Shown piece after piece: positions 1 through 64,000 of a stretch of 64,000 nucleotides of DNA (its first letter is position 1; the number at the start of each line of letters is the position of its first letter). Source of the stretch: Parahoeflea halophila (lineage in GTDB: Bacteria; Pseudomonadota; Alphaproteobacteria; Rhizobiales; Rhizobiaceae); NCBI RefSeq assembly GCF_900220985.1, contig NZ_OCPC01000002.1:558001-622000 (forward strand), in the 5' to 3' direction. The translations under genes and the position numbers were made by a program. The notes under the pieces were generated by a model that saw nothing but the letters and a program-made list of their open reading frames with translations, did no database searches and was not told where the DNA came from.

Positions 1-387
1 TTCGGTCGTCTGCCTGATCTCGGCCGCCGGCTTGCCGAGCATTCTGAGCCCGAATCCGATATTTTCCGCCACCGTCATGTGCGGAAACAGCGCGTAGCTC
101 TGAAACACCGTGTTGATCGGGCGCCGGTGCGGTGGCAACGCCGATATATCGCGGCCCTCAAGCGCGATAACTCCATGCGTCGGCAGCTCGAAACCGGCAA
201 TCAGGCGCAGCAACGTGGTCTTTCCGCAGCCGGAGGGACCGAGCAGGGTGAAGAATTCATTTTCGCGAATGTCGACTTCGACGGCGTCCAGCGCCGTGAC
301 CGCATACTCGCCCTCTCCGAAGGTCTTTGTCAGTCCGCGCACCGACACTGCGGCTTTGCGCTGCGTGACAACTTCTGGTCCGGTCAT
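1..387 (-). CDS. ABC transporter ATP-binding protein, spermidine/putrescine type (partial)
   Basis: N-terminal 129 residues of a PotA-like ATPase; the rest lies before the window. It would energise import of a polyamine-like solute from the cytoplasmic face of the inner membrane. The Walker A motif GPSGCGKTT is clear, followed by the Q-loop region [15 protein letters not shown], which is typical of the PotA/UgpC subfamily. The ATG at 387 gives a conventional N-terminus before the first ATPase strand. It lies 96 bp downstream of the LuxR-type gene on the same strand, and the gap holds a GC-rich palindrome that could be an operator. The substrate cannot be fixed from the ATPase alone. Confidence 0.9.
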
Positions 388-452
388 TCGATGATTTCGC
401 CCCCGCCGGTTTCACTCAATGTCCAGTCTGCAACGCTAGGAGCCGGGAGCAA

Positions 453-477
453 GGGGGTAAATACCCCGAAGGGGGTA
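453..477. promoter_or_regulatory. GC-rich palindromic cluster upstream of the PotA-like gene
   Basis: Three half-sites alternate in orientation: GGGGGTA at 453-459, TACCCC at 462-467 and GGGGGTA at 471-477. The last two form TACCCC-GAAG-GGGGTA, and the first two form GGGGTA-AA-TACCCC. The cluster lies 66-90 bp before the start of the ATPase gene and directly after the LuxR-type gene. It could be an operator for that regulator or a pair of competing RNA hairpins. The dyad is seen; the role is inferred. Confidence 0.45.
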
Positions 478-483
478 TGCCGC

Positions 484-1296
484 TCAGCTCAGAACGGAGC
501 GCAGAAACTTCGACAGCAATTCCGATTGCGAGGAAATCGAAAGCTTGCGGTAGATGTTCTTGCGATGGATCTTGACTGTTCCCACCGCGATGCCGGCCAC
601 GGTCGATATCGAGGCTGAGGAATGGCCCTTGAGGATCAGCGTCGCCACTTCGCGCTCCCGTGCCGTCAGGATGTCTTCGCCGAACGCATCCAGCGCCGCT
701 GACAGCATCCGGTCCGGGGAGGTGGCCTCTGAGGCGACCGGTCCAGAATGTCCGCGCTCGAAATGCTTTCCGGTGAGGGCGCCGATGATGCCGATCTCGG
801 CCTCGAACGCACGCACCGCCCGGGAGCTGAACCGGGGTTCGTCACCGATTCGCCCCAGCGAATAGAAGATCGCGCCGTTTCCCTGGGGTACCAGGATTGC
901 CATCTCGTCCCTGAGCGCGATGTTCTTGTAGTAGCGCTGGTAATAGGTCGAGCGCAGGAACTGGTCCGGCGCGATGTCGCGCAGGCGCATGGCGCAATTG
1001 CAGCGCCCCGACAGGAAGACGTCATAGACCGGATCCAGCAGATAGGCCGTGTCGAGATACTGATCGACCACCTCGCGATGACGCTCGGCCCGGACATTGT
1101 CATAGATGTGGTCCGGAGGTCGCTTGGGGTGCAGATGGGTGATGAAAGCGCCGCTGAATGGCACGATCGAGCGCAGGTAATCCAGCATCGCCGGAAAGAA
1201 ATCGGCGGTGTTGATTGCGGATATGACACGCGAAAGGCCGGCACGGGCGTGGCCGGGTGGCGGGCTGTGATGCGGAATAAGGGCGTTCGTGTTCAC
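484..1296 (-). CDS. LuxR-type transcriptional regulator
   Basis: A 270-residue DNA-binding regulator. The N-terminal two thirds is a ligand- or signal-binding type domain without a clear acyl-homoserine-lactone signature. The C-terminal 65 residues form a standard LuxR/NarL HTH: LTAREREVATLILKGHSS, then the recognition helix region IAVGTVKIHRKNIYRKL. The GTG start at 1296 is preferred because GGGAAAG sits 6-7 bases upstream; the longer upstream reading frame has a poor, arginine/proline-rich composition. It lies between the dpp operon and the PotA-like gene on the same strand, so it may control the downstream polyamine-type transporter. The ligand is unknown. Confidence 0.85.
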   Translation of the reverse strand: MNTNALIPHHSPPPGHARAGLSRVISAINTADFFPAMLDYLRSIVPFSGAFITHLHPKRPPDHIYDNVRAERHREVVDQYLDTAYLLDPVYDVFLSGRCNCAMRLRDIAPDQFLRSTYYQRYYKNIALRDEMAILVPQGNGAIFYSLGRIGDEPRFSSRAVRAFEAEIGIIGALTGKHFERGHSGPVASEATSPDRMLSAALDAFGEDILTAREREVATLILKGHSSASISTVAGIAVGTVKIHRKNIYRKLSISSQSELLSKFLRSVLS

Positions 1297-1510
1297 ATGA
1301 GACTTTCCCAAGGCCGGCGACCTGGACAGATTCGGCAAGCTGACTGGCTGCTCCGGTTCATCTTGCCCAACGAGCCTACAACACGGCTTCGCAAACCGAA
1401 ATCCATTTGCCGGCTTTGCATGACCACCCGTCGGGAGCAAATCCGATCCATATTCTGAGCGGCGTTTGCCACCGAGACCGCCCAAGGTCCAGATCCGTGG
1501 ACGTTCTCCG

Positions 1511-2545
1511 TCACCGCACCATTTCGGCCGCGGGAATGCGCCCTTCTTCGACACCATGGCAGGCGACAACACCGGTTCTTGTCTCGGTCCAGTGCGGCAC
1601 CTCGCCCTTGCACCGCTCGTTGGCGAAGGGGCACCGCGGATGGAAGGTGCAGCCCGGGGGCGGATTGATGGGGTTTGGAATTTCCCCTTCCACTTCCTTC
1701 CGCTGGCGGCCGGTCATTTCCAGATCCGGAACCGCATCCAGCAGCATGCGCGTATAGGGATGCTGCGGCGCCTTGAACAGTTCCTTGCTGTCGGCGATTT
1801 CAACCAGCGCGCCCAGGTAGAGCACGCCGATCCGGTCGGCCATGTGGCGAACCACCGACAGGTCATGGCTGATGAACAGGTAGGTCAGGCCCAACTGGTC
1901 CTGCAGGTCCCGCATCAGATTGAGAATCTGAGCCTGCACCGACACGTCCAGAGCCGAGGTCGGCTCGTCGCAGACAACGAAATCCGGGTTGGAGGACAGC
2001 GCCCTGGCAATGGCGATACGCTGGCGCTGGCCGCCGGAAAACTCGTGCGGGAACTTTGCCCCGTCGGCGGCAGACAGGCCTACCAGCTCAAGCAATTCGC
2101 CGACCCGGGCCTGGATCTTCGCGCTGTCCTTCTCGACCCCGAGAACGACCATCGGTTCGGCAATGACATCGGCCACCTTCCAGCGCGGGTTGAGGCTGGC
2201 ATAGGGGCTCTGGAAGATCATCTGGAAGCGCTTGCGCAGCTCCATCATCCGCTCGGAACTGTCGATGACCATCGGCTGGCCATCAAACAGGATGGTGCCG
2301 GCACTTGGTTCCAGCAGACCGACGAGCATCTTGGCGATGGTTGATTTGCCCGACCCCGATTCGCCCACCAGCGCCAGGGTCTCGCCCTTGCGGATCTCGA
2401 AGGAGACATCGTCGACCGCACGCAGGAACTGCTTGGATTCGCGTTCGACTACCCGGTTCAGCCAGGGCTTCGAGACGTCGAAAACGCACGACAGGTTGGC
2501 GACCTGAATCAGCGGCGTATCGAGCTGCGCGGAAAACTCGGTCAT
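1511..2545 (-). CDS. dppF: Dipeptide/oligopeptide ABC transporter ATP-binding protein (DppF type)
   Basis: 344-residue ATPase that couples ATP hydrolysis to uptake of peptides or a related solute. Walker A GESGSGKS is at residues 61-68, signature FSGGQRQR at about 169-176, and Walker B FVVCDEPTSALD at about 189-200. The C-terminal oligopeptide-type extension carries two paired cysteines (GCTFHPRCPFANERC), as in DppF/OppF. It is the last gene of the five-gene dpp operon; its start overlaps the stop of dppD by four bases (ATGA), which implies translational coupling. Length is normal for the family. The true substrate could be peptides, heme or an opine-like compound. Confidence 0.92.
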   Translation of the reverse strand: MTEFSAQLDTPLIQVANLSCVFDVSKPWLNRVVERESKQFLRAVDDVSFEIRKGETLALVGESGSGKSTIAKMLVGLLEPSAGTILFDGQPMVIDSSERMMELRKRFQMIFQSPYASLNPRWKVADVIAEPMVVLGVEKDSAKIQARVGELLELVGLSAADGAKFPHEFSGGQRQRIAIARALSSNPDFVVCDEPTSALDVSVQAQILNLMRDLQDQLGLTYLFISHDLSVVRHMADRIGVLYLGALVEIADSKELFKAPQHPYTRMLLDAVPDLEMTGRQRKEVEGEIPNPINPPPGCTFHPRCPFANERCKGEVPHWTETRTGVVACHGVEEGRIPAAEMVR

Positions 2546-3531
2546 AGGGCGGCCCCCTTCGCTTCGGCATCCTCGTAGAGCCAGCAGGCCACTTCACGGT
2601 TTTCCACCGGGATCAGGGAGGGACGGTGCACCCTGCATTTGTCAAACACCTTGTCACAGCGGGGGTTGAACGGGCAGCCGGGCGGAATATCCGAAAGCCG
2701 GGGCATCGCGCCGGGTATCTGGACCAGGCGGTCTTCCTCCTGTGCGAGCGTCGGAATCGAGCCCATCAATCCGCTCGTATAGGGATGCTTGGCATTCTGG
2801 ATGATCTCGCGCACGGGGCCGATTTCGGCGATGCGGCCGGAATACATCACAGCCACCCGGTCGGCGGTTTCGGCAATCACGCCCATGTCGTGAGTAATCA
2901 GAATGACCGAGGCTCCGTGTTGGGTGCACTGTTCCTTGAGGACGTCGATGATCTGTGCCTGAACCGAGACATCGAGTGCTGTCGTGGGTTCGTCGGCGAT
3001 CACCAGTTCGGGTTCCGCCGCGAGCGCCAGCGCAATCACCACACGCTGTCGCATGCCGCCGGAAAACTGGTGCGGGTAATCGTCGATCCGGCGGCTGGCG
3101 GCAGGAATACCGACATCGTCCAGCAGCCCGATGGCACGTTTCCGGGCCTCGCGTTCGGACAGCCGCAAATGGGTGCGGATGGTCTCGATCAGCTGATCGG
3201 CGATCGTGTAGAGCGGGTTGAGCGAGGTCAGCGGGTCCTGGAAGACCATGCCGATGCGCCGGCCGCGGATGGCGCGCATGTCTTCAGCGCGAAGATTGTC
3301 GATGCGTTCGCCCTTCAGGTAGATCTCGCCCGAGGCAATATGGCCCGGGGGATCCAGCAGCCCGATGATGGCCGAACCGGTTAGCGACTTGCCCGCGCCC
3401 GATTCACCGACCACGCCGAGAACTTCGCCGGCTGCCAGATCGAAGCTGACGCCGTCGACCGCCGTCAGCGGACCGTGGCGGGTCGGGAACTTGATGACGA
3501 GGTCACGAACGGAGAGGAGTGGGGTGGTCAT
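2542..3531 (-). CDS. dppD: Dipeptide/oligopeptide ABC transporter ATP-binding protein (DppD type)
   Basis: 329-residue partner ATPase of the dpp transporter. Walker A GESGAGKS lies at residues 42-49, the signature [15 protein letters not shown] in the middle, and Walker [18 protein letters not shown] follows. The C-terminus has the oligopeptide-type cysteine segment [15 protein letters not shown]. It follows the permease gene dppC by 8 bp and overlaps dppF, so the two ATPases are probably made in equal amounts. Nothing unusual in length or motifs. Confidence 0.92.
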
Positions 3532-3539
3532 GTCTCCGC

Positions 3540-4454
3540 CTATTTCAATTTCGGATTGAGCGCATCACGCAGCCAATCGCCCAAGAGGTTGACCGATAGC
3601 GCCAGCGCCAGCAGCGTCAGGGCCGGGTAGAGCAGGATCCAGTACTCGCCTGAAAACAGGAAGCCCTGGCCGATGCGGATCAGGGTGCCCAGCGAGGGCT
3701 GGGTCGGCGGCGCGCCGACACCGAGGAAGGACAGCGTCGCCTCGGCGATGATCGCCAGCGCCAGCGAAATCGTCGCGATCACCAGGACCGGCCCCAGTGT
3801 GTTGGGCAGGATGTGCTTGAGCATGATCGCCATCGGCTTGCGCCCGATCAGCTTCGCCGCCTGCACATATTCCTTGTTGCGTTCCACCAGGGTGGCGCCG
3901 CGCACCACACGGGCAAACTGCACCCAGTCGGAGAGGCCGATGGCCAGGATCAGCACCCAGATCGCCACCTCGTCGCGGTAGGACGGCGGGGTGATGCCCT
4001 TGGCGATGCCGAAGATCAGCAACGCGACAAGGATCGCGGGAAAGGTCAGCTGGATATCGGCAATGCGCATGATGATCGTGTCGGTGCGGCCGCCCGTATA
4101 GCCGGCGATCAGCCCGAGCACCGATCCCAGCACCATGGCGAATATGACCGCAGAAAAGCCGACAAACAGCGAGATGCGCAGACCGTACAGGATGGTCGAG
4201 AACACATCGCGGCCCTGATCGTCGGTTCCGAACATGAAGATTTCGCCGGTAAACTGGTTGGGTTCACCCGGCAGTGAAAAACCGTTCATCAGGTTGAGAG
4301 ATCCCGGGTCAAACGGGTTCTGCGGCGCAATCAGCGGAGCGAACAGGGCCGACAGAACCAGCACCGCAGTGACGATGAAGGCGAGCACCGCGACCGGCGA
4401 CTTCCGGAAACGGTAAAACAGATCCGAGGCCAGGAAATTGGAAACTGCTTCCAT
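3540..4454 (-). CDS. dppC: Peptide ABC transporter permease (DppC type)
   Basis: 304-residue inner-membrane permease. The N-terminus carries the DppC-type cytoplasmic stretch and a first membrane helix, followed by a periplasmic segment with GTDDQGRDVFSTILYG, the hallmark of DppC/OppC. At least five further hydrophobic helices follow. The EAA loop that docks on the ATPases is seen at AKLIGRKPMAIMLKHILPN. It is placed between dppB (9-bp gap) and dppD. It should pair with DppB to form the translocation path. Confidence 0.9.
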   Translation of the reverse strand: MEAVSNFLASDLFYRFRKSPVAVLAFIVTAVLVLSALFAPLIAPQNPFDPGSLNLMNGFSLPGEPNQFTGEIFMFGTDDQGRDVFSTILYGLRISLFVGFSAVIFAMVLGSVLGLIAGYTGGRTDTIIMRIADIQLTFPAILVALLIFGIAKGITPPSYRDEVAIWVLILAIGLSDWVQFARVVRGATLVERNKEYVQAAKLIGRKPMAIMLKHILPNTLGPVLVIATISLALAIIAEATLSFLGVGAPPTQPSLGTLIRIGQGFLFSGEYWILLYPALTLLALALSVNLLGDWLRDALNPKLK

Positions 4455-4463
4455 TGCGTCCCC

Positions 4464-5447
4464 CTAATGCCCGCGTGATGACGCGTCGGCGGAAAGCCGC
4501 GGGTCAATGACGAAGTAAAGCAGGTCGACGATCAGGTTGATCAGCACGAACATGACGGAGATCAGCATCAGATAGGCTGCCATGACAGGGATATCGACGA
4601 ACTGGATGGCGTTGATGAACAGCAGGCCCACGCCGGGCCACTGGAACACCGTCTCGGTTATGATGGCAAACGCGATGATGGAGCCGATCTGCAGGCCGGT
4701 TACGGTGATCACCGGGACCAGGGTGTTCTTCAGCGCATGGCCGAAGTTGATGGCCCGCGTCGAGAGCCCTCGCGCCCGGGCAAACTTGATGTAGTCGGTG
4801 CGCAGCACTTCCAGCATCTCGGAACGGACAAGGCGCATGATCAGGGTCATCTGGTAAAGCCCAAGCGTGATGGCTGGCAAAATGATGGCCTTCAGGCCGC
4901 TTTCGGTCAGGAAGCCCGTGCTCCATCCGCCGATCTTGACTGTTTCTCCGCGTCCGAAACTGGGCAGCCAGCCGAGTTCGACGGCGAAGACGTAAATCAG
5001 CAGGATGCCGATCAGGAAGGTTGGCAGCGAGACCCCGATCAGCGATGTGGTCATGATGAAATTCGCCACGAACCCGTCCCTGCGGATGGCGGTGAAGACC
5101 CCGAGGCCAACCCCGAAAACAACTGCAAACAGGGCGGAGACGCCGGCGAGCTCCAGGGTCGCCGGCGCACGTTCGGCGATGATCTCCGAGACCGGTCTGC
5201 CCTGCCGGTAGCTCACCCCCAGATTCCCCTGCAGCGCGTTGCCGAGGAACTTGACGTACTGAACCGGAAACGGGTCGTTGAGACCCAGCTGGTCACGCAC
5301 GCGCTCGATATCCGCCTGTGTGCGCTCCTGGCCAAGCAGGTTTTCCACCGGGTCACCGACGAAGCGGAACATGGAAAACGCCACCAGACCGACCATCAGC
5401 AGCACGAAGATCGATTGGAATACGCGGCGGATCACGTAAGCGAGCAT
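4464..5447 (-). CDS. dppB: Peptide ABC transporter permease (DppB type)
   Basis: 327-residue inner-membrane permease. The N-terminus MLAYVIRRVFQSIFVLLMVG is the typical DppB first helix, followed by the periplasmic loop with DQLGLNDPFPVQYVKFL. The EAA-like docking loop reads DYIKFARARGLSTRAINFGHALKN. It is separated from dppA by 68 bp containing a terminator-like stem, a layout that often lets the binding protein be made in excess over the membrane parts. Confidence 0.9.
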   Translation of the reverse strand: MLAYVIRRVFQSIFVLLMVGLVAFSMFRFVGDPVENLLGQERTQADIERVRDQLGLNDPFPVQYVKFLGNALQGNLGVSYRQGRPVSEIIAERAPATLELAGVSALFAVVFGVGLGVFTAIRRDGFVANFIMTTSLIGVSLPTFLIGILLIYVFAVELGWLPSFGRGETVKIGGWSTGFLTESGLKAIILPAITLGLYQMTLIMRLVRSEMLEVLRTDYIKFARARGLSTRAINFGHALKNTLVPVITVTGLQIGSIIAFAIITETVFQWPGVGLLFINAIQFVDIPVMAAYLMLISVMFVLINLIVDLLYFVIDPRLSADASSRGH

Positions 5448-5466
5448 GGCGAAGCTTTCAAACTGG

Positions 5467-5496
5467 AAAAATGGACGGGGACCATGGCCCCCGTCC
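5467..5496 (-). terminator. Intra-operon stem-loop between dppA and dppB
   Basis: On the minus strand an 8-bp GC-rich stem (GGACGGGG at 5473-5480 pairing with CCCCGTCC at 5489-5496) is followed by ATTTTTCC. It sits just after the dppA stop. It could act as a partial terminator or protect the 3' end of dppA mRNA, giving more binding protein than permease. The structure is seen; its efficiency is inferred. Confidence 0.6.
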
Positions 5497-5515
5497 GCAG
5501 GCGCTCAGGCGCCGG

Positions 5516-7108
5516 TCAATTGAACTTCAGGAACTTGAAGTGCGGCTGGTCTTCCGGCTGCACCGGGAAGTCGATATTGGACTTCATTCCCCAGTTCAGG
5601 ACCTGGTTGTGGATCGGCAGATAGATCTGCTCGTCCTGGACAACCTGCCAGATCTTGGCGATGGTCTCGTTGCGCTTGTCGAGGTCGACCTCCGAACCCA
5701 GCGACTGGATCATCGCGTCGACTTCTTCATTGGAGAAGCGCGAGCCGTTCCAGGATCCGCGGTCATCCGTGGTGGAGTGGACCAGGAAGTTGAACACATA
5801 TTCCGAATCGAACGTCGGTACGCCCCAGCCGAGCAGGTAGAAGTCGGTCTTCTTGCCCGAGATCAGCGGGAAGTGGTTGGCCTTGGTCTGCGCAACCAGG
5901 TTGGCCTTGATGCCGATCTTGCCCATCATGCCGACGGCGGCCTGGCAGATGGCCTCGTCATTGATGTAGCGGTCGTTCGGGCAATGCAGGGTGACTTCGA
6001 AACCGTCGCCATATCCGGCCTCTTCCATCAGCGCCTTGGCGGCTTCGATGTCAGCCTTCGGATAGGCATCGAGTTCCTCTGTCCAGCCATTGACGAAAGG
6101 CGGAATGATCACGCCGGTCGGTGCGGACTGGCCGCGCATCACCACCTGCTTGATGGCGTCACGGTCAATCGCCATGTTCATGGCCTTGCGGACGCGGACA
6201 TCTGCAAACGGGTTCTTGCCCTCGACATTGTCGTTTTCGAGGTCCTCATCACCGGAATTGATGCCGAAGAAGATGGTGCGGTTCTGCGGCGCATTGCCGA
6301 CCTTGAGCCCGTCGCCATTGGCAACACGGTCGATATCCTGCACCGGAACATCCTGGATCAGGTCGACTTCGCCGGAAAGCAGCGCGGCCACGCGGGTCGC
6401 TGCGTTCTGGATCGGCGTGTAGATGATCTCGGTCACCTCGAGCGGAAACTCGCCCTTGCCCCAGTAGTTTGGATTGGCCTTGAGCACGGTCTTGGTGTCG
6501 GGCTCGCGGCTTTCCAGCATGTAGGCACCGGTGCCGTTGGCATTGCGCACCGCGTAGGTTTCCTCGCCATCATCGAATTCGGCCGGCGCGGTCACGTCGT
6601 TGGCTTCCGCCCAGCCCTTGTCCATGATGAACAGGTTGGTCAGGTTGTTCGGCAGGATCGGGTTCGGGCCTTCGGTTTCCATCTCGACGGTGTAGTCATC
6701 GACGGCGCGCACTTCCTTGATCGAAACCAGAAGCTCCTTCATGTCGGAGCTTTCCATCTTGGCGCGGTTGAAGGAGAACACCACGTCTTCAGCGGTGAAA
6801 TCTTCGCCGCCGTGGAACTTCACCCCTTCGCGCAGCTTGAAGACCCAGACATTCGGGTCGCCTTCCTTCACCATCCACTCGGTGGCAAGCGCGGGAATCG
6901 GCTTGGCTTCCATGTCGGGCGAGATCAGTGGCTCGTAGATCTGCTGTGAAAGGGCATGGGTCGGACCCTCATTCTGCGAATGCGGGTCGAGGGTCAGGCT
7001 GTCGCCGGCGCGTGCCCAGCGAAGCGTCTCGGCAGAAGCGAGAGCGCTGCTCCCCGCCAGGATGGCGGTGGTCAGCAAGGCGCCAAGCAGTTTCTTTTTC
7101 GATGACAT
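5516..7108 (-). CDS. dppA: Peptide ABC transporter substrate-binding protein (SBP_bac_5 / DppA type)
   Basis: 530-residue periplasmic solute-binding protein that delivers ligand to DppBC. A Sec signal peptide covers residues 1-26 (KKK, a hydrophobic core, then ALASA cleavage). The mature protein begins with LRWARAGDSLTLDPHSQNE, typical of family 5 binding proteins. A good ribosome site (AGGGAG) precedes the ATG at 7108. It heads the dppABCDF operon. About 45 bases upstream the leader contains a terminator-like hairpin, so expression may be attenuated. The ligand could be a peptide, but family 5 proteins also bind other solutes. Confidence 0.93.
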   Translation of the reverse strand: MSSKKKLLGALLTTAILAGSSALASAETLRWARAGDSLTLDPHSQNEGPTHALSQQIYEPLISPDMEAKPIPALATEWMVKEGDPNVWVFKLREGVKFHGGEDFTAEDVVFSFNRAKMESSDMKELLVSIKEVRAVDDYTVEMETEGPNPILPNNLTNLFIMDKGWAEANDVTAPAEFDDGEETYAVRNANGTGAYMLESREPDTKTVLKANPNYWGKGEFPLEVTEIIYTPIQNAATRVAALLSGEVDLIQDVPVQDIDRVANGDGLKVGNAPQNRTIFFGINSGDEDLENDNVEGKNPFADVRVRKAMNMAIDRDAIKQVVMRGQSAPTGVIIPPFVNGWTEELDAYPKADIEAAKALMEEAGYGDGFEVTLHCPNDRYINDEAICQAAVGMMGKIGIKANLVAQTKANHFPLISGKKTDFYLLGWGVPTFDSEYVFNFLVHSTTDDRGSWNGSRFSNEEVDAMIQSLGSEVDLDKRNETIAKIWQVVQDEQIYLPIHNQVLNWGMKSNIDFPVQPEDQPHFKFLKFN

Positions 7109-7150
7109 CGGTTTCTCCCTGTATTGCTGTTTTTTGTGTCATTCTCGAGA

Positions 7151-7206
7151 AAAAACGCCCCGGTGGCCGACAAATCGCTTTGGCCTCCCAGCCTGATCGG
7201 GGCGTT
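7151..7206 (-). promoter_or_regulatory. Terminator-like hairpin in the dppA leader
   Basis: On the minus strand AACGCCCC (7199-7206) pairs with GGGGCGTT (7154-7161), followed by a T run and CTCGAG. The 37-base loop can form an inner GGAGGCC/GGCCACC stem. It lies 42-98 bases before the dppA start. It may be an attenuator of the dpp operon or the terminator of a short upstream transcript. No known riboswitch class was recognised. Confidence 0.5.
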
Positions 7207-7481
7207 CTGGAGATCTGCGACTATAATTGCAGAAGTTTGTATGTCCACACCATAGTTTAGCACTCGGGCAAGTCCGCAGCGCAAGCCGGGCGCGAGAGCT
7301 GTCGATCATGGTGGGGCGCCGGTTGCTCTTGCGGCTTGTCGTCAGGCCGATCAGGCAGAACGGTAGCCTGGCCATTCTTCGGTTTCCGACCGCAGGCGCC
7401 ACAAAAGCTCCGGAAGCAATCGGAAAGACCTATCGGAAGGTGCGCCGGTTCCTGCCGACCGGGTGACAAATCGAGAAGACT

Positions 7482-7735
7482 TTAACGCCGCCACCCTGCC
7501 GCACTGCCAACCAGGGACACGGGCACCATGACGATCTTGGCCCATTGGCTGGCGGGCATGTCGCGCAGGGACCGGTAGAAGTCACTGCACTCGAAAAAAA
7601 GCCGGCATGGATGGCCGCGCCATCGACTTCCCTGCGAATGATCCCGCCCCGAAACAGCTCGAGAATACCGCCGACCAGCATTTCGGTCATCGCATAAAGC
7701 CCGGTTTCAAACGGAGCCAGATGTTGTCCGGGGCG
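7482..7735 (-). pseudogene. Fragment of an acetyl-CoA hydrolase/transferase-like gene, frameshifted
   Basis: Reading from about 7735 downward gives LAPFETGLYAMTEMLVGG then ILELFRGGIIRREVDG and HAGFF. This resembles the region of acetyl-CoA hydrolase/transferase proteins around the EMLVDGFL motif. At the homopolymer of seven A (7594-7600) the frame is lost. Adding one base restores a related continuation, DFYRSLRDMPASQWAKIVMV, to a stop at 7482-7484. The real gene would be over 500 residues, so both the 5' and 3' parts are missing. This is a decayed remnant; the family match is from memory of the conserved segment. Confidence 0.6.
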
Positions 7736-7756
7736 TGAAGAGGCAAAGGGCTCGCT

Positions 7757-7978
7757 TCAACCAGAGCCCGAAAATCGCTGTTCGGCCGACTTGTTCCATG
7801 TCGTTGAGATGCCATTCAGGTTCTTGCTGATGATCGCGTCTTGGTATGACTCGACGATCGCTGCCAGAAACACTGCCGCACCATGAATGGCTTTCACTCC
7901 ATGCGCCGCCGTCTCGCCAGTCTGGCAAGGCTGCTGGTCTGAACTGTCCTGTCCGCTTGCGAGATATCCATCAAGCAA
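7757..7978 (-). pseudogene. Remnant of a PAS-domain sensor protein
   Basis: A 73-codon open frame ends with LAAIVESYQDAIISKNLNG then TTWNKSAEQRF. This is the start of a PAS domain as found in bacterial sensor kinases (usually IVESSDDAIISKDLNGIITSWN). The frame stops right after the first third of the PAS fold and is followed directly, on the same strand, by the unrelated hydrolase fragment. No kinase or output domain follows. The upstream part of the frame is not recognised. It is best read as a broken gene rather than a functional small protein. Confidence 0.6.
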
Positions 7979-8579
7979 ATCTTCACACGGGCAGCCGCAG
8001 GGTCGCTCCGACGGGGCAAATCATTGTGACTTGTCTCAGTTTTGTGATTCGGTCGTCCATGGGGGAAGGTGTCAGTTGCCTTTGCCTGAGGGTCCCGCCG
8101 GCCTATTGCGCCGGATAGGCGGAGAACTTTCGCGCCCCGGACCTGCTGTCCGTGCATCTTCGAGAATCATGCACTCCTTTCCGGCTTCTATCAGATGTCG
8201 CGGTTGCTGGAACTGATGCGTCCCCGCGCCCCGAAAGGGAGCTGTCGGGCTCGTCGGCCGTCGTGAGAACGTGGTCATCCAGTTGTGCCATTTCGCATGG
8301 GATGGACCGTGTTTGCGGCGCCTCGCCGCAATGCTCCTGACGCGACCCACGATCTCTCAAATGAACCAATTCCTGCTCCTTGGCCTCACATCGGCACCCG
8401 GGGTACATCTTAGCGGTAGGGGCAAAACGGAACCACGCGCCCGAGATCTGTCGCGGGGAGCGGCAGCCGCGCTCGACGAAGAACCCCGGCGCGCCTCTGG
8501 CAGCGGCGTGTCGGGTGCAACCAGTTGCCTCTTCGGACGTTGACCCATCGGGTCGTCGAATTTGGAGGATCCTGACAGA

Positions 8580-9194
8580 ATGCTAGATTGGATCGCGAAA
8601 AACAGCGACTCGCTTCAGCTGGTCATAAGCCTGGTTACAGGGATCGTCTGGCTCGCCTATCTCCATATCATCTGGTTGGGCTTCCGCCGTCAGCGACAGG
8701 CCGTGATTCTGATCAACCGCTCTGTCGCGCAGGATGAGAACGCCCGTTGCTTCGTCACCAACATGGGCGCGGAACCCATTTACCTGCTGGAGGTCATGGC
8801 AAAGCTCGTCACCGACGACAAATCCTACGTCGTCAAGGTCACGGAGCGGGAGGAGGTCGCCCTCGACGAGGTAGAGGACCCGGTGGCCCGTACCAACCAG
8901 CGTCCTATCAAGAGCGGCAGTTTCGTCGATATCGGCTCCTTCGTCGATCTTTTGCGCAGGGCGGAAGTGCGGGCTGGCTCAGACGGGCTGTTCGACAAGG
9001 TGCGGCAGTTGGAGTTGACGGTGGCGGCTGCTGACGGCCATGCCAAGCACTTGGTCGCCGCGCGGCGCAAGTTCCAAGCAGAGTGGAAGGACGGCAAACC
9101 CTATTTCGTTCCCGAAACCCTTATGACCGATCAGATCCGCAACATCGTTCAGCGCCGCAAGATAAACGCGATGCTGGAAGAAAGGATCGAATAA
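8580..9194 (+). CDS. Hypothetical single-span membrane protein
   Basis: 204 residues, not recognised. One clear transmembrane helix is predicted at residues 14-34 (LVISLVTGIVWLAYLHIIWL), followed by a soluble domain rich in charged residues and beta-like strands. The ATG at 8580 is preferred over a TTG 18 bases earlier because GGAGG lies 12-16 bases upstream of it and the protein then begins just before the membrane helix. It points toward the convergent MscS-type channel gene. No catalytic motif is visible. Function unknown. Confidence 0.7.
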   Translation: MLDWIAKNSDSLQLVISLVTGIVWLAYLHIIWLGFRRQRQAVILINRSVAQDENARCFVTNMGAEPIYLLEVMAKLVTDDKSYVVKVTEREEVALDEVEDPVARTNQRPIKSGSFVDIGSFVDLLRRAEVRAGSDGLFDKVRQLELTVAAADGHAKHLVAARRKFQAEWKDGKPYFVPETLMTDQIRNIVQRRKINAMLEERIE

Positions 9195-9310
9195 GGCGGC
9201 CGGGTTTTCCTGCTTTGAAAACTGCCTTCCTTGAGGCGCCAGCCCCAATACACAAGAGAAGTAGCCTATACCCAAACGCCTTGTGGGAACGGCGCACTGT
9301 TGCTGCCTGC

Positions 9311-10447
9311 CTATTCTGACGCTGCGCCCCGGTGCCCCGGCTCCATAGGAGGAGGGTCGGGCTGTGTCTGCGTTCTTATCTCTGCGCGTCGACGCGGTAG
9401 CGCGTCAGGGTGTTCCTGCTGCAGCCAGGTGATCATCTTCTCGCGGATCTCGCAGCGCAGGTCCCAGGCTCGGGGCGATGTGCCGGCGCTGACAAGGCCA
9501 CGCACGGCAATGCTGTCCTTCTCGCTCTCGGTCACCTGCAGGTTCACCACTCTGCCGTCCCAAAGCTCCGAGGACTTGGCGAATTCCTCCAGCTTGGCAC
9601 GCATCTTTTCGATCGGCACGGTGTAGTCGAGGTACCAAAAGACCGCGCCGATGATCGACGCGCTCTCGCGGGTCCAGTTCTGGAAAGGTGTCTCGATGAA
9701 ATAGGACAGCGGCACAACCATGCGACGCCAGTCCCAGAGGCGCACGACGACATATGTGGCAAATATCTCCTCGACCCAGCCCCATTCGCCTTCGACGATC
9801 ACCACGTCCTCCAGCCGGATCGGCTGGGTGATGGCGATCTGCAAACCGGCGATAAGGTTGGTCAGCACCGGTCGCGCCGCCAGTCCCACCACGAGGCCGG
9901 CCGCCCCGGCGGAGGCGAAGAGTGCGGCGCCATATTCCTGCACGCTTTCGAAGGTCAGAAGAACTCCGCCCACCGTGAAGATGCCCAGCACAATGCTGAC
10001 AGTCCGGCGCAGAACCCTGGCCTGTGTCACGAATTTGCGTGCCGCGAGATTGTCCTCGACGTCCATTCGATGGCGACGCACCGCGCGGTCCGCGAACCGG
10101 TTGGTGAGCAGGATCATGGTCCATCCGACAAGAATGATCAGCAAGATCAGCAAAAGATGGCCCGCAACGTCCTGCCAGCCGTAGGGCAGCCTGACATTCG
10201 GCAGCACCCAGGCCAGTGCCGCGACCACGGCGGCCAACCGTGTGGGCCGACGCGCTCCACGAAGCAAGGACCGACCCGTGCCATTCCGACGCGAAACTGT
10301 GCGACGCAGGAGCCGATAGAGCAGCCAGTGCAGAACAATAGCCGCAGCACAGGTTCCCAACACGATGAGTAACGGCCCGAGGAAATCAGGTGCGTCCGCA
10401 ATCCGCCGCCCGATGTCTTCGCCGATTCGATTCAGTGTCTCCAACAT
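9311..10447 (-). CDS. MscS-family mechanosensitive ion channel
   Basis: 378-residue inner-membrane channel of the MscS superfamily, expected to release small solutes upon hypo-osmotic shock. The N-terminal third has three or more hydrophobic segments. The pore-lining helix is seen as ASAGAAGLVVGLAARPVL, the Gly/Ala-packed TM3, followed by the beta domain (EDVVIVEGEWGWVEEI, then VRLWDWRRMVVPLSYF). Its ATG follows the stop codon of the Na+ symporter gene with no gap, so the two are translationally coupled. The pairing suggests solute accumulation through the symporter with an osmotic safety valve. Confidence 0.88.
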   Translation of the reverse strand: MLETLNRIGEDIGRRIADAPDFLGPLLIVLGTCAAAIVLHWLLYRLLRRTVSRRNGTGRSLLRGARRPTRLAAVVAALAWVLPNVRLPYGWQDVAGHLLLILLIILVGWTMILLTNRFADRAVRRHRMDVEDNLAARKFVTQARVLRRTVSIVLGIFTVGGVLLTFESVQEYGAALFASAGAAGLVVGLAARPVLTNLIAGLQIAITQPIRLEDVVIVEGEWGWVEEIFATYVVVRLWDWRRMVVPLSYFIETPFQNWTRESASIIGAVFWYLDYTVPIEKMRAKLEEFAKSSELWDGRVVNLQVTESEKDSIAVRGLVSAGTSPRAWDLRCEIREKMITWLQQEHPDALPRRRAEIRTQTQPDPPPMEPGHRGAASE

Positions 10448-12046
10448 TCAGGCCCACCAGATCACCATGGCCGAGGTCGCAAGCACCAACAGTCCGGCCC
10501 AAAGCGTGCGGTCCTGCCAAAGCGGCTTTTCCCATTGCGTGAAGATTTTCTTGGTTTCACCCGCCCGCCAGACCAGGTCATCGAGGTTCTCCTTGTCGTG
10601 CCGCGAGGTGGCATAGGAAATGCCGAAGTGCAGCAAGATGCCCATGGCCATCATGATCGACGACATGACGGTGTAGTGGATTTCCGGCAGCCCAATGTAG
10701 GCCCAGTAGTTGGTCACCTCCTTGAGCACGAAGAGCGGGATGCCGACCACCAGTCCGAACATGATCGTCCAGAAGGCGCCATTGCCGTTCAGCCGCTTGA
10801 ACACCAGACCGAGAATATAGACCACGACGATCGTGGGCACGACATAGGACAGCGAAGACTGGAAGTAGCTGAACAGGCTCTCGAAACCGGCGATCATCGG
10901 CGCGTAGATGGCGCCGAAGATCATGATTGCTGCAGTCACCAGTTTGCCCAGCCAAACCTGCTTCTTCTCTTCGACGTCGAAAACCGGCTCGGCGAAATCC
11001 TTGACCACCAGGGTCGAGGCCGAGTTCAGCGCGGAATCGAGAGAGGACATGATTGCCGCTATCAGGGCCGCCATGATGAGACCCCGCACGCCGATCGGCA
11101 TCAACTCGAAGGCCAGGGTCGGAAAGGCAAGGTCGGGCGTTTCCAGATCGGGATAAAGCTTGAGCGCGATTATCCCGGGCAGCACCATGAGGAAGATGTT
11201 GGGCAGCTTGAGGAAACCGGCAAAGAGCGCGCCGATCTGGCCTTCTTTCAGATCCTTTGCTCCAAGGGTCCGCTGCACCACGAACTGGTTGATCGTCCAG
11301 TAGTAGAAGCCCAGTAGGATCACCCCCAAAAGGCCTGTCCAGGGCAGAAAGTCATCATCCGCCGGCAAGATCATTTGGGTCATCTCGTCCGGTGTGCCGA
11401 CAAACAATTCCTGCCAGCCGCCGATCTCATCGAGCCCCAGCCAAAACAGCACGGCGGCCGCGATGATCAGCAGGATCGCCTGCACCGTGTCTGTGACGAC
11501 CACTGCCGAGAGACCGCCCAGGATAGTATAGATTCCTGCCACCAGCGCCAGCATGGCTACCGCCGCCCAGAGGTTGAGATAGCCGGTTACATTGGAAATC
11601 ACCAGACCGCCCGCATAAAGCGCACCGGCGGTATCGATGAAAAGGATGGCAAGGATCGTGAACAGTGAAAACGCCCGGCGCGAGCGCACGTCATATCGTT
11701 CTTCGAGGAAACCGGGCACCGTGGAAATCCTGGCCCGCAGGTAGGAGGGCAGGATGAAGATCGCGAACAGGATCAGTACAAGGGCCGCCGTCCACTCGTA
11801 GTTGAAGATAACGACACCATTGGCATAGGCGCCGCCCATCAGGCCGACAAAGCTGGAGCCTGACATGTTCGAGGCAAAGAGCGAGAACCCGATGAGGTAC
11901 CAGGGCAGGGATCGCCCGGCGAGGAAGTAGTCTTCTGCCCCCCCTGACTGTTTGCGCGAGACGTAAATGCCATGCGCGACCACGCCAACGAAATAGACGA
12001 CAACGATCGCGTAATCGATCAGGTGAAGGTCAAACTTGGTTTCCAT
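10448..12046 (-). CDS. Sodium:solute symporter (SSS family, SGLT-like)
   Basis: 532-residue Na+-coupled transporter with about 13-14 hydrophobic helices. Segments typical of the SGLT branch are visible: EDYFLAGRSLPWYLIGFSLF, SNMSGSSFVGLMG, YYWTINQFVVQRTLGAKDL and MSSLDSALNSASTLVVKDF. The substrate is probably a sugar or polyol, which would fit the adjacent GMC-type dehydrogenase operon, but this is inference. AGGGAG precedes the start. It is followed immediately by the MscS gene and preceded by the PRC-barrel gene on the same strand. Confidence 0.9.
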   Translation of the reverse strand: METKFDLHLIDYAIVVVYFVGVVAHGIYVSRKQSGGAEDYFLAGRSLPWYLIGFSLFASNMSGSSFVGLMGGAYANGVVIFNYEWTAALVLILFAIFILPSYLRARISTVPGFLEERYDVRSRRAFSLFTILAILFIDTAGALYAGGLVISNVTGYLNLWAAVAMLALVAGIYTILGGLSAVVVTDTVQAILLIIAAAVLFWLGLDEIGGWQELFVGTPDEMTQMILPADDDFLPWTGLLGVILLGFYYWTINQFVVQRTLGAKDLKEGQIGALFAGFLKLPNIFLMVLPGIIALKLYPDLETPDLAFPTLAFELMPIGVRGLIMAALIAAIMSSLDSALNSASTLVVKDFAEPVFDVEEKKQVWLGKLVTAAIMIFGAIYAPMIAGFESLFSYFQSSLSYVVPTIVVVYILGLVFKRLNGNGAFWTIMFGLVVGIPLFVLKEVTNYWAYIGLPEIHYTVMSSIMMAMGILLHFGISYATSRHDKENLDDLVWRAGETKKIFTQWEKPLWQDRTLWAGLLVLATSAMVIWWA

Positions 12047-12103
12047 TGCGGTCTCCCTGGGGCACTTATTGCGTATGTGGCGCGCCGCTGAGGCCGGGGC
12101 GGG

Positions 12104-12868
12104 TCAGCCGTCGTCTTCCCAGGGCTCCATCTCCTGCAACTCCTCCTCGGTGGCCGAGACGTAGGCGCGCAGATCGTCGCCGCCGAGACGGCGCAGCTCG
12201 ATCATGTCGAGCGGCACGGCAACCTGGGTTTCGCCGAGACCGAGGAAACCGCCGATATCGAGGATGACCTGGTCGATTTTGCCGCCCTCGGCAAAGGTCA
12301 CTTGCGAAACTTCACCGATCCAGTTGTTGTTCTCGCCAAAGGCGGCCATCCCGATGAACTGGTCTGAACCGACCTCGCTCACCTTGAGGATCTCGACCTT
12401 CTCGCCGTCCATCCTCTTGTCCGCGGCGCGGAGGTGCACGTCGTTCTCGTCATATTCGGGCGCGGCTTGCAGGTCTGCCTTCTGCCCGGCGTAGAGCAGG
12501 AAGAACTCGTTCTCTTCATCCGCGTCCGGCAGGAACCTCAGGTCGTCCAGCGACACAACGCGCCGCGCGCCCTTGCCAAGAAAACCGCCGACATCGACGA
12601 CCACACCGTGCAGGGTTCCATCACGGGTGATCACGATCTCGGCGACATTGCCGACCATCTTCCATTCCTCCGACGGCTCGGCGAGCTCTTCGAGGTCTAT
12701 GTCCGCCAAGGGTTCCTTGCCCGGCAGGAATAGTTTATGGCCGGACAGGCTGGTGACAGCGATCTTCGTGTGGTCGGGGGTGAATTGCGGGGTTTCCGCC
12801 TGAGCGGACAACGCAGTGGCGGCTAGGCTCGAAAACAGGGTGAAAGCCAGGCTCGGTGCGTGTTTCAT
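12104..12868 (-). CDS. Exported protein with two PRC-barrel domains
   Basis: 254 residues with a Sec signal peptide (about residues 1-24, ending ALSAQA). Two PRC-barrel repeats follow, one with GVVVDVGGFLGKGARRVVSL and one with QVILDIGGFLGLGETQVAVPL. The C-terminus is acidic. PRC-barrel proteins in alphaproteobacteria are often stress-linked and of unknown biochemistry. AGGAGA lies upstream of the ATG. It sits between the cation antiporter and the Na+ symporter genes, all on the minus strand. Confidence 0.82.
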   Translation of the reverse strand: MKHAPSLAFTLFSSLAATALSAQAETPQFTPDHTKIAVTSLSGHKLFLPGKEPLADIDLEELAEPSEEWKMVGNVAEIVITRDGTLHGVVVDVGGFLGKGARRVVSLDDLRFLPDADEENEFFLLYAGQKADLQAAPEYDENDVHLRAADKRMDGEKVEILKVSEVGSDQFIGMAAFGENNNWIGEVSQVTFAEGGKIDQVILDIGGFLGLGETQVAVPLDMIELRRLGGDDLRAYVSATEEELQEMEPWEDDG

Positions 12869-12965
12869 AGGTCTGTCTCCTGCTGCGCGGATCGGTCGGC
12901 CAAAGCCGGAAGCATCGCGAAGCTAACGAAACCGTGAGGATTTGGTTCCGTCGGACGCGCTGATT

Positions 12966-13982
12966 TCACATGACCTGCAACCCGAGTGCCCCAATATAGA
13001 CCACCAGCAGGCCAGTGCTTTCCCAGCCGATGCCCCGGCGTTCCCGGTAGATCAGCCCGAGGCTCAGGATTGCGGTCATCAGCATGGCCACGGTCAACCA
13101 GAACAGGTCATCCGCGGTGATCGCGTGATAGAGCGAGCCGTCCCTGTAGCCGATGTCCGAGAGCGTCAGGAAAAGCGTGTCGAAGGTATTGCCGCCGATG
13201 ATCCCGCCGACCGCCAGTTGCAACGCCCCGCGTCGCACCGCGACCAGCGTCGTCACCAGTTCCGGCAAGGAGGTCAGCACGGCAGTCATCGTCGCTCCTA
13301 CCACGGTGTCGGACAACTCCAGCCGGTCCGAGATTTCCGCCGCGATCCGGGCCACACTCCAGCCGGCCAGAGCCATGAGCACCAGCAGGGCAAGGAACGG
13401 TAGAACCAGGCTGTATGCGGATTTCTCGGCCTCGCGGTCGTCCTCGGGCCTGTCGGCGCGCGTGTCGGGGGTGGTCACCGGGTGCCACATCGGTTCCTCG
13501 CGCAACCGGGCCGTGGCCCGCATCCCAAGCACGTAAATGATGAAAAGCGCGATGCTGGCCGGGTGAATGCCCCAGACAGCAATCTCGGGAGCGGTGAAAG
13601 CCATCAGCGGCACGGTCAGCAAAAGCAACAGTAACCCGGCCTGGAAAACATTCGCTAGATCCGCCGCCGCATGTTCCAGATTGGCCCGGCGGTAGATCAT
13701 GTCCGCCACGGCCAGGAATGCTGTTTGCGCAGCGATCCCGCCGATGCCATTTGAAAAGGCAAGAGAGGCCCGCCCGTCCAGTGCCGATGTCAGCGAGACC
13801 ACCGTTCCCGACATCGACGTGGCCGCGCCGAGGAGTGCCGCTCCAACCAGAGCTTCACCCAGCCCCGTGCGGTCGGCGATCTGGTCGCTGAGCCCGGTCA
13901 TCCGGTAGCCGGAGACAAGAATGACTAGCCCGGCGAGGCCGCCGAGCGCGAAGAGGACCGAGGTGGAAAGGCTTGCGAACAT
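12966..13982 (-). CDS. Sodium/calcium-exchanger-family (CaCA) cation antiporter
   Basis: 338-residue membrane protein with two inverted five-helix halves, as in YrbG/CaxA-type antiporters. The second alpha repeat is canonical: VVGATMTAVLTSLPELVTTL, with GGNTFDT in the following helix. The first alpha repeat reads LVGAALLGAATSMSGTVVSL and lacks the Glu normally found in GTSxPE, which should change ion specificity or stoichiometry. It is divergent from the dehydrogenase/oxidase operon across a 130-bp gap. It may exchange Ca2+, K+ or another cation; the sequence does not settle which. Confidence 0.82.
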   Translation of the reverse strand: MFASLSTSVLFALGGLAGLVILVSGYRMTGLSDQIADRTGLGEALVGAALLGAATSMSGTVVSLTSALDGRASLAFSNGIGGIAAQTAFLAVADMIYRRANLEHAAADLANVFQAGLLLLLLTVPLMAFTAPEIAVWGIHPASIALFIIYVLGMRATARLREEPMWHPVTTPDTRADRPEDDREAEKSAYSLVLPFLALLVLMALAGWSVARIAAEISDRLELSDTVVGATMTAVLTSLPELVTTLVAVRRGALQLAVGGIIGGNTFDTLFLTLSDIGYRDGSLYHAITADDLFWLTVAMLMTAILSLGLIYRERRGIGWESTGLLVVYIGALGLQVM

Positions 13983-14053
13983 GCTTGCTTAACGCGGACC
14001 GGCACCGGTTTGTTCGGAGGAAACTGAATTGTTTACGAAACTTGGGGAACCAT

Positions 14054-14069
14054 ACGGAAAGTTTTCCGT
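14054..14069. promoter_or_regulatory. Palindromic candidate operator upstream of the dehydrogenase/oxidase operon
   Basis: ACGGAAA-GT-TTTCCGT, two perfect 7-base arms around a 2-base spacer, lies in the divergent 130-bp interval, 44-59 bases before the start of the first gene of the oxidase operon. It could bind a dimeric regulator of both divergent units. Symmetry is seen; function is inferred. Confidence 0.4.
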
Positions 14070-14112
14070 TGAGATCGCATCACGTGAAAGAACACAGCCG
14101 GAGCGGAAAGCT

Positions 14113-14799
14113 ATGGCAAAACGCTTTTCTCGCCGGGCCGTTTTGGCCCAGATTGCCGTAGGCGCCGGCGTCGCCGGGTTTGGTTTTCCAATCCCGCACG
14201 CTTATTCCGCTAGCGACGATCGGCCGTGGGCTTTCTTCACCGACGACGAGGCCCGCTGGATCGCCGCGGTGGTCGACGTTTTCATCCCCCAGGACGAGTT
14301 CCCATCCGCCTCGCAGGCCGGGGTCGTGGATTTCATAGACAATCAGATGGCCACCCAATACGGTGAGGGTGACGGGCTCTACCTCGAGCCGCCCTTTCCC
14401 GCCGGAGTGCCGGAACAGGGCTACCAGCTGGAATTCACGCCTGCGCAACTCTTGCGCCAAGGCATCGAACAAGCGCGCCAACTGGGCGAGATCGCGACCA
14501 TGGACGCCACTGCCCGCGCCGCGCATGTCGAGGAATTGCACCAGCGCGAAGGCATCACCAGCGTCTTGATAGCGGAGATCTGGAAACTGACCAGGCAGGG
14601 CTATTTCGCCGACCCGATCTACCTGGGCAACCACGATTACGCCGGCTGGCGTATGGTCGGTTTTCCCGGAGCGCATGCCTATTACACCGAACGGGTAGAC
14701 GAGCATCGGCGCTCCGTCACGCCCCCGCCGCGTGGTATCGCGCATGACAGGGGCGGCTCGCCTTTCCCGCCGCGCGCAATCCGCGGAGGGGCTGAATGA
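14113..14799 (+). CDS. Gluconate 2-dehydrogenase subunit 3 family protein (Tat-exported)
   Basis: 228-residue small subunit of a membrane-bound flavin dehydrogenase. The N-terminus has a twin-arginine signal, FSRRAVLAQ (RR at residues 7-8), followed by a hydrophobic stretch and an Ala-rich cleavage region. In this family the small subunit carries the catalytic flavoprotein through the Tat system. The body contains FFTDDEARWIAAVVDVFIP, typical of the family. The ATG at 14113 is chosen because it places the Tat motif correctly. Its stop overlaps the start of the GMC gene by four bases. Confidence 0.88.
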   Translation: MAKRFSRRAVLAQIAVGAGVAGFGFPIPHAYSASDDRPWAFFTDDEARWIAAVVDVFIPQDEFPSASQAGVVDFIDNQMATQYGEGDGLYLEPPFPAGVPEQGYQLEFTPAQLLRQGIEQARQLGEIATMDATARAAHVEELHQREGITSVLIAEIWKLTRQGYFADPIYLGNHDYAGWRMVGFPGAHAYYTERVDEHRRSVTPPPRGIAHDRGGSPFPPRAIRGGAE

Positions 14800-16580
14800 T
14801 GGTCAAAACTCTGCCCAGGACGGACGTGCTCATTATCGGCGCTGGTTGGACGGGCCTTACGGCAGCCTACGAACTGGCCCATGCCGGCCAGCGCTGTGTC
14901 GTGCTGGAACGTGGCAGGAAGCGCCACACCGCCACGTCCTTTTCAGCACCGGAGGAGCATGACGAACTGAAATACGCGCATCGCTACGCGCACATGATGG
15001 ACGTCAAGAAAGAGACCCTGACCATCCGCAATAACCGCGACCAGCAGGCGCTGCCGATGCGCCGCCTTGGGTCTTTTCTGCCTGGATCCGGGCTCGGAGG
15101 CGCCGGCATCCACTGGAATGGCCAGTTATGGCGGCCCCTGCCGTCCGACCTGCAAATGCGCAGCCACTATGAAGAGCGTTACGGAAAGGACTTCATCGGC
15201 CCCGAGCTCAGCGTACAGGACTGGGGGGTGACCTATGAGGAGCTTGAGCCGCACCTCGATTTCTTCGAGCGGATTTGCGGAGCGGCCGGTCAGGCGGGTA
15301 ACCTGGGTGGCGAGGCCCGACCCGGGGGCAATGTCTTTGAAGGACCGCGCAGTGCGGATTACCCCAATCCGCCGATGCGCCAGCCCGTATCCAACACGCT
15401 CTTCGGTGAGGCCGCCGCACGCATGGGTCTGAACCCTTTCCCGATGCCTTCAGCCAATGTCACCCGCGCCTATGAGAACCCCTACGGCGCACAGTTGCAT
15501 CCCTGCACCTATTGCGGGTTCTGCGAGCGGTTCGGCTGCGGATATTACGCCAAGGCCGACCCGATCATTTGCGTCTACGACCGGATCAAGGATCACGAGA
15601 ACTTCGAGATCCGCTTCGACGCGCAGGTGCTGCGCATCGAGAAAAGTGCTGATGGAAAGACCGCGACCGGGGCGATCTACCTTGATGAGAACGGCGAGGA
15701 AATGTTCCAGCCCGCCAACACCATCTGCATGTGCGCCTATGCGCTGTGGAACGTGCACTTGATGCTGGTCTCGGGCCTGGGAAAACCCTATGACCCCAAG
15801 ACCCGCACCGGCGTAGTCGGGCGCAACTACAGCTACCAGACCGTGGCCGGGGTCGATGCCTTCTTCGACCGGACGGTGGAGACCGATCCCTATATGGGCG
15901 CCGGCGCGCTCGGGGTGGTAATCGACGACTTCAACGGCGACAATTTCGACCACAGCGAGCTGGGCTTCGTGGGCGGCGGCTATATCGCCTGCAAGCAATA
16001 CCATGGCCGGCCGATCGGGTATCAGCCGGTGCCCGAGGGCACGCCAAAATGGGGGGCGGAGTGGAAACGCGCGGTGCGCGAGAATTACAACCACCACGCC
16101 GACCTGGTGGTGCATGGCTCGTCGGTGTCGACGCCAGAAAATTATCTCGACCTCGACCCCACCTGGACCGACGCCTATGGCCGGCCGCTGTTGCGTATGA
16201 CCTTCGACTTCCCCGAGAACGACCGCAAGATGTCGGATTTCATGATGCAGCGCGCCATGGAGGTGGCCCGCGAGATGGACAACGTGACCTCTGTCAGCGG
16301 CACCAATCTCGCCGCGGTGGACAAGCACTATGACATCGTCCCCTACCAGACCACGCACAACGTCGGCGGTGCGGTGATCGGCACCAATCCGCAAACCAGC
16401 GTGGTCAACCGCTATGGCCAGATGTGGGATCATCACAACGTCTTTGTCTTCGGCGCATGCCTGTTCCCGCAGAACCTCGGATACAACCCCACGGGTCCGC
16501 TTATGGGGCTCGCGTACTGGACGCTGGATCACATGAAACGCGACTACCTGCCCAACCCTGCCCCTCTGATGGACGCCTGA
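14796..16580 (+). CDS. GMC-family flavin dehydrogenase (large subunit, sugar or polyol dehydrogenase type)
   Basis: 594 residues. The FAD-binding Rossmann motif DVLIIGAGWTGLTAAYELA is at the N-terminus, with the acidic end of the second strand (VLERG). The C-terminal GMC region has PYQTTHNVGGAVIGTNP and NPTGPLMGLAYW, including the catalytic-type His/Asn positions. Four cysteines at residues 237, 240, 243 and 248 (CTYCGFCERFGC) form a compact cluster-like motif, reminiscent of the iron-sulfur segment of three-subunit bacterial FAD-glucose dehydrogenases. It lacks its own signal and is presumably co-exported with subunit 3. Electrons should pass to the cytochromes encoded next. The substrate is probably a sugar, polyol or sugar acid. 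Confidence 0.9.
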   Translation: MMVKTLPRTDVLIIGAGWTGLTAAYELAHAGQRCVVLERGRKRHTATSFSAPEEHDELKYAHRYAHMMDVKKETLTIRNNRDQQALPMRRLGSFLPGSGLGGAGIHWNGQLWRPLPSDLQMRSHYEERYGKDFIGPELSVQDWGVTYEELEPHLDFFERICGAAGQAGNLGGEARPGGNVFEGPRSADYPNPPMRQPVSNTLFGEAAARMGLNPFPMPSANVTRAYENPYGAQLHPCTYCGFCERFGCGYYAKADPIICVYDRIKDHENFEIRFDAQVLRIEKSADGKTATGAIYLDENGEEMFQPANTICMCAYALWNVHLMLVSGLGKPYDPKTRTGVVGRNYSYQTVAGVDAFFDRTVETDPYMGAGALGVVIDDFNGDNFDHSELGFVGGGYIACKQYHGRPIGYQPVPEGTPKWGAEWKRAVRENYNHHADLVVHGSSVSTPENYLDLDPTWTDAYGRPLLRMTFDFPENDRKMSDFMMQRAMEVAREMDNVTSVSGTNLAAVDKHYDIVPYQTTHNVGGAVIGTNPQTSVVNRYGQMWDHHNVFVFGACLFPQNLGYNPTGPLMGLAYWTLDHMKRDYLPNPAPLMDA

Positions 16581-16613
16581 GAAAGAGACAAGACCGATCG
16601 AAAGGACCGCCCC

Positions 16614-17432
16614 ATGACATTCCGCACCGTTCTGATTTTCTTCACTGCCGTTGCGGTCCTGAGCATCTCGGCAAGCTTCATCCGGGCGCAGAATTACGAG
16701 GCAGCACCCGGAATCGCGGCGATGGAGGACCGGCTTAGGGACGATTTCCTGCGCTTCAATGCCACGGTGAACACCGAGGTCGACGACGATGTGCTGGAGC
16801 TGGGGCGCCTGGTGGCCATGGGCGGGTCCGAGGCAGGCGACAGCGGCATGGCCTGTATTACCTGCCACGGCGCCGATGGCACCGGCGACGGGTCTGGTGC
16901 CTTCCCCCGGCTGGCCGGTCAGGCAGGCTGGTACACCTACAAGCAGCTCAAGGATTATGCTTCTGGCGACAGGCAGAACCGCGTGATGTCGGGGATCGCC
17001 AAGAAACTCACCGACGAAGAGATGGAGGCGGTCGCGGCCTATTACGCAACGATTTCCGCGCCCTATACTCCGCCCTTGGGCGACGTCGATGGCATGACCC
17101 TGCAGTGGGGCGGGCAGTTGGGCGCGGTGGGCTCGGCCGAGCGCGGTGTGCCGGCCTGCGTGAACTGCCACGGGCCAAGCGGCCTCGGCAATCCGCCCTC
17201 GGTGCCTTATCTCGCCGGGCAGTATGCCAGCTACCTCGCGCACCAGCTGGAGATGTGGAAGCAAGGCAAACGCGACAATGACATCGACAACGTCATGTCT
17301 GCCATTGCCAGGAAGATGACCCAGAAGGACATCGACGCCGTCAGCGAATACTACAACCGCGTGCGCCCGCCCCTGCCGATACCGCCGGGTGCCGGGCCGC
17401 TGCCGGAGCCCGCAGCGGCGTCGACGCAGTGA
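16614..17432 (+). CDS. Di-heme cytochrome c (c4-like)
   Basis: 272 residues with an N-terminal membrane or signal segment (residues 4-22) and two class I heme domains. Heme motifs CITCH and CVNCH lie at residues 81-85 and 182-186. Candidate axial Met residues follow in NRVMSGIAKKL and NVMSAIARKM. It resembles cytochromes c4 and the cytochrome subunits of flavin dehydrogenases. It probably accepts electrons from the GMC enzyme and hands them to the next cytochrome or to the oxidase. Its stop overlaps the GTG start of the next gene. Confidence 0.9.
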   Translation: MTFRTVLIFFTAVAVLSISASFIRAQNYEAAPGIAAMEDRLRDDFLRFNATVNTEVDDDVLELGRLVAMGGSEAGDSGMACITCHGADGTGDGSGAFPRLAGQAGWYTYKQLKDYASGDRQNRVMSGIAKKLTDEEMEAVAAYYATISAPYTPPLGDVDGMTLQWGGQLGAVGSAERGVPACVNCHGPSGLGNPPSVPYLAGQYASYLAHQLEMWKQGKRDNDIDNVMSAIARKMTQKDIDAVSEYYNRVRPPLPIPPGAGPLPEPAAASTQ

Positions 17433-17941
17433 GCCGGAGAATGCGGATGTTTGTCGCGATATCGCTGCTGTTGGTGATCGCTTTTGCGATGGCCTGGTCG
17501 GCCATGCCGCCCCAGCACAGCGTCGCCGGCGCAGCAGCCGAGCCGTTCCGGCAAGCCGGTCGTCAGCTGTCCGACTGGTACCGCATCCACATCCGGCAGG
17601 GGTTGGCAGAGAAGACGCCGGATTACGAGGCCGCCTCGCGTCGCTTTCTCGACGCCGATCCGCAGCGGGGCGCGGAGCTGATCGTGCAATATGGCTGCGG
17701 CGCCTGCCACGACATTCCGGGCATCCGTGCGGCGCAGGGCACCGTCGGGCCAGACCTGCACGATTTTGCGCAGCAGTCCTATGTCGCCGGGGTGCTGCCG
17801 AACCGGCCGGGCGATCTGACCCGCTGGCTGTTGAACCCGCCGGCCCACAGCCCCGCCACCGCCATGCCGGACCTCGGGCTGAAACAGGACGAGGCGCGTG
17901 ACATCGCCGCCTACTTGCTGGGATCGGAGGTGCGCCGATGA
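17429..17941 (+). CDS. Mono-heme cytochrome c, membrane-anchored
   Basis: 170 residues with an N-terminal membrane helix (residues 7-25) and one heme motif CGACH at residues 90-94; candidate axial Met in ATAMPDLGL. GTG at 17429 overlaps the preceding stop; ATG codons at 17441 and 17447 are alternatives that keep the membrane anchor. It ends four bases inside the start of the subunit II gene. Position and anchor suggest a dedicated electron carrier for the adjacent caa3-type oxidase. Confidence 0.86.
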   Translation: MSRRMRMFVAISLLLVIAFAMAWSAMPPQHSVAGAAAEPFRQAGRQLSDWYRIHIRQGLAEKTPDYEAASRRFLDADPQRGAELIVQYGCGACHDIPGIRAAQGTVGPDLHDFAQQSYVAGVLPNRPGDLTRWLLNPPAHSPATAMPDLGLKQDEARDIAAYLLGSEVRR

Positions 17942-18879
17942 GCGGCACCTCTCAGTCCGCCCTGGGCGAGTTCGGCGTGCAGTCGGCCCTTGCGCCTGAG
18001 GGTGCCGGGGCCACGGCGATCAATGGGCTGACCATCGGCATGACCATCGCCTTTGGCGTGATCTTCGTTCTCCTGGTGCTCTTTGCCTGGGCCGTGCTGG
18101 CGGGACGCCTGGCCCCGCGGCGCTGGTGGATCTGGGCCGGTGGCATCGCGCTGCCGCTGGTCTCGGTGCTGGCGCTGGTGGTGGTCTCGACCGGGATCCT
18201 GCAAAAGATCACCCGGGAGGAGCCTGATGCGCTGGTCATTGAGGTCACCGGTAAACAGTTCTGGTGGGACGTGCTTTATGACCCTGAGGGCTGGGCCCTG
18301 CGAGACGCCAACGAGATCGTCATCCCTAAGGGCCGCCCGGTGACCTTCCGGCTGAAATCCGACAACGTGATCCATTCCTTCTGGGTGCCCAAGCTTACTG
18401 GCAAGATGGACATGATCCCGGGCCGGGTGAATACCCTGCCGGTGCTGGCCACCGAGACCGGGCGCTTTCGCGGCCAATGCGCCGAGTTCTGCGGGCTGTC
18501 GCACCCAAAAATGGCCTTCGAGGTCGTGGTGCTGGAGCCCGCAGAGTTCGACGCCTGGATGCAGCGCAACAGCGGCGAGGCCCGCGATGCCGCCCGCAGC
18601 GAACTCCTGCGCGGGCGCGATGTCTTTGTCGAGGCGGGCTGCCCTGCCTGTCACACTATCCGCGGCGTGGCCGACGGCGGTACCCTGGGGCCGGACCTCA
18701 CTCGGGTCGGCGGGCGCGGCAGTCTCGGCGCGGGCATGTGGCGGATGAACCAGGGCACGCTGGCGGGCTGGATCGCGGATCCGAGTGCGATGAAACCTGG
18801 CGCCGAGATGCCATCCTACAACCACTTGCCGGGGCCCGACCTGCGTGCGCTCTCGGCCTATCTGGCGAGCCTTAAATGA
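17938..18879 (+). CDS. Cytochrome c oxidase subunit II with C-terminal heme c (caa3 type)
   Basis: 313 residues. Two N-terminal membrane helices (about 32-55 and 65-87) are followed by the cupredoxin domain. CuA ligands are complete: His146, Cys181, Cys185, His189 and Met192, within CAEFCGLSHPKM. A cytochrome c domain is fused at the C-terminus (CPACH at 235-239, likely Met in GAEMPSY). This caa3 arrangement lets the subunit take electrons directly from membrane-bound cytochromes. The start overlaps the preceding gene, and the stop overlaps the subunit I gene. The order resembles the alternative coxMNOP oxidase described in Bradyrhizobium, but orthology is not proven here. Confidence 0.93.
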   Translation: MSGTSQSALGEFGVQSALAPEGAGATAINGLTIGMTIAFGVIFVLLVLFAWAVLAGRLAPRRWWIWAGGIALPLVSVLALVVVSTGILQKITREEPDALVIEVTGKQFWWDVLYDPEGWALRDANEIVIPKGRPVTFRLKSDNVIHSFWVPKLTGKMDMIPGRVNTLPVLATETGRFRGQCAEFCGLSHPKMAFEVVVLEPAEFDAWMQRNSGEARDAARSELLRGRDVFVEAGCPACHTIRGVADGGTLGPDLTRVGGRGSLGAGMWRMNQGTLAGWIADPSAMKPGAEMPSYNHLPGPDLRALSAYLASLK

Positions 18880-21413
18880 CTGAACGCCAAGCATACGTCG
18901 TCGATCTCCCCGAGGATGAAAGCTATTCCGGCAGCGCCAAGGGTGAGCCCGGGAAAAGCTTCGAGCGCATCTGGGACGCCCCGCAGGGAGTCCGCCACCT
19001 GTCTTCGGTCAGCCACCGCGTGGTCGGTAAACGCTTTCTGGTCACCGGTTTCGTATTCTTCCTTATCGCCGGGTTCTTGGCCCTGCTGGTCCGCACCCAG
19101 CTGATCGTGCCGGACAATACCTTCCTGGATTCAGAGACCTACAACCAGGTCTTCACGATGCATGGCACGATCATGATGTTCCTCTTCGCGATCCCCATGC
19201 TGGAGGGGTTCGCGGTTCACTTGATCCCGCTGATGGTCGGCGCCCGCGACCTGGTGTTTCCCAGGCTCGGCGCCTTTGGTTACTACTGCTATCTGTTCGG
19301 CGGCATCATCGTGCTGTCCTCGTTCCTGTTCGACGCGGCGCCGGCAGGGGGCTGGTTCATGTATGTGCCGCTGTCGACAAGCACCTATACGCAGGACCTG
19401 TCGGCGGATTTCTGGCTTATCGGCATCACATTTGCCGAGATCGCCTCAGTCACTGCTGCCGTCGAGATCATCGCCGCCATCCTCTGCACGCGCGCGCCGG
19501 GAATGAGCCTGGCCAAGATGCCCATCCTGATGTGGTACCTTCTGGTCACCGCCTTCATGATCGCCGTGGGCTTTCCGCCGCTGATCATCGGCTCGATCCT
19601 GCTCGAGGCGGAGCGTTTGTTGGGTCTGCCGTTCTTTGAAGTTGCCCTGGGCGGCGACCCTCTGCTCTGGCAGCACCTGTTCTGGCTCTTCGGTCACCCG
19701 GAAGTCTACATCATCTTCCTCCCCGCCGCCGGGATGGTGGCGACGATGCTGCCGACCTTTGTGGGCAAGCCGCTCTTTGGATATGGTTTCGCCGTGGCGG
19801 CTGTGGTGTCCATGGGATTCCTCAGCTTCGGCCTCTGGGCACACCACATGTTTGCCACCGGCCTGCCGGTAATGTCGCTGACGCTGTTTTCGGCAGCCTC
19901 CACCATGGTGGCAATCCCGACAGGCGTGCAGATCTTCTGCTTTCTCGCCACGCTGGCGGAGGGGCGGCCGCGGATGAGCGTGCCGATGCTGTTTATCCTG
20001 GGCTTTCTCTTCATCTTCGTGCTGGGCGGCCTGACCGGTGTCATGGTCGCCGCCGTGCCGTTCAACCTGCAGGCTCACGATAGCTACTTCGTGGTGGCCC
20101 ATCTGCATTACGTGCTGATCGGCGGTTTCGTCTTCCCGATGTTCGGCGCTCTCTATTATTGGATGCCGCAGTTCACCGGGCGCATGATGTCCGAGACCCT
20201 GGGCCGATGGGTCTTCTGGCTGATGTTCATCGGCTTCAACCTGGCCTTCTTCATGATGCATTTGACCGGGCTGCGGGGCATGCCGCGTCGCATCGCCAGC
20301 TATCCTGAGGGCCTTGGCTGGGATCGGCTGAACATGCTCTCGACGCTGGGCTCCTATATCCTGGCCGCCGGAGTTTTGCTGTTCGTCTTCGACTTCTTCC
20401 GGCATCGGCGCCACGGCACCCAGGCCCCGCGCAACCCCTGGGGGGCGGCCACGCTGGAGTGGCTCTATCCGCCGATCCCGCCCGGTTTCAATTTCCATGC
20501 CATTCCCGAAATCCGCTCCCGCGAGCCTTTGTGGGACCAGCCCGAGTTGATGGACCGCCCGGCTCCCGAGATAGATGGCGCGCTTCGACCCTGCACCGAT
20601 CATCGGCGCGAGACAATGGGCAACGACCCGATCACCGGCGCGCCTCTGCAGATCGTCCGGCTGCCGCATCCCACCTGGGTACCGCTGATCACGGCCTTCG
20701 GGCTGGCGCTTGGGTTCGGGGCGACTCTGGCGTCGCTTTACTGGCTGGTGGCGGTCGGCTTCGCCATCGCGCTGGCCGGGTTCACGGCTTGGGTCTGGGA
20801 GCCGTCTGACAGTGGCGTTCTGCGGGACAGCGGTTTGGGTGACCTGCGCCTGCCGGTCAATGTCGTCGATCCGCGCAGCCATCTGCATTTCGCCGTGGTC
20901 GGCACCATGATGATCTCTGCCGCGCTCTTTGCCTCGCTGCTTTTTGCCGGGCTCTACCTTTGGAACACACAACCGCATTGGGCCGAGACCACGCCCCCTG
21001 CAGCACCGCTGGAGGCCGGCCTGGCGCTGGGCGTTTCGATCGTGGTTTTTCTGCTCGGTTTGGCCAGCCATCGTGCGGCGTTTACCGCGAAAGTCACGCC
21101 GGTGATCGTCATTGACCTGGGTTTGGCCCTGGGGTCCGCAGCGCTTGGCGCTTTGCTTTTCATGTCGATCCGCACGGTCGATCCCTACGGCTCTGCCTAT
21201 GCGGCAGTCGGCTGGGCGCTCTTTGCCTTCGTCGCGGGCTATCTTGCCGTGGCGATATACTGGTCCCTCGTCAATGCGCTGCGCAAAGCCGTGGGAGCGG
21301 TGAAACCGGGACAGATGCTGCCAAACCTGTTGATAGCGACCTACGCGAAGGTCGTGGCGATCATGGGCGGAATGACTGCGGCGGCCTATCTGCTGGCGGG
21401 AGGTGCGGCATGA
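18876..21413 (+). CDS. Cytochrome c oxidase, fused subunits I and III
   Basis: 845 residues. Residues about 45-540 are subunit I, with heme a ligands His96 and His411, heme a3 ligand His409, and CuB ligands His274, His323 and His324. The cross-linking Tyr278 and proton-gating Glu276 are in HPEVY. The D-pathway entry Asp125 is present, but the usual Asn residues near it are absent (VHLIP and FPRLGAF). The K-pathway Lys is replaced by Gln352 in IPTGVQIF. Residues about 600-840 are a divergent subunit III. It is the terminal O2 reductase of the operon; the pathway changes make its proton-pumping capacity uncertain. Confidence 0.93.
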   Translation: MTERQAYVVDLPEDESYSGSAKGEPGKSFERIWDAPQGVRHLSSVSHRVVGKRFLVTGFVFFLIAGFLALLVRTQLIVPDNTFLDSETYNQVFTMHGTIMMFLFAIPMLEGFAVHLIPLMVGARDLVFPRLGAFGYYCYLFGGIIVLSSFLFDAAPAGGWFMYVPLSTSTYTQDLSADFWLIGITFAEIASVTAAVEIIAAILCTRAPGMSLAKMPILMWYLLVTAFMIAVGFPPLIIGSILLEAERLLGLPFFEVALGGDPLLWQHLFWLFGHPEVYIIFLPAAGMVATMLPTFVGKPLFGYGFAVAAVVSMGFLSFGLWAHHMFATGLPVMSLTLFSAASTMVAIPTGVQIFCFLATLAEGRPRMSVPMLFILGFLFIFVLGGLTGVMVAAVPFNLQAHDSYFVVAHLHYVLIGGFVFPMFGALYYWMPQFTGRMMSETLGRWVFWLMFIGFNLAFFMMHLTGLRGMPRRIASYPEGLGWDRLNMLSTLGSYILAAGVLLFVFDFFRHRRHGTQAPRNPWGAATLEWLYPPIPPGFNFHAIPEIRSREPLWDQPELMDRPAPEIDGALRPCTDHRRETMGNDPITGAPLQIVRLPHPTWVPLITAFGLALGFGATLASLYWLVAVGFAIALAGFTAWVWEPSDSGVLRDSGLGDLRLPVNVVDPRSHLHFAVVGTMMISAALFASLLFAGLYLWNTQPHWAETTPPAAPLEAGLALGVSIVVFLLGLASHRAAFTAKVTPVIVIDLGLALGSAALGALLFMSIRTVDPYGSAYAAVGWALFAFVAGYLAVAIYWSLVNALRKAVGAVKPGQMLPNLLIATYAKVVAIMGGMTAAAYLLAGGAA

Positions 21414-21739
21414 CGCGGCTGACCTATGCCATCGCCAAGCCCGTCCTGCTCTGGGCCCTGCATTTTGCGTTGATCTACGCGCTGATCTCGGCGGCCTGCG
21501 CCCCCCGCGCGCTGCTGACGCAGGAAGTTCTGGTTGTCACCGCGGCCGTGCTGACCTTGACGGCGGCAACCCTGCAAATTTTCTGGTTGTGGCGGACGTC
21601 CAGCAACGGAGATTCGGAGCCGCAAAGCAGTGATGAGCTTCTGCTGCGGCGTGCAGCATGGTGGACGGCACTGATCTCACTCATCGCCACCCTCGCCAAC
21701 CTCATGCCGGTGCTGATCCTGCCCGGCTGTCAGGGTTAG
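21410..21739 (+). CDS. Small three-helix membrane protein, probable oxidase accessory subunit
   Basis: 109 residues with three hydrophobic helices (about 12-32, 38-62 and 84-104). It overlaps the end of the fused subunit I/III gene and precedes the ctaG gene by 12 bp. The position corresponds to that of small fourth subunits such as CoxP in alternative rhizobial oxidase clusters. No metal-binding motif is visible. The assignment is from context. Confidence 0.65.
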   Translation: MTRLTYAIAKPVLLWALHFALIYALISAACAPRALLTQEVLVVTAAVLTLTAATLQIFWLWRTSSNGDSEPQSSDELLLRRAAWWTALISLIATLANLMPVLILPGCQG

Positions 21740-21751
21740 AAAGGACCGATC

Positions 21752-22468
21752 ATGCAAGAAGACGCGTATATCCCTTTTTGCGGCACTCCGCCTCTCCCCG
21801 AGCAATTGCTCACAAGCTGGACTCTCGACCCCTTCCTGCTCTTCGGCCTCGCCATTTTTTCCGCCCTGCTCTGGTGGCAGGCAGAACGCCGCGGAACGGC
21901 GCTGGGCGGGGCCGTGCTGGTGACGTTGCTCTTCGTCTCACCGCTCTGCGCGGCCTCGATGGCGCTGTTCTCGGCGCGAGTTGGTCAGCACATCCTGCTG
22001 ACGCTGGTCGCCGCGCCGCTCCTGGCCGCCGCCCTGCCACGGTTGAGGCTGCCGGTTTGGCCCGTGTCGCTGGCCTTTGCTTTGCTGTTCTGGGGCTGGC
22101 ATATGCCGATACCTTACGCCGCGACACTTAAGGCGGACCTGACCTATTGGGTTATGCATCTGTCGTTGACCGGCACCGCCGTCGCGCTTTTCGTGGCGTT
22201 CCGCGCAGCCGGCGCGCTGGCGGCGGTGCCGGCGGTCTTTACTGCAGCACAGCTCACCGCCTTCGCCGTGGTGCTCACCCTCGCGCCCTCGGCATGGCAT
22301 GACTGGCACGCCTTCACCGCTCCGCCTTACGGCCTTTCGGCCCTGGGTGACCAGCAACTGGCCGGTGCGCTCATGTGGGTCGCGGGTGGCGGACTCTTCA
22401 TGGTTTTGGTGGCGCTGCAGGTTCGAAGACTGCTACGGTACGAGGCGATCGCCAACAATGCGAATTGA
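21752..22468 (+). CDS. ctaG: Cytochrome c oxidase assembly factor, caa3_CtaG family
   Basis: 238 residues, mostly hydrophobic with about six or seven helices. The N-terminal CGTPPLPEQLLTSWTLDPFL and the later WHMPIPYAATLK and HLSLTGTAVALF segments match the Bacillus-type CtaG (caa3_CtaG) family rather than the copper chaperone Cox11. It probably helps build the CuB or CuA centre of the oxidase encoded upstream. Last gene of the operon; it converges with trkA, with only a 7-bp gap. Confidence 0.88.
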   Translation: MQEDAYIPFCGTPPLPEQLLTSWTLDPFLLFGLAIFSALLWWQAERRGTALGGAVLVTLLFVSPLCAASMALFSARVGQHILLTLVAAPLLAAALPRLRLPVWPVSLAFALLFWGWHMPIPYAATLKADLTYWVMHLSLTGTAVALFVAFRAAGALAAVPAVFTAAQLTAFAVVLTLAPSAWHDWHAFTAPPYGLSALGDQQLAGALMWVAGGGLFMVLVALQVRRLLRYEAIANNAN

Positions 22469-22475
22469 GCAGACC

Positions 22476-23117
22476 TCACTCCGGTGCGAACAGGTCCTCA
22501 AGATCGCCCAGCGCATCGCGTTTCAATAGCACCACCAGAATGTCTCCTTCCTGGAAGGAGGCGTTTTGCTCCGGCAGAAACTCCTCTCCGTCGCGGATCA
22601 GCGCGACAACGCGCCCCTCGCCCGGCAGATCCAGATCCTGCTGGGCCAGCTGTTCGGGGACGGTCACGCGGGTCAGCGCCAAACTATCCTGCAGCAAAGG
22701 CTGCTGAGACGGGTCACCGCCCTGGGTCAGCGCCTCGACGATGTCTTCTGCGACGCGGGCATGCGGGTTGATGACATCATCCAGTCCCAACTCATGGCAT
22801 ACCCGCAACAAATCATTGGACGTGATTTGTGGAATCACCCGGCAATAACCGATCGAACGGGCTATCAGCGCCGAGAGTATGTTGATCTCCGAGGCATCGG
22901 TCACCGCGATACAGACATCTTCTTCGCTGCGAAATGCCTCACGAAGCACGTCCGGGGACGTGCCGCCGCCTTCTATCATTCCGCAGTCGATCTGTTCTGC
23001 CGCCTGTTCCAGCAGATCGCGCGACTTGTCGATCAGAACCACCTCCTTGTCGATCCCGATTAACTGCTCCGCGATGGCGAGGCCGAAGCTCGACGCGCCG
23101 ACGATGACGATACGCAT
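22476..23117 (-). CDS. trkA: TrkA-family potassium uptake regulatory subunit
   Basis: 213 residues: an RCK_N nucleotide-binding domain with the motif IVIVGASSFGLAIAEQL and acidic ligand residue (VVLIDKS), followed by an RCK_C domain (TRVTVPEQLAQQDLDL). It is a single-unit TrkA/KtrA, half the length of E. coli TrkA. It gates the TrkH channel encoded 9 bp upstream in response to nucleotides. Located at the end of the amine oxidase/cytochrome operon. Confidence 0.9.
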   Translation of the reverse strand: MRIVIVGASSFGLAIAEQLIGIDKEVVLIDKSRDLLEQAAEQIDCGMIEGGGTSPDVLREAFRSEEDVCIAVTDASEINILSALIARSIGYCRVIPQITSNDLLRVCHELGLDDVINPHARVAEDIVEALTQGGDPSQQPLLQDSLALTRVTVPEQLAQQDLDLPGEGRVVALIRDGEEFLPEQNASFQEGDILVVLLKRDALGDLEDLFAPE

Positions 23118-23126
23118 GGTGGTCTC

Positions 23127-24596
23127 CTATGTTGCTCTGACCCAGCTGCGTGGCAGCAGCAGCGCAAGTACGGCTATGAACTCCAGTCGCCCTAACCACA
23201 TCGCGAAGGCGACGGAGAGTTTCAAGTCGGTTGGCATGTCCGGTCCAACGGCCCCGGTGGATAGGCCAACGGTGGACAACGCGGAGATGGTGTCGAAAAG
23301 CGCAGACAGCGGGGTGTAGCCATGGGCCACGAAATGAAACCACAAGAGCCCGGCAAAGCCGAGGTAGATCAGCACCAGGGCCAACAGCTGTACCAGGGCC
23401 AAGGTCGACACCGGTTCTCCTTCATGGCGCAGTGGAGCCACGGCGTGTTCGGTCATTCGCACATGGCGCACGGCATGGACCACCGCTCCGATGCAGACGT
23501 GCAGACGACTGAGCTTCAGCCCTCCCGCCGTCGAACCCGCATCGCCGCCCCAGAGCATTGCCGCCAGCAGGATGATCAGTGCCGGCCCTGCATCATAGAC
23601 CGGCCCGGTCGAAAAACCGGCGGTCGTCAGCCCCGAAATCAGGTTCAACGCATGTTCGTAGAGCGTGAGTTCCACGCTCTGGGAGGTGGCCACGACCGCC
23701 ACCAGATAGACCACCAGCATGACGGCAACCGCCGCAAGGACCCGCTGCACCGAGCCAAGCCGCCATGCGTCGCGGTGCCGCCCCTGGCCAACGAAAACGA
23801 AGACCAGCAGCGAAATGGCCCCCAGCACGCAAGAGAGGATCACCATTCCCTGCCCGAGAGGCGAATAGCTGGCCAGACTGTCGGCCCGCGGGCTGAACCC
23901 GGCGGTGGAAATGGCAGACAGCGTCAACACCAGCGCCTCACGCCAGTCGGGGATCACCAGCATGGTCAATAGAGTCATCACCAGCGTCAGCGCGCCGTAG
24001 ACCGAGAGCAGCTGCTGCGCCTGTTGGCGGGTCGAGGAGATGCGGTCACCCTGCTGGATATCGACATGCCCCAGCTGGCGCGCGGAGCGTCCGCGCGGCA
24101 GAAGCAGCGCCAGCACTGCGGTCGCGATCACCAAGCCGCCACACCATTGCATCCAGCCGCGCAGGACATGGCCCGCAAATGGCCAGCTTTCTGTATTCTG
24201 TGCGACCGTTAGTCCGGTCGTGGTGATGCCGCTGACCGCCTCGAAAAAGGCGTCAACGGGCGGCATTCCCAGCACGTAGAAAGCCGGGGTGGTCAGAACT
24301 GCAGCGGTCAGGAATACCAGCGCGACTGTCATCATCGCCTCTAACCCGCGCAGGTCGTCCGGAAGGGGGTGGCTGCGCAATGCCAGATACAGGCCTGCCG
24401 CAAAGAGTGTCGGGATCAACAGCGCTGCCGCGTAGTACCAGTCCCCCTCGACCAGTGCCCAGACGCCAGGCGGCAGACAGAGGATGGCGAAGATGGGGGC
24501 ATGTTTTCCGATCGTGAGTGCAATCACGCTGGGCCGGGCCACGGTCATGACGGCAGTCGCCCCCGACCGAAAGAAAGACGCCGGGCGGATCGCCAT
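23127..24596 (-). CDS. trkH: TrkH-family potassium uptake membrane subunit
   Basis: 489-residue K+ translocating subunit with four M1-P-M2 repeats. Selectivity-filter-like segments are visible: SGITTTGLTV, SAISTAGFSP, SGLTTAGFST and SALSTVGLST. All have the TxG pattern. The partner RCK subunit is the next gene. It lies 36 bp downstream of a cytochrome c gene. Potassium uptake through Trk uses the proton motive force, which the convergent oxidase could build; this link is inference. Confidence 0.92.
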   Translation of the reverse strand: MAIRPASFFRSGATAVMTVARPSVIALTIGKHAPIFAILCLPPGVWALVEGDWYYAAALLIPTLFAAGLYLALRSHPLPDDLRGLEAMMTVALVFLTAAVLTTPAFYVLGMPPVDAFFEAVSGITTTGLTVAQNTESWPFAGHVLRGWMQWCGGLVIATAVLALLLPRGRSARQLGHVDIQQGDRISSTRQQAQQLLSVYGALTLVMTLLTMLVIPDWREALVLTLSAISTAGFSPRADSLASYSPLGQGMVILSCVLGAISLLVFVFVGQGRHRDAWRLGSVQRVLAAVAVMLVVYLVAVVATSQSVELTLYEHALNLISGLTTAGFSTGPVYDAGPALIILLAAMLWGGDAGSTAGGLKLSRLHVCIGAVVHAVRHVRMTEHAVAPLRHEGEPVSTLALVQLLALVLIYLGFAGLLWFHFVAHGYTPLSALFDTISALSTVGLSTGAVGPDMPTDLKLSVAFAMWLGRLEFIAVLALLLPRSWVRAT

Positions 24597-24632
24597 CAGA
24601 CCGCGGTCGCCGGGCCGCGATTGGTGCGCGGG

Positions 24633-25325
24633 TCACTGCACATCGGGCGGCGTTTGCTGGTAGTAGAGCGCGACGGCCTCTATCTCGTCGGGGCTCAGCG
24701 ACTTGGCGATCTGTTCCATGACGTTGAGGGGCCCGTTCGCCCGCTCTCCCTCACGCCATGCGATCAGCTGATCTGCGATGTACTGTGCCGATTGCCCCGA
24801 CAGCCGGGGAATGGCCGCACCGCTGGTCTCGTCGCCACCGTGGCATTGGCTGCAGGCCGTCACCGTGTCGCTGCCTGACGCAGCCAGGGCGCCGCCGAGT
24901 TGCACCTTTTCGGCAGGAGCGCCATGCTCGAACTTCGACATCTTGGGTGCAGCCGAGGCGTAGTAATCCGACACGGCCTCCCGCTCCGCGTCGCCCAATT
25001 GCATGGCGATCGGCACCATTATTGGCGAGATGCGGTCGCCCGACATGAAGGCCTTGAGCTGATCGACCAGGTATTTCGCGGGCTGGCCGGCGAGCCCGGG
25101 AATATCGCCCAGGCCGGCCCCGGCGTCATCGAGCCCGTGGCACGCCATGCATTTCATCCCGACGCCACCGCGCTGTGCGCCGCCAGAGGCGATGACGCGG
25201 CCCAGGGCTGTGGCAGGGGTACGTTCGGTGTTGGCCTCGTCGCCATCAAACAGTGCGGGCGGGGTCTCGGCCCCGGCCGCAAAGGCCATGAAGACCGTGA
25301 CGAGGGGAAGTACGGAAACTCTCAT
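24633..25325 (-). CDS. Di-heme cytochrome c (c4-like)
   Basis: 230 residues with a Sec signal peptide (residues 1-19, ending AAGA). Heme motifs CMACH and CSQCH are at residues 59-63 and 158-162. Its domain layout is close to that of the di-heme cytochrome at 16614-17432 (long linker, then AGQPAKYLVDQL and SGQSAQYIADQL), which suggests duplication within the block. It is placed 3 bp after a mono-heme cytochrome gene. Likely role: periplasmic electron carrier between the flavin oxidase/dehydrogenase and the oxidase. Confidence 0.9.
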   Translation of the reverse strand: MRVSVLPLVTVFMAFAAGAETPPALFDGDEANTERTPATALGRVIASGGAQRGGVGMKCMACHGLDDAGAGLGDIPGLAGQPAKYLVDQLKAFMSGDRISPIMVPIAMQLGDAEREAVSDYYASAAPKMSKFEHGAPAEKVQLGGALAASGSDTVTACSQCHGGDETSGAAIPRLSGQSAQYIADQLIAWREGERANGPLNVMEQIAKSLSPDEIEAVALYYQQTPPDVQ

Positions 25326-25328
25326 GGC

Positions 25329-25766
25329 TCAGCCCTCCTTCAGGTCTGCAAACTTGGCGCGCATGCGTTTCACGTCTTCGGCCGAAACGTCAGCGTCGTA
25401 GTCATTGCCGAGGTTGGTTTGCAGGAAGGACACGATCGCCGCCACTTGGGCGTCGTCAAGCCAGTCGGCAAAGGACGGCATGGCCCCGTTGCCTTCGAGG
25501 ATCAGATTGACCGGAAAGCGTGCGTGGCCAAGCCGGGGATTGTCTGCCAGAGCCGGGTACCTGCCCGCACCGTAAGCCCCTTTGCCCTCGGGGCCGTGGC
25601 AGCCTGAACAGGCGCGACGGTAGAGCTCTGCGCCGTCCTCGTCGGTGAACTTCTCGGTGGTGGACCCGAGGTCGCGCCGCCCGGCATCGACCTGCGAGTT
25701 GTCCTCCTGCGCAAGGCTGGGGAGCGCGAAAACCAGTAACAGGGGTGCGATCAGGAAACGCATCAT
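25329..25766 (-). CDS. Mono-heme cytochrome c
   Basis: 145 residues with a signal peptide (residues 1-20, ending SLAQ). One heme motif, CSGCH at residues 53-57, followed by GPEGKGAYGAGRYPALADNP, typical of class I cytochromes of dehydrogenase complexes; candidate axial Met in GAMPSFADWL. It directly follows the flavin amine oxidase gene (one codon boundary apart), so it may be the electron acceptor of that enzyme, which would then be a dehydrogenase rather than an H2O2-forming oxidase. Confidence 0.88.
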   Translation of the reverse strand: MMRFLIAPLLLVFALPSLAQEDNSQVDAGRRDLGSTTEKFTDEDGAELYRRACSGCHGPEGKGAYGAGRYPALADNPRLGHARFPVNLILEGNGAMPSFADWLDDAQVAAIVSFLQTNLGNDYDADVSAEDVKRMRAKFADLKEG

Positions 25767-27371
25767 TCAACCCTCCTTCACCGCGCGGTCATGGATTTGC
25801 CGTACCGCATCCAGAGCCGAGAGCAGCGAGCCTTCCTGCCAGCCGGGGAGATAGCTGATGTGTTCCCCTGCGCAGACCAGCCGGTTGTCCATCGTCGCCG
25901 CGATTTCGTAATCTCGTCCACGGTCATCCCAGTTGGAGTAACACCCGAGCATCCACGGCACCCGGTGCCAGCTCAGCACCACCCCGTTGCTGAACTCGTC
26001 CCGGTACTGGGGGTGGATGCGCGCGCCCTGCTCAAGCACGGTTTCCAGCCGTTCTTCGGGCGACATCGAATTGAAAGCATAGGCATGGGGGCCGTAGACA
26101 TACGCGCCTAGCAGCACGCCCGGTCCGTCGGAGTGCATCTCTGCCGAAGGATAGCTGATCTCGGCAATCGGCAGGTCGGTGAGGGTAATCCCACCGTAGA
26201 TCTGTTCGTCCCGCTCCCAGAAGCGGCGCTTCATCTCCAGCCCGGCCTTCACCGCCTCATGGTAATGCAACGACCGCATGACGCGGCGCATGTCGGCGGA
26301 AACATCGACGTCGAGCTGGCTGAGGATGGTAAAGGGAATGGTGCAGACGCAGTAATCGCCCGTCTCCACTCCGCCCTCGCCCTCGCCATCGGCGGCGGAG
26401 TATGCGACCTCGACACTACTCTCGGTCTGTCTGATACGGTCGACCTTGGCGTTATAGGTGATCAGATCCTCTACCTCGCGGGCGAAGGCATGGGCGATTT
26501 CCTCCATGCCGCCCACCGGCTGGAACATCGGGGCATGGTGGCGATAGGTCGTGTGGTTGCGCATCTTCTCCCAGAACCGGGATTTCAGCAGGTCCTCCAG
26601 CGCAATCGGCTGCGAGGGTTCGGGAGCCGCATCGTAAAGCCCGCCGCCCGGCGCCCCGGCGTCGGGATAGCCACGGTATTCGGCAGTGTCGAGGCTGGCT
26701 TCGTAGCTGTAGTCATTGTTCAGGATACCGAAGGATTTCAGCGATTCCAGCAGGATTTCGGTGTCTTCCCTGGTCAGCGCATTGTCGAGCTGCCCCTTGT
26801 TCACCGATTTGGCCAGCAGTTCGGTGATCTGGCCCACGTAATCGGCCCATGCGTGGCCGTACCGGATCGGCTTGCCGTCAAAGGCAGTCTGCGAATGCAG
26901 GTAGGCGTTTTGATTTTCCTGGACAAAAACTTCGAGCGGGACGTTCAGCCGGTGGCAATAGTCCAGCAGCGCCAGGTGGTGATGCGGAATGCGCCAGGGA
27001 CCGATGTTGATATACTGACCCTTCGAGAATTCGACCTTTTGCCTGTAACCGCCGAGTTCCTCGATCACATCACCGCCCTTGAGCGTCCAGCAGCGGCCTC
27101 CGGCCCGTTTCTGATACTCGAGAATGCTTACCTCGTAACCTGCGTTGCGCAGCTCCAGCGCGGCGCACATTCCCGCGAGGCCCGCTCCCAGTACCACGAC
27201 CTTGCGCCCCTGCGGGGCACCTTGGAGATCGATGGGCCCTTTGTAGGGGCTTTGCCTCGCGTGACCGAGTGACGACATCGCATGCAACATCGTGGTGGAA
27301 CCAGCGGCGAGTCCGATCATCTTGAGAAGATCGCGCCTTGAAGGAGACCGGGCGTCGGAGGGCTGTGACAT
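25767..27371 (-). CDS. Flavin monoamine oxidase family protein, Tat-exported
   Basis: 534 residues. A twin-arginine signal (SRRDLLKMIG, RR at 12-13) precedes the FAD motif KVVVLGAGLAGMCAALEL, with the Glu of the second strand (ILEYQKRAGGRCWTL). The C-terminal FAD segment LVCAGEHISYLPGWQEG is typical of monoamine and L-amino-acid oxidases. The protein should act in the periplasm on an amine or amino acid. Its cotranscription with two cytochromes c suggests electron delivery to the respiratory chain. The substrate is unknown. Confidence 0.9.
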   Translation of the reverse strand: MSQPSDARSPSRRDLLKMIGLAAGSTTMLHAMSSLGHARQSPYKGPIDLQGAPQGRKVVVLGAGLAGMCAALELRNAGYEVSILEYQKRAGGRCWTLKGGDVIEELGGYRQKVEFSKGQYINIGPWRIPHHHLALLDYCHRLNVPLEVFVQENQNAYLHSQTAFDGKPIRYGHAWADYVGQITELLAKSVNKGQLDNALTREDTEILLESLKSFGILNNDYSYEASLDTAEYRGYPDAGAPGGGLYDAAPEPSQPIALEDLLKSRFWEKMRNHTTYRHHAPMFQPVGGMEEIAHAFAREVEDLITYNAKVDRIRQTESSVEVAYSAADGEGEGGVETGDYCVCTIPFTILSQLDVDVSADMRRVMRSLHYHEAVKAGLEMKRRFWERDEQIYGGITLTDLPIAEISYPSAEMHSDGPGVLLGAYVYGPHAYAFNSMSPEERLETVLEQGARIHPQYRDEFSNGVVLSWHRVPWMLGCYSNWDDRGRDYEIAATMDNRLVCAGEHISYLPGWQEGSLLSALDAVRQIHDRAVKEG

Positions 27372-27827
27372 GAGGGAGCGCTCCTATGTAAAGTCAGGAA
27401 TTCAATGAAAGTAACTTTTCAACGCATGATCCGCCGATTTAGTTCCGGGCGGAGTGATTTGCGTCCCCTAGAGCGGCAGCTGATGCTGCCCGCGAAGACA
27501 ATCCGCCCCCGGCAAAATGAACCCCTCGATAACCGACGGACAATCCGGCAAGGATCGGGAAGGCCTCACTCTCCCGGCTGTCAAACAAGGCGAATCTCCC
27601 GACCTTCACGCTCGCGAACGCCGTGCGCTCCGCCGCAAGATATCCATCCGCCGGGGCCTTGTGGTCGCCACCAAAGGCGACCCACAGTTGCACCAGGCGC
27701 TCAAGGTCCTGCCCGCGGCGTCGTTCCGTTCCTGCGAGGTGGTGTTCCGCCTGAAGAATGGCCCTTCGTTTGAGGAGTTGGCCAAGCCATGAACACAGAA
27801 CGGTTGCTGGAGGTCATAAAGAAACAA

Positions 27828-27842
27828 ATGGCGGAGAGAGAG
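27828..27842. repeat. Distal attachment site (att) of the tRNA-Ser island
   Basis: ATGGCGGAGAGAGAG is an exact 15-bp direct copy of the 3' end of the tRNA-Ser(GGA) gene, including its CCA, found at 36863-36877. The island between them lies on the 3' side of the tRNA, as expected for tyrosine-recombinase integration. DNA composition changes abruptly just to the right of this copy. Confidence 0.85.
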
Positions 27843-27905
27843 TCTTTAGAATTATCTAATTAATTATTTGATATATAACGAAAAAAATATCTGCAAACAA
27901 AATTG

Positions 27906-27924
27906 TACCACAAAAAATACCACA
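27906..27924 (+). promoter_or_regulatory. Paired TACCACA sites, candidate integrase arm-binding sites (left end)
   Basis: TACCACA occurs at 27906-27912 and again at 27918-27924, a 12-bp spacing. The same heptamer pair with the same 12-bp spacing lies at the other end of the island. Such repeated arm-type sites inside both ends are typical of lambda-type integrases. Role is inferred from position and spacing. Confidence 0.65.
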
Positions 27925-28022
27925 CCAACCTTAAAGTTGACCCACCACCTAATTGTCGACAATTCTCTGTCGGCACTGGAACTCGCTCCGCATGCAATTC
28001 TGCCCGCTAGGGCAAATTCCAG

Positions 28023-29693
28023 CTAAATAAATCTATGCGCTTGACGACGGACGTTGGGGTGTACAAACCCACTGTTCAGCGGTGAGATCAAATATGAGTT
28101 GATTATGACAAGATCTTGGGCGTCGCTCAGCTGATTTGCAACGTCGGCAAACGTCTCGTACCGCAAATTTACGTTACATCCCTTGACGACTACCACCGCC
28201 GGCAGATTGCCTTCAAATGCATGCGCGACGAACACGACAGTAAAGGACCAGTCGGCCAGTGGCGCTATTGTTTGTAGTTCCTCTTCCCGTGCCGCCAGTA
28301 CGTACGCAAATGAGTCAAGATGGTCCATAACGTATGGTCTGGATAAGCGTCCCCCATGAGATTCGTAAGCAATGATCTGAGGATGCGGACGTACCGGAAG
28401 CTCAAACTCGATGTCGCCAAGCTTCTTCCGAAACGTGTTTGCGGCGAAAACGGAGTCTCCTATCCCTTTCGCAGACCAGTGAGCAGCCGTAGGATGGAGT
28501 TTTAGGCCAAAACAGTCCACCAGCCTTTGCTCAAGTATGCCTGTAGTAGAGCTATTCCCTGCACCGATTGCCGTGAGGAGGCTGACGGCTTGGGCGTGGG
28601 AAAGTGCGGGTATGAGTAGAGGAAGTACACCGTCATTCCGCTCCGATTCCACTCGAATGTAACGATGCAGTAGGCCTCTGATCTGAGCGGCCAGTTCGTC
28701 CTTTACCAGAGATCCAAGGTTTTCAATCGTTTCGAGAATGTTAGCAAGGGCTGTTGCCGACCGGAGATGATCTGTCCTGCCTGTTACCCATACACTATCA
28801 AATCTAAGCGTAGCCTTTGCATTGTTCAAGAATGCATTTCGGGCCACAGGTATTCCCGCTGCAATATACTGCTCCGTAAGCCAGTCTGCTATTTGGCCAC
28901 GCGGCTTAAATTCGTAAGCGTAGGTGACCGCGTGATCGAATTTGGCCTGTATAATAAGTTGGTAGTGAAGCAGAAGAAGGTAGGGAGCATGAATATCGTT
29001 GACGAAAAGGTCATTAAGCCAGACGGTGAATTCGCCTTTGCATCCAAGACTATCAGCAATTTCGGCTACACGGTCTATGCTTCCTACTATGCTCAGGTCA
29101 CCAAGAAGCTCAGGCTCAGCCTCTGTATCTTCTGCATATATGCCGCTAGCCGTAGGCAGATCAAGGACAGGCGCAGTGCCTATCTTCGTCAGGATGGCAT
29201 GCACAGCTCTCCAGTTGAGTGAGAAGCGATTGTCTCTAACTGTAATGAGACGACTTATCTCAGACGCGGTCATCTTCTCTTCCACCGCCAGGCGAGCAAT
29301 CATACCAACGTGAGATAGAATCTGACGGGCCGCATCATGCGGTAGGAGGTGATTGTTGATCAAGGTGGATTGAAGGTCGAAGAAATTCACTGAGGCGAGC
29401 CTTGCGGCGTCGCTATAAGCTGAGCCGTTCGGGCCAACAACGCTGTCGAACATGTAGGTGACGGGGTCACGGGTCGGGTCAAAGAGCAAGTTGCGAACGA
29501 AGTTGTTGAACACGGGCGTTGGCGAACCAGATCTCTTCCATTGACGAAGTTGGAGGTTAATCCAATTTGCCTTACCATCCGCTACACCAATTGCGTCAAG
29601 ACTGCGGCTCACTTCGGCTAGAAACTCTATCTCGCGAGCAGAGACAACCGGTAACAGCATACTTCGAATCGCTGCGCGTACTTCATAACTCAT
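28023..29693 (-). CDS. Putative restriction endonuclease of the C-protein R-M system (unrecognised family)
   Basis: 556 residues, no family recognised with certainty. The call rests on context: its ATG overlaps the stop of a controller-protein gene, and a cytosine-5 methyltransferase is encoded divergently, exactly the layout of C-regulated type II systems. The N-terminal part looks helical. In the C-terminal part, KKLGDIEFELP (Asp427, Glu429) is followed by IIAYESHGG (Glu444, His446), which could be a variant PD-(D/E)xK core with ExH in place of ExK. DNA is AT-richer than the flanking chromosome. Recognition site and cleavage activity cannot be deduced. Confidence 0.6.
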   Translation of the reverse strand: MSYEVRAAIRSMLLPVVSAREIEFLAEVSRSLDAIGVADGKANWINLQLRQWKRSGSPTPVFNNFVRNLLFDPTRDPVTYMFDSVVGPNGSAYSDAARLASVNFFDLQSTLINNHLLPHDAARQILSHVGMIARLAVEEKMTASEISRLITVRDNRFSLNWRAVHAILTKIGTAPVLDLPTASGIYAEDTEAEPELLGDLSIVGSIDRVAEIADSLGCKGEFTVWLNDLFVNDIHAPYLLLLHYQLIIQAKFDHAVTYAYEFKPRGQIADWLTEQYIAAGIPVARNAFLNNAKATLRFDSVWVTGRTDHLRSATALANILETIENLGSLVKDELAAQIRGLLHRYIRVESERNDGVLPLLIPALSHAQAVSLLTAIGAGNSSTTGILEQRLVDCFGLKLHPTAAHWSAKGIGDSVFAANTFRKKLGDIEFELPVRPHPQIIAYESHGGRLSRPYVMDHLDSFAYVLAAREEELQTIAPLADWSFTVVFVAHAFEGNLPAVVVVKGCNVNLRYETFADVANQLSDAQDLVIINSYLISPLNSGFVHPNVRRQAHRFI

Positions 29694-29917
29694 GAGGCAC
29701 CTACGAACAGTTCTTCCACCCTGACACCCAGAGCAGAAGCAACTTTTTCAACGGATACTAGTGAAGGGTTTCTAACTCCGCGCTCGCACCCGCTTACGTA
29801 CGTTCGGTCGAGGCCACTCTTAAGCGCAAGCTCCTCCTGCGACATGCCGGCCTTAGATCGCAGCCGTTTGAGGTTGCGGGCAAATGTCTGCACAAGAAAT
29901 GAATCCAATGACTCCAT
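29690..29917 (-). CDS. Controller (C) protein, XRE-family HTH regulator
   Basis: 75-residue single-domain HTH protein: LKRLRSKAGMSQEELALKSG, then LDRTYVSGCERGVRNPSL, a textbook XRE helix-turn-helix as in C proteins of restriction systems. It would bind the double C-box 24-50 bp upstream of its own start, activating itself and the downstream nuclease gene at low dose and repressing at high dose, so that methylation precedes restriction in a new host. It overlaps the nuclease gene by four bases. Confidence 0.9.
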   Translation of the reverse strand: MESLDSFLVQTFARNLKRLRSKAGMSQEELALKSGLDRTYVSGCERGVRNPSLVSVEKVASALGVRVEELFVGAS

Positions 29918-29941
29918 GCGTCGATCGGTAGTGTCTTTGCA

Positions 29942-29967
29942 GACTATAAGTCTACGGACTATGAGTC
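29942..29967. promoter_or_regulatory. Double C-box operator of the restriction-modification system
   Basis: GACTATAAGTC at 29942-29952 and GACTATGAGTC at 29957-29967, separated by TACG. Both have the GACT-N3-AGTC form described for C-protein operators. They occupy the divergent promoter region between the C/R operon and the methyltransferase gene. The tandem arrangement matches the high- and low-affinity sites of known C systems. Confidence 0.85.
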
Positions 29968-30043
29968 ACATGAGGCTAGATTTGTCTTGCTCATTGGGCT
30001 ATCCGTGACATTCCGACTTTGCCGAACCACCGAGAGGATACAT

Positions 30044-31144
30044 ATGCAGGACCGTCGCAACGCATTTTCTGCTGTATCGCTGTTCTCTGGTGCCGGGGGC
30101 ATGGATGTTGGATTTGCACGGGCGGGATTCAACATCCTCTTGGCAAACGACATCGATGCAGACGCCTGTGCTACATATAGACTCAATCATCCAGGAGAGA
30201 TCGCAAGGGGCAACCTGCTTGACCTTGATACACGGAAGAGGACAGGCGAAACACCAATCGATCTTGTTTTTGGTGGTCCGCCCTGTCAAGGCTTCTCAGT
30301 GGCTGGGAAGATGGACCCCGATGACGTGCGTAGTCAACTCATCCACTCCTTCATGGACGTGGTTGACGTATTGAAGCCAAGGGCATTCGTTTGCGAAAAT
30401 GTCAAAGCACTCGCGGTACTCACGAAGTGGGGTGGTGTGCGAGAAGCCCTTCTTGCACGCGCACGGGAATCTTACCGTGTTGCAATCGTCGTACTAAATG
30501 CAACGGAGTTTGGCGTTCCGCAAATCAGGGAAAGGATGTTTTTGGTTGGCCTGCGCAAGAATGAATTCTTGGGCAGTGATGATAACCTCCGGTCTTTCAT
30601 TGAGGCTGAACTACTCGCGCAGAAATCGACCCCTAAGACAATTGCAGAGGTTGTGCGTTCTTTGGGACCTGCAGGGTCGAAATCAAACTCCCGTACGTGC
30701 GCAGCAAAGATTACGTTCGCCCGTAGCCCAATTATGCGGAAGTCGCCGTACGCAGGAATGCTGTTTAATGGTGCCGGTCGGCCGCTGCCATCTAACAAAT
30801 GGGCAACGACACTCCCAGCCTCAATGGGGGGCAATAAAACCCCCATAGTCGATGAGGCGGAGATTTTTGATGGCCAACCGAGCTATGTTGAGGAGTACCA
30901 CCGACACCTCATGGCAGGCGGAAAGCCGCGCACTGGCAATGCGCCTGCTCGTCTTAGACGCCTGACAGTTGATGAGTGTATAGCAATACAGACGTTCCCG
31001 GAGCAGTACAGCTTGGCAGGATCGCGTAGTGCTCAATACCGGCAACTTGGAAACGCTGTGCCGCCCAATTTAGCAGAGGCCGTTGCCCGTGTTGTGGCCC
31101 AAGGCCTGAGCGGTGGCTTCGCACTTCCCTTAGCAGCGGAGTAA
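30044..31144 (+). CDS. DNA (cytosine-5-)-methyltransferase
   Basis: 366-residue modification enzyme of the R-M system. All main m5C motifs are present: I FSGAGGMDVGF, IV GGPPCQGFS with catalytic Cys81, VI CENV (119-120), VIII QIRERMFLVG (Q160, R162, R164), and X QYRQLGNAVPPNLAEAV. The ATG at 30044 is chosen because GAGAGG lies 6-11 bases upstream and the reading frame then begins shortly before motif I. The target recognition region (about residues 180-300) is short and gives no clear prediction of the methylated site. Confidence 0.93.
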   Translation: MQDRRNAFSAVSLFSGAGGMDVGFARAGFNILLANDIDADACATYRLNHPGEIARGNLLDLDTRKRTGETPIDLVFGGPPCQGFSVAGKMDPDDVRSQLIHSFMDVVDVLKPRAFVCENVKALAVLTKWGGVREALLARARESYRVAIVVLNATEFGVPQIRERMFLVGLRKNEFLGSDDNLRSFIEAELLAQKSTPKTIAEVVRSLGPAGSKSNSRTCAAKITFARSPIMRKSPYAGMLFNGAGRPLPSNKWATTLPASMGGNKTPIVDEAEIFDGQPSYVEEYHRHLMAGGKPRTGNAPARLRRLTVDECIAIQTFPEQYSLAGSRSAQYRQLGNAVPPNLAEAVARVVAQGLSGGFALPLAAE

Positions 31145-31368
31145 CCTCTCACTCGACAGCACGCTGCACCGCAATGGCCCTCGCTCCTCAAATAGATGGC
31201 GGTCTGGTCCAGCGATCAGCGATCCAAAGTTACTAATCTCCGTCGGACAAGCAGATCGATTGATACAGCCAGCTTCGGGATGGGGTCTAGCAATTTCCAA
31301 AAGGAACCTTGCGTAATCAAAAGCCGTCTTAGTAAGCTTGAAAGGCCAGCTGCTGCAGCGTGACCTGG

Positions 31369-32364
31369 TCAACGCTCTATGATCTCGCGCAGCTCGTCTT
31401 CATGCTGGTTGACCAGCCAGCCATAGTAATTTTCGGTCGGAGGCTTCGGTTTCAGGCCGCGCTTCTTCCGCTTTTCGTTCTCCGCGCCCAGTGCCTCGGC
31501 CCGGCGCAGGCTGTTGCCGACATTGTACAAGGTCGCTGTCAGCCCGGGATTTCCGGAAATGTCGAATCCGGCCAGGTCCCGGTAGTTCTCGATCGATTCG
31601 GCAATCGACGCCGCCATGTAGGCCAAGGTGGAATCCGGCTCCATGATCGCCTTGTAGACTTCGGCGGCATTGCCGGCATCGAGTTTTCTCAGCCTTGAAA
31701 CCTTGTTGACGCGATCCGTGTGCATGAGGGCCGTCAGCGGGTTGAGCTGGCCCAGCCCGAAGGTCTGCCCGGCATAGAATGGCTGGAAGAACACCGCGCC
31801 GAACCGGTCGTCCGGGAAGGAGTCGCCGGATACCTTCTTGCCGCGAAAGGTCTTTTCCCAGACTTCCTCGCGGCAGGTCCACAGCTCGGCCGAGCCTAAA
31901 TTTTCCTTGCAGTTCTCGAACTCGGGACGTTTGACGAAATCGAGAACGCTTTCGCCATCATACTCGAAGCGAAACCTCTCTCCGGCATAGGAGATGGCCT
32001 TGACGTAATAGGTTTGAAGCCGGTCATAGGCATCGACATTGTAGGTGTGCTCGCCGACCAGTGCCCCGACGATGTGAATCGGGTCGATCTTGTACGCCTT
32101 CGAAACCGACCGGATTTTCCGCCGGAGCTTGGCGTCGTCGGCGATCAGATCGCGGATCTTTTCGTATTTCGCATCGAACGTCGACTTGGTCGCCTCGGTG
32201 CGGCGCTTGGATGCACCCGGTATGTCGGGCTGGCGGGCGTTGCGGTTGCCCTTAGGAACCGGTTCGGCCGAGTAGGTCGGCGGCACGGCGGCAAAGCTCA
32301 AGGTGAATGCGATCGTCATCGCTATCACGGTATTGAGCTTTGAGCTGGGCATTATCATGGTCAT
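31369..32364 (-). CDS. DUF1402 family exported protein, lysozyme-like
   Basis: 331 residues from the ATG at 32364; starts further upstream are possible, and no strong ribosome site separates them. A signal peptide runs to about residue 32 (ending PPTYSAEP). The body has IVGALVGEHTYN, FGLGQLNPLTALM and ATLYNVGNSLRRA, which together resemble the Glu, GLMQI and AYNxG motifs of lytic transglycosylases. The family is known from rhizobia without a proven activity. It lies inside the mapped island but has GC-rich, chromosome-like composition, so it may have been captured from a related host. A cell-wall role is inference. Confidence 0.78.
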   Translation of the reverse strand: MTMIMPSSKLNTVIAMTIAFTLSFAAVPPTYSAEPVPKGNRNARQPDIPGASKRRTEATKSTFDAKYEKIRDLIADDAKLRRKIRSVSKAYKIDPIHIVGALVGEHTYNVDAYDRLQTYYVKAISYAGERFRFEYDGESVLDFVKRPEFENCKENLGSAELWTCREEVWEKTFRGKKVSGDSFPDDRFGAVFFQPFYAGQTFGLGQLNPLTALMHTDRVNKVSRLRKLDAGNAAEVYKAIMEPDSTLAYMAASIAESIENYRDLAGFDISGNPGLTATLYNVGNSLRRAEALGAENEKRKKRGLKPKPPTENYYGWLVNQHEDELREIIER

Positions 32365-32618
32365 TTTCAACGGTGCGTTACCTAGTCTGGGGAGCGGCCT
32401 GCGGCCAAATCTGTTCTTAACCGACATGTCCCAATTAGAGCGCCCATTGCGTGACCTTGGCAACCACAAGGGGTTCGATCAAGGCCTTGTGCGGCACGGC
32501 CTAACCGTCGCTGCGTCGCCAACTCGGGTCTGGCGGATTTTTGGCGTCAGTGGATTCGCTTGTTTTACCTTTAGTCCATTGGAGGTCCTCTTGCATAGAC
32601 CTGTCGATCCGCTTTCCT

Positions 32619-33647
32619 CTAGCGCCTCATATTGCGGATCAATTCCATTTGCCGCTCGGTTGTGACAGGCAGGTATGAATTAATGGTGGTGGCGACTTTC
32701 TCATGCCCCAAATTCATTGACCAAGCCTTGAACGCTTCGGGGTTCGGACAAACGTCACTCCCATAATGCGTCAGGGTTTTGCGAAAGGCATGGGGGGTAT
32801 ATTGCGGCATCTGGACGGCGGCAAAAGCGGCGCGGATGATCGTGTTCAGCTTGGCAGCATTGGAATAGCCTTCTCGCGCCAACCCCAGATTGGCAAAGCC
32901 GTGCCCGTCAACCACACCCACCTTCGCCTTGGGGAACAAAGCATCCTCTGGACCAAACAGTTTGACCTCGCTTAAATAAGTCACCCAAGCCGCGAGACAG
33001 TTGCGATAGGCGGCATCGACCGGGAAGAACTGACAATGGATCGCTTTGGCCGCTTTCGTGTTCACCTCGCGGGCGTCTTGGAATACATGGCCAAGGTCAA
33101 TATTCACATGCTTGAGCTTAAGTGATGCCACGGCACCATCCCTAGCGCCAGTCAACATAAAGAACGCAAACAGCGCCTTGTCGCGTTTCTGGAACTCAGT
33201 CTCGAATGGCATCGCCTGAAACGCATGGGCGGCTTGCTGCATTGAAGGGTAGGGGATTTGGCGCTGTGTATGCGCCACCCGCCCCGCCTTTAGGGTGTTG
33301 TTGAAATATTCCACATCGGCATAGGTCAGCACCCGTTTGAACCCAGGACGGCTGACTAGCCAGTGAAAAAAGCCTTTGACCAAGCGCAAAGTGGAATCCA
33401 CGGTCGAAAACCCCAGGGGCTTACCCGTTTTGACGTTCTTCTGCTTGCCCAGAAAATCCTTGAAATCTGCCGCCTGTTGCCGATGGAACTTTTTGAAGGG
33501 CTTGAATTTGGTGCTTTCCTCAAATCGCCGGATTGCCGCCCGCGCTTTGTCAATCGACGCATCGTCCTGGCCTTTTGCATGACGCAAATAGGTGGCGTAG
33601 TCGTGCTTGATCCGCTCGTTCTCTTCAAGATATCGGGGCATTGTCAT
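32619..33647 (-). CDS. Tyrosine recombinase / site-specific integrase
   Basis: 342 residues with the full catalytic set: Arg169 in LTGARDGAVAS, His286 and Arg289 in PHAFRKTL, His315 in LGHEKVATT and the nucleophile Tyr325 in TINSYLPV. An N-terminal core-binding SAM-like domain occupies residues 10-100. It is the second recombinase of the island, far from either end. It is followed on the 5' side by HTH genes of the same strand. It could serve excision, a nested element, or inversion. Confidence 0.9.
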   Translation of the reverse strand: MTMPRYLEENERIKHDYATYLRHAKGQDDASIDKARAAIRRFEESTKFKPFKKFHRQQAADFKDFLGKQKNVKTGKPLGFSTVDSTLRLVKGFFHWLVSRPGFKRVLTYADVEYFNNTLKAGRVAHTQRQIPYPSMQQAAHAFQAMPFETEFQKRDKALFAFFMLTGARDGAVASLKLKHVNIDLGHVFQDAREVNTKAAKAIHCQFFPVDAAYRNCLAAWVTYLSEVKLFGPEDALFPKAKVGVVDGHGFANLGLAREGYSNAAKLNTIIRAAFAAVQMPQYTPHAFRKTLTHYGSDVCPNPEAFKAWSMNLGHEKVATTINSYLPVTTERQMELIRNMRR

Positions 33648-33749
33648 TCATCCTTGTATCGCTGCGTATAGGCCCGCTTTGACCATTAAATCCACCTGAT
33701 TCAGAGGGTGGGTGGAAGTTATGCTTCACGCTAGGTTTGACAGGTTCCT

Positions 33750-34175
33750 TTAGGGTCTTTTCCTATCGCGTGTTTCGATGGTCAGGATTGGGGTCAATTC
33801 TGCGCAAAGGCTCGGGCTGGCGAACTTGCCACATGCCCCTTGGCAGACCTCACACAGCGCCTCCAATCTACCCCGCGTTGCGGTGTAGGGCAGATAGTCA
33901 GCCATGCCACCATAGGCCGACCGGGGGGCGTTACAGGCCATGCAAAGGAATTGATCCCGCGCCAAATGGCGTTTGGATTTTTTGGACCTGTTGTTGAGAA
34001 AATCTTTAAGTGCAAAACCCAAGATCAAATGCGGCTTTTGGCTGTCTAAAACGACAAGCCCAGATTGCCGCCACAACCGTATTGTCTGCACTGAAACGCC
34101 CAGCAGATGCGCCGCCTGCTCATAAGTGTACTGGCTATGGATTTTGACTTTGCGCGATGAAGCGCGCTTGACCAT
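33750..34175 (-). CDS. HTH protein with a putative zinc-binding segment
   Basis: 141 residues. The N-terminal part reads YTYEQAAHLLGVSVQTIRLW, a MerR/excisionase-like winged helix. The C-terminal part has two CxxC pairs, CMAC and CEVC, about 38 residues apart, that could bind zinc. It overlaps the stop of the next upstream gene by one base and precedes the recombinase gene, so it may be its directionality or regulatory factor. Confidence 0.75.
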   Translation of the reverse strand: MVKRASSRKVKIHSQYTYEQAAHLLGVSVQTIRLWRQSGLVVLDSQKPHLILGFALKDFLNNRSKKSKRHLARDQFLCMACNAPRSAYGGMADYLPYTATRGRLEALCEVCQGACGKFASPSLCAELTPILTIETRDRKRP

Positions 34176-34387
34176 CAGGTGCGGCCATCTTTGCCGGGAT
34201 CAACCCGGCTTGCCTCTGCCCAAGCGTTCAGGTCAGCGCCGCGATAGATGATCTTGCGACCAAGGCGGTAAAACGCTGGCCCCATGTTTTTATGCCGCCA
34301 TTGGGCAAGTTTGTCGCGGTCACCGATGATTTCAAGCTCAGGGTCGCCAAGAACATAGTTCCGGCTTTGCTCGAATATGCTTTCCAT
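34175..34387 (-). CDS. Small excisionase-like HTH protein
   Basis: 70 residues. The segment LAQWRHKNMGPAFYRLGRKIIYRGADLNAWAE follows the pattern of AlpA/excisionase-type helix-turn-helix proteins, which typically read a fixed residue set around PPFxKxGRxVRY. It is cotranscribed with the HTH/zinc protein and the second recombinase. Likely a recombination directionality factor or a repressor. Confidence 0.75.
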   Translation of the reverse strand: MESIFEQSRNYVLGDPELEIIGDRDKLAQWRHKNMGPAFYRLGRKIIYRGADLNAWAEASRVDPGKDGRT

Positions 34388-34509
34388 ACTTTCACCCTTG
34401 TACGATTGCGTAGGTGAGAAGTATGTGTCGTTCGCTTGGTTCGGATAAGGCTGAAATCAGCCCGAAAAGCCCGCCGCATATGTCGCCTATAATGCCCATT
34501 GAGGGCTAT

Positions 34510-35529
34510 CTAATTTTGGGCATAAACCAAGTTCAGTTCTTTGTTCAAGTTCCGTTGGACAGAGCTGCGGCTTGGAGACTTTCCTAGTTCTTTTTCCGCG
34601 TATGCAATCAGTTCGTAGATGCAGCTTTCTTTGGTATTTGGAGCCAAGCCACCTTCAACCAAATTCGCCAAGTGCTCTCTTAGGTCACCCCAGTTAACCT
34701 CGTGAGGACGCCCACGCTTGCGTCTAGCGGCTGGTCTATCCGTGTTCGACGAAACAAAGAAAGAGCCGAACTGCCCCAAAGTCACAGGTTTCGGCTTTGG
34801 GAGCAGGAACTCCCTGTGCTTCAGAACATGATCCGTACGAACTCTGAGCGCGGCAAAATTTCTCGCTCCAATTTTGATCTTGTTCTGTTTCCAGTCAAAG
34901 TTAAGAGGGATGGACGATGCCATAATCAATTCAAATTGTGCAGCCTCTTCAAATTCTTCTCGCTCAACACAATTATCCCAGCGGTCGAAATCAATCGCGG
35001 TACATTCTATTTCACCGTTTGCCAGCAATTGAAAAAGCTTGGCCCAGGCTACTTCAAAGTGGATCCGGAACTGAGCCTCAGTGCTGTCGACAATCGCTTG
35101 AAGCGGCTCCAACTCCGCAAACAGTTTTCGACATCTTTCGGCTTCTTCTTCCCAGAGATTGAATGACGTGCCGTCATCTCTTTCCACCATGACGGATTCT
35201 TTTGCCTCATATTCTGAGATCTTGGCGGGAAGCTCGCGCACATCCTGCATGAAGCATTTTTCAGCGGCTCCAAAATATTCTTCGTCAACGGGAATACCCA
35301 GCGATTCAAATTCCGGCCTTTCAAACCATGGGATTACAAATGACGGTTCTAGGTCATCAGGCATTTCGCGCCAATAAAAACGGTAGTCTACTCGCTCATA
35401 TGAATGGCGGTCTTCTGTCCATTCTGCCTGAGGTACGCGCCCCAATGCAGCCCACTCAACCGCCTCAGAAACAAAGCAATGTGTCGGCAACTCTACAGAG
35501 GTCAGAAAAGTAATGCTCTCCTCAACCAA
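34510..35529 (-). CDS. Hypothetical island protein with C-terminal HTH-like region
   Basis: 339 residues, function not recognised. The first 230 residues are acidic and rich in aromatic residues (for example YRFYWREMPDDLEPSFV). The last 75 begin with a basic linker (AARRKRGRP) followed by LAPNTKESCIYELIAYAEKE, then a helical SSVQRNLNKEL segment that looks like a DNA-binding domain. It overlaps the end of the adjacent tRNA-linked integrase gene, so the two may be cotranscribed. A regulatory role in the element is possible. Confidence 0.65.
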   Translation of the reverse strand: MVEESITFLTSVELPTHCFVSEAVEWAALGRVPQAEWTEDRHSYERVDYRFYWREMPDDLEPSFVIPWFERPEFESLGIPVDEEYFGAAEKCFMQDVRELPAKISEYEAKESVMVERDDGTSFNLWEEEAERCRKLFAELEPLQAIVDSTEAQFRIHFEVAWAKLFQLLANGEIECTAIDFDRWDNCVEREEFEEAAQFELIMASSIPLNFDWKQNKIKIGARNFAALRVRTDHVLKHREFLLPKPKPVTLGQFGSFFVSSNTDRPAARRKRGRPHEVNWGDLREHLANLVEGGLAPNTKESCIYELIAYAEKELGKSPSRSSVQRNLNKELNLVYAQN

Positions 35530-36715
35530 TTCTCACGACCTTTCCGCTATCGCCGCAGACAAACCCCGACCAGCGCGCCATCAACAATCGCCGCTTTTCC
35601 AACAAATCTGACCGCGCATAGGCTCGCTCCACATCGGAGCCAACTTTATGCGCCAAGCTCATTTCTGCAACCTCGCGCGGGGCGCTTGCTGCTTCTGAGG
35701 CCCAATCGCGGAATGTGGACCTGAACCCATGCACGGTGACTTCTTCAACCTGCATTCGGCGCAAAAGCATCAGCATGGCCATATTCGACAAAGGCTTGTG
35801 CCGTTTCTGTCCTTCAAACACATAATCAGATTGCATTGCGCGCAAGGGTTCGATGATTGCTAGCATTTCATCGGTTAAGGGAACTCGGTGTAAAACGCCG
35901 CCTTTCATACGCTCGGCAGGACAGAGCCAAAGCCGCGCCCCAAAATCTATTTCTTCCCAGCGCATACCCAAAACCTCGCCTGTGCGTGATCCGGTCAGGC
36001 AAGTGAACATCAGCGCCTTTGCCGCCATTGCTTCGCGAGTTTTCAAATCAGTATAGAAGGTGGGTACGTCCTGCCACTTCATCGCCTTATGGTGTTTTGG
36101 CTTGGGCTTCACCTTTGGCAAAACTTGCGCATCGTGAATGGCAGTTACCGGGTTTTCTCCCGACCGAAAGCCCTTGGACTTGGCTACGTCCAAAATGATT
36201 TTGACCCGTTGCGCTAAACGTCGCGCGGTTTCTTGCTTTTCCGTCCAGATTGGTGAGAGACACATCAGCACCTCTGGCTGGCCAATGCTATCCACGGGCA
36301 TCCGCCCGATCTTGGGAAAGGCATAGTCGCGTAAGGTGTTAATCCATTGCGCCCCGTGCTTGGCATTCTTCCAAGTCGGCATTCTGTCAATATGAACTTG
36401 TTGAGCAACTTCCTGAAAAGTGGGTATCTCACGGCTGGCATTAAATCTTGGATTCAAGCCCTGCTTTGCCATCCGTCGATATTCCAGCGCCCGTTCGCGC
36501 GCTTGGTTAAGCGTCACAACATCCGAGCCGCCCAAGCCAAAGTCCGTTCTAAGTGGCGCACCCTTAGTATTCCTCTGGCCCTTGACCACCACCCGCACAA
36601 TCCACCGGCGCGCGCCAGATGGATCAACAACCAAATACAGCCCGCCACCATCTCCGTGCCGCCCAGCGCCAAGATTCTCCACCAGCTTCTTAGTCAGCTT
36701 GCCCGTGAGTGCCAT
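35522..36715 (-). CDS. tRNA-linked tyrosine recombinase (integrase, P4/DUF4102 type)
   Basis: 397 residues. The N-terminal arm-binding domain starts with ALTGKLTKKLVENLGAGRH and GGLYLVVDPSG, typical of P4-like integrases. Catalytic residues: Arg244 (LTGSRTGEVLG), His329 and Arg332 (VHGFRSTFRDWA), His356 (LAHKVG) and Tyr366 (VERAYARSD). The ATG at 36715 is chosen because the conserved domain starts there. It ends 150 bp from the tRNA-Ser gene, the normal place for an integrase next to its attachment site. Two TACCACA sites overlap its promoter region, suggesting autoregulation by binding to arm sites. Confidence 0.93.
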   Translation of the reverse strand: MALTGKLTKKLVENLGAGRHGDGGGLYLVVDPSGARRWIVRVVVKGQRNTKGAPLRTDFGLGGSDVVTLNQARERALEYRRMAKQGLNPRFNASREIPTFQEVAQQVHIDRMPTWKNAKHGAQWINTLRDYAFPKIGRMPVDSIGQPEVLMCLSPIWTEKQETARRLAQRVKIILDVAKSKGFRSGENPVTAIHDAQVLPKVKPKPKHHKAMKWQDVPTFYTDLKTREAMAAKALMFTCLTGSRTGEVLGMRWEEIDFGARLWLCPAERMKGGVLHRVPLTDEMLAIIEPLRAMQSDYVFEGQKRHKPLSNMAMLMLLRRMQVEEVTVHGFRSTFRDWASEAASAPREVAEMSLAHKVGSDVERAYARSDLLEKRRLLMARWSGFVCGDSGKVVRIG

Positions 36716-36721
36716 TGAATA

Positions 36722-36740
36722 TACCACACTTCGTACCACA
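36722..36740 (+). promoter_or_regulatory. Paired TACCACA sites, candidate integrase arm-binding sites (right end)
   Basis: TACCACA at 36722-36728 and 36734-36740, spaced 12 bp, in the same orientation and spacing as the pair at 27906-27924. They lie 7-25 bases upstream of the integrase start, so integrase binding here could also repress its own gene. Confidence 0.65.
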
Positions 36741-36862
36741 CAAGGAAAGAGTACAAGCGCAATCGAAAGAAATCCAGCGTAATCACAATCTGCAAATAAA
36801 CTCAATAAAACAAAGAAAAAGGGCCGCTAAGGCGACCCGTTCAAATCGTCAAAAATGGGGTG

Positions 36863-36877
36863 ATGGCGGAGAGAGAG
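36863..36877. repeat. tRNA-proximal attachment site (att)
   Basis: 15-bp repeat ATGGCGGAGAGAGAG overlapping the 3' end of tRNA-Ser, identical to 27828-27842. Integration restores the tRNA end, so the gene remains intact. Confidence 0.85.
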
Positions 36878-36953
36878 GGATTCGAACCCTCGAGACGGTT
36901 TCCCGCCTACACACTTTCCAGGCGTGCGCCTTCGACCACTCGGCCACCTCTCC
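36864..36953 (-). tRNA. tRNA-Ser (GGA)
   Basis: A 90-base class II tRNA read on the minus strand. Acceptor GGAGAGG pairs with TCTCTCC; discriminator G and encoded CCA follow. The anticodon stem CACGC/GTGTG encloses loop CTGGAAA with anticodon GGA (codon UCC). A long variable arm (TAGGCGGGAAACCGTCTC) and the T loop GGTTCGAATCC are evident. It is the integration site of the island. Confidence 0.96.
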
Positions 36954-37358
36954 GCATATCCGTGTTTCGGGCAAGTACCCGGCCATGCCGGCCGCCTTGA
37001 AGGCGGTCGCCCTGCCGCTGGAAGCTGATGACGACGCATCAGGTTTCACCGGTCCGGATCGGGCGGCACTATAGTCAAGACGCTTGCCTTGGCAACCGCT
37101 ATTTCAGGCTTTGTGACGACTATTTTGCTGCCGGCCCGGGCTGTTGCCGCCAACAACATCGCCGCGCATCCAATCGGAGGCGCAAAGGTTGCTGCAACAC
37201 CATGAAATGATGCATGTATGGTACCGTCCAAATTGTTCCGTTTGAACGCGACATGCATTGGCCATTGCATCAATGATTTTGCCTCTCTATGTCACGGGTC
37301 TGGGCAGGGCTTCCGGTCAACGGACCGCTCAGGCACACCTATCTGGCTGGAGGGCTGC

Positions 37359-37676
37359 ATGCGACTGGTCGCGCGCGTTATAAGTTTGATTTTTCTGGTG
37401 TTTGCGGTGCTGGCAGGCCTGGTCGACGCGATCCAGACAGTGGCGGCGGGCGAAGTGGTGCTGACGCCGCTGATCGAAACCTGGAGCCTCAACAGTCCCG
37501 ACACGCTGGATTTCGTCGAGGATCTTTTCACCCGCCATCTTGCGGCCTGGGTCTGGGATGACGGCGTGCTCTGGGTTCTCGCGCAGCCGGCAGCGGCCGT
37601 TTTTCTGGGCCTTTCGCTGCTGTTCTACCTTTCCGGCTACCGCCGGCGGAACCCGGCGGGCCGGTTCGCGGCCTGA
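37359..37676 (+). CDS. Small membrane protein with two helices, conserved type
   Basis: 105 residues with hydrophobic helices at about 5-28 and 66-92 and an Arg-rich cytoplasmic tail ending GRFAA. GGAGGG lies 4-9 bases before the ATG at 37359, which decides the start. Not assigned to a family with a known function; the pattern looks like a conserved rhizobial hypothetical. It stands alone beside tRNA-Ser, on the chromosomal side of the island. Confidence 0.75.
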   Translation: MRLVARVISLIFLVFAVLAGLVDAIQTVAAGEVVLTPLIETWSLNSPDTLDFVEDLFTRHLAAWVWDDGVLWVLAQPAAAVFLGLSLLFYLSGYRRRNPAGRFAA

Positions 37677-37844
37677 AGACTGCGGCTTCAAAAAGCCGGG
37701 CAACCCGGTCTTCGGCCGGCAGGGCGAGAAAAGGGTCGGTTGCCCCGGACCCTTCCGGTGCCTAAGCTCGCAAGCTGCAGCGTAGCCGGTTCGTCTGTTT
37801 GCCGGCAAGTATAGCCTGCCTGATGCGGGTGAGGATAAAAGACC

Positions 37845-38498
37845 ATGTTTCTTGTCGAGATGTTTGAGCGCAAGACCACCATGCCGACGGCTGCCGAAGC
37901 GCTCGCCGGCCGCGGCGAGCCGGTGGAGACCGCGGCCACGCATCTTGTCAGCAAGATTCCGCTCAAGCCGCCTTTCCCAGCTGGGTTCGAGACCGCCTAT
38001 TTCGCCATGGGCCGGTTTACCGCAGCCGAAAAGCTGTTCTGGCCCTTGCCCGGTGTCCACGTCACCGCAGCGGGCTATGCCGGTGGCTTCACGCCCAACC
38101 CGACTCTCCAAGAAGTGCTCTCCAGCCTGACCGGGCATGCACAGACGGTGATGGTGGTCTTCGATCCTGAACGGATCAGCTATGGCGCCTTGCTGAAGCT
38201 GTTCTTCGAACGCCACGATCCGACCCAGTCGATGCGCCAGGGCAATGACATCGGCACTTTTTTCCGCTCGGCGCTGTTTACCAGCAATGAGCAGCAGCTG
38301 ACCCGGGCGCACGCGGCGAAGCAGGCCTATCAGGCTGCGCTGAAGCAGGCCGGGCATACGGGCACCGTCGTCACCGAAATTGCTCCCATCGCGGCGTTTT
38401 ACTATGCCGAAGCCAGCCACCAGCAGCACGCCGCCCGCAATCCCGGCGCCCCGGCGGCAACCAGGGGCACCGGTGTCCAATTCCCCGAGCCGGTGTGA
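37845..38498 (+). CDS. MsrA-like protein lacking all cysteines (probable pseudoenzyme)
   Basis: 217 residues matching peptide methionine (S)-S-oxide reductase MsrA along its length: AAGYAGGFTPNPTLQEV, FDPERISYGALLKLFFERHDPTQ, MRQGNDIG and VTEIAPIAAFYYAEASHQQH. The catalytic GCFWG motif is replaced by GRFTA, with Arg57 in the place of the essential Cys. No cysteine occurs anywhere, so the resolving cysteines are gone too. Two substrate-binding Tyr positions are Leu88 (NPTL) and Phe140 (GTFFR). The frame is intact with normal codon use, so the protein is probably made but cannot perform the known chemistry. It could bind methionine sulfoxide or another ligand. Confidence 0.85.
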   Translation: MFLVEMFERKTTMPTAAEALAGRGEPVETAATHLVSKIPLKPPFPAGFETAYFAMGRFTAAEKLFWPLPGVHVTAAGYAGGFTPNPTLQEVLSSLTGHAQTVMVVFDPERISYGALLKLFFERHDPTQSMRQGNDIGTFFRSALFTSNEQQLTRAHAAKQAYQAALKQAGHTGTVVTEIAPIAAFYYAEASHQQHAARNPGAPAATRGTGVQFPEPV

Positions 38499-38707
38499 AC
38501 CGCGACCGGCCCCGGGCCCGGGAAGCTGACGCAAGGACAGTCAGGGTTATCTGCGAGGGGCGCAAATCGGCGTTGGATTTTTCGCAAAAGCCATGCAAGG
38601 ATACGCCCTTCCGGTCTTCCAGGGACCGGCACATTCCGCAGGTCTGCCCAACCGGGCATGCGGGAGGACCAAACAAGATCAACAAGTAACCTACAGGGCT
38701 GCAAACA

Positions 38708-39700
38708 ATGAAACGCACGCTTTTGAGCTTCCTCGCTATGGCCGCCATGTCGGCGACCGCCATGGCCGCCGACATCAAGCCGGCTATCATCTATGACCTC
38801 GGCGGCAAGTTCGACAAATCCTTCAACGAGGCCGCCTATAACGGCGCCGAGAAGTTCAAGGCCGAGACCGGCATCGACTACCGCGATTTCGAGATCGCCA
38901 ATGACGCGCAGCGCGAGCAGGCGCTCCGCCGTTTCGCCAAGGACGGCAACAACCCGATCGTCATGGCCGGCTTCTCCTGGGGTGCTGCGCTTGAAAAGAT
39001 CGCAGCGGACTATCCGGACACCGATTTCGCCATCATCGACATGGTGGTCGACGCGCCGAATGTCCGTTCGGTGGTCTACAAGGAGCAGGAAGGTTCCTAC
39101 CTGGTCGGCGTGATGGCCGCCAAGGCGTCCGAGACCGGCACCGTCAGCTTCATCGGCGGCATGGACATTCCGCTGATCCGCAAGTTTTCCTGCGGCTACA
39201 AGGGCGGCGTCATGGCCACCAATCCCGACGCCAAGGTTCTCGAAGCCATGACCGGCACCACGCCTGACGCCTGGAACGACCCGGTCAAGGGTGGTGAAAT
39301 CACCAAGTCGCAGATCGACCAGGGCTCCGACGTCGTCTATGCGGCCGCCGGCGGCACCGGCATCGGTGTGCTGCAGACAGCGGCTGACGCCGGCAAGCTC
39401 GGCATCGGTGTGGATTCGAACCAGAACGGGCTGCAGCCGGGCAAGGTTCTCACCTCGATGGTCAAGCGCGTCGACGTGGCCGTCTACAACGCTTTCATGG
39501 ATGCCATGAACGACGAGTTCACCTATGGCTTCAGCTCGCTCGGTCTGGCCGAAGGCGGCGTCGACTACGCCATGGACGAAAACAACGCGCCCCTGGTCGA
39601 TGACGACATGAAGGCTGCCGTCGAAGCCGCCAAGGCCGACATCATCGCCGGCAAGATCACGGTTCACGACTACATGTCCGACAACACCTGCCCCTACTGA
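38708..39700 (+). CDS. BMP-family ABC transporter substrate-binding protein
   Basis: 330 residues with a Sec signal (MKRTLLSFLAMAAMSATAMA, cleaved near residue 21). The mature protein starts with KPAIIYDLGGKFDKSFNEAA, the BMP/PnrA/Med family signature, which in other bacteria binds nucleosides or related molecules. GVDSNQNGL and the C-terminal KAAVEAAKADIIAGKITVHDY are also typical. No permease or ATPase gene follows here; a strong terminator lies 40 bp downstream, so its membrane partners are encoded elsewhere. Confidence 0.9.
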   Translation: MKRTLLSFLAMAAMSATAMAADIKPAIIYDLGGKFDKSFNEAAYNGAEKFKAETGIDYRDFEIANDAQREQALRRFAKDGNNPIVMAGFSWGAALEKIAADYPDTDFAIIDMVVDAPNVRSVVYKEQEGSYLVGVMAAKASETGTVSFIGGMDIPLIRKFSCGYKGGVMATNPDAKVLEAMTGTTPDAWNDPVKGGEITKSQIDQGSDVVYAAAGGTGIGVLQTAADAGKLGIGVDSNQNGLQPGKVLTSMVKRVDVAVYNAFMDAMNDEFTYGFSSLGLAEGGVDYAMDENNAPLVDDDMKAAVEAAKADIIAGKITVHDYMSDNTCPY

Positions 39701-39738
39701 GGCAGGGAACGCTTTCGGATAAAAGCGAAACTCTCAGC

Positions 39739-39768
39739 GGCCGGGCAGAAAATTGCCCGGCCGTTTTG
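39739..39768 (+). terminator. Rho-independent terminator after the BMP gene
   Basis: Perfect 10-bp stem CGGCCGGGCA (39739-39748) with TGCCCGGCCG (39755-39764), a 6-base loop, then TTTTGTT. Ends the single-gene BMP transcript. Confidence 0.92.
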
Positions 39769-39848
39769 TTGCCCGCCCGGTCTTTCCCGGGCTAACTGTG
39801 CACAGGACCTAGCCCACGGAATGCCTCAACAACAGGAATGCTCTCGCA

Positions 39849-40472
39849 ATGGCTGAAATCCGCACCCACAAGGGCGATCTCTCCGAACAGGCAATGGCGT
39901 TTTACACGGGCGACATTGCGGTTGATACCGAAACCCTGGGCCTGGTGCCGCGCCGTGACCGGCTCTGCGTGGTGCAACTCTCGCCCGGCGACGGCTCGGC
40001 CGACGTGATCCAGATCGCCGCCGGCCAGAAGCGTGCGCCGAACCTGGTGGCCCTGCTCAAGGACCGGAAGCAGCGCAAGCTGTTTCATTACGGCCGTTTC
40101 GACATTGCGGTGCTGTTTCACACCTTCGGCGTCACCACGACGCCGGTTTTCTGCACCAAGATCGCCTCGCGTCTGACCCGCACCTACACCGACCGCCACG
40201 GCCTCAAGGACGTCACCCGCGAGCTGCTGGAGGTGGATCTTTCCAAGCAGCAGCAATCCTCCGACTGGGCCGCCGAGACGCTGTCACAGGCGCAGCTCGA
40301 CTATGCGGCATCCGACGTGCTGCACCTGCATGCGCTTACTGAAAAGCTGACCGAACGGCTCAAGCGCGACGGGCGCGAGGCGCATGCGAAAGCCTGTTTC
40401 GAGTTTCTGCCGACCCGCGCCAAGCTTGATCTCCTGGGCTGGGAAGAAACCGACATTTTTGCTCATAGCTAG
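39849..40472 (+). CDS. rnd: Short RNase D-type 3'-5' exoribonuclease (DEDDy)
   Basis: 207 residues, only the exonuclease domain and no HRDC domains, as is common for the short RNase D-like proteins of alphaproteobacteria. Exo I DTETLGL, Exo II in FHYGRFDIAVLFH, and Exo III QLDYAASDVLHLH with the Tyr and Asp of the DEDDy class. It should trim the 3' ends of tRNA and other RNAs in the cytoplasm. It is flanked by a terminator upstream and an independent SDR gene downstream. Confidence 0.88.
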   Translation: MAEIRTHKGDLSEQAMAFYTGDIAVDTETLGLVPRRDRLCVVQLSPGDGSADVIQIAAGQKRAPNLVALLKDRKQRKLFHYGRFDIAVLFHTFGVTTTPVFCTKIASRLTRTYTDRHGLKDVTRELLEVDLSKQQQSSDWAAETLSQAQLDYAASDVLHLHALTEKLTERLKRDGREAHAKACFEFLPTRAKLDLLGWEETDIFAHS

Positions 40473-40570
40473 GCTCCAGTCCGGGCCGCCTGTCTGCTGC
40501 GGACCGCTGTCGCCCGGAACCAATTCATCTTTGCACCGTTGGCCCGAAACCATGCAATCGGGAGAACGAG

Positions 40571-41539
40571 ATGCCCAACAACCAATCTGTCGACGACGCC
40601 GTTCGCGCACAGCGCGCAGTGCAGGATCAGGTCGATGCCGCTGATGCGGCATCCGGCGAGAGCGGTTCCGGAGCCATGCAGGCCGGGGCGCGCGAGTATC
40701 CCGTGCCGCCTTTCCCACAGCGGCACCAGCGCAAGCCCGGGCAGGAGCACGCGCTCGATCCCGCACCAATGTATGACGCGCCGTATTATCGCGGTTCGGG
40801 CAAGCTCGAAGGCTGCGCCGCGATCGTCACCGGGGGCGATTCGGGCATCGGCCGGGCGGTTGCGGTCCTGTTCGCGCGCGAGGGCGCCGACGTTGCCATC
40901 CATTACCTTTCCGAGCACGAGGATGCCGAAACCACCCGGGCAATGGTCGAGAACGAGGGACGGCGCTGCATCGCGATTTCCGGTGACGTCCGCGATCGCG
41001 GCCAGTGCGAGGCGGCGATCGAGAAGACGGTGCAGGCGTTCGGCCGGCTCGATGTCGTGGTCAACAACGCCGCCTTCCAGTTTCACGCCTTCGATTTCGA
41101 CGACCTCACACACGAGCATTTCGACGAGACGCTGAAAACCAATCTCTACGGCTATTTCAACATGTGCAAGGCGGCGCTGCCTCATCTCGGGCGCGGCGCG
41201 GCGATTCTCAACACCGGTTCGACAACCGGGATCGACGGCTCAGGCGCGCTCGTCGACTACTCAATGACCAAGGGCGGCATCCACGCCTACACGCGCGCGC
41301 TGGCGTCCAACCTGATGCCGCGCGGCATCCGCGTCAATTGCATCGCACCGGGTCCGGTCTGGACCCCGCTCAACCCCTCGGACCGGCCCGACGACCAGGT
41401 CGAGAGTTTCGGCACGCAGGCGCCGATGAAGCGCCCGGCGCAGCCTGAGGAAATTGCGCCCGCCTTTGTCTTTCTCGCCTCGCCGCAAACGGCGAGCTAC
41501 ATCACGGGTGAAATCCTGCCGATCGTCGGCGGCTACTGA
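40571..41539 (+). CDS. SDR oxidoreductase, YdaD/YhdG-like general stress type
   Basis: 322 residues. A 75-residue N-terminal extension (ending YPVPPFPQRHQRKPGQEHAL) precedes the Rossmann fold, as in general stress protein 39-like SDRs. NAD(P) motif TGGDSGIGRAVA, the NNA of strand 4, catalytic Ser in TGSTTGI and YxxxK in YSMTKGG are present; the C-terminus TGEILPIVGGY is typical. GGAGAA precedes the ATG. It probably reduces or oxidises a sugar or aldehyde; the substrate is unknown. Confidence 0.9.
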   Translation: MPNNQSVDDAVRAQRAVQDQVDAADAASGESGSGAMQAGAREYPVPPFPQRHQRKPGQEHALDPAPMYDAPYYRGSGKLEGCAAIVTGGDSGIGRAVAVLFAREGADVAIHYLSEHEDAETTRAMVENEGRRCIAISGDVRDRGQCEAAIEKTVQAFGRLDVVVNNAAFQFHAFDFDDLTHEHFDETLKTNLYGYFNMCKAALPHLGRGAAILNTGSTTGIDGSGALVDYSMTKGGIHAYTRALASNLMPRGIRVNCIAPGPVWTPLNPSDRPDDQVESFGTQAPMKRPAQPEEIAPAFVFLASPQTASYITGEILPIVGGY

Positions 41540-42371
41540 TCCGTCTACGGGAATGCGCGGCTGCATGTCTGGCACGGATGTGCCGGTGCATTGCCGCGCG
41601 AGGGTGTCGCCGGGATTTGCAGATGCCAGTCCGGAGGGCCGCACGCGGGCTTTGCCTCTGGAATGAGTAAAACGGTGGCGCAGCCTGCGCACGGCCCGAA
41701 TTTCGCCGGATGATGTCCGCATCCGACAGGCGGCACCTCGCATTCCCGGGACAAGAGCCCCGCCCGGATTGCTCCGGCCGCGGCCTGGACCGGCCGCGGG
41801 AGATGATTTTCGTGGTCCGGCACGGGGTTGGGGTCATGAGACCGCAAATCCGCCACAGGCCCGTTCCGGTGCCGCATCGTTGATCCTGCCTGATGCAGAA
41901 CCGGCCCCGCCGTGAAGCGCGGCCCGGATGCGATCCCGGCCCGGTGGCTGGCTTGGCCGGTTGTTCCTTGCGGGCAACCGGCTGCCAGCGGAGCCACGAT
42001 GGCCACCGCCTCCTTCAAGGCCCTGCCGCAAGTTACCGCAGACCCCGAAAGGCATTCCTCCCACCTGGTCCGATACGTTGGAGGATCCATCCGGCAGCGG
42101 GAGCAGAAAAATCATGACACATGTGTGGAAGGTGGGGATGAAATGGGTGGATGGTTTCTCATCAATGCCCAGAGGCTCCGTCATTCCGGACCCCGATCCG
42201 GCGTCCAGCAGGCGAGCGTCCGCCAGCCGGTAAGCCATTGCCGCATCTCGGTTTTTAACAAAGTGTTTCGCGCGCCCGCAGAAGCGGGCGCCGCTGGATC
42301 CCGGATCAGGTCCGGGATGACGGTAATGGGGGACGCCGGTGATTTCTCCCCCCTCGCCGCAGTTTGAAATA
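41540..42371. other. Long intergenic region with one palindromic repeat
   Basis: About 830 bp without a convincing gene; frames present on both strands are rich in Pro, Arg and Gly and lack a consistent start. The right part contains the inverted repeat element at 42178-42323. No promoter, tRNA or small RNA was recognised. Confidence 0.6.
42178..42323. repeat. Intergenic palindromic repeat element
   Basis: Two imperfect inverted arms of about 33 bases: CCGTCATTCCGGACCCCGAT with its continuation to 42212, and the complementary arm from about 42290 to 42323 (ending CCGGGATGACGG). The sequence type (TCATCCCGGACCnGATCCGGGATCCAGC) is one I associate with dispersed intergenic repeats in alphaproteobacteria. 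The centre between the arms contains a second short hairpin (CGCCCGC/GCGGGCG). Confidence 0.65.
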
Positions 42372-42749
42372 TCAGCGGCCGGGCCTGACAATGCCGATGC
42401 GGGCCATCACTTCGGGGGGAATTTTGTAGAAGGTCTGGACGTCGCGGGAGGCGTAGAGCCCGAAGGCCTCGCGCTGGATGATCAGCGCCTGGGTCCGGTC
42501 GGCGGCCTCCTGAAGCAGGTCTTCGCGGTCGCGGTTCGGTGACGGGGTCTCGTCGTGGCGCCTGAGCGCGGCCAGTGCTTCCTCGAGCTTCCTGCCGATG
42601 TGGCCGAGCGCTTCGGCGGCTTCCTGCCGGGCCTCGTAGGCGAAGGCATCAAGCGGATCGTTTCCCTGCTTTAAAGAAAGCCGCAATCTGTCGGTCAGGT
42701 GCATGAGAAAGAAGTGTGCCCGCGCCTTGCCTTCGTCAAGGACAGCCAT
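42372..42749 (-). CDS. DUF6665-like hypothetical protein
   Basis: 125 residues, helical. The segments YEARQEAAEALGHIGRKLEEAL, QALIIQREAFGLY and FYKIPPEVMARIG match my memory of the DUF6665 family of rhizobial proteins. Function unknown. The ATG at 42749 lies one base after the T-run of the rpsA terminator, and the only Shine-Dalgarno-like sequence (GGCGGG) is inside the terminator stem, so expression may depend on that structure or on a start further inside (42704). Confidence 0.65.
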   Translation of the reverse strand: MAVLDEGKARAHFFLMHLTDRLRLSLKQGNDPLDAFAYEARQEAAEALGHIGRKLEEALAALRRHDETPSPNRDREDLLQEAADRTQALIIQREAFGLYASRDVQTFYKIPPEVMARIGIVRPGR

Positions 42750-42750
42750 C

Positions 42751-42780
42751 AAAAAACCCGCCGGATCGCTCCGGCGGGTT
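42751..42780 (-). terminator. rpsA terminator
   Basis: On the minus strand an 11-bp stem, AACCCGCCGGA (pairing 42770-42780 with 42755-42765) around a 4-base loop, followed by TTTTTT (42751-42756). Placed 30 bp after the rpsA stop. Its 3' side merges with the start of the next gene. Confidence 0.93.
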
Positions 42781-42809
42781 CGTGTGTCAGACGTCAGATC
42801 CGGGAAGGA

Positions 42810-44516
42810 TCAGTCGTCGCTGTTCTGCTTCTTGAGCGCAGCACCGAGAATGTCGCCGAGCGATGCGCCCGAGTCGGACGAGCCGAACTGTGCGACTGCC
42901 TGCTTTTCTTCGGCGATTTCCAGCGCCTTGATCGACAGGCCGACCTTGCGGTCCTTCTTGGAGAAGCTGGTGACGCGGGCGTCGACCGTCTGGCCGACCG
43001 AGAAGCGCTCGGGGCGCTGCTCGTCACGGTCACGCGACAGGTCGGAGCGGCGGATGAACGAAGACAGGTCTTCGTGATCAACCAGAACCACTTCGAGGCC
43101 ACCGTCGGTGATCGCAGTCACCTTGGCGGAGACCACAGCGTTCTTGCGCAGTTCGCCGGAGGCGGCTGCATCGCCGATCGCATCACGGCCGAGCTGCTTG
43201 ATGCCCAGCGAGATGCGTTCCTTGTCGACGTCGACGTCAAGCACGACGGCCTTGACCATGTCGCCCTTGTTGTATTCCTCGATGACCTGCTCGCCCGGAC
43301 GGTTCCAGTCGAGGTCGGAGAGGTGAACCATGCCGTCGACATCGCCTTCGAGGCCGATGAACAGGCCGAATTCGGTCTTGTTCTTGACTTCGCCTTCGAC
43401 TTCGGTGCCGGCAGGGTGGCTCTGTGCGAACACGTCCCACGGATTCTCCAGCGTCTGCTTGAGACCGAGCGAAATGCGGCGCTTGTTGGGGTCGACTTCG
43501 AGAACGACCACGTCGACTTCCTGCGTTGTCGACAGGATCTTGCCGGGGTGCACGTTCTTCTTGGTCCAGGACATTTCCGACACGTGGATCAGGCCTTCGA
43601 TGCCTGGCTCCAGCTCGACGAAGGCGCCGTAATCGGTGATGTTGGTCACGGTCCCGGTGATGCGCTTGCCGGCAGGGTACTTGACGCCGATGCCATCCCA
43701 CGGATCGCTTTCCAGCTGCTTCATGCCCAGCGAGATGCGGTGTGTATCCTGGTTGATGCGGATGATCTGGACCTTGACGGTCTGGCCGATCGACAGGATT
43801 TCCGACGGATGGTTGACGCGGCGCCAGGCCATGTCGGTGACGTGCAGCAGGCCGTCGATGCCGCCAAGATCAACGAACGCACCGTAGTCGGTGATGTTCT
43901 TGACCATGCCTTCGACGGTCTGACCTTCTTCGAGGTTCTGCACGATTTCCGAACGCTGTTCGGCACGGCTTTCCTCGAGAACGGTACGGCGCGAGACAAC
44001 GATGTTGCCGCGGCGCTTGTCCATCTTGAGGATTTCGAAGGGCTGGGGGATGTGCATCAGCGGGGAGACGTCGCGGATCGGACGGATGTCGACCTGCGAA
44101 CGCGGCAGGAAGGCCACGGCGCCGTCCAGATCGACGGTGAAGCCGCCCTTGACCTGATTGAAGATGACACCTTCGACGCGCTCCTGCGCGTTGAACTTCT
44201 CTTCCAGACGGACCCAGCTTTCCTCGCGGCGAGCCTTCTCGCGCGACAGCATGGCTTCGCCCAGGGCGTTTTCGATGCGCTCGACATAGACTTCGACTTC
44301 GTCGCCGACCTTGAGCGTGCCGTCCTTTGCCTTGGCGCCGAATTCCTTCAGCGGCACGCGGCCTTCGACCTTGAGACCGACGTCGATGATGGCGACGTCC
44401 TTCTCGATGGCCATCACGGTGCCCTTGGCGACATAGCCTTCGGCGAGGTCCTGCGTGGCAATGGATTCAGCGAACAGGGATGCGAAATCCTCTGTCATGG
44501 TTTCAGTGTTAGACAT
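42810..44516 (-). CDS. rpsA: 30S ribosomal protein S1
   Basis: 568 residues with six S1 (OB-fold) repeats; the last four show the pattern GxVxNITDYGAFVELxxGIEGLIHVSEMSW. It binds mRNA on the 30S subunit and is needed for translation initiation on most messages. The ATG at 44516 is chosen for the GGAG nine bases upstream and the usual MSNTETMTEDFASLF-like N-terminus of rhizobial S1. A strong terminator follows. In related genomes cmk lies just upstream; here a TetR/quinone reductase pair separates them. Confidence 0.96.
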   Translation of the reverse strand: MSNTETMTEDFASLFAESIATQDLAEGYVAKGTVMAIEKDVAIIDVGLKVEGRVPLKEFGAKAKDGTLKVGDEVEVYVERIENALGEAMLSREKARREESWVRLEEKFNAQERVEGVIFNQVKGGFTVDLDGAVAFLPRSQVDIRPIRDVSPLMHIPQPFEILKMDKRRGNIVVSRRTVLEESRAEQRSEIVQNLEEGQTVEGMVKNITDYGAFVDLGGIDGLLHVTDMAWRRVNHPSEILSIGQTVKVQIIRINQDTHRISLGMKQLESDPWDGIGVKYPAGKRITGTVTNITDYGAFVELEPGIEGLIHVSEMSWTKKNVHPGKILSTTQEVDVVVLEVDPNKRRISLGLKQTLENPWDVFAQSHPAGTEVEGEVKNKTEFGLFIGLEGDVDGMVHLSDLDWNRPGEQVIEEYNKGDMVKAVVLDVDVDKERISLGIKQLGRDAIGDAAASGELRKNAVVSAKVTAITDGGLEVVLVDHEDLSSFIRRSDLSRDRDEQRPERFSVGQTVDARVTSFSKKDRKVGLSIKALEIAEEKQAVAQFGSSDSGASLGDILGAALKKQNSDD

Positions 44517-44716
44517 GAATTCTCCTGGTGACCGTGCCCATGGCAAGCGGTCGGATGCGCCTGGCTGGTGTTGTTCGGACCGGCGATGCCTGTCTGTCCC
44601 AGACCTCCTGGAGGCGGGACGTGTACGGCGCGGGACAGGCTCGCTGGCTTTCGTTCAGTGTTCGAGCGCAGCATCCAGGGGACGCGGGCAGCTTCGGACG
44701 CGGCCTCTATACCTAT

Positions 44717-45322
44717 TTAGGTGGCCTCTCGCAAGTGCGGGGCTTGGTCTGCGTCAATCAGCGTCGCATGGATTGCCGTGGCCCAGATCTGGGCCAGCTC
44801 ATTCCTGTCCTGCGGCAGCGCGCTGCGGGTCACGCAAAAGCCTTCGAAAAGCGGCATCAATACCGACACCGCCCGGTTGATCCTGTCCCCGTCCGCCGCC
44901 GGATCGAGCGATCTGAGAGTTTGCGCATAAAAGCCTGCCAGCTCGCGGTAGTATCGCGTCATTTCCCTGGCCAGACTGCCGGACTGTTGCGCTGCGGCCC
45001 AGAGCTCCTTGAAGACGCGGGACGCCTGGGTCTCGTCCAGCAATTCAAGGCCGCTGCTGACAAGTTCGGACAGATCCCGCCGAAGGTCGCCGCTCGGCTG
45101 AAACGGCCGGTCCTGGACGAGCGCACCATAGCTGGCGATGAAGGATGCAAGCAGCGCCTCGAGCAGGGCCTCACGGGTCGCATAATGATATTGCAGGTTG
45201 CCCAGGCTGATCCCGCAGGCATCGGCCACCTTGCGCATGCTCAGGCCGGCGCCTCCCTCACGGACGAGCAGTGCTTCCGTCTGCTCCAGAATGAATTGCC
45301 GCTTCAGTTCGGCTTTCGACAT
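44717..45322 (-). CDS. TetR-family transcriptional regulator
   Basis: 201 residues. The N-terminal HTH reads LEQTEALLVREGGAGLSMRK then VADACGISLGNLQYHYATRE, the standard TetR fold, and the C-terminal helical domain would bind an effector. Start at 45322 because GGAGCC precedes it by 6-7 bases. It is divergent from a quinone reductase gene, with a perfect palindrome between them, so it most likely represses both. The effector may be a quinone or electrophile. Confidence 0.9.
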   Translation of the reverse strand: MSKAELKRQFILEQTEALLVREGGAGLSMRKVADACGISLGNLQYHYATREALLEALLASFIASYGALVQDRPFQPSGDLRRDLSELVSSGLELLDETQASRVFKELWAAAQQSGSLAREMTRYYRELAGFYAQTLRSLDPAADGDRINRAVSVLMPLFEGFCVTRSALPQDRNELAQIWATAIHATLIDADQAPHLREAT

Positions 45323-45379
45323 CGATTGGCTCCAAAAATTATACACACACAAATACAGCACTTGCATTTTGGGTCAAGC

Positions 45380-45407
45380 GACCTATTAAATAGGTCAACT
45401 GACCTAT
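45380..45407. promoter_or_regulatory. Palindromic operator of the TetR regulator
   Basis: GACCTATT-A-AATAGGTC (45380-45396) is a perfect 17-base dyad, followed by a third half-site GACCTAT (45401-45407). It lies in the 107-bp divergent interval between the TetR and quinone reductase genes, overlapping likely promoter elements. Confidence 0.78.
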
Positions 45408-45429
45408 CAATGACTGAATGGAGTGCGAA

Positions 45430-46377
45430 ATGAAGGCTCTCATATGTGAGAACAAGGCGCTGCGGCTGGCGGATCTGGCCGAGCCAGGGGTACCGAAGCC
45501 CGGAGAGGTGCGGGTCCGGGTGGCCGCAGCCACGGTAAATCCGACCGATCAGGACATGGCCGCCGGCGCCTATGATCTGTTCTTGAAACTCTACGGCGCG
45601 CGCGGACCGGTGAAGACCGGACTGGAATTTGCCGGCACCGTGGAGGAGGCAAGCGGACGCTACCGCAAGGGCGATCGCATCTTCGGCTACACGAGCCTGA
45701 TGAAGGGGCCGAAAACCCATCAGCAGGTTCTCAATGTGAATGAGAATTGCACCGCCGCGATCCCGGAGGGTCTCTCCTTCGAACAGGCGGCCAGTATCGC
45801 CATTGCCGGCAACAGCAGCCTCGCACTGATCGACGACATCGCCAGGCTTGCGGCCGGCCAGTCATTGCTGATCAACGGCGCCAGCGGCGGCGTCGGGGTC
45901 TTCGCCCTGCAATATGCGAAGTTCCGCGGCCTGAGAGTGTCTGCCACCGCAGGTCCCGGCCAGCAGGATTTTGTCAGAGGTCTGGGCGCCGAGGCGGTCT
46001 ACGACTACACCACACAGCCCCTCGATGCGCTTGGGAGCACTTTCGATGCCGTTCTCGACTTTTCCAACGGGTTGAAATTCCGCCACGTCCGGCATTTGCT
46101 GTCGCCAAGGGGCGTCTTCGTTCCCGCGGACCCGCTGAAGAACCTTGCCGACATCGCAGCCAACCCGCTTCGCCGGCAGAAGACGGGATATTTTCTCGTG
46201 CAAGAGGGCGACACCGGCAAGCTGTCCAAAGCGGCGGCGCTGGTGGCCGGAGGAAGCATCAAGGCAGAGATCGATTCGCGATTTCCACTCGCGGCCTATC
46301 GTGAGGCGTTTGAGCGTCTGGGAACCAAAGGCCGCCGCGGACGCATCATTCTCGACATGGCGGATGCTGCGAGCTAA
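45430..46377 (+). CDS. Zinc-independent quinone oxidoreductase (MDR superfamily)
   Basis: 315 residues. GroES-like N-terminal domain (MKALICENKALRLADLAEPG, PGEVRVRVAAATVNPTDQD) and a nucleotide-binding domain with INGASGGVGVFALQYAKFRG. No structural or catalytic zinc cysteines. C-terminal FERLGTKGRRGRIILDM is typical of this branch. It probably reduces a quinone or enone with NADPH as a detoxification step. The ATG at 45430 has GGAG 10 bases upstream; an ATG 12 bases earlier is possible. Confidence 0.88.
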   Translation: MKALICENKALRLADLAEPGVPKPGEVRVRVAAATVNPTDQDMAAGAYDLFLKLYGARGPVKTGLEFAGTVEEASGRYRKGDRIFGYTSLMKGPKTHQQVLNVNENCTAAIPEGLSFEQAASIAIAGNSSLALIDDIARLAAGQSLLINGASGGVGVFALQYAKFRGLRVSATAGPGQQDFVRGLGAEAVYDYTTQPLDALGSTFDAVLDFSNGLKFRHVRHLLSPRGVFVPADPLKNLADIAANPLRRQKTGYFLVQEGDTGKLSKAAALVAGGSIKAEIDSRFPLAAYREAFERLGTKGRRGRIILDMADAAS

Positions 46378-46481
46378 TGCATGTCGCGTTCAAATGGATT
46401 CATTCGAACGACAACGTACATGCATCATTTCAAAGGGCTACAGCGAGTTTTGCGCATCCGACTGGATGCGCGGCGCTGTAG
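46377..46481. repeat. RIME-like intergenic mosaic element (two palindromes)
   Basis: 105 bp. The first palindrome runs ATGCATGT (46377-46384) to ACATGCAT (46418-46425). The second has outer arms CTACAGCG (46438-46445) and CGCTGTAG (46474-46481) enclosing a perfect GCGCATCC-GACT-GGATGCGC hairpin (46452-46471). The size and two-palindrome plan fit the RIME elements described in rhizobia. It begins in the stop codon of the quinone reductase gene and ends 9 bp before the cmk stop, so it may also terminate both convergent transcripts. Confidence 0.75.
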
Positions 46482-46490
46482 CAGCGAGGC

Positions 46491-47141
46491 TCATCCTGCG
46501 GCCAGGGCCTTGTCGATGATGGTCCTGGCCGTCTCGAAGGCCTCCTCGATGCCCTGATCGGTGGTATCGACCATGTGCGCATCGGCTGCAGGCTTGAGCG
46601 GCGAATCGGCGCGTCCGGCATCTCGTGCGTCGCGCTTCTGGAGATCCGCGAGGATTTCCGGCAGTTCAGCGGTGCCGCCCTGGCCGATGATCTCCTGATA
46701 GCGGCGTTTGGCCCGCACTTCCGGGCTAGCCGTGACATAGAACTTGATCAGCGCATCCGGGCAGACGACGGTGCCGATATCGCGGCCATCGAGCACCGCA
46801 CCGGGCGGGGTTGCGGCAAACTCCCTCTGCGCCTCCACCAGCGCCTGCCGCACCTTGGGCATCACGGCGACTTTCGACGCCGCCTCGCCGATCTTGTGTG
46901 CCGACAGCACCGCCCGGTCGAGACCCGAAAGTTCGAGCCCGCGGGCGATCCCGGCGGCCAGATCCTCGTCATCGAGCGGCAATCCGCGATCGATCAGGGC
47001 CTTGGCCGTGGCACGGTAGGTGAGCCCGGTGTCAAGGTGCCGGAGCCCGTAATGTTCAGCCAGCTTGCGCGACAGCGTGCCTTTTCCGGCGGCGGCCGGT
47101 CCGTCGAGCGCGATCACGAGCTGCACTGTTTGAGCGATCAT
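46491..47141 (-). CDS. cmk: Cytidylate kinase
   Basis: 216 residues. P-loop [19 protein letters not shown] at residues 9-27, the CMP-binding [15 protein letters not shown], and [20 protein letters not shown] are all diagnostic. It phosphorylates CMP/dCMP to the diphosphate in the cytoplasm. Its start overlaps the stop of the paiB-like gene (ATGA). It belongs to the rpsA-cmk-aroA neighbourhood common in alphaproteobacteria. Confidence 0.95.
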
Positions 47142-47785
47142 GGCGTCACCTTGTCATTCTTCTGGCCACCATAGCGGCCGACCAGTTCGGCCATGGCCGC
47201 GTCACCTTGCGCAGCCAGCCCCGCCTGCACGCCGCGTCGGTCGGCTTCCGGACGGTTCTGGCTGACCTTCCATTTGCCGCTCAGCTCCGTGACAGCGATC
47301 TCGATGCCGACGATACCGCGCAATTGCGCCGCCACAAATTTCTCCGGCGCGTCAGTCACTTTCCACGCTTCGGGACGTTGCGCCTCCTGCCGGTCAGTCA
47401 GCTCGCTCACCTGCGGTCCGAGCCACTCCGCCCCCTCGTGAACGGTGGCTGCGCCGCGGGCCTGCACCATGGCGTAGTTCCAGGTCGGCACCACCTTGCC
47501 GTGCTCGGCCTTGGATTGATACCAGGACGGCGTCACATAGCTTTCGGCCCCCTGGAACACCACCAGCACCTGGGCGCCGTCCCGGATATGCCGCCATTGC
47601 GGATTGGCTTTCGACAGATGCGCACGAAGCGTCGTTGCGCCACCGGAGACAGACACCAGAAACGGCACCGGATTGGCCAGCGCCTCGCTGCCGGCGGTCG
47701 AGATCAGCAGACCGAGCGGATGGGCCTCGATCAGCGCCCTGAGCACGGTCTCGTCTTTCTCCTCGAACTGTGGCGGTGAATACAT
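47138..47785 (-). CDS. PaiB-family FMN-binding protein
   Basis: 215 residues. [20 protein letters not shown], then PLGLLIS, and [20 protein letters not shown] (the core FMN/PaiB motif) identify the family, whose Bacillus member acts as a negative regulator of sporulation and protease genes. The fold is a split barrel that binds flavin. It is coupled to cmk by a four-base overlap. The physiological role in alphaproteobacteria is not established. Confidence 0.9.
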
Positions 47786-47879
47786 CAGGTAAAGCTCCTG
47801 TGCGCGTAGGCGGCTTGTCTCGTTCCGGTGCGGTCAGCGAGATCAATGCCCGGGAGATTGATGAAAAAGAGCAAGGCGC

Positions 47880-49915
<2,036 letters not shown>

Positions 49916-50100
49916 CTAAGTGGCTTGGGCGCAGCGCTAACTACCACAGCCATCGGCAAAGCGTCATCCGGAGAGCTACGTTTTTTGCTGAGAATGGCTT
50001 TGACAGCCGCGTTCAACATCATTAAGGGGTCCGGACCCGCCGAAACGGGAAGGCAGGTCTTGCAACCTAGGTCTTCCTGCCAGTTCAAGAGGCTTCGACA

Positions 50101-50499
50101 GTGGCAAAACCGGAACTTGGAACAAAACGCACTTGCCCCGAATCCGGGCGCAAATTCTACGATCTGAACAAAGATCCGATCGTCTCTCCCTACACGGGCA
50201 AGACGTATCCTGTCTCGTTCTTCGAAGAGACGGCCAAGATTGCCGTAATCGAGAAGGAAGAGGAAGAAGAGGAAGTCACGGAAGTCGAGGACGATTCGGC
50301 TGACGTGGAAGTCGTGTCACTGGAAGAGGCCGACGAGGAAACCAAGGCCAAGGGCAAGTCGGACGATCTGCCCGATATCGATGACGACGTCGAACTCGAC
50401 GATGACGACGATGATGACACGTTCCTCGCCGATGACGATGATGACGACGATGATGATGTCAGCGACATTATCGGCGTCAATGACGATGACGACGACTGA
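50101..50499 (+). CDS. TIGR02300 family acidic protein
   Basis: 132 residues starting with GTG after AGAGG. The first 45 residues (KPELGTKRTCPESGRKFYDL, then PYTGKTYPVSFFE) match the TIGR02300 family, known from alphaproteobacteria next to aroA. The rest is extremely acidic: a Glu-rich stretch, then aspartate runs including nine consecutive Asp residues, ending in DDDDD. The tail must be disordered and could act as a nucleic-acid mimic or metal buffer; function unknown. Confidence 0.88.
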   Translation: MAKPELGTKRTCPESGRKFYDLNKDPIVSPYTGKTYPVSFFEETAKIAVIEKEEEEEEVTEVEDDSADVEVVSLEEADEETKAKGKSDDLPDIDDDVELDDDDDDDTFLADDDDDDDDDVSDIIGVNDDDDD

Positions 50500-50672
50500 G
50501 ATGAGCCGTCCTTTTTGCGCTGAAAGCCGGCCGGTTTTCAAAACTGCAAAAAGGATTGATTTTTCATCTTGATCTTGTGCGGCAGCAGAAGTATGAAGCC
50601 GCACCTGCCCGCCACTTTCGGGTGTCTGGCAACTCGCAGGGATCGGTTCTTGACTTCGATCCTTCGCGTCCC

Positions 50673-50748
50673 GGGGCCATAGCTCAGCTGGGAGAGCGCC
50701 TGCATGGCATGCAGGAGGTCAGCGGTTCGATCCCGCTTGGCTCCACCA
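50673..50748 (+). tRNA. tRNA-Ala (GGC)
   Basis: 76 bases with encoded CCA. Acceptor GGGGCCA pairs with TGGCTCC; the anticodon stem CCTGC/GCAGG encloses loop ATGGCAT with anticodon GGC (codon GCC). D loop AGCTCAGCTGGGAGAGC and T loop GGTTCGATCC are standard. Not associated with an integrase. Confidence 0.97.
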
Positions 50749-51100
50749 TTTCCTTTTCGAGTAAGTCTTGCCGCTGAAAGCCGCGCCCCAGGGCCCAACC
50801 TTTTGCTGGGTCCGGCAACGCCGTCTTTGCTCGTTTGTAGCGTGTGGGATGGCGGCTTTGGAAAGGCGCCGGTTTGCCGGTGCTTGCTCGGATCGACGCC
50901 CATCCCGGTGACAGAATTGCGATGTTCCCGGCCCGGCCGGCAGATCTGGCCAATCCCAAGAAAAGTCAGAGCCATGAAACATGCAACGGCACGTCTGAGG
51001 GCGTTGGTCATTGCACATCGCGGGTGGGCGGCGTTGGTGTCATGACCCCGCCGGCCGAAGCTCCGGGGTCTGGCGAATCAGATCCGCGGACCGCTCAGGC
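50749..51100. other. Intergenic stretch after tRNA-Ala
   Basis: About 350 bp. Several short frames on both strands, none with a plausible start or recognisable product. No clear hairpin with a T-run was found after the tRNA. Confidence 0.5.
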
Positions 51101-51253
51101 TCAGGGTATGTAGATGGCAAATGTGACTGCGAGCAGGGTAAGGCCCACCAGTCCCAGAATGAAAACAAAACGCCGGGTGGGCGTCTTGAGGATGACTTCT
51201 CCCTGCCGTGCCTTGTGTGCCGAGAACGACTTCTCGTTTTCCTTCAGTCTCAT
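51101..51253 (-). CDS. 50-residue single-span membrane protein
   Basis: A short gene preceded by AAGGAGAT 10-17 bases before its ATG at 51253, a near-perfect ribosome site. The protein starts MRLKENEKSFSAHKARQGEV, has a basic TPTRR segment, and ends in one hydrophobic helix (FVFILGLVGLTLLAVTFAIY) just before the stop. I recognise the layout as that of a small conserved rhizobial membrane protein, sometimes misnamed as a peptide permease. Function unknown. Confidence 0.78.
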   Translation of the reverse strand: MRLKENEKSFSAHKARQGEVILKTPTRRFVFILGLVGLTLLAVTFAIYIP

Positions 51254-51482
51254 CGTTGCGGATCTCCTTTCGAGAATTCAACAATCGCGCGGTCGATTTG
51301 TTCCAGACACGTGACCGGGAGGGCCCCGAACCGCCTTGTGAACCCTGTCTCCTGAGCAATTCACGGGAACCATTGGTGCTCTGTCGCGATTGACGATTGC
51401 AGCGGGGAGTCACGCCATTCGTGGCCGCCGGTCCCACAGCTGGGTCCGCCCGTCTGCACTAACGGAGATAGGGTGCACCATC

Positions 51483-51800
51483 ATGGATGAAATTTTTGAA
51501 ACCCCGGACATGTCTGCCGCGGAGATCGAGGGCCGGCTGATCGCGCAACGCCGCGTCCTGCAATGGCTGCTGCTGAACGTGGCCAGTCACGATGTCGACA
51601 CCGGCGCGCTGCTCGACGATCTGAACGAGAACTGGCCTCCCGCTGATGCGCAGGAGGATCCCGGAGCGGTGCCGGCAAATGGCTTTGCCATCTTCTCCGC
51701 TGCCACGGCCGAGATGCGTCTGCTGCTTGAGCCGTTGAAACGGAACCGGCCATCTCCTGCAGGCGATGAAGGGACGGCGGACAAGCCGGACACCACGTGA
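51483..51800 (+). CDS. Hypothetical protein
   Basis: 105 residues, soluble, acidic, helical; not recognised. It begins MDEIFETPDMSAAEIEGRLI and includes AQRRVLQWLLLNVASHDVDT. The ATG at 51483 follows a weak purine-rich site (GGAGATAGGG). The C-terminal 20 residues look disordered. No partner genes are evident; flanked by other small hypotheticals. Confidence 0.6.
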   Translation: MDEIFETPDMSAAEIEGRLIAQRRVLQWLLLNVASHDVDTGALLDDLNENWPPADAQEDPGAVPANGFAIFSAATAEMRLLLEPLKRNRPSPAGDEGTADKPDTT

Positions 51801-51901
51801 AAGCGGCGCAGCAAATGACCAACCGGCTGGAACCTTGAAGCAAGCCAGGTAGTTGGACTCTTGATGAAGAGCCGGAAGTTCTTTCAGACAGGAGACAGCA
51901 A

Positions 51902-52105
51902 ATGACCGAGAAACCCGCATCAGGACCTAAGGAAACGAAGGATCAATCCAACCGCCGGAGCGGTGCGGAGAACATGCCCCCTGAAGACCGCCTGCCGGCG
52001 GCTGAAGATCCCGAAGCCGGCAAGGACGCAGCCGGCGAAGATCCCAATGAGACAGAGCAAAACAGTCTTGCCGGCATCGGCAGGAAGAAGATGCACCGGA
52101 GGTAA
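51902..52105 (+). CDS. Small disordered hypothetical protein
   Basis: 67 residues dominated by Glu, Asp, Pro, Lys and Ala, predicted disordered, ending in a basic GRKKMHRR tail. AGGAGA lies nine bases before the ATG, which supports expression. No family recognised. Proteins of this kind are often stress-induced in rhizobia, but that is only an analogy. Confidence 0.55.
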   Translation: MTEKPASGPKETKDQSNRRSGAENMPPEDRLPAAEDPEAGKDAAGEDPNETEQNSLAGIGRKKMHRR

Positions 52106-52440
52106 CGCGGCTGAAAGGGGGATCGCCCGTTTCGGTGCAGGGCTGGAACGCCGCCACGACTGACGATGACGAGAGCCCCGGGCGCCAGGAACGAGCAGGG
52201 ACTGCCTGAAACCTTGCGTCTTAACTGCCATGGCTTGAGAGATGGAGTACCGCGGGGGCCGGCGAAACAGCCATCTGATGCGGGTATGTCCTATAGGGGG
52301 TCTTGCGGCGCAATTTTCGGTGTGGGGTGCAACTTTTTGATAACCACACCGTGCAAAACCGGCCGTCAATGCCGTCGCTTTTACAGGTCTTGAAGTGTTT
52401 TCCGCCATTTGTCTGATGGGACAGAAGTGGGGAAACAGTC
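52106..52440. other. Intergenic stretch before the UbiA-type gene
   Basis: About 335 bp. No gene seen. The right half is locally AT-richer (AACTTTTTGATAACCACACC) and may contain the promoter of the UbiA/oxidase operon, but no confident -35/-10 pair was assigned. Confidence 0.5.
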
Positions 52441-53880
52441 ATGGATGCAGTGAGCGACAACCGGCACGTGCCGCTTTGCATTGATCTCGATGGAACATTG
52501 ATCGCGACCGACACGCTCTGGGAAGGGCTGGCCGCGGTGCTGATCCGCCGCCCATGGCTCTTGTTTGCGGTTTTTGCCTGGGCCATTGCCGGCAAGGCGG
52601 TGCTCAAGCGCGAAATCGCGGCCCGCTATGTCCGCAAGGGCGGGGAGTGGCCCTACCGTGCCGAAGTCATCGAACGAATCAGGATCGCCCGCAAAGCCGG
52701 CCAGCCGGTGTGGCTGGTCACCGGCGCCGCCCAATCCACCGCAACGACCATTGCCGACCATCTGGGGCTGTTCGACCGCGTCCTGCATTCCTCTGATTCC
52801 GAGAACCTGACCGCGCGCCGCAAGCGCGAACGGCTGATCTCCCTGTGCGGGGATGGCGGGTTCGACTACGCCGGCAACAGCCGCGATGATCTGGCGGTCT
52901 TCGACGCGGCGCGGCGCGCCATCATCGTCGCCCCGGACCGATCGGCCAGCCGCTGGGCCGCCGCCCACGAAGCCGAGGTGCTGCCGCTGGCCAGGATCTC
53001 GCCGTTGGCGATTCTCAAGTCGATCCGCGTGCATCAGTGGCTCAAGAACATCCTGATCGCGGTGCCGCTGGTTCTCAACCACGAATTTGCCGATTTCAAT
53101 CTTGCGCTGGCAGCGGTCGCGGCCTTCTTCTCGTTCAGCTTCCTGGCCTCGACTGTCTACATCGTCAACGACATTTCCGATCTCGCCAATGATCGCCAGC
53201 ACCCGCGCAAGCGTCTGCGCCCGCTGGCTGCCGGATCGGTGTCGATTCCCGTAGTCAGCGCCACCGCCATGGCGCTGCTCATGGCCTCCATCGGCCTGGC
53301 CAGCCTGCTGCCGCCGATGTTCTGGGGCGTTCTGGCGCTCTATGCGGTGATCACGACGGTCTATACCTTTGTGCTCAAGCGCAAGCTTCTGGTCGATGTC
53401 TTCACCCTCGCCGGGCTTTACACCCTGCGCATCATCGCCGGTGCCGCTGCAACCGGCGTCGACCTGTCGTTCTGGCTGCTGGCGTTTTCGATCTTCTTCT
53501 TCCTCAGCCTGGCGCTGGTCAAGCGCTATGTCGAACTCGACGAGCTTGCCGAGGATAGCGCCGGCCAGCTCAAGGGCCGCAGCTATCTCGGCAGCGACAA
53601 GGACATGATCGGCCAGGCCGGAATTGCCGCCGCGTTTTCTGCCGCCATGGTTCTCGCGCTCTATGTCGACAGCAACGAGGTGGCTTCGATGTACGCGCAG
53701 CCGGCGCTTCTGTGGCCCCTGTGCCCGCTGATTCTCTACATGCTGTTGAGGATCTGGGTGCTGGCGCGTCGCTCGCAGATGCATGAGGATCCGGTTGTGT
53801 TCATCATGCGCGACTGGCGCAGCCAGGTGACCACCGTTGCCGGCGCTGGCCTGGTGCTGCTCGCCGCGGTTCAGCTGTGA
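52441..53880 (+). CDS. HAD phosphatase-UbiA prenyltransferase fusion (DPPR-synthase-like)
   Basis: 479 residues. Residues 1-190 are a HAD-type domain (DLDGTLIATD at 15-24). Residues 200-479 are a UbiA-type membrane prenyltransferase with the Mg-binding motif NDISDLANDRQHPRKRLRPL at about 243-262 and about eight helices. The UbiA part resembles decaprenyl-phosphate phosphoribosyltransferase (mycobacterial Rv3806c) and NoeC-type proteins, which move phosphoribosyl groups to polyprenyl phosphate. The HAD domain could then remove the 5'-phosphate. Its stop overlaps the DprE1-like gene, supporting one pathway. Confidence 0.85.
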   Translation: MDAVSDNRHVPLCIDLDGTLIATDTLWEGLAAVLIRRPWLLFAVFAWAIAGKAVLKREIAARYVRKGGEWPYRAEVIERIRIARKAGQPVWLVTGAAQSTATTIADHLGLFDRVLHSSDSENLTARRKRERLISLCGDGGFDYAGNSRDDLAVFDAARRAIIVAPDRSASRWAAAHEAEVLPLARISPLAILKSIRVHQWLKNILIAVPLVLNHEFADFNLALAAVAAFFSFSFLASTVYIVNDISDLANDRQHPRKRLRPLAAGSVSIPVVSATAMALLMASIGLASLLPPMFWGVLALYAVITTVYTFVLKRKLLVDVFTLAGLYTLRIIAGAAATGVDLSFWLLAFSIFFFLSLALVKRYVELDELAEDSAGQLKGRSYLGSDKDMIGQAGIAAAFSAAMVLALYVDSNEVASMYAQPALLWPLCPLILYMLLRIWVLARRSQMHEDPVVFIMRDWRSQVTTVAGAGLVLLAAVQL

Positions 53881-55220
53881 CGCCGATGGGGTCCCAATTC
53901 GAAAGCTGGGGCAGGGTACGGCGAAATCCGCGGGCAGCCGCGCAGGTGGAGCAGTTCGATGCTGTGCGCCCGGACGGCTTTCTGCCCTTCGGCAATGGCC
54001 GTTCATACGGCGACAGCTGCCACAATGACCACGGCCATCTGCTGCCGATGCGGCCTGGCGCCGCCATCTGCGCCTTTGACCCGGACAGCGGAGTGTTGAG
54101 AGCCGATGCTGGCGTGCTGCTGTCGGAGATCCTGGCCCTGGTAATGCCCTACGGTTTCTTTCTCGAAGTCACGCCCGGAACCGCCCAGGTGACGCTTGGC
54201 GGCGCCATTGCCAATGATGTTCACGGCAAGAACCACCACCGGCGCGGCACCTTTGGCCGCTCGGTGGATAGCTTCACGCTGCTTGGCAGTGACGGGGTGC
54301 GCCGGACCTGTTCGCGCGACAGGAATTCGGCCCTGTTCGAGGCCACGATCGGTGGCATGGGGCTGACGGGCGTCATCGAACAGGCAACGATCCGGCTGAT
54401 GCGGGTGCCCTCCGCGAATGTGTGCCAGACCGCGTTCCGTTTTGCAGGCATCGACGGATATTTCGATGCGATCGACGACATTGATGCTCAGCATGAATAT
54501 TCCGTCGCCTGGATCGACCAGCTCGCCCGTGGCAGCAAGCTCGGCCGCGGCGTGCTGATGGCGGGCGACCATGCCGAGAACGGCGGTCCGGCGAAACCGC
54601 CCTCAGCGCCACGGTTGGCGGTACCGTTCTCCCCGCCGGTCAACCTGCTCAACCGGCTGACGCTCACCGCCTTCAACGAAATGTACTATGGCCGTGCGCC
54701 GAAGCAGCCTCGGACCGGTGTCGTCGGCTGGTCGTCCTACTTTCACCCGCTCGATGCGATCACCGGCTGGAACCGGCTCTATGGTCCGCGCGGCCTGTTC
54801 CAGCACCAGAGCGTCTACCCGGCCGGGACAGCGCGCGAGACCACCGTGGCGCTGATCGAGTGTGCCCAGAACCACGGGGCGGCGTCCTTCCTGACGGTGC
54901 TCAAACGCTTCGGCGAAGTTCCGTCGCCGGGCCTGATGTCGTTTCCCAGGCCCGGTTTCACCCTGACGCTCGATTTCGCCAATTCCGGCGAACGGACGCT
55001 AAGGATGCTGGACGCACTCGACGAGATCGTGATTGCGGCAGGTGGCGCGCTCAACCCCTACAAGGACCAGCGAATGTCGGCGCGAATGTTCGAGGCCTCG
55101 TTCCCGCACTGGCGGGAGATGGAAGCTATGCGCGATCCGGCCCTGATGTCGGATTTCTGGCGCAGGACCGCCATGGCGCTGGAACCCCGGCAGAGCGGCA
55201 GGCAGGCCGCCGGCGCCTGA
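53877..55220 (+). CDS. DprE1-like FAD-dependent oxidoreductase
   Basis: 447 residues of the vanillyl-alcohol-oxidase FAD fold. PFGNGRSYGDSCHN, VTLGGAIANDVHGKNHHRRG, IGGMGLTGVIEQATI and YFHPLDAITGWNRLYGP align with decaprenylphosphoryl-ribose 2'-oxidase DprE1. The active-site Lys is kept (PYKDQR). The Cys that is the benzothiazinone target in mycobacteria is Thr364 here. It would oxidise a polyprenyl-phosphoryl ribose at C2. No DprE2-type reductase follows in this window. Confidence 0.87.
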   Translation: MTPMGSQFESWGRVRRNPRAAAQVEQFDAVRPDGFLPFGNGRSYGDSCHNDHGHLLPMRPGAAICAFDPDSGVLRADAGVLLSEILALVMPYGFFLEVTPGTAQVTLGGAIANDVHGKNHHRRGTFGRSVDSFTLLGSDGVRRTCSRDRNSALFEATIGGMGLTGVIEQATIRLMRVPSANVCQTAFRFAGIDGYFDAIDDIDAQHEYSVAWIDQLARGSKLGRGVLMAGDHAENGGPAKPPSAPRLAVPFSPPVNLLNRLTLTAFNEMYYGRAPKQPRTGVVGWSSYFHPLDAITGWNRLYGPRGLFQHQSVYPAGTARETTVALIECAQNHGAASFLTVLKRFGEVPSPGLMSFPRPGFTLTLDFANSGERTLRMLDALDEIVIAAGGALNPYKDQRMSARMFEASFPHWREMEAMRDPALMSDFWRRTAMALEPRQSGRQAAGA

Positions 55221-55370
55221 TACCCTTCATGGGTCTCAAGCGCCTTGTCGCCATCCCTGCGCGAACCGGGCTGCCCCGCTTGCCAGCATGGCCGCGGCTG
55301 ACTAAGTGATGAGGCCGAGCCGGGTCAGCCTGATCCAGAGTCCGGCTCCAACCACGAAGGACCTCGACCA

Positions 55371-56360
55371 ATGTCGCGAATTTCCGTCATCGGCACCGGA
55401 GCCTGGGGAACCGCGCTGGCTGCTGCCTTCACCCGCCAGGGCCACGATGTGCGCCTGTGGGGCCGCAATGCGGCCACCTGCGAGGAAATCTCCCGGCAGC
55501 ACAGCAATCAGGCCTATCTCGGCGATGCCCGGCTTCCCGAAAGCCTGACGGCAACGCCCGATATGACAGTGGCGCTGGAAGATGCCGAGATCGTTCTATT
55601 CGTCGCGCCCGCCCAGTCGACCGGCGATGTCGCGGCCCAGGCCACGGCGCATCTGCCGCAAGACGCGGTGCTGATCGCCTGCGCCAAGGGCATCGACAAC
55701 CGCACCGGCCAGACCCAGAGCGAGGTGATCGGCGAAAAGCTGCCCGATCACGTCGTCGGGGTGCTTTCTGGCCCGAGCTTTGCCGCCGACGTGGTGCGCG
55801 GCCTGCCCACGGCGCTGACGCTGGCACTTCCCGAGCAGGAGATGGCGCAGGCCCTGGCGCAGGAGCTTTCGGGCGACGCCATCCGGCTTTATGCCTCCGA
55901 TGACACCATCGGCGCCCAGATCGGCGGTTCGCTCAAGAACGTGATGGCGATTGCGGTCGGGATCTGCCGTGGCGGCGGCATGGGCGCAAGTGCCGAAGCG
56001 GCGCTGATCACCAGGGGTTACGCCGAGCTGGTGCGGCTGGGTGTGGCCATGGGCGCCCGGCCCGAAACCCTGATGGGTCTGTCCGGCCTCGGCGACCTGG
56101 TGCTGACCTGTTCGTCGGAACTGTCACGCAATTTCGCCTATGGCATCGCGGTTGGCCGCGGCCAGGATGTGTCCGGGCTGAAGCTGGCGGAAGGCGTCCA
56201 CACGGTGTCGATCGCCAACGAGATTGCCGCCAGGCATGCGATCTCCTGCCCGGTGATGCAGACCGCCGGACTGGTCCTGTCTGGCCGGATGTCGGCTGAC
56301 AAGGCCCGCACCACGCTGATGTCGCGCCCGATCAAGGCCGAACACCCTGAAACCCGTTGA
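55371..56360 (+). CDS. gpsA: Glycerol-3-phosphate dehydrogenase [NAD(P)+]
   Basis: 329 residues. NAD(P) motif ISVIGTGAWGTALAAAFTRQ, the substrate region GVLSGPSFAADVVRGLPTAL, catalytic Lys region GGSLKNVMAIAVGICRG and GLSGLGDLVLTCSSELSRN are all present. It makes sn-glycerol-3-phosphate for phospholipids in the cytoplasm. It lies 150 bp after the DprE1-like gene and probably has its own promoter; no functional link to it is obvious. Confidence 0.94.
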   Translation: MSRISVIGTGAWGTALAAAFTRQGHDVRLWGRNAATCEEISRQHSNQAYLGDARLPESLTATPDMTVALEDAEIVLFVAPAQSTGDVAAQATAHLPQDAVLIACAKGIDNRTGQTQSEVIGEKLPDHVVGVLSGPSFAADVVRGLPTALTLALPEQEMAQALAQELSGDAIRLYASDDTIGAQIGGSLKNVMAIAVGICRGGGMGASAEAALITRGYAELVRLGVAMGARPETLMGLSGLGDLVLTCSSELSRNFAYGIAVGRGQDVSGLKLAEGVHTVSIANEIAARHAISCPVMQTAGLVLSGRMSADKARTTLMSRPIKAEHPETR

Positions 56361-56518
56361 TCAAGCCTTGTGTCCACGCACTCGGACGCGGCATATCGGA
56401 GACCCGGACATGCAATGAACCGCAGGAGAGGAATTTTCACTTTTTCCGGTTTCAATGAATTTATCCAGTAAACGGCCCGGCGACGATGCCCGAGCGGCCG
56501 CGCAATTCGGAGAATACA

Positions 56519-58768
56519 ATGGTCTCAAGCCATAGCATCACGCCCGTCATCCTGTGCGGCGGTGCAGGATCCAGGCTCTGGCCGATGTCACGGGATTCAA
56601 AGCCGAAGCAGTTCCACAAGCTGGTCAACGACAAGACCCTGCTGACCAACACGCTCGAGCGCGTCGACCACAGGGGGGAGGGTCTGCGTTACCTGCCGAC
56701 CCGTGTTGTCGGCGGGATCGCCTTCGAGGCGCTGCTGACAGAGCAGGGCGAGACCAGCAGTGTCGAGGTCGAGCGCTATGTGCTCGAGCCGTTGATCCGC
56801 GACACGGCGGCGGCGATTGCGGCGGCGATCGCCGACCTGGCCGAGACCGATCCCGACAGGATGGTGCTGGTGCTGCCGTCCGATCACCAGATTTCCGACG
56901 CTGCCGCCTTTTATGACGTGGTCCGGACCGGCGCCCGGGCGCTGTCGGCCCGTGGCGGCATCATGACCATCGGCATTGCGCCGACCCGGCCTGAAACCCA
57001 GTATGGCTATATCGAGCGCGGTGATGGCAACGGGCCGGTCTATGGCGTGTCGCGGTTCCGTGAAAAGCCCGATCTCGAGACCGCCGAGACCTTTTTGCGC
57101 TCGGGCCGGTTTTTCTGGAATGCCGGCATCTTCATGTTCCGCGCCGGTGAAATGGGCGCGGAGCTCGCCCGGCAGCAGCCTGAGGTCTGGGCCCAGGCAA
57201 AACTGGCCGTCGAGCGCGCCGAAGTCGAGGGCAAATGCTACCGTCTGGATGAGGAGGCCTTTGCCGCCAGCCCGAAGATCTCGATCGATTACGCGGTGAT
57301 GGAGAATGCGCCCAGCATCGGCGTGGTCGCCGCCAGCTTCGACTGGAACGACCTGGGCTCGTGGAACCAGCTGCATGACGGTTCGCCGCTGGATGCTCAG
57401 GGCAATGCCCGCTTCGGCGATGTGCTGAGCATCGACGTCAACAACAGCTATCTGCGTTCCGAAGACCGGCTCCTGGCCGTCGCCGGTCTCGACAACATCA
57501 TCGTGGTCTCCCAGCCCGATGCGCTCCTGATCGTTCATCGCGACAAGTCGCATCTGGTCAAGGACATCGCCGGCCAGGTCAAACAGACCGGCGAATGGCC
57601 ACCGCTGGCCGTGGCGCATTCGGGTCGTCCGGTTCCCTCGCCGCGGGTGATCCGCAAATGGCTGTTCGAGACCGCCTTGCCGCTCTGGGCCGGTGCCGGT
57701 GTCGACCGGCAGCATGGCGGGGTTTTCGAGGCCCTCAACCATGACGGCACCCCGGCCGATCTGGGCTACAAGCGGCTCCGGGTACTGGCGCGTCAGATCT
57801 ACTGTTTTGCCAATGCGGAACTGCTGGGCTGGGACGGGGATGCGCGCGAGCTGCTTACCCATTGCTTCACCACGCTGACGGAGACCGGCTGGCATCCTGA
57901 TGGCGGATGGATCCACCTCTGGAACCCCGACGGCACGGTCAAGGATCCGCAGCGCGATACCTATGACCAGTGTTTCGTGCTGCTGGCGCTGGCCTGGCTG
58001 TGGAAGGCGACCAAATGGCCCGAGGCCCGGGTCTGGGCCGAACGCACCATCGCCTATATGGACGATCATCTGGTCGACCGCGCCAATGGCGGATTTTACG
58101 AATCCAGCCTGCGGCTCGATTACCGCCGTGCCAATCCGCACATGCACTACCTCGAGGCGATGCAGGCCTGGTACGAAGTCACCGGTGAGCGCGCCTTTCT
58201 CGACCGCGCCCAGACGGCGGTGGATCTGTTTACCTCGGTGTTCTTCAATCCCGAAAGCTGGAGCGTCACCGAGCACTTCGAGCGCGACTGGTCGGTGCGT
58301 CAGGACAAGCCGTCCCGTGTCGAGCCGGGGCACCACTATGAGTGGGTCTGGCTCCTGTTGCGCCAGGCTCGCTTTGCCGATCAGCCGGAACTGAAGGAAT
58401 ACTGCCGCAAACTCTATGCCACCAGCCACGCTTTCGGCCATGCCCGCGGCACCGACGCGGTCTGCGATTCAATGGCCCCCGACGGATCGGCGATGCTCGG
58501 CACGGCTCGGCTCTGGTGCCAGACCGAGGCGCTGAAAGCAGGGCTGTTGGCACGGGCGGAAGGCCTGCCGGGCGACGAGACCCTGTTCATCCGCATGCTC
58601 GATGTGATCTTCAACCGCTACCTGACGACTCCCGCCGCGGGCGGCTGGTACGATCAGATCGACCCCCACGGCCGTGTGATCTCCAAACACATGCCGACAA
58701 GCACGTTCTACCATGTGTTCTGCGCGCTGGTGGAGTATCTCAGGCATGAGGAAATGCTGTTGCCGTAA
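56519..58768 (+). CDS. Mannose-1-phosphate guanylyltransferase fused to an AGE-family sugar isomerase
   Basis: 749 residues. Residues 1-355 are the nucleotidyltransferase: PVILCGGAGSRLWPMSRDSK at 9-28, FREKPD at 180-185, and NAGIFMF. Residues about 378-745 are an (alpha/alpha)6 N-acylglucosamine 2-epimerase domain (HGGVFEALNHDG, NPHMHYLEAMQAWYEV, EPGHHYEWVWLL). Classical type II enzymes carry a cupin phosphomannose isomerase instead. The AGE domain may replace it or epimerise another hexose. The ATG at 56519 has GGAG eight bases upstream. With the next gene it gives GDP-mannose for polysaccharide synthesis. Confidence 0.9.
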   Translation: MVSSHSITPVILCGGAGSRLWPMSRDSKPKQFHKLVNDKTLLTNTLERVDHRGEGLRYLPTRVVGGIAFEALLTEQGETSSVEVERYVLEPLIRDTAAAIAAAIADLAETDPDRMVLVLPSDHQISDAAAFYDVVRTGARALSARGGIMTIGIAPTRPETQYGYIERGDGNGPVYGVSRFREKPDLETAETFLRSGRFFWNAGIFMFRAGEMGAELARQQPEVWAQAKLAVERAEVEGKCYRLDEEAFAASPKISIDYAVMENAPSIGVVAASFDWNDLGSWNQLHDGSPLDAQGNARFGDVLSIDVNNSYLRSEDRLLAVAGLDNIIVVSQPDALLIVHRDKSHLVKDIAGQVKQTGEWPPLAVAHSGRPVPSPRVIRKWLFETALPLWAGAGVDRQHGGVFEALNHDGTPADLGYKRLRVLARQIYCFANAELLGWDGDARELLTHCFTTLTETGWHPDGGWIHLWNPDGTVKDPQRDTYDQCFVLLALAWLWKATKWPEARVWAERTIAYMDDHLVDRANGGFYESSLRLDYRRANPHMHYLEAMQAWYEVTGERAFLDRAQTAVDLFTSVFFNPESWSVTEHFERDWSVRQDKPSRVEPGHHYEWVWLLLRQARFADQPELKEYCRKLYATSHAFGHARGTDAVCDSMAPDGSAMLGTARLWCQTEALKAGLLARAEGLPGDETLFIRMLDVIFNRYLTTPAAGGWYDQIDPHGRVISKHMPTSTFYHVFCALVEYLRHEEMLLP

Positions 58769-58851
58769 CCGTCAACCGAGGCGGGGGCTGCCCGTTGCGG
58801 TAGCGCGTTGTACGGTTGGAACAGCTGCATTCAATTAGGGGAGAGGCGAAC

Positions 58852-60267
58852 ATGGCTGCCAAATTCGGAACCAGCGGGCTTCGCGGCCTTGTCGGCGATC
58901 TGACCGACGGTACGGCGGCGGCGCATGCCCGCGCCTTTGCCCGTCACCTGAAATCCGCCGGTTTTGTGGGTGAGGGCGCAGCTGTCTTCATCGGCCGCGA
59001 CATGCGCGCCTCGAGCCCGGAGATTGCCGCCCAGTGCGCCGCAGCGCTGTTTACGGAAGGGCTTGAGCCGGTGGATTGCGGTGTTGTGCCCACCCCGGCG
59101 CTGGCGCTTCATGCCATGGGCGAGGGCGCGGCGGCGCTGATGGTCACCGGATCGCACATTCCCGACGACCGAAACGGGGTCAAGTTCTACCGCCCGGACG
59201 GCGAGATCGACAAGACTGACGAGGCGGCGATTTCAGACCTTGCACCTGAGTGTCGCAGGGCTCAGGCGACGCCGCGGCGGATGCGGGACGGCTCACGCGA
59301 AGTCACGACCGGCTTCATTGAACGCTACCGCGGCTTTGCGCCCGACGGCTTGTTGCGCGGGATGCGCATTGGTCTTTATGAGCACAGCTCTGCGGCGAGC
59401 GGGTGCCTGGCCGCCATTCTCGAGGCTGCTGAAGCCGAAGTGGTGCGGCTCGGCAAATCCGATGTCTTCATTCCGGTCGATACCGAGGCGGTCTCCGATG
59501 AGACACGGCGACTGGCTGCAGGCTGGGTCGATTCCGAAAAACTCGACGCGCTGGTGTCGGCCGATGGCGATGGTGACCGGCCTTTGGTCGTCGACGAGAA
59601 AGGCCAGGTGATCAGGGGCGACGCGCTGGGGCTGATCGTGGCGCGCTATCTCGGTGCCGATGCGGTCGTGACCCCGGTGACCTCGAATTCGGGCATCGAG
59701 CGCGGCTGCCAGGCCGAGGTCAGCCGCACCAGGGTCGGCTCGCCCTTCGTCATTGCCGGCATGACTGAGGCGCTGGCCGAGGGCCGGCAGCGGGTGATAG
59801 GCTTCGAGGCCAATGGCGGCGTGCTGACCGGCAACCCCATCAAGGCGGGTGCTGTGGCACTTGACGCGCTGCCGACACGCGACAGTGCCTTGCCGATCCT
59901 CTGCGCTCTCGCCGCCGCGCGTGTCGCGGGTCACTCCCTGTCGGCCCATGTCTCCGATCTCAGGCTGCCGGTCGCCGCCAGTGACCGGATCGAAAATTTC
60001 CCCACCGCAACCAGCCAGGCCCTGGTTGCCGGGCTGTCCAATGATGCCGCGGCGCGGGACACGTTCTTCGAGCCGCTCGGCACAGTGGCAAACACCGATC
60101 TTACGGACGGTCTCAGGGTGACGCTGGAAGGCGGTGAAATCATCCACCTGCGTCCGTCGGGCAATGCCCCGGAGCTCCGGGTTTACAGCGAGGCCGAAAC
60201 CGAGGCCCAGGCGCACGAAGTGATCGAAAGGACCATTGCCCGGATCAGGCAGTACACCTCCACATAG
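58852..60267 (+). CDS. Phosphomannomutase
   Basis: 471 residues of the alpha-D-phosphohexomutase family. Catalytic serine loop VTGSHIPDDRNGVKFY (Ser101), metal loop DGDGDR (238-243), sugar-binding GFEANGGVL and phosphate-binding RPSGNAPELRVYSE are all visible. It interconverts mannose-6-phosphate and mannose-1-phosphate, feeding the guanylyltransferase encoded 83 bp upstream. The ATG at 58852 is supported by GGGGAGAGG upstream. Glucose or glucosamine phosphates are less likely from the loop sequence. Confidence 0.9.
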   Translation: MAAKFGTSGLRGLVGDLTDGTAAAHARAFARHLKSAGFVGEGAAVFIGRDMRASSPEIAAQCAAALFTEGLEPVDCGVVPTPALALHAMGEGAAALMVTGSHIPDDRNGVKFYRPDGEIDKTDEAAISDLAPECRRAQATPRRMRDGSREVTTGFIERYRGFAPDGLLRGMRIGLYEHSSAASGCLAAILEAAEAEVVRLGKSDVFIPVDTEAVSDETRRLAAGWVDSEKLDALVSADGDGDRPLVVDEKGQVIRGDALGLIVARYLGADAVVTPVTSNSGIERGCQAEVSRTRVGSPFVIAGMTEALAEGRQRVIGFEANGGVLTGNPIKAGAVALDALPTRDSALPILCALAAARVAGHSLSAHVSDLRLPVAASDRIENFPTATSQALVAGLSNDAAARDTFFEPLGTVANTDLTDGLRVTLEGGEIIHLRPSGNAPELRVYSEAETEAQAHEVIERTIARIRQYTST

Positions 60268-60312
60268 TCTGCCGCAGCCGGTAACCGGAACCCCGTCGGC
60301 CTTTCGCAAGCC

Positions 60313-62205
60313 TCAAAATCTCGGCATGCCCTTGGGCCGCATGTGCCGCTTTTGCGCGGCGATGCGGAACTGGGCATTGGCGGCACCATAGCCGCGGTAG
60401 CCGCCGCGCCGCTCGACGATCTCGAAGAAGAAGCCCTCTCCGAAGCCGGGAGAATAGAGCTGGAAATACTCGCCGTGCTCGTCGCGGTCATACAGCGCGT
60501 GCGCCTGTTTCAGCCGCTCGATGAAAGCGCTGTCGAGATCGAACCGGGCCTCGAGATCGTCGTAATAATTGGCCGAGATCTCAAGCGGCTGAAACCCGTT
60601 TGCGGTAAGTGCCGCGGCGGTGGCGAAGATGTCCCTGGTTTCAAAGGCCAGGTGCTGCACGGCGGATCCGAACCGCTCGGCGATGAAGTGCCCTGCAAGG
60701 GTACGGCGGTTTTCCGCCCCGTTCAGCGTGATCCGGAGCGAGCCGTCCGCGTTTTCGATTGCCTGACTGCGCACCAGTCCTGCCGGGTCGACCACATCGA
60801 CCATCGGGGTTTTCCCGGTCTCGAAGATCGAGGTGTAGAACAGAAGCGAGGTCAGCATCTCCTCGTAATTCATGGTCTGGGCGACGTGGTCGATGCGTGT
60901 CAGCCCGACACTAGCGGCGCTCTGCTGACCGGTCACCGGGCGGAACTCGATGTCCCAGACCTCGGCCAGATCGCTCTCTTCGTCGATGAAATGAATGAGC
61001 CCGCCGCCCAGCCCGCGGATCGCCGGAATCTTCAGCTCGCCCGGGCCGACCGGCTGGTCGAAGGGTTCGGCATCCAGCGCCTTGGCCCGTTCCACGGTGG
61101 CCGCCGCATTCTCGACCCTGAGCCCGATGTCGCAGACATTCATGCCGTGAACCACATGCGAGGCATGGGCAAAGCCGTCCCGTTCGGTGTTGATGACGAT
61201 GTTGATCTCGCCCTGCCGCCACAGATCGACATCCTTGGACACATGCCGCCGCGCGCGCTCGAAGCCGAGCCTGTGCAACAATGTGCCGAGCTCCCTGGCT
61301 TCCTCCTCGTCGGCGGCGAACTCGACGAATTCGACGCCGCTGACCGCGATCCGGTCGGGCATGTCCGGGGGTGCGATCCTGATGTCCGGTTCGGCGCGGC
61401 GCACCCGGTCCATCAGGTAGAGCAGCGAACGGTGCCCGTCGACGGAGATGAATTTCGGCGATCCGCCTCGGAACTGGTCGTTGAAGATTTCCAGCGACAG
61501 AGTCCCGTCATAGCCGGTGGCGGCAACCGCGCGCATGAATCCGAGCACGTCCAGATCGCCTTCGCCCGGCATGTTGCGGAAATGCCGGCTCCAGTAGAGC
61601 AGGTCCATGTCGATCTTCGGCGCGTCCGCAAGCTGCACGAAGAAGATCTTGTCGCCCGGGATCGAGCGGATCGTCTCCGGATCGATCTTGCGCGCCAGCG
61701 TGTGAAACGAATCGAGAATGATGCCGACATTGGCATGGTCCGCCCGCCGCACGATTTCCCAGGCGTCGCGGTGATCATTGACATGCCGGCCCCAGGCCAG
61801 TGCTTCGTAGCCGACGCGGATACCGCGTTTGACGGCGCGCTCGCCAAGCTCGTGAAAATCCCTTGCGGCGCGGTCGATGCCGCCGAGCGAGGCGGGCGAG
61901 ACATTCGAGCAGATCAGCATGAGGTCGGTGCCCAGTTCGCCCATCAGGTCGAACTTGCGCTCGGCACGATCAAACACCTTGGCTCGCTGCGGCTCAGGCA
62001 TGCCCTCGAAATCGCGGAATGGCTGGAACAGCGAGATCTCCAGGCCGTGGTCGCGCACCATCTGGCCGACATCGCGCGGGCTGCCGTCATAGGCCAGGAA
62101 ATCATTCTCGAAAATCTCGACGCCGTGAAACCCCGCCTCGGCAATTGCCGCGAGTTTCTCGCGCAGATCACCGGCAATAGAGACTGTGGCGATGGCTGTT
62201 TTCAT
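60313..62205 (-). CDS. quiC: Bifunctional TIM-barrel / VOC enzyme, 3-dehydroshikimate dehydratase (QuiC-like)
   Basis: 630 residues. The N-terminal 280 form a xylose-isomerase-like TIM barrel (KLAAIAEAGFHGVEIFENDF, NVGIILDSFHTLA, TLSLEIFNDQFRGG) that in QuiC makes protocatechuate from 3-dehydroshikimate. The C-terminal 340 contain two VOC (HPPD-like) modules, with HVAQTMNYEEMLTSLLFY and HLAFETRDIFATAAAL, and metal-ligand-like His and Glu residues near VQHLAF and GFFFEIVERRGG. The fusion is typical of proteobacterial QuiC1. Located 38 bp downstream of tctA on the same strand, so it may use a solute imported by that transporter. Confidence 0.88.
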   Translation of the reverse strand: MKTAIATVSIAGDLREKLAAIAEAGFHGVEIFENDFLAYDGSPRDVGQMVRDHGLEISLFQPFRDFEGMPEPQRAKVFDRAERKFDLMGELGTDLMLICSNVSPASLGGIDRAARDFHELGERAVKRGIRVGYEALAWGRHVNDHRDAWEIVRRADHANVGIILDSFHTLARKIDPETIRSIPGDKIFFVQLADAPKIDMDLLYWSRHFRNMPGEGDLDVLGFMRAVAATGYDGTLSLEIFNDQFRGGSPKFISVDGHRSLLYLMDRVRRAEPDIRIAPPDMPDRIAVSGVEFVEFAADEEEARELGTLLHRLGFERARRHVSKDVDLWRQGEINIVINTERDGFAHASHVVHGMNVCDIGLRVENAAATVERAKALDAEPFDQPVGPGELKIPAIRGLGGGLIHFIDEESDLAEVWDIEFRPVTGQQSAASVGLTRIDHVAQTMNYEEMLTSLLFYTSIFETGKTPMVDVVDPAGLVRSQAIENADGSLRITLNGAENRRTLAGHFIAERFGSAVQHLAFETRDIFATAAALTANGFQPLEISANYYDDLEARFDLDSAFIERLKQAHALYDRDEHGEYFQLYSPGFGEGFFFEIVERRGGYRGYGAANAQFRIAAQKRHMRPKGMPRF

Positions 62206-62243
62206 GGGTCAGTCATCCTCTTCGGGCCGCACCGGTCTCATCG

Positions 62244-63749
62244 TCAGTTCTGCTTCCGTATCGACTTGCGCAGCCATGGCCAGAGCGGGGTCTGCGAGAC
62301 GATCATCAGGACGAAAGCGATCGACAGGATCAGCGAGATCGGATGCGAGACGAAATTCCAGAAGAATTCGCCGATGTCACCGCGCGCGCCGATCATCGCC
62401 CGCCGGTAGTTGGAATCCATCATCGGCCCGAGAATCACCCCCAGAATGATCGGCCCGACCTGGAAGCCGTAGGTCTTGAGGAAATAGCCCAGCACGCCGA
62501 ACAAGAGCATCCAGTAGATGTGAACCGGGTTGTTCTCGATGGCATAGGTGCCGACAGCCGAGAGCACGATGATCAGCGGGATCAGGATCGCCTTGGGGCA
62601 TTCGACGATCTTGGTGAACAGCCGGGTCCCGGTCAGCCCGAAGATCAGCAGAAAGATGTTGGCAAGCGCCAGATTGCCGACGGTGAACCAGAACAGATGC
62701 GGCGTTTCCACCAGCATCAGCGGGCCGGGCTTCAGCCCGTGGATGAACAGCGCGCCGATGATCACGGCGGTCACCGCATCGCCCGGAATGCCGAGCGTCA
62801 GCATTGGAATGAACGCGCCGCCCACGGCTGCATTGTTGGCGGCTTCAGGTGCGACGAGGCCTTCCTTGGCGCCTTCGCCAAACGGAACCTCCGGCTCCTT
62901 GACGCTGCGCCGCGCATCATCATAGGCCAGAAGTGCCGCGATATCGCCGCCGGTGCCGGGCAGCGCGCCGATGATCGTGCCGATGCCGGAAGCGCGGACC
63001 GCGAGCCAGAAATAGCGCTTGATGTCGGAGAGCCGCGGGATCACCCGGTCGATCTTCTGCTTGATGGCCGGCACATCGAGCGTCTGCAGCTGCACAAGCG
63101 CTTCGGCGACGCCGAAAAAGCCGATCATCGCGGCGATGTAGGGAATGCCGCCCATCAGCGAGATCGAGCCGAAGGTGAAGCGGCCCTCCGCCGTCATCGG
63201 GTCAAGCCCGACCATGCCGATCAGCACGCCGAGCGCGCCGGCAAAAGCACCCTTGGCAAAGCTCTCGCCCGACAGGGTTCCGACCAGCAGAATGCCGATC
63301 AGTCCGAGCAGAAGGTAATCACGGGAATTGAACATCAGCGCGAAGCTGGAGATCACCGGCGCAAACATCGCCAGGGCGGCAATGCCGATAAAACCGCCAA
63401 ACACCGACATCACCGTGGTCAGCCCGATCGCTTCCCCGGCTTCGCCGCGCCTGGCCATCGGGTAGCCGTCGATCGCGGTCGCAATCGCGCTCGGTGCGCC
63501 GGGAATGTTGAGCAGGATGGCCGTGCGCGACCCGCCGTAAACGCCGCCCATGAAGACACCGGCGATCAGCGCCAGAGCGTCATTGACCGGCCATTTGAAA
63601 GTGAACGAAATCAGGATCGAGGTCGCCATCGTCACCGACAGGCCTGGGATGGCACCGACATAGATTCCGGCCAGCGTACCGGACGCCGTCAGCAGCAGCA
63701 GCCAGGGATCCAGCCAGGAAATGCCGAAATTCGAAAACGCCTCGAGCAT
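62244..63749 (-). CDS. tctA: Tripartite tricarboxylate transporter permease, large subunit
   Basis: 501 residues with about twelve helices. GAIPGLSVTMATSILISFTF, GGVYGGSRTAILLNIPGAPS, GALPGTGGDIAALLAYDDAR and ALFIHGLKPGPLM are TctA signatures. Forms the secondary transport channel with TctB, using a periplasmic TctC-type binding protein that should lie outside the window. Given quiC next door, quinate, shikimate or another hydroxy acid is a plausible substrate, along with citrate. Confidence 0.93.
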   Translation of the reverse strand: MLEAFSNFGISWLDPWLLLLTASGTLAGIYVGAIPGLSVTMATSILISFTFKWPVNDALALIAGVFMGGVYGGSRTAILLNIPGAPSAIATAIDGYPMARRGEAGEAIGLTTVMSVFGGFIGIAALAMFAPVISSFALMFNSRDYLLLGLIGILLVGTLSGESFAKGAFAGALGVLIGMVGLDPMTAEGRFTFGSISLMGGIPYIAAMIGFFGVAEALVQLQTLDVPAIKQKIDRVIPRLSDIKRYFWLAVRASGIGTIIGALPGTGGDIAALLAYDDARRSVKEPEVPFGEGAKEGLVAPEAANNAAVGGAFIPMLTLGIPGDAVTAVIIGALFIHGLKPGPLMLVETPHLFWFTVGNLALANIFLLIFGLTGTRLFTKIVECPKAILIPLIIVLSAVGTYAIENNPVHIYWMLLFGVLGYFLKTYGFQVGPIILGVILGPMMDSNYRRAMIGARGDIGEFFWNFVSHPISLILSIAFVLMIVSQTPLWPWLRKSIRKQN

Positions 63750-63750
63750 G

Positions 63751-64000
63751 CTAGAACACCCCTGCGGGAAGCAGTTTGCCTTGCGGCAGCACCACTTCGA
63801 AAACGATCCTGAACAGGAAATAGACCGCAGCCAGGCTGCCGGCAGAAAGCGCCAGCGAAATCAGGGCATTCTTGCGCCACAGATAGGCAAAGCTGGCAAA
63901 CAGGAACAAGCCCGAGGCAATGACGAAGCCGAGCCACGGCATCGCGTAGAGATAGAGCGCGACCATCGCCAGGATCACCAGAAGCCGCACCGGCAGCACG
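63751..64000 (-). CDS. tctB: Tripartite tricarboxylate transporter small subunit (partial)
   Basis: C-terminal 82 residues of a TctB-type protein whose 5' part lies beyond the window. At least two hydrophobic helices are visible (RLLVILAMVALYLYAMPWLG and ISLALSAGSLAAVYFLFRIV). The ending EVVLPQGKLLPAGVF is typical of TctB. Its stop is one base from the tctA start, so they are translationally coupled. Confidence 0.85.
   Translation of the reverse strand, partial: VLPVRLLVILAMVALYLYAMPWLGFVIASGLFLFASFAYLWRKNALISLALSAGSLAAVYFLFRIVFEVVLPQGKLLPAGVF

Follow-up and report, generated by a model that had tools for sequence, protein, structure and literature searches.

A restriction-modification island at tRNA-Ser(GGA) of Parahoeflea halophila, very probably a member of a wider alphaproteobacterial family of small integrative elements

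Results

Genes and borders of the island

The window, i.e. the whole stretch of DNA analysed, is 64,000 nucleotides of the Parahoeflea halophila genome, and the island lies in it beside a tRNA-Ser gene. Its features are listed in window coordinates.

27828..27842, plus strand: distal attachment core, a copy of the tRNA-Ser 3' end (one of exactly two genome copies)
27906..27924, plus strand: distal TACCACA pair with 12-bp spacing, putative arm-type sites (one of exactly two places in the genome)
28023..29693, minus strand: probable restriction endonuclease R, 556 aa; its start overlaps the stop of the C gene, and the R-C-M trio is conserved
29690..29917, minus strand: C (controller) protein, 75 aa (PADLOC Control_protein, 6e-22; HTH_3)
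29942..29967, no strand assigned: two C-box-like sites, GACTATAAGTC-N4-GACTATGAGTC, upstream of C
30044..31144, plus strand: m5C DNA methyltransferase, M (PF00145, 1.6e-61; TIGR00675, 7e-55), divergent from C-R
31369..32358, minus strand: DUF1402 gene (PF07182, 2.2e-143), a passenger and second copy of a common host-family gene
32619..33647, minus strand: rec2, second tyrosine recombinase (PF00589, barely over cut-off), recurrent backbone
33750..34175, minus strand: HTHa, MerR/excisionase-like DNA-binding protein (HTH_17 and MerR weak, below curated cut-off)
34175..34387, minus strand: HTHb, AlpA-like 70-aa HTH protein (HTH_17 weak; 79% in L205)
34510..35529, minus strand: X slot, 339-aa protein, start overlapping the end of int; varies among islands
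35522..36715, minus strand: int, P4-type tyrosine integrase with arm-binding domain (PF13356, PF22022, PF00589; 91% to the L205 int)
36722..36740, plus strand: tRNA-proximal TACCACA pair, putative arm-type sites (the other exact genome match)
36863..36877, plus strand: tRNA-side attachment core, the other exact copy of the 15-bp repeat
36864..36953, minus strand: tRNA-Ser(GGA), the integration target

The 15-bp repeat, ATGGCGGAGAGAGAG, consists of the final 14 bases of the tRNA-Ser gene and one more. It has exactly two exact copies in the 4,185,998-base (4.19 Mb) genome, at 36863-36877 and 27828-27842, and its reversed control has none. TACCACA-N5-TACCACA also gave exactly two genome matches, both at the island borders (control, 0). 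GC content was approximately 50-58% across 28-37 kb vs approximately 59-68% in nearly all other 1-kb windows, and the integrase gene starts at 36715, facing the tRNA. The initial annotation had drawn the borders from these four signs, namely the tRNA 3'-end repeat, the equally spaced heptamer pairs at both ends, the adjoining integrase and the shift in composition, and each of them held. An island that targets a tRNA is expected to have the 3' end of that tRNA repeated directly at its opposite border and, beside the tRNA, an integrase with an arm-binding domain and arm sites; the window island has both, the arm-binding domain being predicted and the arm sites putative. The island at the tRNA-Ser gene is real, and its description as an element of about 9 kb with a restriction-modification (RM) system is supported by comparison with L205, a related island. 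The borders were thus borne out; calling the island 'fully mapped' was slightly strong, because no empty site was available for comparison.

The msrA side of tRNA-Ser matched in 11 of 11 genus loci compared and the opposite side in none of 13 relatives, i.e. no counterpart of the left flank was found beside tRNA-Ser in those 13 (L050 extends just 3.7 kb past the tRNA). Five of them (L045, L046, L049, L054 and L055, the last with one mismatch) have the stretch GCCCCTCGGGGC after the tRNA, from which the sequence past the distal repeat differs. A DNA search of 18 genus genomes, that of the window included, with the 9.8-kb left flank returned, outside the window's genome, only dispersed homologous genes. 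Matches of 1.7-3.1 kb in two relatives were considered as synteny and rejected, the proteins being 38-48% identical to tandem paralogues. Immediately past the distal repeat, part of a type I RM operon is present; the site has therefore had earlier occupants or rearrangements.

The restriction-modification genes

The C protein with paired sites, which we liken to the 'C-box' of C-controlled RM systems, is the arrangement of a C-controlled type II RM system, and a comparable paired site lies between C and M in L002-L004. The gene at 28023-29693, previously listed as a putative nuclease, overlaps C in the way that genes of a C-R operon do, and from its sequence context the product is probably the restriction endonuclease. 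No Pfam, NCBIfam or PHROG match to the 556-aa protein was found, PADLOC gave just one match (0.028), and a profile search against solved structures gave none. Its predicted structure, from a four-sequence alignment, had a mean pLDDT of 48.6 and 0 Foldseek matches at E<=0.001. A relative of R (34.8%) is found on a Paracoccus plasmid, beside an HTH regulator and dcm.

Cargo in relatives lacking the integrases, at an unrelated locus, would according to the initial annotation have counted against the island. This is partly the case: the R-C-M trio alone is kept at 69-75%, without the integrases of the island, in three other genera (L002, L003 and L004). The trio consequently moves alone too, which does not make the borders wrong.

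Other genes of the island

The rest of the earlier gene list was confirmed with two refinements. The second recombinase and the HTH genes are not loose cargo, since they recur as backbone (below). The DUF1402 gene is indeed cargo, and is 83% identical at the amino acid level to the copy at G000:C3:366585-367565; the gene is present in 51 of 61 family genomes searched and was labelled in no other island examined. The X protein had no other match among 394 family genomes; a weak relative (9e-8) occupies the X slot of L207. The structure of the window's X protein, predicted alone, had a pLDDT of 46.6. A Ruegeria conchae gene in the HTHb position is annotated AlpA. The proteins of the window island gave no match of weight to relaxase or conjugation genes, which an ICE or IME would be expected to carry; matches of the C protein to MobT and TrbA models were far under the cut-offs and located in its HTH.

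The rec2/HTH backbone in other genomes

The order [tRNA]-int-X-HTHb-HTHa-rec2 of the window island is found at many alphaproteobacterial tRNAs. Among family genomes, 34 of 394 had relatives of rec2, and among class-wide genomes 14 of 240, the window's genome being counted in both sets. Its R, K, H-R, H and Y positions, which we take to be the tyrosine recombinase motif, are invariant in 11 members, and rec2 looks like an intact tyrosine recombinase. HTHa accompanies it in 21 of 29 relatives (tblastn E<1e-3), and in distant relatives the two are joined as one ORF. Int, X, HTH and rec2 keep a single order at most sites examined, with exceptions such as L213, and a Ruegeria conchae plasmid has the backbone without RM. 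Plasmids gave four rec2 records, one from Legionella adelaidensis at 28%, and IMG/VR nine loci, with RM genes after rec2 in three of the eight labelled.

Delimited islands sit at Leu, Thr, Ser, Ala and Arg tRNAs and at tmRNA. The 21 delimited by repeats measure 6.9-13.7 kb (median 9.2, SD 1.3 kb), the largest being L156 (13.7 kb, with a strong 45-bp repeat) and the smallest L210 (6.9 kb, with an imperfect one); in some islands the distal repeats are short or imperfect.

Restriction-modification genes after rec2

RM genes followed rec2 in 12 of 21 testable loci of the family set and in 11 of 15 of the class-wide set, where loci were picked by rec2 alone. Pooled, this is 23 of 36 vs 1 of 20 control loci scored with the same phmmer threshold (Fisher p ~1e-5), a comparison favoured on the side of the cases by RM queries taken from family-set islands, and one in which related loci are non-independent. 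The counts leave out L146, L162, L165 and L176, whose contigs end approximately 1.5 kb or less after rec2, L218, whose contig ends in an AAA ATPase ORF, and ten fused HTH-rec2 loci (L159, L160, L168-L175) with partly scanned cargo; the division into fused and split is ours, from ORF lengths. Among the fused loci, an HsdR-like protein was seen in L168 and Cas9 in L170.

At 20 of the 23 loci no more than about 330 bp separate the rec2 stop from the start of the RM genes; in the window the predicted type II layout also lies after rec2, with the DUF1402 gene in between. The remaining 13 of 36 loci, in which some nearby ORFs, not all, were scanned by Pfam, have no RM system beyond fragments (L149, L157 and L211). 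Because of these and the Ruegeria conchae plasmid, RM is usual and not obligatory. Possibly not all of the systems are complete: in L141 mod is divided between two ORFs, as is res in L205, and no nuclease was recognised with the methylase-specificity protein of L207. Relatives of int without rec2 (45-51% identical) lacked a match to the RM queries at seven of seven loci, where none of 10 ORFs scanned was RM; at one such locus, L106, there is an HTH gene resembling that of a C protein. A quick rec2 tree with 25 typed rows shows at least 11 changes of RM type, the types being our reading of the locus scans.

Exchange of slots between islands

L205 comes from outside the order of the window's host, in the same class, and occupies the same tRNA-Ser(GGA). 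Its distal repeat follows its own host's variant tRNA, and each of its ends has an arm pair, again spaced by 12 bp, the distal pair exact and the tRNA-proximal pair with one mismatch. DNA similarity to the window is confined to 32635-34391 (82%) and 35578-36956 (80%), plus the matching distal core and arms. The X proteins differ, and L205 carries type III RM genes vs the C-controlled type II system of the window. The same block pattern was seen in the pairs L142/L145 and L143/L150, and similarity between sister islands stops 16 to approximately 103 bp inside the rec2 3' end. From these alignments, backbones and cargo reassort: the X and RM slots vary, and the constant parts are att-int, HTH-rec2 and the distal att end. 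The RM genes occupy an exchangeable slot, and in this respect the initial annotation undersold the island.

Repeats between the stretch after rec2 and the distal end were sought in 13 islands. In four (L150, L151, L153 and L205) one orientation outscored the highest of 40 shuffles by 1-3 points, the sequences being short and different. With these four marginal and no consistent flanking repeats in the 13, rec2 was considered very unlikely to be a cargo-capture enzyme.

Discussion

The window island very probably belongs to a wider alphaproteobacterial family of small integrative elements whose members, most of them near 9 kb, share a recurrent backbone and, after rec2, a cargo slot usually occupied by RM genes. 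From the anatomy and L205, the 15-bp core most likely serves int as the point of recombination between the tRNA-Ser(GGA) 3' end and a circular form, with the TACCACA pairs most likely acting as its arm sites. HTHb (AlpA-like) and HTHa (excisionase-like) are probably regulators of int and rec2, or of excision. Rec2 is probably an accessory or former integrase aiding excision or integration, a role to which we give evenly balanced chances. RM systems defend their hosts, and loss of an element that bears one is costly; the system carried here would act in both ways, making loss of the island costly.

Other origins of this arrangement were considered. An HTHa-rec2 element, with the RM genes, might be nested inside an int island, rec2 being the integrase of its own element. 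A distant rec2 clade (10 rows, 99% support) consists mostly of HTH-rec2 fusions and adjoins tRNA-Ser at seven of nine loci searched for tRNAs, with no int match labelled at those seven; the partnership of int and rec2 also varies, nine tRNA-Leu islands being 25-28% identical to the window in int and 42-46% in rec2. Nesting is nevertheless rather unlikely, given the constant order of int, X, HTH and rec2 at most sites (L213 being among the exceptions), the lack of consistent repeats around the cargo block after rec2 in 13 islands, and the retention of int together with HTH-rec2 in L205 at 80-82% DNA identity.

A broader form of the family reading, which we consider unlikely, makes these islands a dedicated, horizontally moving vehicle for RM delivery: a two-recombinase family, most members near 9 kb, found in different alphaproteobacterial orders and at many tRNA targets. 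Recombinases or phages would assist in refilling its variable slots with RM types I, II, IIG, ISP and III, and the islands might move in helper-phage particles.

The island could also be a phage satellite, its genome of approximately 9 kb packaged in a helper phage capsid and the RM genes serving as anti-competitor cargo. Satellites carry an AlpA-like gene and a P4-type int, as the window island does, and the median size of the delimited islands and the lack of transfer genes among the window island proteins would fit. A jumbo phage is reported to move a comparable RM-bearing island (PMC12595487). Against this, the sizes are loose, up to L156 with its strong repeat, and L163 has only about 0.7 kb from rec2 to the distal end. 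Among the window island proteins scanned there was no match of weight to primase, capsid, capsid-size, terminase or packaging genes, weak terminase-small-subunit matches to HTHa (E ~0.03-0.05) being read as a shared HTH, and the window rec2 had no match in 50,697 phage records. A satellite is quite improbable.

It is very unlikely that this is a single, isolated case of an ordinary tRNA-Ser island carrying mixed cargo, the link of rec2 to RM reflecting only the general habit of RM genes of sitting near integrases. Defence cargo in tRNA and tmRNA islands is indeed already known (PMC12595487), and the RM trio travels without rec2 in L002, L003 and L004; the excess of RM genes at rec2 loci over controls, their lack at loci with int relatives alone and the DNA blocks conserved in L205 and other pairs argue otherwise. 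Site-specific, integron-like exchange of cargo driven by rec2 at the slot after its own gene is the least probable reading, and a very unlikely one: the closeness of RM starts to the rec2 stop and the point near the rec2 3' end where sister islands diverge would suit it, while across 13 islands no consistent repeat joins the post-rec2 stretch to the distal end, the X slot, which rec2 does not adjoin, varies as well, and ordinary homologous recombination in the constant blocks accounts for the changes in both slots.

The family proposed here is a candidate vehicle for the spread of RM, i.e. anti-phage, systems: a concrete, widely distributed small element with RM as its usual cargo and RM type changing between close backbones. 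It makes the travel route of RM systems, the job of the second recombinase and the carriage of such islands by phages testable.

Comparison with known systems

C-controlled type II RM systems of the PvuII type have an overlapping C-R operon, a divergent M and paired C-boxes upstream of C. The window system is alike in its overlapping C and R, divergent M and paired C-box-like sites upstream of C; its R differs, with 556 aa and no detectable nuclease family. P4-like satellites and PICIs combine a P4-type integrase, an AlpA-like regulator and defence cargo with small size. The window island shares all four, and unlike them had no primase, capsid or packaging gene matched.

As far as the passages describing them go, the tmRNA islands I23, I44 and I55 of Pseudomonas occupy the 3' end of tmRNA, where integration is marked by a 14-bp direct repeat, and have a tyrosine integrase, AlpA, no recognised autonomous-transfer genes and phage-defence cargo that includes type II RM (PMC12595487). 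They share with the window family the tRNA-type 3'-end integration, integrase, AlpA and defence cargo. In the same passages one integrase (intY) is named, the islands are larger, with a shared region of approximately 18 kb, they have other shared genes (YqaJ, RadC, Gp2-like), and their cargo is mixed (PMC12595487). The family proposed here has the second recombinase rec2 with HTHa, is smaller and has RM as its usual cargo. Oliveira et al. (2014, PMC4176335), in the portion drawn on here, report that RM systems are rare in plasmids and prophages and that complete systems move more often autonomously or in small elements. Such small RM-carrying elements are inferred in that portion and none is named, and the island family is a concrete candidate for them. 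Islands at tRNA and tmRNA genes with defence cargo are already known; what is proposed here is a family of RM islands with two recombinases.

Borders and gene content of the island

An island of about 9 kb at tRNA-Ser(GGA), proposed in the initial annotation, is confirmed, and the borders drawn there are well supported. The 15-mer core ATGGCGGAGAGAGAG has just two copies in the whole 4,185,998-base genome, at 36863-36877 and 27828-27842. TACCACA-N5-TACCACA is found in exactly two places genome-wide, 27906-27924 and 36722-36740, and the GC content of 28-37 kb drops to about 50-58%, against about 59-68% in nearly all other windows.

Features of the island
36864-36953, minus strand: tRNA-Ser(GGA) (ARAGORN)
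35522-36715: int, the tyrosine integrase beside the tRNA (arm-binding, central and catalytic integrase domains)
34510-35529: X, the variable-slot protein; its start overlaps the end of int
34175-34387: HTHb, helix-turn-helix gene
33750-34175: HTHa, helix-turn-helix gene
32619-33647: rec2, second recombinase, phage integrase family
31369-32358: DUF1402 gene
30044-31144: m5C methylase, on the strand opposite to the neighbouring island genes
29942-29967: two C-box-like sites, GACTATAAGTC-TACG-GACTATGAGTC
29690-29917: controller (C) protein
28023-29693: R, a 556-aa protein whose start overlaps the C stop

Counted inwards from the tRNA, the gene order is int, X, HTHb, HTHa, rec2, DUF1402, methylase, C and R. 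Int would act at the core; the roles of HTHa, HTHb and rec2, and any phage-borne transfer, are putative.

Recurrence of the backbone

A search of 394 family genomes gave rec2 relatives in 34, counting the window's own, and all 35 of the other rec2 places were labelled (the family set). By tblastn, HTHa accompanies rec2 at 21 of the initial 29 loci, contig ends cutting two of the remainder. At nine family-set places the order int-X-HTHa-rec2 adjoins tRNA-Leu(CAG); other backbones lie at Arg, Thr or Ser tRNAs, or in stretches lacking a tRNA or int. Restriction-modification (RM) genes of types I, II, IIG and III occupy the slot after rec2. When only the rec2 profile was used to search across the class, 14 of 240 genomes (own counted) matched, with 16 non-own places (the class set), the backbone standing close to Leu, Thr, Ser, Ala, Phe, Glu, Gly, Gln and SeC tRNAs and tmRNA, not every one of them proved as the target by a repeat. 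A named public example is the Ruegeria sp. TM1040 megaplasmid, where AlpA, an HTH regulator, an HTH-rec2-type integrase and type I RM genes stand in a row (L222, 7847-18984). Int lies at the tRNA-far end or across the RM genes in islands including L141, L208, L209 and L213; the orientation of the backbone towards its target can thus be reversed.

Twenty-one islands delimited by repeats measure 6.9-13.7 kb (median 9.2, mean 9.36, SD 1.33). The smallest, L210, carries no RM genes and has a short or imperfect repeat, as have L142, L148, L151, L152 and L153, whose sizes rest on it; the largest, L156, has type I RM genes and a 45-bp repeat.

RM genes after rec2

The family set has 25 places of the split type, 21 of them testable after removal of four at contig ends. 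RM genes follow rec2 in 12, fragments only in two (L149, L157), and none were seen in seven. In the class set (16 places, one at a contig end, 15 testable) RM genes are present in 11 and absent from four, one of which, L211, has an HsdR-like fragment. Some of the 23 RM-positive loci may not be working systems: mod in L141 and likewise res in L205 is divided between two ORFs, and no nuclease was recognised in L207. The control comprised 20 loci totalling 377 kb, namely 13 tRNA-Ser neighbourhoods and seven loci round int relatives without rec2. A methylase match was obtained in one (L053), both at the stricter threshold and at that used for the cases; a C-protein-like HTH gene is present at the int-only locus L106. 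By Fisher test 23/36 against 1/20 gives p = 1.3e-5, and the class set alone (11/15) p = 3.3e-5, values which are indicative only because the loci are interrelated and the RM queries were drawn from the family set. A Ruegeria conchae plasmid that has int, AlpA, HTHa and rec2 but lacks RM genes counts against an obligatory link.

Exchange of cargo between related backbones

The nearest relative of the window island is L205, from a genome listed only as belonging to the same class. The two are 91% identical in int, 89% in rec2, 80% in HTHa and 79% in HTHb, and their DNA similarity is limited to 35578-36956 (80%) and 32635-34391 (82%). X of L205 is unlike that of the window, and its cargo is of type III genes as against type II. 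Its far end retains the exact TACCACA pair, the tRNA-side pair has one mismatch with the same spacing as in the window, and its core repeat copies the tRNA variant of its own host (TGGCGGAGAGAGGGG), not that of the window. Within the pairs L142/L145 and L143/L150 the tRNA-int and HTH-rec2 segments and about 100-190 bp of the far end are retained, and the X and RM slots differ. The X protein is not entirely confined to the window: L207 has a weak relative (9e-8) in the corresponding slot. A quick rec2 tree with 25 typed rows shows at least 11 changes of RM type. The novelty lies in the family, islands that carry RM genes and two recombinases and whose slots are exchangeable; its anatomy, borders and recurrence, and the slot differences between related backbones, are established as far as sequence comparison reaches.

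The role of rec2

The tyrosine-recombinase motif residues R, K, H-R, H and Y are conserved without exception across the 11 aligned rec2 members. A distant rec2 clade (10 rows on the tree) consists mostly of HTH-rec2 fusions. Among its nine members searched for tRNAs, tRNA-Ser lies alongside seven (L160, L166, L167, L168, L171, L172, L174) and not alongside L169 or L170; none of those seven loci has a labelled int match. This points to a kinship of rec2 with a tRNA-Ser integrase. The fused loci L159, L173 and L175, outside the clade, have int and no tRNA within the stretch. Directly 3' of the fusion in L170 is a Cas9-like gene (3813-7196; HNH, RuvC_III and Cas9 alpha-lobe domains). When 13 islands were searched directly for repeats on either side of the cargo, no consistent pattern emerged; in four of them one score exceeded the best of 40 shuffles by 1-3 points. 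The likeliest role for rec2, at about an even chance, is as an accessory in excision or integration.

The cargo and its insertion site

R, C and methylase recur as one unit (69-75% identity) in Pseudotabrizicola, Tropicibacter and Roseovarius; of the other island genes, the only one met there is an integrase (28% identical) close to the trio of Tropicibacter. A Paracoccus plasmid has R at 34.8% identity adjoining an HTH regulator and dcm; in the family, R is present in one of 394 genomes, the window's own. The arrangement is that of a C-controlled type II system. Fold searches with R gave no match that would identify it as a nuclease; R is the candidate nuclease of the system.

Of 61 family genomes, 51 carry the DUF1402 gene. 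It is present twice in the window's genome (proteins 83% identical), with the island copy as the extra one, and the DNA similarity of that copy to those at two chromosomal places covers the gene itself and little beyond. It looks like a passenger, because the gene was labelled in none of the other islands examined. Its GLGQLNPLTAL and TLYNVGN stretches resemble a lytic transglycosylase motif, which makes a cell-wall enzyme a possible identity for this common family.

Comparison with 11 genus loci showed agreement with the window on the msrA side of tRNA-Ser and none on the opposite side; no clean empty site was found among the relatives' tRNA-Ser loci compared. The relative G013 has a separate island, with an identical 15-bp core 8.9 kb from its own tRNA-Ser and an int 45% identical. 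That island (L048, 1907-10911) carries other cargo and its int reads towards the tRNA; past it lies a fused HTH-rec2 gene (13460-15082). The stretch GCCCCTCGGGGC directly follows the tRNA in five of 13 relatives, once with a mismatch, and is absent from the window beyond the distal core. Immediately beyond that core, 27654-27802 shares 82% identity with the point where a NucS-domain gene meets hsdS in the type I RM operon on a Paracoccus seriniphilus plasmid. The fragment is the scar of another RM system at tRNA-Ser; other RM DNA has resided at this site in the past.

Comparison with known systems

The titles and abstracts listed from an open-access library gave no description of a two-recombinase RM island family, and extracts of PMC8989522 and PMC11476347 contain nothing resembling one. 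The closest systems in that literature are the Pseudomonas tmRNA islands I23, I44 and I55, of which I55 is reported to be moved by a jumbo phage and to benefit from a type II RM system (PMC12595487). Complete RM systems, in the conclusion of Oliveira et al. (PMC4176335), travel more often autonomously or in small elements.
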